Assembly: GCA_018671895.1 (NCBI GenBank)
Contig: JABHGV010000083.1
Span: forward strand, 1 to 37,152
From: Rhodospirillaceae bacterium
GTDB taxonomy: Bacteria; Pseudomonadota; Alphaproteobacteria; Rhodospirillales; JABHCV01
Direction: 5' to 3'
Length of the DNA stretch: 37,152 nucleotides
Positions 1 to 37,152 of the stretch are shown here, in pieces; position 1 is the stretch's first letter; every line of letters begins with the position of its first letter. Both the position numbers and the translations under genes were made by a program. Below the pieces are notes generated by a model. That model worked only from the letters and a program-made list of their open reading frames with translations, did no database searches and was not told the origin of the DNA.

Positions 1-2
1 AT

Positions 3-1796
3 GGACCCGATGCCGAAACCCGCCGTCAGGTTGCCAAAGACCTGACCAAGGCCTTTGCCGAGGCCGACAATGTGGTTGACGAAGACAACTTCATTCAGGA
101 ACCCCACGATGCCTGGCATTTCGTCGTTGATCGCGACAAGGCCATTCGCCGCGGCGTTTCGGTCAAGGACATCAACAGCCAGCTTGAAATGGTGATGGGC
201 ACCTACAAACTGGGTGATCTGAAACTGGGCAATATTCTCGAGCCCCGCCACATCGTCATGCAGGTTCCGATCTCGTTGCGAAATCAGTTCACGCGTCTGG
301 GCCAGCTGCCGATCCCGTCGGGCAAAGGCAAAATGATCCCGCTGTCCGAACTGGGGCATTTCAAGCGTGTCGAGCAGGACCAGATGATCTTCCACAAGGA
401 TCTGCGCCCGGTAGAATTTGTGACCGGCGACGTGACCGGGCGTCTGGCGGCACCTATTTACGGCATGTTCGCGGTTGAAGATCTGCTCGCAGACTACATA
501 TCGCCCGATGGTGTGAAACTGAAATCCCATTATATAGGGCCTCCCGATGACAGCTTCTCCAGCGCATTCGAGTGGACTGGTGAATGGACTGTCACCTACG
601 AGACCTTCCGCGACATGGGGCTCGCCTTCGGTGTCGCCCTTATCCTGATTTATATGCTGGTGATGTGGGAGTTTGGAAACTTCAAGCTGCCCGCCATCAT
701 CATGGCACCAATTCCGCTGACCCTGATCGGTATTATTCCGGGGCACTGGATCTTCAATGCCGAATTCACGGCAACATCGATGATCGGCTTTATCGCGCTA
801 GCCGGGATCATCGTGCGAAATTCAATCCTGCTTGCCGATTTCTCGAAACGCATGGTCGAAGAGGGCATGACCGTACAGGATGCGGTTATCGAAGCGTGCA
901 GGGCGAGAACACGGCCGATTCTGATTACGGCATTGGCTCTGGTTATGGGGTCCAGTGTGATTATCACCGATCCGATCTTCCAGGGTATGGCAATCACGTT
1001 GATGTTCGGCGTCGTTGTCTCGACCCTGCTGACGCTGGTCGTGATCCCGCTGAAATGCGTTCATGCCGACCCCCGGAAGGTCTATAGCTGCAATGGTACA
1101 GACGACACTCTCGTCATCAACGGCACCAACGGTGTCGACACCAAGTCCGAAGCAATTCAGGACGACGATGAACGCAAATTCAAGGTCCTGGGGCTGTTGT
1201 GGAAAGTCCCGGCAATGCTCGGCATCTTCCTGTGGACTGCCGTATCAACGGTATTCAGCTTTGTTGGCCGTTCCGGCTTGTTTAGTAAAACCGGTTCCCT
1301 GATGACGGAAAAAATCATTCCCGCCGTGACCATGACCGGATATGCGCTACGCGCCCTGCCGTATTTCATCATGTTGTTCGTCAAGGACACGGCATCGCGG
1401 ATGCGCGACCGCTTCACCACCAAGGAAGAACCTGCGCCCGCACCAACGCCAACGCCTCAGCCTCAGCCGGCACCTGCGGCCAAGAAAGATCCTGAACCCA
1501 AACCCGCGCCCAAAGCCAAGAAGGCTCCGGCGAAGAGACCCGTGACCAAAAAGGCACCGGTGAAGAAAGCACCTGCGGCCAAGAAACCTACGGCTAAGAA
1601 GCCTGTCGCTAAAAAGGCACCGGTGAAGAAAGCGCCTGCGGCTAAAAAAGCGCCCGCGGCCAAGAAAGCGCCTGCTAAAAAACCGGTCGCCAAGAAACCC
1701 GCCGTCCAGGCTCCCCCGAAGCCCACCGCAAAACCGAGGCCAAAAGGCAAGCGACGGGGCATTCGACTAAAAAGCCGACCCGGGAAAAAAACCTGA
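3..1796 (+). CDS. RND-family efflux transporter, 3' part, with Lys/Pro/Ala-rich C-terminal tail (partial)
   Basis: The reading frame is open from base 3, so the gene begins upstream of the window. The visible part is the C-terminal half of an RND (AcrB/MexB-like) proton-driven inner-membrane pump: a periplasmic porter/docking portion up to about base 590, then membrane helices. Helical stretches include GVALILIYMLVMWEF and the segment with GFIALAGIIVRNSILLADF, the conserved late-TM region of RND pumps, followed by RTRPILITALALVMGS. A normal RND pump ends shortly after the last helix (near base 1050). Here about 240 more residues follow: a polar linker, two further hydrophobic segments (about 1190-1270 and 1315-1385), and a tail of KKAPAKK-type repeats to the stop. 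The RND C-terminus is normally cytoplasmic, so the basic tail probably faces the cytoplasm. Family assignment is firm; the substrate is unknown and the tail's role is inferred. Confidence 0.85.
   Translation, partial: GPDAETRRQVAKDLTKAFAEADNVVDEDNFIQEPHDAWHFVVDRDKAIRRGVSVKDINSQLEMVMGTYKLGDLKLGNILEPRHIVMQVPISLRNQFTRLGQLPIPSGKGKMIPLSELGHFKRVEQDQMIFHKDLRPVEFVTGDVTGRLAAPIYGMFAVEDLLADYISPDGVKLKSHYIGPPDDSFSSAFEWTGEWTVTYETFRDMGLAFGVALILIYMLVMWEFGNFKLPAIIMAPIPLTLIGIIPGHWIFNAEFTATSMIGFIALAGIIVRNSILLADFSKRMVEEGMTVQDAVIEACRARTRPILITALALVMGSSVIITDPIFQGMAITLMFGVVVSTLLTLVVIPLKCVHADPRKVYSCNGTDDTLVINGTNGVDTKSEAIQDDDERKFKVLGLLWKVPAMLGIFLWTAVSTVFSFVGRSGLFSKTGSLMTEKIIPAVTMTGYALRALPYFIMLFVKDTASRMRDRFTTKEEPAPAPTPTPQPQPAPAAKKDPEPKPAPKAKKAPAKRPVTKKAPVKKAPAAKKPTAKKPVAKKAPVKKAPAAKKAPAAKKAPAKKPVAKKPAVQAPPKPTAKPRPKGKRRGIRLKSRPGKKT
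1432..1793 (+). repeat. Low-complexity histone-H1-like repeat tract inside the RND gene
   Basis: This stretch encodes an Ala/Pro-rich lead-in and then repeated KKAPAKK, KKPVAKK and KKAPVKK units, ending in a strongly basic KGKRRGIRLKSRPGKK segment. The DNA repeats imperfectly as gcc-aag-aaa-type triplet blocks, so it may vary in length between strains. Such tails resemble histone H1 and bacterial H1-like DNA-binding proteins; DNA binding is inferred. Confidence 0.7.
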
Positions 1797-1828
1797 CACC
1801 GATACCTAAGAAATTAAGGACGACTTAA

Positions 1829-2557
1829 ATGTCTCAACTCAAGACCCATAAAAGGAAATCGATGATGCGCATGAACCTGTTCGCTGGTGCCCTGCTGTTG
1901 GCCATTCCGACCATTGCTCAGGCAGACGACGCAAAATCAACCCCGACACCTTCCGCCGATAGCGCCAACGCACCTCAGGCCCAGGAAATGATCCCGCCGG
2001 CACCGATGGGCCCTTATTTCTCGCATCGCATGATGCCAAACGGCGGTCCTGCTGGCAGCGGCTTCCCGCCGGTTGGCTTTGATCCGATGTCAGGGGCCGG
2101 TGCCCGTGGGGCTGGCAAAAACCACAATCACTCCCATCAGGGTATGGGTATGGGCGGCGATAATTCCGTCGTCCACGGCATGCCTTATGGGCAGCCCTCT
2201 GGAACGCCTTACGGCGGCATGCCTTATGGCACGCCTTTCAAAGGCAACCCACCGACAGCAGCCGCACCCGGAATGCAGCGCCCCGAAGAACCGGAATGGC
2301 TTGCCAAGCGTCAGACCGAGGTCGAGAAATATCGCGCCGAGCAACAGAAGCGCTATGCCGAACAGCAAAAACAGTTTGCCGAAGCCGCCAGGAGACAGCC
2401 CCCCGCATATGCCCCGCGTGGTTATGGTGCTCCCTATGGCGCACCGCAATTTCGTCCGGGATACGGCCCCGGTTACAATTCCCCGTACCGCGCACCCTAT
2501 CGTGCACCGTACGGCGCTCCGTATGGATACGCACCGCAACCCAGACCCGCTTACTGA
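1829..2557 (+). CDS. Secreted Pro/Gly/Tyr-rich low-complexity protein with a charged helix
   Basis: I do not recognise a named family. The protein of 242 residues begins with a basic stretch and a Sec signal peptide (MNLFAGALLLAIPTIAQA, then DD), so it is probably periplasmic. The middle is rich in Pro, Gly, Met and His; a charged helical stretch (about residues 158-190, TEVEKYRAEQQKRYAEQQKQ) could form a coiled coil; the C-terminus repeats APYGAPYG and YRAPYRAPYG units. The same PYG-type repeats occur in the globule-like proteins at 3248 and 10537, suggesting the same structure or compartment. The ATG at 1829 has an AAGGA 9 bases upstream. An ATG at 1862, also behind a GGAA-rich site, would give a more typical signal peptide and is a real alternative. 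The next gene follows after 29 bases. Confidence 0.7.
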   Translation: MSQLKTHKRKSMMRMNLFAGALLLAIPTIAQADDAKSTPTPSADSANAPQAQEMIPPAPMGPYFSHRMMPNGGPAGSGFPPVGFDPMSGAGARGAGKNHNHSHQGMGMGGDNSVVHGMPYGQPSGTPYGGMPYGTPFKGNPPTAAAPGMQRPEEPEWLAKRQTEVEKYRAEQQKRYAEQQKQFAEAARRQPPAYAPRGYGAPYGAPQFRPGYGPGYNSPYRAPYRAPYGAPYGYAPQPRPAY

Positions 2558-2586
2558 ACAAAAAAGGCCGCAAGGGAACCGAGACA

Positions 2587-3117
2587 ATGAGTAACCGTTT
2601 AGCACTGTTGGGCATGATAAGTGTGGCACTGGCCGCTGGCCCCGCCGTCGCGGCGGATAGCAATCCGTGGCGTGTGGTCCAGCCTGCACACGGAACGGTA
2701 CAGATGTCCGGTCCGGGCGCATCAGAAACCCCGCAAAGAGAACAGAAACCGCCGCTTTACGGTGGCTACACCTTTGCGCCCATCAATACCGACGCCACCA
2801 AGCCGAGAACGACCCCATATATGTATCAAGGGCCCGCCCGACAGATGCCGCTTGCGGGGACGCAACCCGGATATGGATACGGCGCGCCATACGGTGGCTA
2901 CTCGGTGCCGCTGGTTGCAGGTATTGGACACCCCGCTGGTCTGGGCGCATACCCCGGATACCCCGGTGGTCTTGGTCTGGGTGGATATCCCGGTGGTCTT
3001 GGCGGTCTGGGTGGATACCCCGGCTATCCAGGTGGACTGGGTGGATATCCCGGCGGCTGGGGTGGCAACGGGCTGAATGGTTTATCAGGTCGATTTTCGT
3101 GGATGCCGTTTTGGTAA
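2587..3117 (+). CDS. Secreted Gly/Tyr/Pro-rich repeat protein (GGYPGG repeats)
   Basis: A small (176-residue) exported protein of unknown family. The signal peptide is MSNRLALLGMISVALAAGPAVAA. A middle part has few features; from about residue 95 it becomes PGYGYGAPYGGY and then tandem GG-Y-P-G-G-L units, ending GRFSWMPFW. The start is taken at 2587 because a GGGAA-type ribosome site precedes it and the signal peptide begins there; the same frame is open further upstream but only over the previous gene in another frame. Gly/Tyr-rich secreted repeats of this kind occur in structural or envelope proteins, including sulfur-globule proteins, but this one lacks the F-S-M-x-F-x-G motif of its neighbours. 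A structural role is inferred from composition and context. Confidence 0.7.
   Translation: MSNRLALLGMISVALAAGPAVAADSNPWRVVQPAHGTVQMSGPGASETPQREQKPPLYGGYTFAPINTDATKPRTTPYMYQGPARQMPLAGTQPGYGYGAPYGGYSVPLVAGIGHPAGLGAYPGYPGGLGLGGYPGGLGGLGGYPGYPGGLGGYPGGWGGNGLNGLSGRFSWMPFW
2943..3060 (+). repeat. Imperfect tandem repeats encoding GGYPGGL units
   Basis: Within the gene at 2587 the DNA repeats a block like ggtggatatcccggtggtct with single-base changes, each encoding Gly-Gly-Tyr-Pro-Gly-Gly-Leu or a shorter form. Near-identical direct repeats of this kind are prone to slippage. Confidence 0.75.
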
Positions 3118-3177
3118 TCCCCGGCAACGAATACGACGATGGACTGCGTAATTCTGGGTGAAAGCCTGGTTAAGGGT

Positions 3178-3210
3178 GTTGGAGCTCTCCCCCTCCAACT
3201 TCTTTCTCTC
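3178..3210 (+). terminator. Possible weak terminator before the globule-like gene
   Basis: GTTGGAG (3178-3184) pairs with CTCCAAC (3193-3199) across an 8-base loop, followed by a pyrimidine run (ttctttctctc). The stem is only 7 bp and the run is not pure T, so this may be an attenuator or chance. It lies between the gene ending at 3117 and the one starting at 3248. Confidence 0.3.
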
Positions 3211-3247
3211 ACCAGGGGAAATGACGACACGAAAAGGAGTGCTGAAA

Positions 3248-3718
3248 ATGAAAGCAAGCAAACTGTTTAAGATTCTGGCAGTTGCCGGAATCCTGGGTGT
3301 TGGTTCGTTCGCATCAAGCGATGCTTCCGCATGGGGCTGGGGTAACGGCCCGTGGAGCGGTGGGCCTTGGGGCGGTGGACCCTGGAACAACGGCTGGGGT
3401 AACAACGGCTGGGGTAACAATGGCAATGGCTGGGGCAACGGCAACGGCAGCGGCTGGGGTAACGGCAGCGGCTGGGGCGACGGAGACTTCTCCATGAGCT
3501 TCAAGGGTCGCGGCAATGCCGATAACCGTTTCAACGGTTATAACAACTACAACGGCGGCGGCTACGGCGGCGGTTACGGCGGTGCTCCGTATGGCTATGG
3601 TGGTGCTCCGTATGGTTATGGCGGCGGCGCTCCGGCTCCGTATGGCTACGGCGCTCCGGCTCCGTACGGCTATGCTCCGGCTCCGGCTCCGATTCCGGCT
3701 CCGGCTCCGGCCCAGTAA
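3248..3718 (+). CDS. Sulfur-globule-like secreted Gly/Asn/Trp/Tyr-rich protein
   Basis: This 156-residue protein has a clear Sec signal peptide (residues 1-28, ending SSDASA) followed by WGWGNGPW and repeated W-G-N-N-G units. A short conserved module (GDFSMSFKGRGN, residues 79-90) comes next, then a Tyr/Gly/Ala/Pro tail of GGAPYGYG and APAPYGY repeats. Composition, signal peptide and module resemble sulfur-globule envelope proteins (Sgp family) that coat intracellular sulfur deposits in sulfur-oxidising bacteria; this is recognition by pattern, not by search. The module recurs in the genes at 9403 and 10537. The start at 3248 is fixed by AAAAGGAG eight bases upstream and by the signal peptide. 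It could alternatively be another secreted structural glycine-rich protein. Confidence 0.72.
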   Translation: MKASKLFKILAVAGILGVGSFASSDASAWGWGNGPWSGGPWGGGPWNNGWGNNGWGNNGNGWGNGNGSGWGNGSGWGDGDFSMSFKGRGNADNRFNGYNNYNGGGYGGGYGGAPYGYGGAPYGYGGGAPAPYGYGAPAPYGYAPAPAPIPAPAPAQ

Positions 3719-3731
3719 GCCAATGATGTGC

Positions 3732-3763
3732 ATGGAAGTGCCGCACGGTCGCGGCGCTTCCAT
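3732..3763 (+). terminator. 13-bp stem hairpin after the globule-like gene
   Basis: ATGGAAGTGCCGC (3732-3744) pairs with GCGGCGCTTCCAT (3751-3763) around a 6-base loop, with one G-U pair. No T run follows directly, so it may work as a 3' stabiliser or partial terminator that raises the level of the upstream structural gene relative to downstream genes. Confidence 0.5.
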
Positions 3764-3816
3764 CCATCATCGTATTCAGGCATTTATTTTTTGACTTTCC
3801 ACACGGAAACCAAGCG

Positions 3817-4575
3817 ATGCGCTTAACGCGACCCCTTCTCGCCATCCTTTTGGGCCTCAGTCTTGTCCCGGTAACGGCTGCGGCCAAAGGCGCCAAGTCC
3901 TTTACCGCAACCGCAGTACAGACGGCGCCGAACACACAGTCGCAAAGTGGCAAAATTTTTGTCTCCGACACCGGCACCCGGTTTGAATTTTCTGAATACG
4001 GTCGCGACGTCGTGCAGATTACGCTGACCGACAAGAAACTTATGCGCGTCCTGTTTCCGGCTGATAAATTTTATATTGAAACCACGACTCCGAAAGAGAC
4101 GCCCATCACCGCTGCGAAATCAACGACGCCGTGTCCATCCACTCCGGCCATGGTCTGTAGAAAACTGGGCAATGAAAAATTCGGCACCATGGATGTCGAA
4201 CGCTGGAGCCAGTCAATCACCGGATTAAAGGGCGAAGCAACACTGTGGTGGGACCCGAAACGCAAAATGATCGTGCGTCAGGAATACCCCGATGGTCGCG
4301 TCATGCAAATGCAGCTGTCCAACAAGGACGCCTATAACGGTCGTGACACCGAACGCTGGGATATCTCATACGTCCAGCAGGGCCGGACGATGGCGCGGGC
4401 CGTGCGCCTGATCGACGTCGAACTCGGCATTATCGTCAAGGAACAATCGCCTTCGGGAATGATCCGTGAACTGCGCGACTTAAAGGCAGTCAACGCCTCG
4501 CCTGAATGGTTCACGGTGCCCGACGGCTATCAAAAGATAGAGCCGCCGAAGCCCGAAACACTACAAAAGCAATAA
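3817..4575 (+). CDS. Periplasmic LolA-like / DUF4412-like protein
   Basis: A 252-residue exported protein with signal peptide MRLTRPLLAILLGLSLVPVTAAA. The pattern SGKIFVSDTGTRFEF, then ITLTDKKLMRVLFP, a Cys pair (PCPSTPAMVC), ERWSQS and TLWWDPKRKMIVRQEYPDG is typical of the LolA-like beta-barrel families annotated as DUF4412 or outer-membrane lipoprotein-sorting-like proteins, which bind lipid or hydrophobic ligands in the periplasm. It is unlikely to be LolA itself: the paired cysteines and sequence differ and no lipoprotein-sorting genes are nearby. It lies 32 bases before the ParA-like gene, so they are probably cotranscribed. A role in moving lipid or hydrophobic material to a periplasmic structure would fit but is inference. 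Confidence 0.65.
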   Translation: MRLTRPLLAILLGLSLVPVTAAAKGAKSFTATAVQTAPNTQSQSGKIFVSDTGTRFEFSEYGRDVVQITLTDKKLMRVLFPADKFYIETTTPKETPITAAKSTTPCPSTPAMVCRKLGNEKFGTMDVERWSQSITGLKGEATLWWDPKRKMIVRQEYPDGRVMQMQLSNKDAYNGRDTERWDISYVQQGRTMARAVRLIDVELGIIVKEQSPSGMIRELRDLKAVNASPEWFTVPDGYQKIEPPKPETLQKQ

Positions 4576-4607
4576 CCCGACAAACACGACAGACAAGGAT
4601 GACCGGT

Positions 4608-5216
4608 ATGAAAACCGTGGTGGGAAATTTAAAAGGTGGAACAGGCAAAAGCACCGTTGCCTTCAATCTCGCCTTATGGCTCGCAAACATGGCCCGTCCC
4701 GTGGTCTTGTGCGATCTGGATCCTCAAAACACCCTGCGCGATGCCGTCGATGTGCGGGTCGAAGAAGGCCACATGCCGACGGTCTCGGTTTTTGGCTCGA
4801 TTCCCAAACAGGCCGACGGCGACGTCATTATTGATGTCGGCCTGTCGAACATGGAAGCTGTCAGGGTGGCGCTTGGCCGTGCCGATCGGGTGTTGATTCC
4901 GGTAACCCCCAGTCAGGCCGACGTATGGGCGACCCAGCAATTCCTCGACATCATCGACGACAGCACCAAGGGCGGCAAGCGTCCGGATGTTATCACCTTC
5001 CTGAACCGTGCCGACACCCATCCGGCGGCCACGGAAAACGCCGAAACCCAGGGTGTCCTGCAAGAAATTCCGGGGATGACCGTGCTCGACAACAAGCTTT
5101 CCCAACGCATGGCGTTCCGCCGTTCGTTTAGTGAAGGCATGGGCGTATTCGAACTGGAGCCGCGCGGCAAGGCGGCGATTGAATTGAACGCTTTGGCCGA
5201 AGCCCTGTTCGCCTGA
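4608..5216 (+). CDS. ParA/MinD-family ATPase (small, McdA/PpfA-like)
   Basis: The 202-residue protein is a stand-alone Walker-type ATPase of the ParA/MinD superfamily. It has the deviant Walker A motif KGGTGKST (residues 9-16) with the signature lysine K9 that marks dimerising ParA/MinD proteins, a VVLCDLDPQNT switch I segment and a DVIIDVG Walker B segment. There is no N-terminal DNA-binding helix-turn-helix and no ParB gene beside it, which fits small orphan ParAs that position protein cargo (carboxysomes, chemosensory arrays) on the nucleoid rather than plasmid partition proteins. The ATG at 4608 has AAGG nine bases upstream; the ATG at 4599 would leave almost no spacing. Its genes on either side encode a periplasmic protein and a TPR membrane protein, so the cargo may be the structure built by this locus. 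Confidence 0.82.
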   Translation: MKTVVGNLKGGTGKSTVAFNLALWLANMARPVVLCDLDPQNTLRDAVDVRVEEGHMPTVSVFGSIPKQADGDVIIDVGLSNMEAVRVALGRADRVLIPVTPSQADVWATQQFLDIIDDSTKGGKRPDVITFLNRADTHPAATENAETQGVLQEIPGMTVLDNKLSQRMAFRRSFSEGMGVFELEPRGKAAIELNALAEALFA

Positions 5217-5249
5217 GCGCAAAACTGATTACTGACTGGAGATTACACA

Positions 5250-6077
5250 ATGGCCGTTATTCGCTGGATCCTGACTCATTTGATGATCATTTTCGCCGCC
5301 GTACTGGTGGTTTCCGGAATCGTCTACAAGGATGAAATCCAGGTAGAACTGAAAGAGCTTGGCATTATCAAGGAACTCGTAAGGGCCGAGAGCGAGCAAA
5401 AATCTGCTGCCATGGCGGCACCCGCAGCCAAAGCAACGACCCCGGCTCCGGCCCCAGTGGCAGTTGCTGTGGCACCGACTCCGGCCCCAGTTGCCGCACC
5501 AGCTCCAACCCCAGCCCCGGCCCCAGTGGCTGCACCAGCCCCGACCCCGGCCCCGGCCCGCATGCACAGCCCGCAACCGAACGTCCGCAAGCATCCCCAT
5601 ACTCAACGGACCCATCCGCAGCAAGCCGCACAGATGATGCAGCACAGGTCCCAGGGACATCACAAATCGCACAAAAACAAATCGAGCAATCATCATGCGT
5701 CCGCCCCCGCCATCGACGATGCAGTGAAGACAAAATGGGTCGCCGCGCGTACCGCTTTCTGGCGTCGCGATTTGGCGGGTGCCGAAAAGCTGTACAAAGA
5801 ACTGCTAGAGGCCAGCAAGGAAGCCGACATCGCCGGTGAACTGGGCAACATCTACTTGATGCAGCGCCGCCCCAAAGAAGCTACTGACATGTACTTCGAA
5901 GCGGCGAACAGGCTGCTTGGTGGCGAGCATCCGATGCACGCACGCAAGGTTATCAGCACCCTGCGCCGTCTCGATCCTGAAAAAGCCGAACAGGTCCGTC
6001 AGAAAATCCGGGAACACCACAAAACAGAACACGGTGGTCATACAGAACCCGCCCAAATAAAGGAGAACACTAAATGA
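5250..6077 (+). CDS. Membrane-anchored TPR-like protein with Ala/Pro linker and His-rich segment
   Basis: This 275-residue protein starts with one membrane helix (about residues 9-26, LMIIFAAVLVVSGIVY). A long Ala/Pro linker (about 58-104, repeated PAPAPVA) follows, then a His-rich stretch (about 109-150). A C-terminal helical-repeat region (about 155-245) has TPR-like features: WVAARTAFWRRDLAGAEKLY, then ELGNIYLMQRRPKEATDMYFEA. TPR domains bind partner proteins. The linker suggests the domain is held away from the membrane; which side it faces is not certain. It follows the ParA-like gene by 33 bases with a GGAG site before the ATG and overlaps the next gene by 4 bases, so all three are probably one operon. 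It could be the adaptor between ParA and its cargo; this is inferred. Confidence 0.7.
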   Translation: MAVIRWILTHLMIIFAAVLVVSGIVYKDEIQVELKELGIIKELVRAESEQKSAAMAAPAAKATTPAPAPVAVAVAPTPAPVAAPAPTPAPAPVAAPAPTPAPARMHSPQPNVRKHPHTQRTHPQQAAQMMQHRSQGHHKSHKNKSSNHHASAPAIDDAVKTKWVAARTAFWRRDLAGAEKLYKELLEASKEADIAGELGNIYLMQRRPKEATDMYFEAANRLLGGEHPMHARKVISTLRRLDPEKAEQVRQKIREHHKTEHGGHTEPAQIKENTK

Positions 6078-6661
6078 CCTTCCTGAGGAATCTTCTCGCC
6101 ATTGTCGGCATTGCCACGATTTTACTTTTTGCCGCCGTCAGCCCGGCGATCTTTGAAGTCAAATCCCGTATGGACCAGTTCGACCCCAAGGCCATGGATA
6201 CCTACATCGACATGTTCCAGAAGATCCTGGAAACGGGAAATGCCGCCGAAGCAACTGTGTGGAAAGCGCAGGTTGAGGAAGGTCTCAGCTTTGATGAAGT
6301 TAATGAAACGATCCTGTTCGTCGCCAATGAACACAACATCAAAAATGTTGGCGAGCTGCCACTGTATAAACAGGTTGAGTCTATGAGCGGAAAGCCTTAC
6401 AGACATGCAAAGATTTACATGTTCTGCAATGCAATGACCGCGGCGCGCATGCTTGATTACAGCGACGCCTATGGTGCCTATCTTCCCTGCCGGGTTTCGC
6501 TGATAGAAGACAAACAAGGACGGATGTGGCTGTACACGCTGAACATGGACCCGATGATCCATGGCGGACTGCCACTGCCGGATGCACTGAAGACAGAGGC
6601 CCTTGAAGTTAAAGCCATTATGCTTGATGTGCTGAAACGGGGCGCCAGCGGCGAATTTTAA
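6074..6661 (+). CDS. DUF302-domain membrane-anchored protein
   Basis: This 195-residue protein has an N-terminal hydrophobic segment (residues 4-26, an uncleaved anchor or signal peptide). The C-terminal half matches the DUF302 pattern: MSGKPYRHAKIYMFCNA (about residues 98-114), a helix with ARMLDYSDAYGAYLPCRVSL, then IEDKQGRMWLYTLNMDPMI. DUF302 proteins are small alpha/beta domains of unclear function, frequent in sulfur- and metal-handling bacteria. The two cysteines (in FCNA and LPCRV) sit at the usual DUF302 positions. The start overlaps the previous stop as ATGA, and AGGAG lies 8 bases upstream, so it is translated together with the TPR gene. Confidence 0.75.
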   Translation: MTFLRNLLAIVGIATILLFAAVSPAIFEVKSRMDQFDPKAMDTYIDMFQKILETGNAAEATVWKAQVEEGLSFDEVNETILFVANEHNIKNVGELPLYKQVESMSGKPYRHAKIYMFCNAMTAARMLDYSDAYGAYLPCRVSLIEDKQGRMWLYTLNMDPMIHGGLPLPDALKTEALEVKAIMLDVLKRGASGEF

Positions 6662-6687
6662 TCGCCCGACACGGAGTTGTTAAGAGA

Positions 6688-8217
6688 ATGCTTTTCAATC
6701 GCCAGGATATTCCCCTGACAGAGCGCCTGAACAACCTTCAGGAACACCTTCAGGAAGAACACCCTGACCTGCTGCAAGTGCTGCCAACTTATCGGCAAAT
6801 GGACAAGGTTCTAAACCGCCTTGGCCTGCTCGATGCCGACGAATCCCTGGCGACGCAGATTACCTGGTGGCCATTGATCAGTGTCCTCGGCACCTTTTCA
6901 TCGGGGAAATCGACGTTCATCAATTCCCTGCTCGGCGAAAAGCTGCAAAAGACCGGCAATCAGGCCGTCGACGATAAGTTCACCGTTGTCAGTTACTCCC
7001 ACCACGACGCCACCCGCACCCTGCCCGGCACGGCACTGAACAACGATCCCCGGTTTCCGTTCTTTCGCATCGGCGAGGAAATCGACAAGGTGTCCTCTGG
7101 CGAAGGCAAGCGCATCGACAACTACCTGCAACTGAAGACGTCTTCGGCGGAAACCCTCAAGGGCCGCACCCTGATTGACTCGCCGGGGTTCGATGCCGAC
7201 GACCAGCGGCGGTCGACCCTGCGGCTGACCGACCACATCATCGACATTTCGGATCTGGTGCTGATCTTCTTCGATGCCCGTCATCCGGAACCCGGTGCCA
7301 TGCAGGACACACTGGCGCATCTGGTTAAGGCATCGTCGGGCCGTTCGGATTCAAACAAGTTCCTGTACGTGCTCAATCAAATCGACACCACGGCGCGTGA
7401 AGACAATCCGGAAGAAGTGGTCGCCGCATGGCAGCGTGCACTGGCCCAGGCCGGCCTGACCGCCGGGCGTTTCCTGTGCATCTATAACGAAGAAGCCGCC
7501 TACCCCATCGTCGACGAGGCGCTCCGCGAACGCTATCAGCGCAAGCGCGATATCGACATGAAAGAAATCACCAGCCGCATCGGCGAGGTCGAGATCGAAC
7601 GCAGCTATCGCATCGTCAGTTCGCTGGAAGATGCCGCACGCGGTATCGAACGAGACGTCATCCCGGCCCTTGAAAAAGCCATGGGGTTCTGGCGCAAGGT
7701 TACCCTGGCCGGCAACATCGTCGGTGTCGGTGCTGCCGCAGCACTCGCTTACGGAGCGATTACATTGTTCGGCATTGATGCCCTGCAAGCCCTGTTCAAC
7801 AGCATTCAAGGCTACATTACCGGCGTCTTGGCCCTTATCGCCGCCGTTGGTGTCGTCGGCATTTCGTGGCATTACCTGATGCGCAATCTGGCGGCCCGTT
7901 TCGTCGTCAGCCGCCTTGCGGAACGGTTCGGCGATCAGGAATTGAACCTGCGCGGCGCGTTCCTTAAAACCACCAACCCGTGGCGGTCAATCTTCAGCGG
8001 CGGCATCGCCGGATGGGGAAAGACGACAAAGTCCATGATTGGTGATATCTTGCAAGAGATCGAAGGGCACATTCAGCGTCTCAACGATCAACACACCGAC
8101 CCGTCCGGGCGCAAGCATGCATCCAACGAAGGCGACATGGAAACCAGCTTCGTGCCGGTTGCCGCACCCGCCGTTTCCATGCCGGATTCACAAGCCGTAA
8201 ATGCATCGGCTGAATAA
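6688..8217 (+). CDS. Dynamin-like GTPase with two central membrane segments
   Basis: The 509-residue protein carries a dynamin-type GTPase domain: G1 P-loop GTFSSGKS (residues 68-75), an extended G2/switch region, G3 DSPG (164-167) and G4 NQID (230-233). The spacing and SSGKST form are typical of bacterial dynamin-like proteins and related large GTPases. After a helical region, two hydrophobic stretches (about 333-358 and 366-392) would form a membrane hairpin like the paddle of bacterial dynamins. The C-terminal part (about 400-470) is again helical and the last 40 residues look disordered. Such proteins bind, tubulate or fuse membranes from the cytoplasmic side. Its place 26 bases after the DUF302 gene suggests it remodels the inner membrane for the structure made by this locus. 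Cargo and membrane are inferred. Confidence 0.8.
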   Translation: MLFNRQDIPLTERLNNLQEHLQEEHPDLLQVLPTYRQMDKVLNRLGLLDADESLATQITWWPLISVLGTFSSGKSTFINSLLGEKLQKTGNQAVDDKFTVVSYSHHDATRTLPGTALNNDPRFPFFRIGEEIDKVSSGEGKRIDNYLQLKTSSAETLKGRTLIDSPGFDADDQRRSTLRLTDHIIDISDLVLIFFDARHPEPGAMQDTLAHLVKASSGRSDSNKFLYVLNQIDTTAREDNPEEVVAAWQRALAQAGLTAGRFLCIYNEEAAYPIVDEALRERYQRKRDIDMKEITSRIGEVEIERSYRIVSSLEDAARGIERDVIPALEKAMGFWRKVTLAGNIVGVGAAAALAYGAITLFGIDALQALFNSIQGYITGVLALIAAVGVVGISWHYLMRNLAARFVVSRLAERFGDQELNLRGAFLKTTNPWRSIFSGGIAGWGKTTKSMIGDILQEIEGHIQRLNDQHTDPSGRKHASNEGDMETSFVPVAAPAVSMPDSQAVNASAE

Positions 8218-8263
8218 CGCCCCGTTTCGGGTGCAACAACAAGAATACGTATAAGGATTGATT

Positions 8264-8599
8264 GTGTACAAAAGAGTCAACAACAGCCGTAGCATGGTGG
8301 TCGCCATTATCGGCATCGTCCTGGTCATGAGCATCTTCACATGGCTGATGTACGGAATATCCCAAAGCATCCACACAATGACCGAAACCATGGTCAGACT
8401 AGGCCATGACGTTAACACCATGACCCAGGTGCAGAAGGTGATGGTTCATGACATTGGCGTGATGACCAAGAACACCACCAGCATGCAGAATTCCGCCCAG
8501 AATATGAATGCCAGCATGTCGCGCATGGGCTACGACGTCGGTCGCTCGTCGCGTATGTTCTCTTCACCAATGAATTATTTCTGGAATATGGGCCAGTAA
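8264..8599 (+). CDS. Small Met-rich single-pass membrane protein
   Basis: No family recognised. The 111-residue protein has one N-terminal membrane helix (about residues 10-32, MVVAIIGIVLVMSIFTWLMYGI). A long Met-rich amphipathic helix follows (IHTMTETMVRL, then VNTMTQVQKVMVHDIGVM and MQNSAQNMNASMSRMGYD), suitable for a coiled coil or membrane-surface helix. The start is GTG at 8264, six bases after AAGGA; a TTG at 8258 is too close to that site. It ends one base before the convergent gene's stop. It follows the dynamin-like gene by 46 bases and may be its membrane partner, but this is only suggested by position. Confidence 0.7.
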   Translation: MYKRVNNSRSMVVAIIGIVLVMSIFTWLMYGISQSIHTMTETMVRLGHDVNTMTQVQKVMVHDIGVMTKNTTSMQNSAQNMNASMSRMGYDVGRSSRMFSSPMNYFWNMGQ

Positions 8600-8600
8600 A

Positions 8601-9152
8601 TCAGGCCAGTTTCAGCAGCTCCAGGATACCCTGTTTTTTCTTTTCCGGGGCCGGGACATACTGCTCGATGATACGGGTGACGGCCTTGCCGTCGATTTCC
8701 ATCTCGCCCGCTTCTTCATGCTCGAAGAAGAACTCGGCCACCGGCAGGATCGCATCATGGACCTGCTGGTCAGCAAACATTTCCTGGGTCTTGTCTTCCA
8801 GATCAAACAGGATTTCTTCTGAATCGTAATCGTCTTCGCCGTACAGCGCTTCAAGAATGCGGGTGATCTCGTCAATCCGCGATATGTCGCCGGAACAACA
8901 CGAACTGTGTCCGCAGATCATTTCTTCTGCGGTCTGCCCGCCGAATAGTTCCAGCACCCTGTTCTCGAGCGTCTCGATAAATGAATCCCAGTTGTGACTG
9001 GCAAAGGCCTTTTCCGCCAACATCATTGGCGGGCGTGGCAGCATGATAATGGATGTAATTTGTTGCCCGAGCAGATACGCCGTAATGGCGTGTCCCGCCA
9101 TATAGACGGAAAGACGATAGGCTTCGTCATCGCAATCAAGCGTCTCGGTCAT
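8601..9152 (-). CDS. Degenerate FtsH/M41-like peptidase homologue, probably inactive
   Basis: The 183-residue protein resembles the M41 peptidase domain of FtsH without its AAA ATPase or membrane segments. SVYMAGHAITAYLLGQQIT (from residue 15) aligns with the FtsH zinc site HEAGHA, but the first His and catalytic Glu are replaced by Tyr17 and Met18; only His21 remains. Further on, LFGGQTAEEMICG (from residue 69) matches the FtsH LLGGRAAEE motif, and Asp89 in GDISRID sits where FtsH has its third zinc ligand. With two key residues missing, proteolysis is unlikely; it may be an adaptor or substrate-binding pseudo-enzyme. The C-terminal part is acidic. It runs convergently towards the Met-rich gene. 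The match is by motif reading; the loss of residues is seen directly. Confidence 0.65.
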   Translation of the reverse strand: MTETLDCDDEAYRLSVYMAGHAITAYLLGQQITSIIMLPRPPMMLAEKAFASHNWDSFIETLENRVLELFGGQTAEEMICGHSSCCSGDISRIDEITRILEALYGEDDYDSEEILFDLEDKTQEMFADQQVHDAILPVAEFFFEHEEAGEMEIDGKAVTRIIEQYVPAPEKKKQGILELLKLA

Positions 9153-9402
9153 ATTGTCACAGTCATTTTATTCTTTTGCCCGCCCAGCTTACCAAGGTGT
9201 GACCGATGGAATACGAATCCCTTCCGTTAACCAAGTCTAGCAACTTATGGCGAATGCATACACTGCAATTATTTGGACCGTTTAGTGGTGTGGCCACGCC
9301 TGACACTGGCCCTCTTCACACCATTTTGGAATCCTCAGCATCTTGACTAGGTCAGGCGGATGCCGAGGTCGTAACAGGAACTCCCACCGAAGTGGGGACT
9401 GC
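9153..9402. other. Intergenic region with two RNA-hairpin sequences
   Basis: No gene is evident here. Downstream of the minus-strand gene ending at 9403 lies a UUCG-tetraloop hairpin (minus strand; stem bases 9383-9387 and 9392-9396). A longer imperfect hairpin follows (CCTC 9333-9336 with GAGG 9365-9368, GCATC 9338-9342 with GATGC 9359-9363, TGAC 9344-9347 with GTCA 9351-9354). Neither has a strong U run, so they are more likely 3'-end stabilising structures than classic terminators. The promoter of the gene at 8601-9152 must also lie here but I cannot place it with confidence. Confidence 0.45.
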
Positions 9403-10362
9403 TTATTTGGTCTTTAGCGGTTGGCCCGGCAGCTTGTAAGCGATCGGACGGGGGGCGCCGTACGGGGCGCCATAGTAAGGACGGTTGTAGCCATACCCAT
9501 TGCCGTTGCCCGAAGCGTTGGACTTGCCAGAGAAGCTCATGGAAAATGAGCCATTGCCATTGCCGAAGCCGTTACCAAAACCGTTGCCATTCCACGGAGC
9601 GTTGCCCCAGGTGTTGCGCGGGTAGTACGGGCGATATCCGTTCGGTGCAACCGGACGCTGAACTGCAACCATTCTCGGGGCCGCCTTCGGGGCCACGGTG
9701 GCGACCTTGGCGGGAACCATCACTGGTGCCATTCTAGCGGGGACCATCACTGGTGCCATAGCAACCGGCCTCATTGCCGGGAACTGCTGAACGGGAGCAG
9801 GAGCCGCAGCCGTTTCGACGACGTCGGTGTTCATATCCTTGTTCATCAACTCAGCGACCTTGGAAACCGTGCTGTCATAGGCAGATACGATGACATTTGT
9901 ATTCGCAGCAGCGGCACCGGCCAGCAGCACGACGGCGATTGCAGGAATCAAGACCTTCGGCTTTGAAACCGTGGTCTTTGCCGACTTGAACTTGCCCATG
10001 GCCATGGCGGCAATGGCAGGATCAATCTTCAGCTTGTCGGTCATTTTCTTGTCAGCGGTTTTGCTTTCAGCGGTTTTGCCTTCAGTTTTCTTTTCAGCAG
10101 TCTTGCTTTCAGCTTTCTTTTCAGCTTTCGGTGCGACTTTCTCGACCTTGGCATCAAGGTGTTTCACCGGCGCGTTGCCATCAACGATGGACTTGGCCGA
10201 AGCGATAACTCGCTCAGCGCGAGCCGCACCAAAGCCAGGAACCTTGCCCAGCTTTGCGGCAGATGTCTTGGCGATGTCTTCGATGCTCGAGAAGCCGGCT
10301 TCGTTCAGCTTAACGGCGGCGGCTTTGCCGATGCCGGGGATGTTTGTCAAAGTATTGCTCAT
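9403..10362 (-). CDS. Helix-hairpin-helix / transmembrane / globule-tail fusion protein
   Basis: This 319-residue protein joins three parts. Residues 7-57 are two helix-hairpin-helix units (NIPGIGKAAAVKLNEAG and KVPGFGAARAERVIASA), as in DNA- or RNA-binding HhH domains. Residues 66-110 form a Lys/Glu/Thr linker of repeated AESKTAEKK type. A membrane helix follows (about 137-157, VLIPAIAVVLLAGAAAA). The C-terminal part has Pro/Val repeats (twice MAPVMVPA, 202-218) and the globule-type module GSFSMSFSGKSN (271-282) in a Gly/Asn/Tyr-rich tail. There is no N-terminal signal peptide, so the expected topology is HhH in the cytoplasm and globule tail in the periplasm. That would make it a link between cytoplasmic nucleic acid and an external inclusion. 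The start has AGGA about 8 bases upstream. Confidence 0.75.
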   Translation of the reverse strand: MSNTLTNIPGIGKAAAVKLNEAGFSSIEDIAKTSAAKLGKVPGFGAARAERVIASAKSIVDGNAPVKHLDAKVEKVAPKAEKKAESKTAEKKTEGKTAESKTADKKMTDKLKIDPAIAAMAMGKFKSAKTTVSKPKVLIPAIAVVLLAGAAAANTNVIVSAYDSTVSKVAELMNKDMNTDVVETAAAPAPVQQFPAMRPVAMAPVMVPARMAPVMVPAKVATVAPKAAPRMVAVQRPVAPNGYRPYYPRNTWGNAPWNGNGFGNGFGNGNGSFSMSFSGKSNASGNGNGYGYNRPYYGAPYGAPRPIAYKLPGQPLKTK

Positions 10363-10422
10363 GGGTGAATTCCTATGCTTGGTCTGTTTGTCTAAATCTG
10401 AGGACTCAAGTTACTAAAAATT

Positions 10423-10437
10423 CCGATTAATAATCGG
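10423..10437 (-). promoter_or_regulatory. Perfect inverted repeat upstream of the HhH-globule gene
   Basis: CCGATTA (10423-10429) and TAATCGG (10431-10437) are exact inverted copies about one central A. They lie 61-75 bases upstream of the minus-strand start at 10362, a position suited to an operator. The central TTAATAA is shared with the larger dyad at 11223-11259 upstream of the neighbouring globule gene. Confidence 0.5.
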
Positions 10438-10465
10438 TGTCCGGATATGGACGGGACTTATAAAT

Positions 10466-10508
10466 TTTTAAAAAAATTTCCAAACACCCGGCCAGTATTG
10501 GCCGGGTG
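10466..10508 (-). terminator. Rho-independent terminator of the two-module globule gene
   Basis: On the minus strand CACCCGGCC (bases 10508-10500) pairs with GGCCGGGTG (10493-10485) over a 6-base loop: 9 perfect G/C-rich pairs. The transcript then runs into a U-rich stretch (bases 10484-10466). It lies 28 bases past the stop of the gene at 10537-11109. Confidence 0.88.
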
Positions 10509-10536
10509 CAAGGAATAAAGAGAGAGAGAAGTCGAC

Positions 10537-11109
10537 TTACTTGGCGTCGGTCTTCGGAGCAACCGGAGCAACCGGGGCATAGCCGTAAGGAGCATAGCCG
10601 TAAGGAGCCTGGCCGTAGTACGGGTTGTTGTAACCGTAACCGTTGCCATTACCGTTGCCAGAAACGTTGGACTTACCGGAGAACCCGATGGAGAAGGAAC
10701 CTTCGCCGTTGCCGAAGCCATTGCCGAAGCCGTTGCCGAAGCCGTTGTTGCCATAAGGGTAGTAACCCGGAGCAACATACTGCGGAGCAACCGGAGCGTT
10801 CAGCGGAGCAGCGGTCTTGGATTCCTTGGAGTCGGTAGCGGTAGCGGAGGTAGCAACCGGAGCACCATAAGGCGCGTAGCCGTAAGGAGCATATCCGTTG
10901 TGGCCGTTGTAACCGTTGTAACCGTTACCACGCATGTTGCTGTTGCCGGAGAAGTTCATGGAGAAGGAACCGTTTCCTTCACCGTTGCCAGCACCGTTGC
11001 CCCAACCATTGTTACCATTTCCCCAGCCCCAAGCGGAGGCGTCGGAAGCGGAAAGAGCGGTGGCACCGATGATGCCGGCGAATGCGATAGCTTTAATCAT
11101 GGTCTTCAT
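10537..11109 (-). CDS. Sulfur-globule-like secreted protein with two repeated modules
   Basis: A 190-residue exported protein with signal peptide (residues 1-26, ending SASDASA) followed by WGWGNGNNGWGNG, very like the beginning of the mature protein at 3248. It carries two copies of the module, GSFSMNFSGNSN (47-58) and GSFSIGFSGKSN (137-148), each preceded by Gly/Asn repeats and followed by YAPYGYAPYG-type tails, so it looks like an internal duplication of one globule unit. The start at 11109 is set by the signal peptide and AAGGGA about nine bases upstream; the frame stays open to 11214 but that part has no coding character. It has its own terminator and a dyad-containing promoter, so it is probably expressed alone. 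Pattern resemblance to Sgp-family sulfur-globule envelope proteins; a search is needed to confirm. Confidence 0.75.
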   Translation of the reverse strand: MKTMIKAIAFAGIIGATALSASDASAWGWGNGNNGWGNGAGNGEGNGSFSMNFSGNSNMRGNGYNGYNGHNGYAPYGYAPYGAPVATSATATDSKESKTAAPLNAPVAPQYVAPGYYPYGNNGFGNGFGNGFGNGEGSFSIGFSGKSNVSGNGNGNGYGYNNPYYGQAPYGYAPYGYAPVAPVAPKTDAK

Positions 11110-11222
11110 AATGTTAATCCCTTGTCTAAAAAGTTTGCCTTGTCTGAACTGGAAGTCTCGATAAACGGGATCGCCAGTTCGTGTGATTAGTCTGTGGTGC
11201 GACTGTTTAGCCAATCGCTTTT

Positions 11223-11267
11223 TATATTAGATGTACCTTAATAAGGTTTTCCTAATATACAAGTCAA
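11223..11267 (-). promoter_or_regulatory. Promoter with a nested dyad operator for the two-module globule gene
   Basis: Minus-strand TTGACT (11267-11262) and TATTAA (11243-11238) with an 18-base spacer form a sigma70-like promoter about 120 bases before the start at 11109. A nested palindrome covers it: TATATTAG (11223-11230) with CTAATATA (11252-11259), and ACCTTA (11235-11240) with TAAGGT (11242-11247), all centred on base 11241. A protein bound there would cover the -10 box, so repression is the simplest reading. The rest of the 338-base gap (11110-11447) is AT-rich and holds a GGGTTTT/AAAACCC hairpin (11298-11320) and the terminator of the next gene; I see no further gene. Confidence 0.6.
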
Positions 11268-11432
11268 CATAAAAAGCTGATAAAAGTTCTTCAGGATGGG
11301 TTTTCACGAGTCAAAAACCCCTGTTTTCTGCTATTTATCAATATATCAACAAGCCACAACCCCTTGGGCTAGTTGGTTATTCCATAAGATGTGCTGACCC
11401 AATCCATGAATCGGATCGCGCGAAATAAATTT

Positions 11433-11471
11433 AAAAAAAATTTGCAGTCAGGCGTCTTGCCCGTTGCCTGA
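11433..11471 (-). terminator. Terminator of the MHYT histidine kinase gene
   Basis: On the minus strand TCAGGC (11471-11466) pairs with GCCTGA (11453-11448), the second arm containing the stop codon. CTGCAAA and a run of eight T (bases 11440-11433) follow. The stem is short (6 bp) but the T run is good. Confidence 0.6.
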
Positions 11472-13385
11472 GCGCCCTCTGGGCAGACGAATCGTCGCCG
11501 TTGTGCCGATGTTCGGCTCACTTTCGATCCCCAGAATCCCGCCATGCATCTCGACAAGATTACGCGTAATCGTCAGTCCAATGCCGGTTCCTTCATGAAC
11601 ACGCGATGTCTGCATCCGCTCTATCTGTGTGAATGGCTGGGTTATTCGGCCAAGGTCTTCCTTGGCAACACCAATACCCGTATCGGAAACGCTAAAATCG
11701 AACCATTGATGTGAAACGTTAACCGATACCGTCACCTCTCCCCTTTCCGGCGTGAACTTGACCGCGTTAGACAACAGGTTGATCAGGCATTGCTTGAAAG
11801 CCCTGTAATCGGCGAACATAGGCGGCAAATCATCGGCTATATTTTTCAGCAACGAAATGTTTTTATCATTTGCCTGTTCTTGAACAAGGCTCAGGCTCTC
11901 ATCTATAAGCCTAACAATATCGATGGATTCCAGTTGCAGTTGATGCGTCCCGGCTTCGATCTTTGACATATGCAAAATATCGTTAACCAGCGATAGCAGG
12001 TGAGTGCCACTGGCATGAATGTCTTCGGCATATTCTACGTGTTTTCTATTACTCCCCTCATCAACGGACTGCAGTTTGATCATTTCCGAAAACCCGAGAA
12101 TGGCATTCAGCGGGGTCCTTAGCTCATGGCTCATGTTGGCCAGGAAATGGGATTTCGCCTCGTTGGCCACTTCCGCGTCCTCGCGGGCTTCCTCTGCAAT
12201 CCGCTCGGCCTCCTTGCGTTCGGTGATTTCGGTGCGAATTCCCACATATTGAAAGGGCTTCCCATCATCGCCAAGGAACGGCACGATCGTCGCCGTGACC
12301 CAATATTCACTGCCGTCTTTCCGTTTATTTTTGACATCCCCCTGCCAGGTATTCCCGCTGGCAATGGTTTGCCACAGTTCCTTAAAAAATTCAGGCGGGT
12401 GCTCGTTGCTTTTTAAAAGTCGGTGGTTCTGACCCAGCAACTCCTCGTTGGAATATCCGCTGATGTCGCAAAACTTGTTGTTAATGTAGGTAATGTTGCC
12501 CTTGACGTCGGTAATGCTGACAATCGCATGCTCATCAAGCGCATGTTTCTGGAACTCCAGGCTCCTCGTTACCTGCTTGCGCAGATCGACTTCCCTCTCC
12601 AGAACCTTGATTGTTTCCAAATGCCTGCCCATGAACGATGCGGCAAGGGCAAGGGCGATCAGCAAGGCCGTGGCCGTCCCAATGCCGATTGCCAGAAGCG
12701 TCGGTGAAGCGCCGGATTCAGATGCCGTGCTTCCTTCTATGGGAATAAAATACGCCGCTTCAATGGCAATGTAATGCATGCCGGAAATAGCGCTCCCCAT
12801 GAAGATACCGCCCAACAGCGATAGCCCGCGACCCGATAGTCCGGGGAATTCATCTGCAAAAATAAATTTTACGTACAGGGACAGAATCGCCATAGCGATG
12901 GCAAAGATGATCGATGCGAAAAACATGACGGGCGAGTAATAAATAACGGCATCCAGTTGCATGGCCGCCATGCCGGAATAATGCATCAGGCCAATACCGG
13001 CGCCCATCAAGCTGCCGCCGATGGCAACCATCGTATGGGTGACCCTGACACGACCGATCACCCATAAAGCCACGGCGCTGGCCAGAACACCGGGAATCAT
13101 CGACAGCAAGGTTATGAACGGGTCGTAAGAAACATTGCAGGGCAAGCTGAACGCCAGCATGCCGACAAAATGCATGGCCCAAACGCCACCGCCCAGTGCC
13201 AGCGCACCCGGCACTAGCCAGACAATTTTATCGTAACCGGTTTCTGCCCGCGCAATCCGCTGGGACAGTTGCAGCGCGGTAAACGAGGCGAATACAGCCA
13301 TCAATACGGACAACAACACCAACGGCATGTTGTACGTATTTAAATAAGCGACAGATAAATCCTGGCCGGATGACAGAAACTGCAT
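11448..13385 (-). CDS. MHYT-PAS hybrid membrane sensor histidine kinase
   Basis: A 645-residue sensor kinase. The N-terminal about 240 residues are an integral-membrane MHYT domain with the repeated motif (AMHFVGMLAF, LMHYSGMAAM, GMHYIAIEAA). MHYT domains are proposed to bind copper and sense O2, CO or NO. Next come a PAS/PAC domain (HAIVSITDVKGNITYINNKF to VGIRTEITERKEAERIAEEA), a HisKA domain with the phosphorylated His in NMSHELRTPLNAI, and a HATPase domain with LINLLSNAVKFTP, DTGIGVAK and GTGIGLTI boxes. There is no receiver domain and no regulator gene next to it, so its partner is elsewhere. The ATG at 13385 starts directly before the first membrane helix. It is separated by 132 bases from the carbonic anhydrase gene upstream. 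Confidence 0.9.
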   Translation of the reverse strand: MQFLSSGQDLSVAYLNTYNMPLVLLSVLMAVFASFTALQLSQRIARAETGYDKIVWLVPGALALGGGVWAMHFVGMLAFSLPCNVSYDPFITLLSMIPGVLASAVALWVIGRVRVTHTMVAIGGSLMGAGIGLMHYSGMAAMQLDAVIYYSPVMFFASIIFAIAMAILSLYVKFIFADEFPGLSGRGLSLLGGIFMGSAISGMHYIAIEAAYFIPIEGSTASESGASPTLLAIGIGTATALLIALALAASFMGRHLETIKVLEREVDLRKQVTRSLEFQKHALDEHAIVSITDVKGNITYINNKFCDISGYSNEELLGQNHRLLKSNEHPPEFFKELWQTIASGNTWQGDVKNKRKDGSEYWVTATIVPFLGDDGKPFQYVGIRTEITERKEAERIAEEAREDAEVANEAKSHFLANMSHELRTPLNAILGFSEMIKLQSVDEGSNRKHVEYAEDIHASGTHLLSLVNDILHMSKIEAGTHQLQLESIDIVRLIDESLSLVQEQANDKNISLLKNIADDLPPMFADYRAFKQCLINLLSNAVKFTPERGEVTVSVNVSHQWFDFSVSDTGIGVAKEDLGRITQPFTQIERMQTSRVHEGTGIGLTITRNLVEMHGGILGIESEPNIGTTATIRLPRGRSGNGQDA

Positions 13386-13444
13386 GCCAAAAACCGTGCC
13401 CGTTTACACAGGCTCTCCGCTAAATACAAGGTTCAATGGTGTGC

Positions 13445-13488
13445 CCCCACACTCTGTCATGAGTATAATTGCATGTTGCCTTGTGGGG
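13445..13488 (-). promoter_or_regulatory. Candidate promoter flanked by inverted repeats, for the MHYT kinase
   Basis: A minus-strand TATACT (13467-13462) could be a -10 box about 80 bases before the kinase start; the matching -35 is poor. It is flanked by CCCCACA (13445-13451) and TGTGGGG (13482-13488), exact inverted copies 30 bases apart. These could be operator half-sites or a weak stem. Confidence 0.3.
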
Positions 13489-13517
13489 AAATTATTTTTG
13501 TTCAGCCCCTGGAATCA

Positions 13518-14129
13518 TTACCCAGCGGGTTTCCAGCCATCTTCGGGCGCATAGGCAAGCAGTTCGCCGACCTCCAGGTCGAACCACCATCCATGCAGTT
13601 TCATTCGCCCGTCATCGACCCGTCTTTTTATCCACGGGAATGACATCAGATTGCCCAGCGAGATCTTGACCGCCTCGCGTTCCACGTGACGGTGCCGGTC
13701 TTCACCCTCAAGATCCTTGTTCTTGGCCTCATCGACGATCGACATCCAGGCATCGATAAATTCCCGGCCCTTGCCGTCGGCGTGGCCCTCGCAAAGGCCA
13801 CGAATTCCCCCGCAATGGGAATGCCCAAGAATAATGACATGTTCGATGTTCAGGTCCCGCACCGCGAACTCGATGGCGGCGCTGGTACCGTGGTAATTGC
13901 TATCGGGCGCGTACGGCGGCACCAGATTGGCGACGTTGCGCACGATGAACAATTCGCCCGGGTCGGCCTTGGCGAGAATCGACGGATTCACCCGGCTGTC
14001 GGAGCACGCAATAATCATGACCTTGGGGCTTTGCCCGTTTTCCACCAGGTTCCGGTAAAAATCCGGCTGCTTGACGTAATAGGTATCGCGAAAGGACTTG
14101 AAACCTTCAATCAGTCGATCGATGGTCAT
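13518..14129 (-). CDS. Beta-class carbonic anhydrase
   Basis: A 203-residue zinc enzyme that interconverts CO2 and bicarbonate in the cytoplasm. The beta-class signature is complete: CSDSR (Cys42, Asp44, Arg46) and HSHC (His103, Cys106) supply the zinc ligands and the Asp/Arg pair, with GTSAAIEFAV between them. Its ATG (14129-14127) overlaps the korC stop as ATGA, so it is translated together with the 2-oxoacid:ferredoxin oxidoreductase genes; the frame is open further upstream but inside korC. The coupling suggests CO2 or bicarbonate exchange tied to decarboxylation or reductive carboxylation by Kor. Length is in the usual 200-230 range. Confidence 0.95.
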   Translation of the reverse strand: MTIDRLIEGFKSFRDTYYVKQPDFYRNLVENGQSPKVMIIACSDSRVNPSILAKADPGELFIVRNVANLVPPYAPDSNYHGTSAAIEFAVRDLNIEHVIILGHSHCGGIRGLCEGHADGKGREFIDAWMSIVDEAKNKDLEGEDRHRHVEREAVKISLGNLMSFPWIKRRVDDGRMKLHGWWFDLEVGELLAYAPEDGWKPAG

Positions 14130-14704
14130 GTGGATTTTTCCGACACCAGTTTCAAACCTTCTTGAAATGCGGCGATGTTCAGGTCGGTGAATTTCTTGGG
14201 AACGCATTGCCGGATCGCCGTTTCCATAACCTTCAGCGAACACAGATTACCTTCGCCGACCATCGCCCCCAGCGCGACGATATTGGCGACTCGTGGATTG
14301 CCCAGGCCAATGGCCGTATCGGACAATGGCAAGGCCAGCACCCTGAAATTGCCTTTCGGCGGGTCCGTAACCAGCCGCGTATCGATTATCACCAACGCCC
14401 CGTCACCAATGGCGGTATCTTTCTTCTTCACCGCCAGTTGATCCAGGATCAGCATGAAGTCGACTTTGGTTGCCAACGGATAGTCCGGTTCACCCTGACC
14501 GACAACAAGATCCGAACGGCTGAGCCCACCGCGCGATGTCGGCTCGTAACTTTGTGACTGGGCAACGAATTTTCCTTCGTCGGAAAATGCACGCGCAAAT
14601 ATCTTGGCCGACAGTTGCAAGCCCTGACCACCGGAACCGCTGAGGCGAATTTCGAACTCTTCGGGCGATTTGTTGTCTTGTGCTTTTTTTGCGGCCACCC
14701 TCAC
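14126..14704 (-). CDS. korC: 2-oxoacid:ferredoxin oxidoreductase gamma subunit
   Basis: The 192-residue gamma subunit of a 2-oxoacid (probably 2-oxoglutarate):ferredoxin oxidoreductase. It has the family's N-terminal glycine-rich loop (RLSGSGGQGLQLSAKIFARA), QSQSYEPTSRGG, and the later GNPRVANIVALGAM. Together with alpha and beta it converts 2-oxoacid, CoA and oxidised ferredoxin into acyl-CoA, CO2 and reduced ferredoxin, reversibly. The start is GTG at 14704, overlapping the korB stop as GTGA; a second GTG at 14698 is possible. It overlaps the carbonic anhydrase start by 4 bases. Confidence 0.88.
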   Translation of the reverse strand: MRVAAKKAQDNKSPEEFEIRLSGSGGQGLQLSAKIFARAFSDEGKFVAQSQSYEPTSRGGLSRSDLVVGQGEPDYPLATKVDFMLILDQLAVKKKDTAIGDGALVIIDTRLVTDPPKGNFRVLALPLSDTAIGLGNPRVANIVALGAMVGEGNLCSLKVMETAIRQCVPKKFTDLNIAAFQEGLKLVSEKST

Positions 14705-15561
14705 GCCCCCTTCTTCGACGACGCCATGGTGCTGCGATAGGTCTCGCCATATTCGGCGCGGTCGCTTCTGGTCAACACACCGGTCGGCAGCGCGTTTGGC
14801 CGGAACGGCTCGTCAACAATAACGCCGCCGTAAGAATCCGGGCGCATCTGGCTTTTCTGGCTGAGGATCATTTCCGGCGAATTTCCAAGATCGTTCTTGC
14901 GGCCATAGATTTCCGTGCAATCTGATATTACCTCGACGAACGAGAAACCCTTGTGATCGATGGCGTCTTTCAGAAGGTTTTTCAGTGTCGGCGTCTGCAC
15001 CGTCACCTCGCGGCCGACGAAGCTGGCCCCGGCGGCTTCCGCCAATTTGCACGAATCAAACGTCGCTTCGGTATTGCCCGTCGGCGTCGTCGTCGTATAG
15101 CGGTCTTGGCTGGTTGTCGGCGACACCTGTCCGCCGGTCATGCCATAGACTTCGTTATTGAGCATCATGCAGGTGATGTCCAGATTGCGGCGACAGGCAT
15201 GGATCAGATGATTGCCACCGATGGCAAGGCAATCGCCGTCGCCGGTAATAACAATGACATGCAGGTCCGGACGCGCCAGTTTCAGGCCCGTCGCATAGGC
15301 CAGCGGACGGCCATGGGTGGTATGGAAAGTGTTGGCATCGACGTACGCCCCCAAGCGCCCGGAACAACCAATGCCCGACACGATGGCAATCTTGTCTTTA
15401 TCCAGCCCCAATTCATGGGCCGCCCACATCAAGGCCCTGAGCGCGATGCCGTGGCCGCATCCCGGGCACAGGAAATGCGGGAACAGGTCACGCCGCAAGT
15501 ACGACATGACATCAAATTCTTTCGGCCCAGAGGTCTCGGCGGATTGCTTTTTCTTTGCCAT
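14701..15561 (-). CDS. korB: 2-oxoacid:ferredoxin oxidoreductase beta subunit (TPP-binding)
   Basis: The 286-residue beta subunit binds thiamine pyrophosphate: CPGCGHGIALRAL near residue 35, SGIGCSGR, FHTTHGRPLAYATGLKLA, then the TPP motif GDGDCLAIGGNHLIHACRRN and NNEVYGMTGGQ with Mg-binding residues. The TTPTGNTEATFDSCKLA segment is typical of 2-oxoglutarate-type enzymes. It starts at the ATG at 15561, one base after the korA stop, and overlaps korC by 4 bases. The upstream extension of the frame lies inside korA and is not used. Confidence 0.92.
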   Translation of the reverse strand: MAKKKQSAETSGPKEFDVMSYLRRDLFPHFLCPGCGHGIALRALMWAAHELGLDKDKIAIVSGIGCSGRLGAYVDANTFHTTHGRPLAYATGLKLARPDLHVIVITGDGDCLAIGGNHLIHACRRNLDITCMMLNNEVYGMTGGQVSPTTSQDRYTTTTPTGNTEATFDSCKLAEAAGASFVGREVTVQTPTLKNLLKDAIDHKGFSFVEVISDCTEIYGRKNDLGNSPEMILSQKSQMRPDSYGGVIVDEPFRPNALPTGVLTRSDRAEYGETYRSTMASSKKGA

Positions 15562-15562
15562 A

Positions 15563-16708
15563 TCAGGCCCCCTTGCCGATTGCGTCAATAATGTCGGCAG
15601 GCGAAATCGCCTCGCCATCGATCCGGTTGACGCCGCTGACACGGTCGCGCCCGAGTACCCGCTCGACTTCCAGCGACAGTTGCCCGGCATTCATTTCGGC
15701 GACCAGAATACGCTTTGCCTTCTTCGCCGCCTTGACCAATGCCTTTTCCGGAAACGGCCAGATGGTGACCGGCCGGAACAGCCCTGCCTTGATGCCCGCA
15801 TCCCGCGCTTGTTTAACAGCGCCGCGGGCGGCACGGGCCGATATGCCATAAGAAACGATCAGCACCTCGGCATCCTTGACGTTCAGTTCTTCGAAATGAT
15901 CGATCACCTTGCGGTGTGGATCGAACTTGTTCAACAGGCGCTTCGACACCCGGTCAACGGTTTCCGGGTCTTGCGTCGGAAAGCCGCTTTCGTCATGGGT
16001 CAGGCCGGTGGTGTGTACGCGGTATCCGTCACCGGGGCGGGCCATCGCCGGAACCATGTCCTTGCCCGCCTCGTACGGACGGTATTTATCGGCGGCAACA
16101 TCGGCCCATTTGCGGTCGACCACATCAAGGCTGGCGGGATCGGGAACATGCACGGTTTCGACCAGATGCCCGATGACTTCGTCAATCAGCAACACCACCG
16201 GGGTGCGGAACTGTTCGGCCAGATTGAACGCGCGCACCGTTTGTTCATAGACCTCCGATACGGACGCCGGAGAAATAACAATAATCTGATGATCGCCATG
16301 GGTGCCCCAACGGGCCTGCATGACATCGCCCTGGGCCGGACGGGTCGGCATTCCGGTCGATGGCCCGCCCCGCATAACATTGATAATGACACACGGGACT
16401 TCGGCAATCACGCCATAGCCCAGATTTTCCTGTTTCAGGGAAAAGCCCGGACCACTGGTTGCCGTCATCGATTTGACGCCGCCCATGGAAGCCCCAAGAA
16501 TCGCCCCCATGGATGCGATTTCATCTTCCATCTGAATGAAGGTGCCGTCCACTTTCGGCAGTTCCAGCGACATCCGTTCGGCTACTTCCGATGATGGCGT
16601 AATCGGATACCCGGCATAAAACCGACAACCGGCGGCAACCGCGGCCAGCGCACAGGCGTTGTTGCCTTGCAGGTTCTGGGCATTTGTCTTGGTTGAAGCT
16701 TTGGCCAT
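15563..16708 (-). CDS. korA: 2-oxoacid:ferredoxin oxidoreductase alpha subunit
   Basis: A 381-residue alpha subunit with the pyrimidine-binding domain of TPP ferredoxin oxidoreductases: GNNACALAAVAAGCRFYAGY, PITPSSEVAE, FIQMEDEIASMGAILGASMGG, TATSGPGFSLKQEN and MRGGPSTGMPTRPAQGD. The length and lack of a fused gamma domain fit four-subunit 2-oxoglutarate:ferredoxin oxidoreductase (KorABCD). The start at 16708 (MAKASTK) is 8 bases after the previous stop. No separate ferredoxin-like delta subunit is present; the ferredoxin domain fused to the gene just upstream may serve instead. 2-oxoglutarate is favoured over pyruvate by resemblance only. Confidence 0.9.
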   Translation of the reverse strand: MAKASTKTNAQNLQGNNACALAAVAAGCRFYAGYPITPSSEVAERMSLELPKVDGTFIQMEDEIASMGAILGASMGGVKSMTATSGPGFSLKQENLGYGVIAEVPCVIINVMRGGPSTGMPTRPAQGDVMQARWGTHGDHQIIVISPASVSEVYEQTVRAFNLAEQFRTPVVLLIDEVIGHLVETVHVPDPASLDVVDRKWADVAADKYRPYEAGKDMVPAMARPGDGYRVHTTGLTHDESGFPTQDPETVDRVSKRLLNKFDPHRKVIDHFEELNVKDAEVLIVSYGISARAARGAVKQARDAGIKAGLFRPVTIWPFPEKALVKAAKKAKRILVAEMNAGQLSLEVERVLGRDRVSGVNRIDGEAISPADIIDAIGKGA

Positions 16709-16716
16709 TTCAGAAA

Positions 16717-17637
16717 TTATCCTTGTGCGGCTGCCCGGGCCGCCTCCGGCGTGCGATGCACAGTAATGGCAAGGTCCGGGCACAACCATTCACAAATACG
16801 ACAGCCGGTGCAGCGGTCCGGGTCTGTCAGCACTGCCTTTAACTGGTCATCCAGTTTCAGGCACCGTTCCGGGCACATTTTGACGCAAATATCGCAGCTC
16901 TTGCACCAGGCGGGGTTGATATCCAGTTGCACGAAATCGCTCATCTCGTGCTCTTCGCGACCAACCACGACCGGCGTCGGCCCGTCGTTATGGACGACCG
17001 GTTCCGGGGTCCCATGATCCATGGCTGCCCAGGCGCGGCCCTGCTCGAAAGCCTGAAGGTTGACGTCGACGGTCTTCGGCGGCACGAACCGCGAAATAGC
17101 GTCGCACCATACATCTTCGGAAAATTCCAGCGTCGTCGACAACAGCCCCAGCAGCACCGTGTTGGCGGCCCGCTCGTTGCCCAGTTCGCGGGCCATGGTG
17201 GTGGCATCCAGCGCGAAGCCCTTGTTGACCCGCGATATAATCTGATCCGACGTTTCGCGCGCGTAGCCTGCCTCGGCACCGCGTTTACGGTTGCGGCACG
17301 CAAACGGCGGCACGATGTGCTGGGTGTCGGAAATAAAAGTGCCCTCGCCCGGCCTTATATGATTGACCCAACGCAGGGCCTCTGCCCATTCCAGCGCCAG
17401 CAAAACATCGACCGAACCCTTCGGGATGGTCGGCGAATACACTTGTTCACCAAAGCGTACGTGGCTGAACACGCCACCGCCCCGCTTAGCCATGCCGTGG
17501 ACTTCGCTTTGTTTGACCTGATAGCCGTGTTCCTGGCAAATCGTCGCCAGAACCTTGGAAACCATAATCACGCCCTGGCCGCCGACACCGACGACGAGCA
17601 CATTAACGGGTTCCTTATGCGTTATTTTCTTGTCCAT
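16717..17637 (-). CDS. iorB: Indolepyruvate:ferredoxin oxidoreductase beta-type subunit fused to a 2[4Fe-4S] ferredoxin domain
   Basis: 306 residues. The first about 200 form an IorB-like gamma/beta domain (VLVVGVGGQGVIMVSKVLA, SEVHGMAKRGGGVFSHVRFG, LGNERAANTVLLGLLSTTLE). A linker follows, and from about residue 235 a ferredoxin domain with two CxxCxxCxxxC clusters (CKSCDICVKMCPERC and CTGCRICEWLCPD). A usual IorB has about 200 residues and no ferredoxin. The added domain has the form of the KorD/delta subunit, so this may be a fusion of IorB with KorD that serves both complexes. It begins 23 bases after iorA and ends 8 bases before korA. Confidence 0.82.
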   Translation of the reverse strand: MDKKITHKEPVNVLVVGVGGQGVIMVSKVLATICQEHGYQVKQSEVHGMAKRGGGVFSHVRFGEQVYSPTIPKGSVDVLLALEWAEALRWVNHIRPGEGTFISDTQHIVPPFACRNRKRGAEAGYARETSDQIISRVNKGFALDATTMARELGNERAANTVLLGLLSTTLEFSEDVWCDAISRFVPPKTVDVNLQAFEQGRAWAAMDHGTPEPVVHNDGPTPVVVGREEHEMSDFVQLDINPAWCKSCDICVKMCPERCLKLDDQLKAVLTDPDRCTGCRICEWLCPDLAITVHRTPEAARAAAQG

Positions 17638-17660
17638 AATCGATTAACCGATGCCGCCTT

Positions 17661-19478
17661 TTAAGACCGATTCAGGGGCTGAATGGCATCACTGGGGCAA
17701 ACCTGCGGGCACAGCGCACAGCCGACGCAGGTGCTGGTATCAATTTTCACCTTGTGACGACCGTCGAACCATTCGTCACTCCACGAAATCGACGGACAAC
17801 CGACGTTCATGCACGATTGGCACGCGGTGCAGTTATCGGCAATGACGGCAAGCGCCGGGCCTTTGATCTTGACCGGATCCAGCACACAGGGCCTGTCTGA
17901 AATCAATACCGACACACCCTTGAAATCGATGGCCTCGCGCAGGGTCTTGTACATGGCGCCCAGATCATATGAATCAACCGTCTGCACCCATTTGACGCCG
18001 ACGGCGCGACAGACATCCTCGAAATTCAGCCGATGGGTTTCATCGCCGCGCAGGGTCTTGCCGGTGCCCGCGTGGTCCTGCCCACCGGTCATGGCGACCG
18101 TATGGTTATCCAGCAACATGACGGTGATGTTGGCTTCGTTATAGACGGCATCGATCAGCGGCGGAATTCCGGCATGCAGAAATGTCGAATCGCCGATGGT
18201 CGCGACAATCGGTTTTTCCTCGACGCCGGACTTCGCCATGCCGACGGCATTGGCGATGGATGATCCCATGGACACACAGGTATCGATGGCCCGCAACGGT
18301 TCCACCGCAGCCAGCGTATAACACCCGATATCGCCCGCGACCCGGGCTTCGACCTGACGCAAGACCATATAACTGGACGTATGCGGGCACCCCGCACACA
18401 ACACTGGCGGGCGCGGCACCGGCTCGATCTCAAACACATCGGCGATCCCCGCCTCGGCGGGCAGTGCGCCTGCCTTGATAAAGCCATCGCGCACCAGTTC
18501 CGGCGACAACTCGCCCATTCTGGAAAAGAACTCCTTGCCCTGAGCCTTGATGTTCCAGATTTTCAACTGGTTTTCGATTGCCGGCTCCAGTTCTTCGACG
18601 ATAATCACGCGATCAACGGAATCGGCAAAGTCGCGGATCTTCTTTTCCGGCAGCGGATACGACCCACCCAGCTTAAGCACGCTGGCGTTGGGCAGCACCT
18701 CTTTGACATAGCCATAGGAGATACTGCTGGTGATGACGCCAACGCTGGTGTCGGCCTTTTCCCATCGCGTCAGCTCGTTGGTCTCAAGGTATTCGGCGAT
18801 GTTCTTCTCACGCTCGATCAGCGTTGAATGCCTGATCCGGGCATGCGACGGGATCATCACATTTTTCTGTGGATTGTCGTCGAAATCCCTGCGCGCAACC
18901 TCGGTCCGCTCACCCAGCGTTACCGGGCTGCGGGTGTGGGACAGGCGCGTGGTCGAACGCACGATCACCGGGGTGTCGAATTTCTCAGAAAGATCATACG
19001 CCGCACTCATATATGACAGTGCTTCTTCGGCATCCGACGGCTCAAGCACCGGAACCATGGCAAAACGCGCGAAAAGCCGTGTGTCCTGTTCGTTTTGCGA
19101 ACTGTGAATGCCGGGGTCGTCACAAACGATGATTACCAGACCGCCATTGACGCCGATGTATGTCATCGACATCAGCGCATCGGACGCGACATTGAGTCCG
19201 ACATGCTTCATTACCGACAGCGAGCGAACCCCTTCAAACGACGCGCCCATGGCAACATCCAGGGCGACTTTTTCATTGGTCGACCACTGGGCGACGATGT
19301 CTTCTTTGGGAAAGGTTGAAACGCTTTCAAGAATTTCGGTGCTCGGCGTTCCCGGATAGGCGGCCGCTACGCGCACGCCTGCTTCCCATGCGCCGCGAGC
19401 AAGTGCCTCGTTGCCCATCAGTGGCTTGGTTTCCACGTTGGCTATTTTTTTGGCGGCTGTAGTCGCATTCCTGCCCAC
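17661..19478 (-). CDS. iorA: Indolepyruvate:ferredoxin oxidoreductase alpha subunit
   Basis: About 605 residues, the usual size for IorA, the large TPP-containing subunit that oxidatively decarboxylates arylpyruvates (from Trp, Phe, Tyr) to aryl-acetyl-CoA with ferredoxin as acceptor. It has an N-terminal pyrimidine domain (GNEALARGAWEAGVRVAAAY, PGTPSTEI), a TPP domain with CAGCPHTSSY, GDIGCYTL, IGDSTFLHAGI and NHTVAMTGGQ, and a C-terminal 2[4Fe-4S] domain (CTACQSCMNVGC and CVGCALCPQVC). The start is taken as GTG at 19478, eight bases after GGGAG; the GTG at 19487 overlaps that site and is less likely. First gene of the ior-kor-carbonic anhydrase operon, divergent from livJ. Confidence 0.9.
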   Translation of the reverse strand: MGRNATTAAKKIANVETKPLMGNEALARGAWEAGVRVAAAYPGTPSTEILESVSTFPKEDIVAQWSTNEKVALDVAMGASFEGVRSLSVMKHVGLNVASDALMSMTYIGVNGGLVIIVCDDPGIHSSQNEQDTRLFARFAMVPVLEPSDAEEALSYMSAAYDLSEKFDTPVIVRSTTRLSHTRSPVTLGERTEVARRDFDDNPQKNVMIPSHARIRHSTLIEREKNIAEYLETNELTRWEKADTSVGVITSSISYGYVKEVLPNASVLKLGGSYPLPEKKIRDFADSVDRVIIVEELEPAIENQLKIWNIKAQGKEFFSRMGELSPELVRDGFIKAGALPAEAGIADVFEIEPVPRPPVLCAGCPHTSSYMVLRQVEARVAGDIGCYTLAAVEPLRAIDTCVSMGSSIANAVGMAKSGVEEKPIVATIGDSTFLHAGIPPLIDAVYNEANITVMLLDNHTVAMTGGQDHAGTGKTLRGDETHRLNFEDVCRAVGVKWVQTVDSYDLGAMYKTLREAIDFKGVSVLISDRPCVLDPVKIKGPALAVIADNCTACQSCMNVGCPSISWSDEWFDGRHKVKIDTSTCVGCALCPQVCPSDAIQPLNRS

Positions 19479-19518
19479 GGAAGTCACTCCCTACTGTTTG
19501 GTGCCGTTAGCAGGGATG

Positions 19519-19548
19519 ATATTCCGTGTATTCATCCATCAAGGTCAA
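19519..19548 (-). promoter_or_regulatory. Candidate promoter of the ior-kor operon
   Basis: Minus-strand TTGACC (19548-19543), an 18-base spacer and GAATAT (19524-19519) lie about 40 bases upstream of the iorA start. The 176-base gap between iorA and livJ must also hold the livJ promoter, which I cannot place reliably. Confidence 0.4.
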
Positions 19549-19663
19549 GACTTATTGTGCAGTGCGACACATCTTCCGCTTTCCCATAGAATTTTTGTGG
19601 ATTTGCGCATACTATCCAAAGCAGAGCCATACTAAAAAGGCCAAATAAACAGGGAGAATTATA

Positions 19664-20827
19664 ATGAAACCAGGACTCTTCAGGCATCTTACTATCGCTG
19701 CTGCCGCCATTACGATGGCCGTCGGCGTATCAAATTCAGATGCCAAGGCTGCGGACCCGATCAAGATCGGTTCGTTCCTGGCCGTTACCGGGGGGGCATC
19801 ATTTCTCGGTGATCCAGAAAAGAAAACGTTGGAAATGTACGTCAACAAGATCAACGCCGATGGTGGTGTTATCGGACGTAAACTTGAACTCATTCTTTAT
19901 GACGATCAGGGAAATCCGGCAAACACCGTGCCGTTTGTCAAACGCCTGATTAACGACGACAAGGTCGATATTCTTTTGGCCGGGTCGACGACAGGCTCGA
20001 CCATGGCCGCCATTCCTTTCGTCGAAAAGGCTGGAATTCCCTTTATTTCCTTTGGCGGTGCCGGTGTCATTACCAGCCCGGTCAAGAAATGGGTATTCAA
20101 GACACCCCATACCGACACGCTGGCCGTCCAGAAAATATTTACCGATATGAAGGCGCGTGGCATCTCGAAAGTCGGGTTGCTGTCGGGCAGTGGCGGGTTT
20201 GACAAATCGTGCCGAAAGCAGGTGCAGACCCTCGCACCGGGTAGCGGTATGACCGTTGTTGCCGATGAAACCCACGGCAAGGGCGACACCGACATGACGC
20301 CGCAGATCACCAAGATCAAGGGCACTGCCGGTGTTCAGGCCTTCATGTATTGCGGGTTCGGGGCTGCGACCAGCATCGTCGCCAAGAACTACAAGCAACT
20401 CGGGGCTTCCATGCCGCACTATCAGACCCATGGCTCGGCTTCCAAAAGCTTCATCAAGAACGCCGAGGGCGGTGCCGAAGGCGTCCGTCTTCCTGCTGCG
20501 GCCCTGGTCGTCGTTGACGCACTGCCAGCATCGCATCCGCAAAAGAAAGTGGCCGGCGCCTACAAGGCCATGTACGAAAGCAAGACTGGCGACAGCATCT
20601 CCAGCTTTGGTGGTCACGCCTATGACGGGCTGATGATTGCGGTTGAAGCGATCAAGCGTGCCGGTTCGACCGACAAGGCCAAGGTTCTGGCCGAAATCGA
20701 GAAGACCAGCAACTTTATCGGTGCTGACGGCATCTATAACCTGTCGGCGAGCGATCACCTCGGCCTCGACGAAGCGTCCTTCGTTATGGTCGAAGTTCGC
20801 AACGGCGACTGGAAAATGCTGAAATAA
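19664..20827 (+). CDS. livJ: Branched-chain/aromatic amino-acid ABC transporter substrate-binding protein
   Basis: A 387-residue periplasmic binding protein of the LivJ type (type I fold). Signal peptide residues 1-30 (ending SDAKA), then DPIKIGSFLAVTGGASFLGDPEKKTLEMYV, the typical start of the family, GRKLELILYDDQGNP and the hinge-side GGHAYDGLMIAVEAIKRAG. Genes for all other transporter parts follow. The flanking ior and paaK genes suggest the ligand may be an aromatic amino acid or aryl acid rather than Leu/Ile/Val, which cannot be read from sequence. GGGAG lies 9 bases before the ATG. Confidence 0.9.
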   Translation: MKPGLFRHLTIAAAAITMAVGVSNSDAKAADPIKIGSFLAVTGGASFLGDPEKKTLEMYVNKINADGGVIGRKLELILYDDQGNPANTVPFVKRLINDDKVDILLAGSTTGSTMAAIPFVEKAGIPFISFGGAGVITSPVKKWVFKTPHTDTLAVQKIFTDMKARGISKVGLLSGSGGFDKSCRKQVQTLAPGSGMTVVADETHGKGDTDMTPQITKIKGTAGVQAFMYCGFGAATSIVAKNYKQLGASMPHYQTHGSASKSFIKNAEGGAEGVRLPAAALVVVDALPASHPQKKVAGAYKAMYESKTGDSISSFGGHAYDGLMIAVEAIKRAGSTDKAKVLAEIEKTSNFIGADGIYNLSASDHLGLDEASFVMVEVRNGDWKMLK

Positions 20828-20848
20828 AAAATCTTTCCAGATAGCATA

Positions 20849-20887
20849 CAGGCTTCCCCGTCAATTGGTGGGGGAGCCTGTTTTTTT
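20849..20887 (+). terminator. Terminator between livJ and livH
   Basis: CAGGCTTCCCC (20849-20859) pairs with GGGGGAGCCTG (20870-20880) over a 10-base loop, 11 bp with one G-U, followed by seven T. livH begins 18 bases later in the same direction, so partial read-through is likely: high binding protein, lower permease and ATPase. Confidence 0.88.
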
Positions 20888-20905
20888 CGATAACCGGGAA
20901 ACCCG

Positions 20906-21781
20906 ATGTCTGCCGATTTCCTTCAATTTCTGTTTTCAGGCATCACCGTCGGCGCCACCTATGCTCTGGTCGGCCTCGGCTTCTCTATCATTTACAACGC
21001 CAGCCACGTGATCAATTTCGCCCAGGGCGAATTCGTCATGTTGGGCGGCATGGCGACCGTCTTTTTTTACGGGGCCGGGCTGCCGATGCCGCTGGCGATG
21101 GCGATGGCAGTGGCGATGACGATCTTCATCGGCATGGCACTTGAAAAGTTCGCCGTCGAACCGGCCAAAGGTGCCTCCATCGTTACCCTGATTATCATCA
21201 CCATCGGCGCATCGATTTTCCTGCGCGGTCTGGCCGAAGTCCTGTGGGGCCGAAACTTCCACAGCCTGCCGCCCATATCAGGGTCCGATCCGATCAATAT
21301 CGGCGGTGCGCTGGTGCTGCCGCAAAGCCTGTGGGTGGTTGGTGGCACCATTGTCATCGTCATCACGCTGGCGTGGTTTTTCAACCGCACCATGACCGGC
21401 AAGGCGATGGTGGCGAGCGCCAGCAACCCGCTGGCCGCACGGCTTGTCGGGATTAACCTGAAATTCATTCTGCTGCTGTCTTTCGCGCTGTCGGCGATGC
21501 TCGGCTCGATCGCTGGTATTCTGATCGCACCGATCTCGCTGGCCTATCCGGGCGTCGGCATCATGCTCGGCCTGAAAGGATTTTGCGCCGCCATTCTGGG
21601 CGGCATGGGAAATCCCATGGGGGCCGTTCTGGCGGGCCTGATCGTCGGCATCAGCGAGGCCCTGACGGCGGGCTATATATCGTCGGCCTATAAAGACGCC
21701 GTCGCCTTCATCATTATATTGGCCGTGTTGTTCCTGCGCCCGAACGGCCTGTTCAGCACCGGTGGGACGGAACGCGTATGA
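20906..21781 (+). CDS. livH: Branched-chain amino-acid-type ABC transporter permease LivH
   Basis: A 291-residue inner-membrane permease with about eight hydrophobic helices. Conserved LivH features include GITVGATYALVGLGFSIIYN, VINFAQGEFVMLGGM and the cytoplasmic coupling segment GLKGFCAAILGGMGNPMGAV near the C-terminus. It pairs with LivM to form the channel. Its last 4 bases overlap livM (ATGA). Confidence 0.93.
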   Translation: MSADFLQFLFSGITVGATYALVGLGFSIIYNASHVINFAQGEFVMLGGMATVFFYGAGLPMPLAMAMAVAMTIFIGMALEKFAVEPAKGASIVTLIIITIGASIFLRGLAEVLWGRNFHSLPPISGSDPINIGGALVLPQSLWVVGGTIVIVITLAWFFNRTMTGKAMVASASNPLAARLVGINLKFILLLSFALSAMLGSIAGILIAPISLAYPGVGIMLGLKGFCAAILGGMGNPMGAVLAGLIVGISEALTAGYISSAYKDAVAFIIILAVLFLRPNGLFSTGGTERV

Positions 21782-22722
21782 GCCCGCTGAACATGCCCGG
21801 CCGCAACGGCCTGCTGGCCCTGATAGCCACCATCATGGTGTTGCCATTAATGCTGCCCAACGCGTTTTATTTCGACATCGTTATCCTGATCGGCCTTAAT
21901 TCCATCGTTTGCATTGGCCTGAACCTGCTGATTGGCTATGCCGGTCAGATCAGCCTGGGGCATGCCGGGTTCTTTGGTATCGGCGCATATTTTTCGGCCA
22001 TTCTAACCAGCACGTACGGCTGGCCTGCAACGGCGGCGATGGTGGTTGGCGCGGTTGTAGTTGGGTTGCTGTCGTTCATCATCGCCCGGCCTATTATGAA
22101 GCTGCAGGGTCACTATCTGGCCATGGGAACGCTCGGCCTAGGTGTCATCATCACCATCGTATTGACCCAGGAATCCGACCTGACCGGTGGGCCTGACGGC
22201 ATGCCGGTGCCCGGCTTTTCAATTTTCGGATGGGAACCCTACGGCGAGACTGTCTGGTACTGGATCATCGCGGCTGTACTGGTGGCGACGGTATGGCTGT
22301 CGCTCAATCTGATTGCCTCGCCCGTCGGTCGTGCCCTGCGTGCGGTGCACGGATCGGAAATCGCCGCTGAAACGCTGGGCGTCAACGTCGTTAAGTACAA
22401 AGTTCTGGTGTTCGTCCTGTCGGCCATCATCGCCAGTCTGGCGGGTAGCCTGTTTGCCCACTACACCGGATTCATTACGCCCGACACGTCCGGTTTCATT
22501 CATTCCATCCAACTGGTCACCATGGTCGTGTTGGGCGGCATGGCCTCGACCTTCGGCGCCGTCGCCGGGGCCGCCATCCTGACCATCCTGCCACAGTTGC
22601 TGACCGTCTTTCACGATTACGAACATCTGGTTTTCGGTGCTGTTCTGATCGGCACCATGATCTTCATGCGCCGTGGTCTGGTGCCGACGCTGGCCGACCT
22701 GTTTAACGGGAGGCAAAAATGA
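21778..22722 (+). CDS. livM: Branched-chain amino-acid-type ABC transporter permease LivM
   Basis: A 314-residue permease partner of LivH, with the family motifs GLNLLIGYAGQISLGHAGFF, GRALRAVHGSEIAAETLGVN (coupling region) and VVLGGMASTFGAVAGA. Overlaps livH at its start and livG at its end, each as ATGA, so translation is coupled. Confidence 0.93.
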   Translation: MSPLNMPGRNGLLALIATIMVLPLMLPNAFYFDIVILIGLNSIVCIGLNLLIGYAGQISLGHAGFFGIGAYFSAILTSTYGWPATAAMVVGAVVVGLLSFIIARPIMKLQGHYLAMGTLGLGVIITIVLTQESDLTGGPDGMPVPGFSIFGWEPYGETVWYWIIAAVLVATVWLSLNLIASPVGRALRAVHGSEIAAETLGVNVVKYKVLVFVLSAIIASLAGSLFAHYTGFITPDTSGFIHSIQLVTMVVLGGMASTFGAVAGAAILTILPQLLTVFHDYEHLVFGAVLIGTMIFMRRGLVPTLADLFNGRQK

Positions 22723-23489
22723 CATTGCTTCGCGTCGAAAACTTGAGCCGTTCATTCGGTGGCATCAAAGCCATCGACGACCTTAGCCTGACCATCAGGC
22801 CGGGGCCGATCCATTCGATCATCGGTCCCAACGGGGCCGGCAAGACGACCCTGTTCAATCTGATTTCGGGAATCTACAAGCCCGGTGGCGGGCGCATCGT
22901 GCTTGAGGATGCCGACATCACCGGCCATGCCATATGGCGGCTGGCCGAACTGGGGCTGGCAAGGACTTTCCAGAACCTGCAAATCTTCTTCAACATGTCA
23001 GCCATCGAAAACGTCATGGTCGGCATGCATCTGAAAAGCGACAGTCGCTTTATCACCTCGTTGTTCCGCACGCCGGGCATCGTTAAGGGCGATCAGGACA
23101 AACGCGAAGAGGCAATCCGACTGCTGGAGTTTGTCGATCTGGGCGATTATCTGGACGCCGATACCGACTCAATGCCCTATGGCGCCCTGAAGCGGCTCGA
23201 AATCGCCCGCGCCTTGGCGACCCAGCCCCGCATTATCATGCTTGATGAACCGGCGGCCGGGCTGAACCCTGCGGAAACAGTCGCCATCGACGGCCTGATA
23301 CAGAAAATTTCCGAAAACGGCATCACCGTCATTCTGGTCGAACACGACATGCGTCTGGTGATGGGAGTATCTGAGCACATCTTTGTGCTGGAAGGCGGCC
23401 GCATGCTGGCCGAGGGAACGGTTGCCGATATCCGAAATAACCCGGACGTTGTCGCCGCCTATCTGGGCGAAAGCGGGAGGGACCGCTGA
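22719..23489 (+). CDS. livG: ABC transporter ATP-binding protein LivG
   Basis: A 256-residue cytoplasmic ATPase. Walker A GPNGAGKTT (36-44), a LivG-type signature region MPYGALKRLEIARAL in place of LSGGQ, Walker B RIIMLDEPAAGLNP and H-loop VEHDM. Powers uptake through LivHM with LivF. Overlaps livM by 4 bases and livF by one base (TGATG). Confidence 0.93.
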   Translation: MTLLRVENLSRSFGGIKAIDDLSLTIRPGPIHSIIGPNGAGKTTLFNLISGIYKPGGGRIVLEDADITGHAIWRLAELGLARTFQNLQIFFNMSAIENVMVGMHLKSDSRFITSLFRTPGIVKGDQDKREEAIRLLEFVDLGDYLDADTDSMPYGALKRLEIARALATQPRIIMLDEPAAGLNPAETVAIDGLIQKISENGITVILVEHDMRLVMGVSEHIFVLEGGRMLAEGTVADIRNNPDVVAAYLGESGRDR

Positions 23490-24193
23490 TGCTGCTGGAC
23501 GTCAAGGGGCTGGATTGTCACTACGGTCGCATTCAGGCGATCAGCAACATCGACATCAATGTCGATGACGGCGAACTGGTCGCCCTGGTCGGAGCCAATG
23601 GCGCGGGCAAGACGACGCTTCTAAAGGCATTGTCCGGCATTCTTCCGGCCAGTACTGGCACGATCACCTTCAACGGCCACGACATCAGCCGTGTGTCATC
23701 TGACAAGCGGGTGCGGCTTGGCATTATTCAGGTGCCCGAAGGCCGACAGGTATTTGCCCCGATGACGGTCGAGGACAATCTTGTGGTCGGCGGCTATACC
23801 CGCAGCCAGACCGAAAGGGATGAGACGCTGGATCAGGTCTACGAGATGTTTCCGGTGCTCAAGGATCGTCGCCACAGCGCGGCGGGAACCCTGTCGGGCG
23901 GACAACAGCAAATGCTGGCGATCTCGCGCGCCCTGATGGCCAGGCCCCGGTTACTGTTTCTCGACGAACCGAGCATGGGACTGTCGCCGCTGTTGGTCGA
24001 CGAGGTCTTCGAGACCGTTCAGAAATTGCGCGACGGCGGCACCACCATCTTGCTGGTTGAACAGAACGCCTACATGGCGCTGGCTATCGCCGATCGCGGT
24101 TATGTACTGGAGGCCGGGTCCATCGTGCTGGCCGACAGCGGCGAGAAACTGATCGCCAACGACCGGGTCAAGCAAGCCTATCTGGGATTATGA
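23489..24193 (+). CDS. livF: ABC transporter ATP-binding protein LivF
   Basis: A 234-residue ATPase with Walker A GANGAGKTT (35-43), a canonical signature LSGGQQQMLAISRAL, Walker B LLFLDEPSMGLSP and VEQN in the H-loop position, as usual for LivF. Last gene of livJHMGF; its 3' end overlaps the convergent paaK gene by 6 bases, so both transcripts share a 3' region. Confidence 0.93.
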   Translation: MLLDVKGLDCHYGRIQAISNIDINVDDGELVALVGANGAGKTTLLKALSGILPASTGTITFNGHDISRVSSDKRVRLGIIQVPEGRQVFAPMTVEDNLVVGGYTRSQTERDETLDQVYEMFPVLKDRRHSAAGTLSGGQQQMLAISRALMARPRLLFLDEPSMGLSPLLVDEVFETVQKLRDGGTTILLVEQNAYMALAIADRGYVLEAGSIVLADSGEKLIANDRVKQAYLGL

Positions 24194-25504
24194 GGGTGCG
24201 CGTTTGTCGATGATCCGCTTGGCCTTGCCCATGGAGCGTTCGATCTCGCCGACCGACACCACATTGGTTTCCACCGATATGCCGATCAGCGACTTGATCT
24301 GAAACGACAGGTCCTTGGCCGCCGATTTCAGGAACGCATCATCGACGCCATTGGCATCCGGGCGATGTTCGACCCGTATGGTCAACTCGTCGAGACGCTT
24401 TTCCCGGCTAACCTCCAACACATAGTGCGGCGACAACCGCTCGTCCTTGAGGATGATTTCCTCGACCTGGGACGGGAAAATATTGATGCCACGAATAATC
24501 AGCATGTCATCAGAACGTCCCGTCACCTTTTCCATGCGCCGCATGGAACGCGCCGTTCCGGGCAGCAGCCGTGTCAGATCGCGGGTCCGGTAGCGGATAA
24601 TCGGAAATGCTTCCTTGCTCAGCGAGGTAAACACCAGTTCGCCCTGCTCGCCATCTTCGACGACCTCGCCGGTTTCCGGGTTGATGATTTCCGGATAAAA
24701 ATGATCTTCCCAGATGTGCAGGCCGTCTTTGCTTTCGATGCATTCACACGAAACGCCGGGACCGATAATTTCAGACAGGCCATACAGGTCGATGGCGTCC
24801 ATGTCGAAGCGCGCCTCGATTTCCTCGCGCATCGCCTGGGTCCACGGCTCGGCACCGTGCAAACCGACTCTCAATGATGTTGAGCGGGGATCAATGCCCT
24901 GGCGTTCGAACTCGTCGCCGATGGCCAACAGGTATGACGGCGTCACCATGATGACGTCCGGTTTGAAGTCCTGAATCAACTGCACCTGTTTTTCCGTCTG
25001 CCCGCCGGATAACGGAATCACCATGCAACCCAGCCGTTCGGCCCCGTAATGGGCGCCAAGACCGCCGGTGAACAATCCATAGCCATAGGCCACATGCACC
25101 TTGTCACCGGGGCGCCCGCCACCGGCGCGGATCGAACGCGCCATCAGGTCGGCCCACATATCAATGTCGTTCTTGGTATAGGCGACGACGGTCGGGTTGC
25201 CGGTGGTGCCGCTGGATGCATGCACCCGGGCAATTTTATTTTCCGGCACCGCAAACATGCCAAAGGGATAGCTCTGCCTAAGGTCATCTTTGACCGTAAA
25301 CGGGAATTTGGCGAGATCGGAAAGCTGCTTTAGGTCATCGGGATGGACACCGGCGGTATCAAAGGCTTTTTTATAATGCGAGACATTGTCATAAGCGTGA
25401 GCCAGCGACCATTTCAGGCGCTCAAGCTGCAAGGCGGCTATCTCGTCACGACTGGCGATCTCAATGGGATCCAGTTCATCCTTCGATGGTGCCGTGGCAC
25501 GCAT
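24188..25504 (-). CDS. paaK: Phenylacetate-CoA ligase
   Basis: A 438-residue cytoplasmic AMP-forming ligase that activates phenylacetate (or a related aryl acetate) with ATP and CoA. The adenylate motif HASSGTTGNPTVV is near residue 95, followed by GYGLFTGGLGAHYGAERLG, VGLHGAEPWTQAMR, DLYGLSEIIGPGVSCEC and RYRTRDLTRLLPG; the C-terminal swivel domain has RSDDMLIIRGINIFPSQVE and GKAKRIIDKR. Length and motifs match the PaaK family closely. GGGGGCG-type Shine-Dalgarno sequence precedes the ATG. With iorAB, which makes aryl-acetyl-CoA from arylpyruvates, it indicates an aryl-acetyl-CoA node; no ring-opening paa genes are in the window. Confidence 0.94.
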   Translation of the reverse strand: MRATAPSKDELDPIEIASRDEIAALQLERLKWSLAHAYDNVSHYKKAFDTAGVHPDDLKQLSDLAKFPFTVKDDLRQSYPFGMFAVPENKIARVHASSGTTGNPTVVAYTKNDIDMWADLMARSIRAGGGRPGDKVHVAYGYGLFTGGLGAHYGAERLGCMVIPLSGGQTEKQVQLIQDFKPDVIMVTPSYLLAIGDEFERQGIDPRSTSLRVGLHGAEPWTQAMREEIEARFDMDAIDLYGLSEIIGPGVSCECIESKDGLHIWEDHFYPEIINPETGEVVEDGEQGELVFTSLSKEAFPIIRYRTRDLTRLLPGTARSMRRMEKVTGRSDDMLIIRGINIFPSQVEEIILKDERLSPHYVLEVSREKRLDELTIRVEHRPDANGVDDAFLKSAAKDLSFQIKSLIGISVETNVVSVGEIERSMGKAKRIIDKRAPS

Positions 25505-25579
25505 ATCTCGCCCCCCTTATCCATTTTTTTATTGGGTATTTATATTGAAGCATCCGGCGGATCGCTTCAATGCCCGGAT

Positions 25580-26047
25580 TCAGGTTTTATCCAGACCCAG
25601 CTTGTCGTTCAGGCCAGGCACCGATTCCGCCTTTAACTGATACGAATTGCCGCGAAAGATCGCCACCGTATCGCCGTTCTCGTTGCTGACCGTCACGTCA
25701 TAGACGCCGGTTCGCCGTTTGCGGATTTTCTTTTCGGCGACCGCCGTCAGTTTTTCGCCAAGCGCCACCGCTTCGACAAAATCGATTGAACACGACAGGG
25801 CCAGCGTCGAGACGTTTCTGGAATTGCATGCATAGGCAAATGCCGTATCGGCAAGGGTAAACATGACGCCGCCGTGACAAATGCGGTGGGAATTCAGCAT
25901 GTCCTCGCGGACGACCATACTGACGCGGGCAGAATTGTTGTCGACTTCGTCAATAACAATGCCCAGCCCGCGGGCCGCACTATCAAGGGCATACATTTCC
26001 TCGGCAACGGTCCTGGCGATATCCCCATCGTTGTCGGCGTCACCCAT
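25580..26047 (-). CDS. paaI: PaaI-family hotdog-fold acyl-CoA thioesterase
   Basis: A 155-residue hotdog thioesterase. NSHRICHGGVMFTLADTAFA with a following ACNSR is the PaaI active-site pattern (HGG loop and the Asp in LADTAF). PaaI proteins hydrolyse stalled CoA esters in phenylacetate breakdown. It lies 75 bases upstream of paaK on the same strand, so they are probably cotranscribed. The substrate is inferred from family and neighbour. Confidence 0.9.
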   Translation of the reverse strand: MGDADNDGDIARTVAEEMYALDSAARGLGIVIDEVDNNSARVSMVVREDMLNSHRICHGGVMFTLADTAFAYACNSRNVSTLALSCSIDFVEAVALGEKLTAVAEKKIRKRRTGVYDVTVSNENGDTVAIFRGNSYQLKAESVPGLNDKLGLDKT

Positions 26048-26244
26048 TGTGTTCTCCCCGGCCCTTGTTGATCGTCCGCATCACCATAGCAAACAATCCG
26101 TATCAGACAAATGAGCACCCCGGACACGTGCGAAGGCCCCGTCGGAGCCACAGAGCCGACTGCCTCACAGGCAGCTCCGTATTCCAACGAGACCCTGCAC
26201 CCGGCGGCGCTCCTAGAAGCACCGCCAGATCCCGAGGACTCCCC
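26048..26244. other. Gene-free region with stable inverted repeats
   Basis: No open frame here looks real. Two hairpins are clear: TGCCT/AGGCA over CAC (about 26160-26172), enclosed by CGGAGC/GCTCCG, and GGCGGCGCT (26203-26211) with AGCACCGCC (26218-26226). On the minus strand the second has a full 9-bp stem with one G-U. It could end transcription of the gene at 26245 or belong to a small structured RNA; no known RNA family is recognised. Confidence 0.35.
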
Positions 26245-26484
26245 CTATTCACATTTTTGGCGCACATACTTATTCAGTTTGTCCATGTCCCGTTCGATGT
26301 TTTTCACGGCGGCATTGTTATGTTCTTTCTTGGCATGCTCGAGATACCTGAACAATTCCTCGCGCTTATGATCGAACTCTTTAATTTCCTCTGGCGAACA
26401 TTTGCTGGCAAACGCCGGGGATGCGGGAACGGAAAGGGCCAACAAAGCGGCGGCGGCAGATGCCAATACGATTTTCTTGAACAT
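26245..26484 (-). CDS. Small secreted two-cysteine helical protein (DUF1090-like)
   Basis: 79 residues: a signal peptide (1-26, ending SPAFA) and a short mature part of charged helices between Cys29 and Cys78. The pattern Cys, helix, AKKEHNNAAVKNIERD, helix, Cys resembles the DUF1090 family of small periplasmic proteins, with the cysteines placed to close a helical hairpin. Start at 26484 rests on AAGGAT upstream and the signal peptide; the longer open frame has no coding character. Function unknown. Confidence 0.65.
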   Translation of the reverse strand: MFKKIVLASAAAALLALSVPASPAFASKCSPEEIKEFDHKREELFRYLEHAKKEHNNAAVKNIERDMDKLNKYVRQKCE

Positions 26485-26668
26485 GGTAAATATCCTTTTT
26501 TGTTTGTCTGCGTTACGGCCCCCAATGGCACCGTTTGAATTGCGATGATCCCTTTGTAGACCCAGCCGCAGCAAAAAAGGTTTCCCAGATGTTTCTGGAC
26601 AAAAAAACTTCAAAAAGGTGTTGATTATGGGAGCATCAGGCCGGGGCGGCCGTTTGGTAGGCGCTTCG

Positions 26669-27409
26669 TTACAAAGATCTCAGCGCTTCGTCCAGGGCCG
26701 GTTGTAGCCCAGAGCTATAAGACTTGGCATCATCCAGACGGCCTTCCATGCAGGCAATTTCCATGGCCTTGCCAAGTTCTGCAAGACGCCTCAATCCCAG
26801 CACGGCGGCGCTGCTTTTAAGGTCATGGGCATAACGTATCATCGCTTTCTGGTCATCGCCTTCGGCAGCCTTGATAAAGCCTGAAATACATTCCGGGCCG
26901 ATACGTTTGAAATCATCAATCAGTTTGACAAGCATTTCCTTGCCGTAATCATCGACCAGCTTGTCGATAAAGGTCTCATCAAGGACCGGAAGCATGGACG
27001 AACTTGCTGACGGGGCCGCACCGATCAAGTCGGCGGTTGCTTCTTGCAATACCGCCGCCAGAACAGGCTTGTGAAGAAAGCGACGAGCCCCAGCGGCCAG
27101 ACATTGACCCTCGACCCCCGCATCTTCACTGCCCGATACAATAACGACCGGAATATCCCTGAATTTTTCGTCGGCTTGTAGCATCGCCAGAACATCCAGT
27201 CCGCTGACGCCATCCATGATCATGTCAAGAAAGACAAGACCGACCGGACTGGTCTTGATGATGTCGAGAGCCTGTTGCCCGGATTCGGCAAGCACCACCG
27301 TGTAACCGTCTTTTTCCAGACGGTGCTGGATGACCTTGCGTGACATTACGTTGTCATCGACAACCAGAATGTCGGGCGTTGCTTTCGTCGATACAGGCTT
27401 TTCCGTCAT
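26669..27409 (-). CDS. Receiver-Hpt phosphotransfer protein
   Basis: 246 residues: receiver domain (acidic pocket Asp18/Asp19, acceptor Asp62 in LVFLDMIMDG, Lys114 in LHKPV), a short linker, then a histidine phosphotransfer domain with His195 in RYAHDLKSSAAVLG. It lacks an output domain, so it relays phosphate between a kinase and another regulator. It overlaps the OmpR-type gene by 4 bases (ATGA) and is translated with it. A hairpin (26585-26598) followed on the minus strand by a T run is a weak candidate terminator past its end. Confidence 0.88.
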   Translation of the reverse strand: MTEKPVSTKATPDILVVDDNVMSRKVIQHRLEKDGYTVVLAESGQQALDIIKTSPVGLVFLDMIMDGVSGLDVLAMLQADEKFRDIPVVIVSGSEDAGVEGQCLAAGARRFLHKPVLAAVLQEATADLIGAAPSASSSMLPVLDETFIDKLVDDYGKEMLVKLIDDFKRIGPECISGFIKAAEGDDQKAMIRYAHDLKSSAAVLGLRRLAELGKAMEIACMEGRLDDAKSYSSGLQPALDEALRSL

Positions 27410-28113
27410 TGGTTTGTCTGTACGTCCCAGCCGCCCTTGTAGCCGACCGTCGGCACGGTTTGAATGGCGTCCTTGTCGAGCTTCTTGCGCACCCGGCTGA
27501 TCAGGATATCGACGGCGCGAAACGACATCGGTCCTTCGCCGGACGATATGGCATCGACCAGGTCTTCGCGGCTCAGCACCCGGCCTTCGGCCTGGGCCAG
27601 CACCCAGATCAGTGAAAACTCGGCCGGGGTCAAATCAATTTCATCGCCGTTTTCACGGGTGGCCGCATGTCGTGCATGGTCCAGTTCAACCGGCCCGAAT
27701 TGCAGACGTCCCCGGGATTTCTCCGCCCCGTCGCCACGACGAATGGCGGCCTGGACACGCATCAGCAATTCACGGGAATCGACAGGCTTGGTGACGTAAT
27801 CGTCGGCACCCAGTTCGAAACAAGCAATCTTGTCGTCGATGCCTTCACGGCCCGTCAGCACGATAATCGGCACGTTCGATCGCGCCCGCATCTTGCGGAC
27901 CAGCACAATACCGTCTTCATCGGGCAGGGTCAGATCGACGATCAAACAATCGTGAGAGTCGGAATCGGCCTGGTTGAGGAACTCGGCCCCGGTTTCCGTC
28001 ACCGTTACCTCATATCCTTCCTTCGCCAAATCCGCTTTGATCATCCGGGCGAACATGGCGTTGTCTTCAACAACAAGTATTTTTTCAGCAGTCAAGTTCC
28101 GCCCCCGGCTCAT
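27406..28113 (-). CDS. OmpR/PhoB-family response regulator
   Basis: About 235 residues: receiver domain (Glu16/Asp17, acceptor Asp60 in CLIVDLTLPDEDG, Lys in YVTKPVD) and a C-terminal winged-helix DNA-binding domain (LTPAEFSLIWVLAQAEGRVLSREDLVDAI, then FRAVDILISRVRKKLD and VGYKGGW). A phosphorylation-controlled transcription factor. The start at 28113 lies 5 bases after the radical SAM stop, with AAGGA overlapping that stop; starts at 28137 (ATG) or 28095 (TTG) are possible. Probably in one operon with the radical SAM gene and the REC-Hpt gene. Confidence 0.9.
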   Translation of the reverse strand: MSRGRNLTAEKILVVEDNAMFARMIKADLAKEGYEVTVTETGAEFLNQADSDSHDCLIVDLTLPDEDGIVLVRKMRARSNVPIIVLTGREGIDDKIACFELGADDYVTKPVDSRELLMRVQAAIRRGDGAEKSRGRLQFGPVELDHARHAATRENGDEIDLTPAEFSLIWVLAQAEGRVLSREDLVDAISSGEGPMSFRAVDILISRVRKKLDKDAIQTVPTVGYKGGWDVQTNQ

Positions 28114-28118
28114 TGTCC

Positions 28119-29919
28119 TTATGCAGCAGTAACCCATACTGTTTTGACACGATTGATCTTGTTGACATCCTTGACGCTGAAAACGCCTTGGTCAACCAAC
28201 TGTCGTGCATCTTCAAATTCCGTGCTGCTGCCTGGGGCCAGCTTACCCTCTCCGACCGCCTTGTAATAATCGATTCCAAGGCGAATGTCATCGGCCAGAT
28301 CAACGGCGTTGTTAGCCTGCATTACTTCAAACATTGTTTCGTAACACAGAACTGCATTTTCCGGCTGGGTCAAAATGTTCATCACAGAACGCCGCGCCAG
28401 ATTCTGGGCTTCAATGGTGAAGTCGAGTTTAACTTCACTCACCGGATCGATTTTTTTGCTAAGGCGTTCAACCCAGTCTTCAATGACATCGATGTGACCA
28501 AGGCCATTGCGGGAACATAGTTCATAAAGCGCATCACGAATGGCGGGAAAATAAAGTGCCGCCATTACCCACAGCACCAGATCCTCGGCCTTGCGAATTT
28601 CATCCGGTGGGAAGCTTTCATTGGCACGCACCATATAGGGCGGTTGGTCATCATAGACAAAACCCAGTTGATCACGTTGATCAAAGAAACGGGTTCCCGG
28701 CAGCAGCAGTAATGGCGAGAAGTGAACCTTCCCAGGCCTGAGCCCAAGCACAAAATCGGTTGATGCGCGGAATCCGGCATAGTCGTCGCCGGGCAGCCCA
28801 TAGATTAAATCGAAACTGATTTCAGCATCTGGAATGTAGTCACGCAGCAAGTCGACCTTGTGCAGATACTTTTCCGGCTCGCCGCCGCCAGGCCGCTTCA
28901 AAAGATCCAGTGCCTTGGGGTTGGTGGTCTGAATGCCGAAATGCCACTGATTGTGATACAGGTTGACCTTCGACAATGACTCGCACATGGCTTCGTCCAT
29001 CACATGCACATCCAGCGTGAAGATGGTCGGGATTTTATACTTGGCCTTTGCGATGTGGTCGCAGATTACATGCGCCCGTTTCTTGGTATAGAACAGGCAA
29101 GCATCGGTAAATATCACGGCGCGAACATTCGGGTTGTTATAGATGGTGTCGATGTCGCGGCACAACTGATCCAGGTCAAACTTGTAAATGGCCGATTCTT
29201 CCGGACCCCAGATGCAATAGCCGCACGAGAACGGACAGCCGCGAAATGTTTCGATGAATACCGTATGCTTGTTCCCGTCGTTCAGGTCGAGCACACCGGT
29301 TTCATATATCGACGGAATTTGACTGACGTCTTCCTTGACCTCGCCTTGTGTATGCACAAGGGCACCGTCTTCATCGCGGAAACTGATTTGCGGAATTTCC
29401 CGCAAGGCCGCAGGACTGAAATCGCCCTTTAACAATTGTTTGAAACGAATTTCACCGCCATTGCCGCGAACCACGATATCGACGTCCGGGTGTTCCGACA
29501 TCACTTCGTCGGGCGTGTAGGTGACCAGCGGTCCGCCAAAGACAGTACGCACGTTTGGAAACTGTTCGCGAACACGTTTCAGGCTGTCAGCAACCTGATC
29601 GTAATTCCACATGTAAACGGAATAGGCTGTCAGCAACCTGATCGTAATTCCACATGTAAACGGAATAGGCCAGAACATCGGGCTCGGCAGCGACAATGCG
29701 CGCCGCGATGTCCTCGATACCTTCAGTTGTCTGGATGTCGATTATTTCAATGTCGTACTTCGCAACAACTTCTGAGTCAGCATCGGCAACCGCTTTCAGA
29801 AACGATGGTGCCAACAGGCGCGCAACGACATCGTCCTCGGCAGCCGGATAGATTCCGGGCATGTATATTCCGACGATAACGACTTTGGACTTGGTCTTTT
29901 GTCGCGAAACAAAATTCAT
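28119..29919 (-). pseudogene. B12-binding-domain radical SAM protein, frameshifted by a 43-bp duplication
   Basis: Two minus-strand frames (29919-29587 and the frame ending at 28119) are the two parts of one gene. The first starts MNFVSRQ and has the N-terminal cobalamin-binding domain (KVVIVGIYMPGIYPAAED to DVLAYSVYMWN). The second has the rest of that domain (VRTVFGGPLVTYTPDEV), the radical SAM domain with CPFSCGYC (CxxxCxxC, binding 4Fe-4S and SAM), and a C-terminal extension. Both carry AYSVYMWNYDQVADSL, because a 43-bp block is repeated at 29581-29666. Removing one copy gives one frame of 586 codons including stop, so the ancestral protein had 585 residues. As it stands the product is cut short. 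Substrate of the intact enzyme is unknown. AAGAAGG precedes the ATG at 29919. Confidence 0.88.
29581..29666. repeat. Exact 43-bp tandem duplication
   Basis: Bases 29581-29623 and 29624-29666 are identical, with the first bases of a third unit (aggc) following. 43 is not a multiple of 3, so the duplication shifts the frame of the radical SAM gene. The perfect identity means it is recent, or an assembly error. Confidence 0.95.
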
Positions 29920-30091
29920 CTGGCCTTCTTTCTAAAAGCACTATCCAGCTTGCGCGATTCTACGCCACAAGAACATCTGTATTGATGAAATAGAATTATG
30001 AAGGCTACCCCTGCTTTCCGTCAAGGTGGGGGTAAGGCAAAATTGGCATTCCTATAAATTGAAATCACACGATAAATCCATCCCAATGCGA

Positions 30092-31972
30092 TCATTCCAG
30101 TACCGGCAGTGTGAAGAAAAACGTCGACCCGGTGCCAACTTCGGTCTCGAAATCGATGGTCCCGTCGTGTTGTTCAACAATCATCTTGGATATATGAAGA
30201 CCCAGGCCCGTCCCCCCTTTCTGGCGGGAATCTGATGCGTCGACCTGGGTAAATTTGTTGAAAAGATCTTTGCGAAATTCTTCAGGAATGCCCGGCCCGC
30301 AATCCTCGACGGCGATACGGACACTGCCATTACTGCGTTTTGCCGACACCGCGACTCGCTCTCCCTGGGGTGTAAATTTCGCGGCGTTCGACATCAGGTT
30401 CGACAAAACCTGCAGCAGGCGGCCTCTGTCGCCGTGAACCTGAACGTCATTCTCATAGCCTGAAAAATCAAAGGTGACGCCGTGCTTGTCGCCATAGCCC
30501 TTGTTGGATTCTATGGCGTCGTCCAGCAATTCGGAAATCTTCACTGGCTGCATGTCATATTCCATATTTCCGGATCCGATTTTTTCCACATCCAGAATGT
30601 CGTTAATCAGCAAGATCAGGCGGTCGGTGTTTTTATGGGCAACGTCGAGCATCAACTGTGTCTTGTCGGAAAATTCACCGACGGCCCCGGAACAAACAAT
30701 TCCCAGAGATCCCTTTATCGAGGTCAGCGGCGTGCGAAGTTCGTGGCTGACGGTCGAGACAAATTCATCCTTGGCTTTTTCAGCCGCCTTTCTCTCGCTC
30801 ACATCTGCCATCGTGCCGGACATCCGAATCGGCCTGCCATCAAACGACCACTCGACCACCTTGCCGCGATCCAGAGTCCAGATGTAGGTTCCGTCCTTAC
30901 ACTGTCTGCGGGTCTCGCAATTAAGGGATTCTCTCTTACCTGAGAAATGCTGCTCAAGTTGATCGCGAAAGTGTTGGACGTCGTCCGGGTGGATCGTATC
31001 GCGCCAGGTATCGGCATTTAAATGGTCAATTTCATTCAGCTTATAGCCGATCATCTCTGCCCAGCGATTATTGAAATCGATTGAGTCCGCATCCAGATTC
31101 CACTCCCAGGTGCCGACGTTTGTACTCCAGATAATCTCCGACAAGCGGAGCTCTTTTTCCTCGGATTCGACCCGGGATATCTCCAGGTTTTTGATGGCTG
31201 AAGAAATTCTCTCTGACATATCGTTGAAGGAATGCACCAGAACATGCATTTCATCTTCGCCAAAAACTCTCGACATCTTGATGTCATCCATAGGTTCGCC
31301 GCGGGACATCTTATCGGCATTACTTGTCAACTGAATGACCGGCCTTATAACGCTGCGCTGAACCACAATGGCGATGATGATGATAAGGAAAAACATCGAC
31401 AGCGCCTCGCCGGCTAACATCAGACGCATTCTTTCCCGTTCAGCCCTGAACTCTTTGACTCGAATTTTTAACAGGCGCTGTTCTTCCGCCTGAAATTCCA
31501 CAAGATAAACATGAATGGCATCCATGGTTTCTTTACCGACGTTGCTTTTAACGATGCCAAGGGCTTTATCAGACATCCCTCTTTTCGCCAGATTGATGGT
31601 CTCCTCTAATTCTGAAAACTTTTCGTCCATCTTGGCCCCAATGGACATCAGGCGGGACTGCTGCAAGGCATTATCGCTGGTCAGGCTTAGCAGCGTCTTG
31701 AAGTTAGAACGTGCCTTGTCGACGCCGTCATTATAGGGCTCAAGATATTCATCTTCACCGGTCAGTAGGAAACCACGCTGCCCCGTTTCCGCGGCTATTA
31801 AACGTCCTAAAAATGACTCGCTTGTTTGCAAAACACGGTGCGTGTGCGAGACCCAGCCTTCCAGCTCTACGGTTTTCTTCTCGGAAACCCACAAAAGACC
31901 GAAGTTGCTAACGCCGATAAACGCCAACACGCCGAATGCAAAAAGAACTTTTGAACGGATGCCAATTCTCAT
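30092..31972 (-). CDS. CHASE3-HAMP-PAS sensor histidine kinase
   Basis: About 626 residues: membrane helix (residues 7-28), a periplasmic CHASE3 domain (ETGQRGFLLTGEDEYLEPY), a second membrane helix (MFFLIIIIAIVVQRSVIRPV), HAMP, a PAS/PAC domain (GTWEWNLDADSIDFNNRWAEMIGY), HisKA with the phosphorylated His in STVSHELRTPLTSIKGSL, and HATPase (LSNLMSNAAKFTPQGE, EDCGPGIPEE, GGTGLGLHISKMI). Start taken at 31972 (MRIGIRSK); an ATG 18 bases upstream is possible. It may feed the OmpR and REC-Hpt genes about 2 kb downstream on the same strand; this is positional inference. Confidence 0.9.
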   Translation of the reverse strand: MRIGIRSKVLFAFGVLAFIGVSNFGLLWVSEKKTVELEGWVSHTHRVLQTSESFLGRLIAAETGQRGFLLTGEDEYLEPYNDGVDKARSNFKTLLSLTSDNALQQSRLMSIGAKMDEKFSELEETINLAKRGMSDKALGIVKSNVGKETMDAIHVYLVEFQAEEQRLLKIRVKEFRAERERMRLMLAGEALSMFFLIIIIAIVVQRSVIRPVIQLTSNADKMSRGEPMDDIKMSRVFGEDEMHVLVHSFNDMSERISSAIKNLEISRVESEEKELRLSEIIWSTNVGTWEWNLDADSIDFNNRWAEMIGYKLNEIDHLNADTWRDTIHPDDVQHFRDQLEQHFSGKRESLNCETRRQCKDGTYIWTLDRGKVVEWSFDGRPIRMSGTMADVSERKAAEKAKDEFVSTVSHELRTPLTSIKGSLGIVCSGAVGEFSDKTQLMLDVAHKNTDRLILLINDILDVEKIGSGNMEYDMQPVKISELLDDAIESNKGYGDKHGVTFDFSGYENDVQVHGDRGRLLQVLSNLMSNAAKFTPQGERVAVSAKRSNGSVRIAVEDCGPGIPEEFRKDLFNKFTQVDASDSRQKGGTGLGLHISKMIVEQHDGTIDFETEVGTGSTFFFTLPVLE

Positions 31973-32152
31973 AACGCAAATAGTCCCCAAGCTTCCGTCA
32001 TTTCTTTACACGGTGCGCATAGCACCTGTCGATAATACCCAAAGTTACCATCTAGGATGTTTATTTTTACTTGCAAGGAATTCAGCGTTTGCAAGAAAGA
32101 TGGTACGATACGTGATCTATCGCCGTGGAATTAAAACACTGAATAAAGGGGA

Positions 32153-32863
32153 GTGATCCTTTTGGACCTTTCAGAATTCCATCCAACGCGCCGAGCCATG
32201 ATCTGGGGCGTTTTGGCAGCATCCGGCTTTGCAACGACGCTGATGCTGGCGCTGACACGCGCTGGATCAAGCGCCAAACTGCCGATAGTCCCCGGCGTTC
32301 AGGAAATGAGCGGCGACGTCCGCATCAACACGAAACCAGCCTCACTGAAACAAGAAGTACACCCCGGCGATGTTGTCACCACGGGCACTGATGGCAGTTG
32401 CGTCATTGTTATCAGCGAGCATGTTTTCCTGATCCATGAAGATTCCGAAGTGGAATTCTATCGGGAATATTTCGAAGCCGAGACAGGCTCTGCATTGTCC
32501 GGACTTATCACGTTGGCGGCAGGCGCCATGTTGTCGGTGTTTGGCAAGACCAACACCGCCATCACCACCCCCGTTGCCAGCATCGGCATTCGCGGTACCG
32601 CGTGCTACGTAAAAGCAGAGTCCGAACGAACTTACGCCTGCGTTTGTTATGGTCGAGGGGAATTGTCAGGCACCGAAGACGGCCTGAAACTGGAAACGGT
32701 GACAACCACCAATCATGACAGCCCACGTTATATTTACCCCCCAAGCGCGCCCCGACGCATCGACAAGGCACCGGTGATTGATCACACGAATGCCGAGTTG
32801 CGCATGCTGGAAGCCCTAGTCAACAGGGAGCCGCCCTTCGGTGAAGAAGACGGCGCATACTAG
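32153..32863 (+). CDS. FecR-domain single-pass membrane protein
   Basis: 236 residues with an N-terminal membrane helix after a twin-Arg stretch (HPTRRAMIWGVLAASGFATT), then a FecR-like domain (MSGDVRINTKPASLKQEVHPGDVVTTGTDG, AITTPVASIGIRGTACYV) and a Cys-containing C-terminal part. The VATPVASIGIRGT-type segment is common in stand-alone periplasmic FecR proteins of unknown role that are not tied to siderophore receptors; no sigma factor is nearby. The GTG at 32153 sits very close to the AGGGGAG site; a TTG at 32162 has better spacing and may be the true start. Divergent from the CHASE3 kinase. Confidence 0.75.
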   Translation: MILLDLSEFHPTRRAMIWGVLAASGFATTLMLALTRAGSSAKLPIVPGVQEMSGDVRINTKPASLKQEVHPGDVVTTGTDGSCVIVISEHVFLIHEDSEVEFYREYFEAETGSALSGLITLAAGAMLSVFGKTNTAITTPVASIGIRGTACYVKAESERTYACVCYGRGELSGTEDGLKLETVTTTNHDSPRYIYPPSAPRRIDKAPVIDHTNAELRMLEALVNREPPFGEEDGAY

Positions 32864-32904
32864 CGTCTCTGCACCGGCGATAAGCAGACATAACCGATCA
32901 GGTA

Positions 32905-33213
32905 TCAGTCATATCCGTACAGCCAGCGGGTAACGCCATCGGACCGATTGATCACGTCGTGTATGCCGTGTCTGGGAATGAAAATCTCGTCGCCCGGCTC
33001 CAGAACAGCGGTTTGCCCGTTAACGCTGACTTCCAGCAGGCCGTCTGTGACCATGACCAATTCGTTGGTGTCATGCACAAAACCGAGCCATCGCTGGCCC
33101 GGAGGGTCGACAAACAAATGACAGCCATAACCGCGCTGGGCCCAGTCACGGGCGACCGCATCGTGATCGACCGGTGTCGGGAATTTGGCTTTCGCAATAA
33201 TCTCGCTCATCAT
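32905..33213 (-). CDS. Small single-domain cupin
   Basis: 102 residues of a one-domain cupin: GCHLFVDPPGQRWLGFVHDTNEL, then VMVTDGLLEVSVNG and LEPGDEIFIPRHGIHDVIN match the two cupin motifs, with His and Glu residues suited to one metal ion. No catalytic activity can be assigned. Last gene of the operon that contains two dehydrogenases and a Liv-type transporter, 3 bases after the preceding stop, so it may act on the same compound. Starts at 33213 or 33210. Confidence 0.82.
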   Translation of the reverse strand: MMSEIIAKAKFPTPVDHDAVARDWAQRGYGCHLFVDPPGQRWLGFVHDTNELVMVTDGLLEVSVNGQTAVLEPGDEIFIPRHGIHDVINRSDGVTRWLYGYD

Positions 33214-33216
33214 AAA

Positions 33217-34029
33217 TTACTGACTCGCCGTAATTCCGCCGTCAACATACATGATCTGGGCAGTAACAAAATCAGCTGCGGGCGAACTGAAGAACACGGC
33301 CGGGCCGACGATGTCTTTAGGATCAGCGATGCGCCCCAGCGGGATACGGTCGAGCAACCCCTGGCGGAACTCATCGTTTTCCATGACGTGCCGGATCATT
33401 TCCGTATACACGAACGTCGGCGCAACCCCATTCACATTAATGTTGTGAGGGGCCAGTTCCATGGCGTGCTGCTTGATCAGCATCACCTGTCCGCCCTTGC
33501 TGGAACAATAAGCCGAATAGCCGCGCTTGCGAATGCCCAACTGGGCACGCACTGACAACAGGTGCACCTGCTTGCCCCCATTGCCCGCTTCTATCTGACG
33601 CCGCGCCACGGCTTGGGCCAAAAACATGGATGCCTTTAAATTCACCTCGATAACCTCGTCATAGGCTTCTTCCGTAACGTCCAGAAGCGGCTGTTCAATC
33701 TGGATGCCGACGCAGTTCATCAGGATGTCGATCTTGCCGTGCTGATCGACGACGGCATCGACCGAATCCTTGATCTCGCCGACCGACTTCACATCGACGC
33801 TTAAGGCCGATGCGGATAACCCGGCGTCGCTGATATCCTTCGCCAACGCACTGGCTTTATCCCCATTACGCCCACCGATGACAACGGTGGCACCCTCGAC
33901 AGCCATTCCCCATGCGATGGCTTCACCAATACCACCATACCCACCGGGCAGGTATGCCACCTTGTTGGTCAGGGCAAACCTGTTCGAAAGCTCGGATTTA
34001 AAATCAATAACGGGTGCAATTTGTTCCAC
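33217..34029 (-). CDS. Short-chain dehydrogenase/reductase (SDR)
   Basis: 270 residues of a classical SDR with a Rossmann fold: GGYGGIGEA as the nucleotide-binding loop (the usual T-G-x-x-x-G-I-G altered to P-G-G-Y-G-G-I-G), NCVG in place of NNAG, the catalytic Ser in LLSVRAQLG, and the YxxxK pair in SAYCSSKGG. C-terminal AQIMYVDGGITAS is typical. Probably NAD(P)H-dependent reduction or oxidation of an alcohol group. The next gene upstream is another SDR 17 bases away; the pair may work in sequence. Confidence 0.88.
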   Translation of the reverse strand: MEQIAPVIDFKSELSNRFALTNKVAYLPGGYGGIGEAIAWGMAVEGATVVIGGRNGDKASALAKDISDAGLSASALSVDVKSVGEIKDSVDAVVDQHGKIDILMNCVGIQIEQPLLDVTEEAYDEVIEVNLKASMFLAQAVARRQIEAGNGGKQVHLLSVRAQLGIRKRGYSAYCSSKGGQVMLIKQHAMELAPHNINVNGVAPTFVYTEMIRHVMENDEFRQGLLDRIPLGRIADPKDIVGPAVFFSSPAADFVTAQIMYVDGGITASQ

Positions 34030-34046
34030 TTTTTTATTCCTTATTA

Positions 34047-34790
34047 TTAGTCCAGGTGAAGGCCACCGTTGATATCAATGATCTCGCCGGTAATAAAACC
34101 GGATAAGGGCGAGACCAGAAAATCGACCACATGGGCGACTTCCTCGCCGTCACAAAAACGCCCGACCGGAATGTCATTCAGCAGTTTCTGGCGTTGCTCT
34201 TCGGATAACTGCTCGGTGACCATCGGTGTCTTTATATAGGCGGGCGACACACCATTGGCGGTAACCCCGAACCCGGCCGCTTCGCGGGCCAGTGAAAATG
34301 TCAGCGCGGTCATGCCACCCTTTGATGTTGTGTACGCGGTGCCCGCCGTCAGGCCGCCGGTCTTTGCCGCCAGCGAACAGATGTTGACGATCCGCCCCCA
34401 GCCCTTGGCCTTCATCCCGGCCAGCCATTCGCGCGACAAAAAGAACGCCCCGTCCAGATTGATCGACATCAGTCGACGCCATTCTTCCGGGCTTGTTTCC
34501 ACCGCCTTGTTGTTCGACAAGATACCGGCGTTATTGACCAGAATGTCGACGTCGCCCCAGGCATCGCGAATTTCTTTTGCCGTCTTGGCGACGGCCAGAT
34601 CGTCGCTGACATCGAGCATCAGCGGAATGGCCTTGTCGCCCAGTTCCCCGGCCAGTGCGTCCAGCGGTTCAGATACAATATCGGCCATCAGCACCCGGCA
34701 ACCGCGCCCGATCAGGGAGCGCACAATCGCCGCCCCAAGCACGCCCGAGGACCCGGTTACCAACGCCAGTTTATTGTCGAGTGTTTCCAT
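34047..34790 (-). CDS. Short-chain dehydrogenase/reductase (FabG-like)
   Basis: 247 residues of a classical SDR: TGSSGVLGAAIV nucleotide loop, NNAGILSNN, Ser in NICSLAAKTGG, YTTSK as the YxxxK catalytic pair, and GEIIDINGGLHLD at the end. Closest in form to 3-oxoacyl-ACP reductase-like sugar/alcohol dehydrogenases. The ATG at 34790 has AAGGGA eight bases upstream. It follows the third ABC ATPase by 12 bases. Confidence 0.88.
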   Translation of the reverse strand: METLDNKLALVTGSSGVLGAAIVRSLIGRGCRVLMADIVSEPLDALAGELGDKAIPLMLDVSDDLAVAKTAKEIRDAWGDVDILVNNAGILSNNKAVETSPEEWRRLMSINLDGAFFLSREWLAGMKAKGWGRIVNICSLAAKTGGLTAGTAYTTSKGGMTALTFSLAREAAGFGVTANGVSPAYIKTPMVTEQLSEEQRQKLLNDIPVGRFCDGEEVAHVVDFLVSPLSGFITGEIIDINGGLHLD

Positions 34791-34802
34791 CAAAGCGATC
34801 CC

Positions 34803-35432
34803 TTAATATGCCGCCAGGGCGCCGAGGTAATTCTGAACGTCCGGGTTTTCGAGCAGGTTGTCATAGTCGTCGGCAAAACTGAGCTGTCCTTTCTGGACGA
34901 AAATGTAGCTCTCGCAGGCTTCCCGCATGATCTTGACGTGAAACTTTTCGTTCGGATGAACACACAGAAACACCAGCCGACCTTCGGCGCGCAAGCGCTT
35001 GAAGAAATCCAGCATGAAGCCGATGTAACCGTCCTGGGTATTGAACTGCGGCTCGTCGAACAAATGCACCATCGGGTAATCGGAAACCGGGCGTTCCATC
35101 ATGAACGACGGCTTGGTCTTGCGAAAATGACGCACCTGATAGGACTGGTGATAATGAATGGCCAGCCGGTCGCGCTCGCGATATTTGACATTGTGAATGT
35201 TCTGCCCGGCGCACATAACCTCGCCGTCGGTCGGCTGGTTAGATCCGGTGATCAGTTCGAACAGGGTCGTCTTGCCAGACCCGTTTGGCCCCATAACGCC
35301 AACGACCTGCGGCTTATCAATCTGAAAGTCCGCTTCCAGACGGAACGTCTCTTCCTTGTTCCACAGCCCGCGCTGATAAATCTTGCGAAGCCCTTTGACG
35401 TGAAGCATGGGTGTATTCTGGGGTGTACTCAT
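34803..35432 (-). CDS. ABC-type ATPase lacking a recognisable signature motif
   Basis: 209 residues, shorter than Liv-type ATPases (about 235-255). Walker A GPNGSGKTT (48-56) is intact, and MVHLFDEPQFN provides a Walker-B-like segment with DE. The helical subdomain is reduced and no LSGGQ or YGxxxR signature can be found. The H-loop region reads FLCVHPNEKFH. Without its own signature motif a homodimer should be poorly active; it may pair with LivG or LivF or act as a regulator. It is the third ATPase gene in this operon, 3 bases after livF and 12 before the first SDR. Confidence 0.7.
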   Translation of the reverse strand: MSTPQNTPMLHVKGLRKIYQRGLWNKEETFRLEADFQIDKPQVVGVMGPNGSGKTTLFELITGSNQPTDGEVMCAGQNIHNVKYRERDRLAIHYHQSYQVRHFRKTKPSFMMERPVSDYPMVHLFDEPQFNTQDGYIGFMLDFFKRLRAEGRLVFLCVHPNEKFHVKIMREACESYIFVQKGQLSFADDYDNLLENPDVQNYLGALAAY

Positions 35433-35435
35433 GAT

Positions 35436-36131
35436 TTAAATCCCCAACAGGCGCTTGCGCAGCGCGTCATCATCCAGCAGTTCACGCGCGCTGCCTTCAT
35501 GAACAATCCGGCCATGATCCATAACGTAAACCCGGTCGCTGACCTGAAGCGCGCTCAAGGCATTCTGTTCGACCACCAGCACCGAAATTCCTTCATCTTT
35601 AAGGCGGGTGATAATCTTCAGCACATCCTGCACAACTTTCGGGGCCAACCCTTGGGACGGTTCATCCAGCAACACCAGACCGGGCGACCCCAGCAGGGCG
35701 CGCGAGATGGCGACCATTTGCATCTCGCCACCCGACAGATTCTCGCAATCGCGTTCCATCAGATATTCAAGGGCTGAAAACAGTTCGAACATTTCGCCTT
35801 CGCTCCAGGAACGAAAACGGGTTTTCTTCTTACCCAGCGACAGATTGGTTTTGACCTTCAGGGTCGGGAAAATTCGCCGATCATCAGGCACCCAGCCAAC
35901 ACCGGCGTTGGCAATGTCGCACGTCGCCGCCCGGGTCACGTCGCGGCCATCGAAATGAATTTCACCGCGCCGCGCCGGTGACAAACCCAGGATTGATCGC
36001 AGGGTCGTCGTTTTACCGGCACCGTTCGGTCCCAGCAACGCCACAACTTCCCCTTCGCCGACTTCCAGCGACGCCCCGAACAAGGCCTGGGTTTCGCCAT
36101 AGAATGTCTCGATGTTTGCGACGTTCAACAT
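35436..36131 (-). CDS. livF: ABC transporter ATP-binding protein, LivF-type (second system)
   Basis: 231 residues: Walker A GPNGAGKTT (34-42), signature LSGGEMQMVAISRAL, Walker B LVLLDEPSQGLAP and VEQN. Standard LivF of a second Liv-type importer; the substrate is not known. Its ATG overlaps the end of livG by 7 bases; the long upstream open frame is inside livG and not used. Confidence 0.9.
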   Translation of the reverse strand: MLNVANIETFYGETQALFGASLEVGEGEVVALLGPNGAGKTTTLRSILGLSPARRGEIHFDGRDVTRAATCDIANAGVGWVPDDRRIFPTLKVKTNLSLGKKKTRFRSWSEGEMFELFSALEYLMERDCENLSGGEMQMVAISRALLGSPGLVLLDEPSQGLAPKVVQDVLKIITRLKDEGISVLVVEQNALSALQVSDRVYVMDHGRIVHEGSARELLDDDALRKRLLGI

Positions 36132-36874
36132 GATGCGGCCTCTCCAAGCTGGGATTCCTGCACCCATTCATTGGCGCGCAGCTCGTCTGGGGATCCTTCG
36201 GTAATGACTTGTCCCCAGTGAATGACCGAAATCTTGTCGGCCAGTTTGAACAGGAATTTCATGTCGTGTTCGATAATGACAATCGAATAGCTCTGCTTCA
36301 GCTCGCCGATCAGGTCGGCCAGCCGCGCCGTACCATCGACACCCAGCCCCTGGGTCGGCTCATCGAGGAACAGCAATCGGGGCTCTGACGCCAGCGCGAC
36401 ACCGATTTCCAACGCCCGGCGTTCGCCGTAAGGAAGGTTCACGGCCATTTCCAGTTCCCGACCTTTCAGTCCGACCTTGGCCAAAACATCGGCCGCCTTG
36501 TCCATGGTGGTGCTGTCGCCGGGCAAGTCGTAAAGCGGGTTAAAGGCGCGCGTCACCGTACCGCGCAGCGCAATCATGATGTTGTCGATGGCTGAAAATT
36601 CATCGAACAGGGTCATGATCTGGAACGACCGCGCGATACCCAATCCGGCAATCTTTCGGGGCTCCAGACCGGTAATATCCTTTCCGTCGAAAACGACGCT
36701 GCCGCCGTCTGGCCGGTAATGACCGGTCAGCACATTAAAGCATGTCGATTTTCCGGCACCGTTCGGGCCCATGATGCCGCTCAACTGGTCTGCCTCGAAC
36801 GACAATGTGATGTCTTCCAGGACCACTTGATCACCAAATCGTTTTTGCAGATGGGTTGCTTCGAAGAATGCCAT
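36125..36874 (-). CDS. livG: ABC transporter ATP-binding protein, LivG-type (second system)
   Basis: 249 residues: Walker A GPNGAGKST (36-44), LivG-type signature NLPYGERRALEIGVAL, Walker B LLFLDEPTQGLGVDG and H-loop IEHDM. Starts at the ATG at 36874, two bases after the livM stop. The frame is open to 37033 but only over livM in another frame. Confidence 0.9.
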   Translation of the reverse strand: MAFFEATHLQKRFGDQVVLEDITLSFEADQLSGIMGPNGAGKSTCFNVLTGHYRPDGGSVVFDGKDITGLEPRKIAGLGIARSFQIMTLFDEFSAIDNIMIALRGTVTRAFNPLYDLPGDSTTMDKAADVLAKVGLKGRELEMAVNLPYGERRALEIGVALASEPRLLFLDEPTQGLGVDGTARLADLIGELKQSYSIVIIEHDMKFLFKLADKISVIHWGQVITEGSPDELRANEWVQESQLGEAASC

Positions 36875-36876
36875 GA

Positions 36877-37152
36877 TCAGTCCCCTGCCACGGGTTCTTC
36901 GGCGGCATTCGGAACGGCGGCCTCTGCCGATTTCGATTGCCGTTTTTTGATGAAATCCTGCCATATCCCGGCGATGCCTTCGGGCTTGAACAGCATCACG
37001 GCCATGAACATCAGGCCATACCACAGCAACCATGTTTCGGTCAGCGCGCCCAGAAAATCACGGGCGACGAAAAACACGATGGCACCGATAACCGGCCCCC
37101 AAAAACTGACAAAGCCGCCGCCGATCAGGGTCATCGCCGCTGCCCGGCTGAG
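36877..37152 (-). CDS. livM: ABC transporter permease LivM-type, C-terminal part (partial)
   Basis: The last about 91 residues of a LivM permease; the gene runs off the window end. It shows TLIGGGFVSFWGPVIGAIVF, ARDFLGALTETWLLWYGLMF and FKPEGIAGIWQDF, all typical of the LivM C-terminus, followed by a short hydrophilic tail. First visible gene of the second Liv operon. Confidence 0.85.
   Translation of the reverse strand, partial: LSRAAAMTLIGGGFVSFWGPVIGAIVFFVARDFLGALTETWLLWYGLMFMAVMLFKPEGIAGIWQDFIKKRQSKSAEAAVPNAAEEPVAGD

Follow-up and report, generated by a model that had tools for sequence, protein, structure and literature searches.

The closest described systems are cargo-positioning ParA/MinD ATPases, such as McdA/McdB for carboxysomes and ParF/ParG for plasmids, the sulfur globule proteins SgpA-D of Allochromatium vinosum, and the EHD-type members of the dynamin superfamily. 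RND exporters that work with LolA/LprG-like lipid carriers are a further known kind of system, and globule genes known to us encode mainly coat proteins. ParA partners are said, in the portion of PMC10241942 available to us, to act through an N-terminus that is disordered and positively charged; the words "globule", "periplasm", and "RND" are absent from the main text of that paper, as are "partition" and "dynamin" from the main text of PMC10386293, which deals with the globules of A. vinosum. A literature search returned no earlier report that ties sulfur globules to ParA, dynamin, nucleoid positioning, or helix-hairpin-helix (HhH) domains, and publications on DUF302 or TPR proteins with RND and ParA included none on globules, as judged by title and abstract.

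The window, i.e., the whole stretch of DNA analysed (37,152 nucleotides), is an entire contig, so the RND gene is cut by the contig start and its own adaptor gene would lie outside. An earlier note, made from the letters alone, had grouped globule proteins, ParA, TPR, DUF302, dynamin, and a Met-rich helix, mostly on one strand. This grouping is real, as borne out by Pfam matches, for TPR by matches below cut-offs, and for the Met-rich helix by its open reading frame, and so is the tight spacing: ten genes follow one another in the same orientation on the plus strand (3-8599) with gaps of mostly 20-130 nt, the TPR and DUF302 open reading frames overlap, and three further genes follow on the minus strand (8601-11109).

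3..1796, plus: RND (AcrB-type) permease, C-terminal 597 aa only (ACR_tran, 156.8 bits)
1752..1772, plus: codons of the RRGIRLK motif near the RND C-terminus (from the sequence)
1829..2557, plus: secreted G/P/Y-rich protein GP1 with a coiled-coil-like stretch (open reading frame)
2587..3117, plus: secreted G/P/Y-rich protein GP2 (open reading frame)
3248..3718, plus: sulfur-globule-type protein, SGP (PF17228, 26.5 bits, just below the curated cut-off of 26.7)
3817..4575, plus: LolA-like periplasmic carrier with signal peptide (AlphaFold model, Foldseek)
4599..5216, plus: small ParA ATPase (AAA_31, 47.1 bits; MipZ and NF041546 matches)
5250..6077, plus: single-pass membrane TPR protein (weak TPR matches below cut-offs; hydrophobic segment 7-25)
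6074..6661, plus: single-pass membrane DUF302 protein (PF03625, 44.6 bits; hydrophobic segment 8-26)
6688..8217, plus: dynamin-like GTPase (PF00350, Dynamin_N, 63.6 bits, cut-off 27)
8258..8599, plus: Met-rich single-pass membrane protein, MetH (open reading frame; homologues in relatives' modules)
8601..9152, minus: M41-peptidase-like protein without HExxH (Peptidase_M41, 19.4 bits, below cut-off)
9403..10362, minus: HhH domain, Lys/Ala-rich linker, membrane helix, and C-terminal SGP domain (HHH_5, 59.0 bits; SGP, 35.3 bits)
10537..11109, minus: sulfur-globule protein with two SGP stretches (PF17228, 75.0 bits)

We consider it somewhat probable that this locus is an arm of a conserved globule-organising module, in which ParA does the positioning, a periplasmic sulfur globule is the cargo, and the RND tail serves as the ParA partner. 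SGP-type and other secreted proteins would form the coat of the globules. The RND permease, adaptor, and LolA-like carrier would work together in the envelope as a machine for supplying or handling some hydrophobic constituent of the globule or of what bounds it. The RRGIRLK tail, in the cytoplasm, would bind nucleoid-bound ParA and stimulate its ATPase, and this coupling would spread globule and machine over the nucleoid and share them between daughters. TPR, DUF302, and MetH may act as a membrane/periplasmic scaffold. That the system "positions and segregates" an inclusion, as the earlier note proposed, is what we infer, and a tail motif that tracks ParA and an HhH-SGP membrane protein sharpen the idea; counting against positioning, globules are said to look randomly localised in many species in the part of PMC10386293 at hand. 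If the reading is right, bacteria can position something that lies outside the cytoplasm by means of their chromosome.

The truncated permease is of the HAE-1 type by its ACR_tran domain and by the HlyD-type adaptor that adjoins the RND gene in relatives. Like known RND exporters with LolA/LprG-like carriers, the module combines RND and adaptor with a LolA-like carrier in a single operon, but it differs by the long basic tail and the adjoining ParA. After residue ~350, the RND extension comprises two predicted helices (388-423 and 435-471 in a structure model with pLDDT of about 75) followed by a K/A/P-rich tail, and tails of the same kind are present in other module RNDs. Most of these extensions show a single hydrophobic segment in a simple scan, so that the prediction of a cytoplasmic tail depends on the modelled pair of helices and the positive-inside rule.

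The tail ends in a nearly invariant RRGIRLK. All 69 readable distinct module RNDs carry the pattern [R/T/H]RGI[R/Q][L/I/V][K/R/N], and a ParA gene lies downstream in 67, the contigs of the remaining two ending 227 and 2213 nt on; these counts ignore shared ancestry. Four paralogous RNDs (53-57% identical) lack the motif and have no ParA match within 5-8 kb downstream; in a motif-less paralogue region (L206), a weaker ParA match lies on the strand opposite to the RND, at a distance of ~6 kb. Two of the four (L202 and L203) nonetheless have Lys-rich tails, which rules out the simpler idea that any Lys-rich tail marks a ParA partner. The tail and its link to ParA had not figured in the earlier note.

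In the ParA proteins, KGG[TS]GKST, D-x-DPQ (D40/D42/P43/Q44), and D80 are invariant (16 of 16 aligned), which we take to be the deviant Walker A with its signature lysine and Walker A' and B. The window ParA, whose nearest PDB chain is ParF, thus has intact Walker motifs, as do the known ParA/MinD systems. Its candidate partner has a basic, probably disordered terminus, which comes near to the rule given in PMC10241942, but is an RND permease with a C-terminal motif, and the proposed cargo, a periplasmic inclusion, would lie beyond the inner membrane. The proposal links the orphan ParA to one particular partner candidate and points to seven residues as targets for mutation.

The LolA-like protein has no Pfam match at E 0.1 and no sequence match in the PDB. 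Its AlphaFold model (mean pLDDT 87) matches LolA3, NE2245, and LolA best in Foldseek; for LolA3 the E-value is 2e-6 and the probability 1.00, yet the TM-scores are 0.36-0.37. The carrier proposed in the earlier note may have a LolA half-barrel fold.

The module (adaptor, RND permease, secreted globule-type proteins, LolA-like carrier, ParA, TPR, DUF302, Met-rich helix, and dynamin-like GTPase) recurs in Rhodospirillales-type, Rhodobacterales, Chromatiales-type, and Magnetococcales genomes, and its order is conserved across alpha- and gammaproteobacteria. The gene order is therefore not unique to this strain, the outcome that the earlier note had named as refuting it, and its identity in other genera and classes means that the arrangement is not due to chance. 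Among the 46 retrieved dynamin loci that extend 9 kb or more upstream, RND is present in 41, ParA in 41, the adaptor in 38, and a LolA profile match in 25. Trees of RND, ParA, and dynamin, built from the 31 loci in which all three were clustered, agree (distance r about 0.94). All three keep the alpha/gamma split, and give no support to the idea that alphaproteobacteria acquired the module by recent transfer.

Several lines of evidence tie the module to globules. It shares the SGP family PF17228 with SgpA-D, in and around it, in rDsr genomes, and in 24 of the 25 alphaproteobacterial loci that were inspected, the LolA-like gene is preceded by an SGP-like open reading frame. The window's genome encodes DsrA (551.9 bits, at C15) and SoxB (837.8 bits, at C76), both above cut-off. 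Across 150 genomes of the window's order, SGP occurs in 11/18 with dynamin versus 2/132 without (p=1.5e-10), and within the 60 DsrA-positive genomes in 11/16 versus 2/44 (p=8e-7), in tests that ignore shared ancestry. The two SGP-positive genomes without a dynamin match (G006 and G120) are both fragmented drafts, and seven of the 18 dynamin genomes have no SGP above cut-off. Of 292 Rhodobacterales genomes, three have an SGP match above the cut-off, and each of them has the dynamin, with SGP at most 4 kb from it (p=1e-6, likewise ignoring shared ancestry); inside the eight DsrA-positive Rhodobacterales the association is not significant (p=0.14). In the window's order, 44 DsrA-positive genomes have no dynamin; among them are all five sampled members of the window's own family, which have no SGP either. 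We regard the link between module and globules, guessed at in the earlier note, as well supported, given the module's SGP genes, the presence of DsrA and SoxB in the same genome, and the co-occurrence of dynamin and SGP in two orders. The module thus offers about ten further candidate globule genes in many sulfur oxidisers.

The constancy of RND, ParA, and adaptor, together with the LolA-like fold, would also fit an exporter of envelope lipid or another hydrophobic compound whose complexes are spread by ParA, the sulfur link being indirect: sulfur oxidisers would need a modified envelope, and the globule proteins would just share the operon. In keeping with such an exporter, the SGP profile matches few gammaproteobacterial arms, and in three that were read closely, other secreted proteins occupy that place. 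We judge this unlikely, given the SGP-like genes within the alphaproteobacterial operons, the dynamin/SGP co-occurrence that persists among DsrA-positive genomes of the window's order, and the HhH-SGP fusions.

The globule-organising reading has a stronger form, which is plausible but which we hold only tentatively: a transmembrane ParA system, in which the RRGIRLK tail recruits ParA, the HhH-SGP protein clamps DNA, and the nucleoid partitions a periplasmic inclusion across the inner membrane. Were it true, both cargo and adaptor would be of a class new for ParA, one used by Proteobacteria that store sulfur, tubeworm and lucinid symbionts among them. The HhH-SGP protein (9403-10362, minus strand; hydrophobic segment 132-150), which the earlier note did not describe, is by its domain order a candidate nucleoid-globule tether, and in the window's lineage it may provide a further link from DNA to the coat of the globule. 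The same HhH-membrane-SGP architecture is found in six genomes, the window's and five of one other genus.

The dynamin-like GTPase shares with the dynamin superfamily a Dynamin_N domain and two hydrophobic segments (340-358 and 369-387), and its nearest PDB chains are EHD4/EHD2. It differs from EHD-type dynamins in having no EH domain among its Pfam matches and in being, probably, an accessory of a module, where it may shape or sever an inner-membrane pocket; this part is the weakest element of our interpretation. Dynamins without a close module RND occur in Azospirillum loci (L080, L088), in a Magnetococcales genome (L071), and in L095, with identities of 26-44% for the best-scoring match, and the RND motif and ParA are retained in four gammaproteobacterial genomes that have no dynamin match but may be incomplete drafts. 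These two observations weaken the case for dynamin as the module core. SUP05 genomes are without dynamin, according to the part of PMC6509183 available.

The persistence of motif and ParA in these four genomes makes ParA the likelier tail partner, and it tells against another assignment, in which the tail is a docking site for the dynamin-like GTPase, or attaches directly to the nucleoid, and ParA has a different target. In its favour, basic tails can adhere to acidic surfaces or to DNA, the dynamin gene is often a neighbour, and the tail has a histone-like HC2 match below cut-off (26.8 of 40 bits); as motif-less Lys-rich tails also occur in paralogues away from ParA, we consider this assignment improbable. 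Efflux of toxic polysulfide or other reactive sulfur when sulfide is plentiful, through pumps evenly spaced by ParA, would suit the RND family, the adaptor, and the association with DsrA, but is very improbable, as it leaves the SGP, HhH-SGP, and LolA-like parts unexplained and inspection of the module, without a profile search, noticed no outer-membrane channel gene.

For the globule-organising module, a comparison is offered by A. vinosum, a proven globule former for which gene replacement and a globule-bound fluorescent marker exist (PMC10386293, seen in part). The chromosome that we take to be from this species carries adaptor, RND with RRGIRLK, LolA, ParA, and MetH, and its dynamin lies far from this arm. 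The accessible part of PMC10386293, in which sgpD adjoins an exporter gene, suggested that this exporter might be the module RND. At the locus that we identified from that description, the sgpD-like gene sits by an RND that is only 24% identical to the module RND and lies about 0.8 Mb from it, so the exporter is another RND if the identification is right. GP1 has no significant match to the A. vinosum SgpD-like protein and at most a similar make-up, and neither GP1 nor GP2 matches a Pfam or NCBIfam family at E 0.1. At the other end of the window's arm, the M41-like gene occupies a position after the dynamin that it also has in many Rhodobacteraceae loci.

Contig C62, the window, is one contig of a 2.5-Mb draft genome and carries ten genes on the plus strand, followed by three on the minus strand that include members of the sulfur-globule protein family PF17228 (SGP):

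3 to 8599 (+), first of ten genes: RND permease, C-terminal half
within 3 to 8599 (+), after the RND: two G/P/Y-rich secreted proteins
within 3 to 8599 (+): sulfur-globule-type protein, then LolA-like protein and small ParA
end of the run 3 to 8599 (+): membrane TPR protein, DUF302 protein, dynamin-like GTPase, and Met-rich membrane protein (MetH)
3' of the ten-gene run (-), three genes: M41-peptidase-like protein, HhH/SGP fusion, and strong SGP protein

The same genome encodes DsrA and SoxB, each above its curated cut-off, and has an additional SGP gene on contig C87. The M41-peptidase-like protein, 8601-9152(-), is kept beside the module in relatives; it has M-A-G-H where HExxH is expected, lacks HExxH, and is probably a non-proteolytic relative.

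A dynamin scan of named genomes provided loci from the best 80 of 560 relatives, and gene profiles derived from them were used to read gene order. Many of these loci come from groups of sulfur oxidisers (Sedimenticola, Thiodiazotropha, tubeworm and lucinid symbionts, Chromatiales, Magnetovibrio, Magnetococcales, and Marinosulfonomonas), and the remainder from draft genomes without placement, from Rhodobacteraceae, and from two species of Azospirillum. The prevailing alphaproteobacterial order is (MetH)-adaptor-RND-secreted proteins-SGP-LolA-ParA-TPR-(DUF302)-dynamin-(M41-like), and most gammaproteobacterial loci having the arm read adaptor-RND-secreted proteins-(LolA)-ParA-(DUF302), divergent from the adjoining dynamin. 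Among the 46 dynamin loci whose upstream sequence reaches 9 kb or more, RND and ParA each occur in 41, the adaptor in 38, and the LolA-like gene in 25. RND and ParA are both absent from five (L071, L080, L088, L090, and L095); the genome of L090 carries an RND-ParA arm away from the dynamin. A 147-genome draw from a gammaproteobacterial order had a dynamin match in 135, one of them weak; in 14 of these, chosen for a match on contig C1 (one being the contig of L056), RND and ParA lie near the dynamin in 12 and the arm lies elsewhere in the genome in two. Judged from sequence, these genes constitute a conserved module. L080, L088, L095, and L071, from two Azospirillum species and other genomes, hold dynamin homologues of ~52-54% identity and have no close module RND. 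A small conserved gammaproteobacterial protein adjoining adaptor and dynamin, L063:8915-9322(-), has no Pfam match at E 0.05; SCP2 is a working label for it, and a guess.

The module is tied to globule proteins by co-occurrence and proximity in the genomes surveyed. Across 150 genomes of the window's order, 18 have a dynamin match, 13 an SGP above cut-off, and 11 both (p=1.5e-10; this and the next two p values are from Fisher tests, and all p values in this paragraph ignore shared ancestry). DsrA, above cut-off in 60, covers 16 of the 18 dynamin genomes (p=8e-6) and all 13 SGP genomes, and the dynamin-SGP association holds within those 60 (p=8e-7); the two DsrA-negative dynamin genomes (G129 and G142) have a split, more distant dynamin match. 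Apart from the window's genome, ten carry both dynamin and SGP, with an SGP match <4 kb from the dynamin in six and on different contigs in four. Of 292 Rhodobacterales genomes, four have a strong dynamin match and a fifth a weak one; SGP is above cut-off in three, all dynamin-bearing and with the SGP <4 kb from the dynamin; and DsrA is above cut-off in eight, including all four strong-dynamin genomes. Within these eight, the dynamin-SGP association is not significant (p=0.14). Of the 25 alphaproteobacterial loci having sequence upstream of the LolA-like gene, 24 show an SGP-like ORF there, called either from the profile or from its composition and motif (exception L075). With three gammaproteobacterial loci added because they have such an ORF, 17 of 28 SGP-like proteins (27 from relatives plus the window's) match PF17228 at E 1e-3. 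Gammaproteobacterial modules also encode secreted [F/Y/W]RP-repeat proteins (e.g., YRFRP) between RND and ParA (L063:1438-3354, L055:1517-4217, and L173:7909-8586), which are possible globule proteins of another kind; the two from L063 match no Pfam family at E 0.05.

The LolA-like protein has a confident predicted model whose top matches, at modest TM-scores, are LolA3, LolA-superfamily proteins, RseB, and EPDR1, which suggests that it may carry hydrophobic cargo. The solved structures nearest to the dynamin-like GTPase are EHD4 and EHD2. The RND model has a helix pair beyond the core, then a tail of low confidence (mean pLDDT 63); with an even number of added helices, this tail would stay cytoplasmic, whereas a simple hydropathy scan finds one hydrophobic segment in the extension of most relatives.

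Complete module RNDs extend 123-335 residues beyond the last core helix. In 23 aligned extensions, the only invariant columns are R585, G586, and I587 near the C-terminus and a core-adjacent cysteine, while the flanking R, R, L, and K and two tail prolines reach 90%. The 75 loci with an RND match, less three ending inside the gene and one duplicate, left 71; two were set aside (L070, an unrelated RND, and one masked tail). The motif is present in all 69 others, a set that includes close relatives and is not independent, as RRGIRLK (57), RRGIQLK (3), RRGIRLR, RRGIRLN, and RRGIRIK (2 each), and TRGIRLK, HRGIRLK, and RRGIRVK (one each). For 67 of these 69, a same-strand ParA follows <8 kb downstream; the contigs of the two exceptions run out after 227 and 2213 nt. 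RND paralogues provide a natural control for this concordance: those in L202-L205 (53-57% identical) lack the motif, and no ParA match occurs in the 16-20 kb fetched, of which 5-8 kb lie downstream of the RND, even where the tail is Lys-rich (L202:8567-12517 and L203:7831-11754). More distant paralogues in L120-L125 (41-44%) have no tail. Another distant paralogue region, L206, from the same genome as L063, has a MetH-like gene together with a weaker ParA match, the latter on the strand opposite the RND (12264-12827 and 17380-17934), possibly a second, diverged system.

The dynamin is the alternative candidate partner for the motif. Of 12 gammaproteobacterial genomes with no dynamin match, four (G230, G237, G262, and G297) retain both the motif and ParA, while the RND is decayed in one and a close module RND is missing from seven; if the four drafts are complete, this favours ParA over dynamin as the likely partner. 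The solved structure nearest to the module ParA is ParF, whose partner ParG works via a flexible tail. An excerpt of PMC10241942 describes ParA partners as working via a positively charged disordered N-terminus, whereas the basic tail here is C-terminal. The best reading is that ParA would position globules through the RND tail. Globules look randomly placed in many species, according to part of PMC10386293, which counts against strict positioning but not against partition.

The literature searched, mostly open-access and exclusive of older Allochromatium vinosum transcriptome work, contained no earlier description of the module. In G190, inferred to be A. vinosum, one gene fits the published description of SgpD, an arm at about 2.01-2.02 Mb reads adaptor-RND(RRGIRLK)-FRP-type protein-LolA-ParA-MetH, and the dynamin lies apart at 1.27 Mb. 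Tests of the module are practical in this species, since SgpD-mCherry is seen on globules and gene replacement works (excerpts of PMC10386293).

A candidate for tying the globule coat directly to DNA is the fusion protein at 9403-10362(-), in which an HhH domain (59.0 bits) is followed by a Lys/Ala-rich stretch, then by a single hydrophobic segment and finally by an SGP domain (35.3 bits). The same architecture is encoded in five genomes that belong to a single other genus of the window's order, with both domains above cut-off (HHH_5 42-48.5 bits, SGP 34-43.5 bits); the hydrophobic segment falls below the 1.6 scan threshold in four of the five and was there read from sequence. A. vinosum globules sit in the periplasm, as excerpted from PMC10386293; with the SGP domain periplasmic, the HhH domain would be cytoplasmic, and its domain type suggests DNA binding. 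A second HhH-membrane protein of the window's genome (L185:4380-5921, contig C87) adjoins an SGP gene, and its outer part has repeats that, by eye, resemble those of GP1, the secreted G/P/Y-rich protein at 1829..2557 (+).
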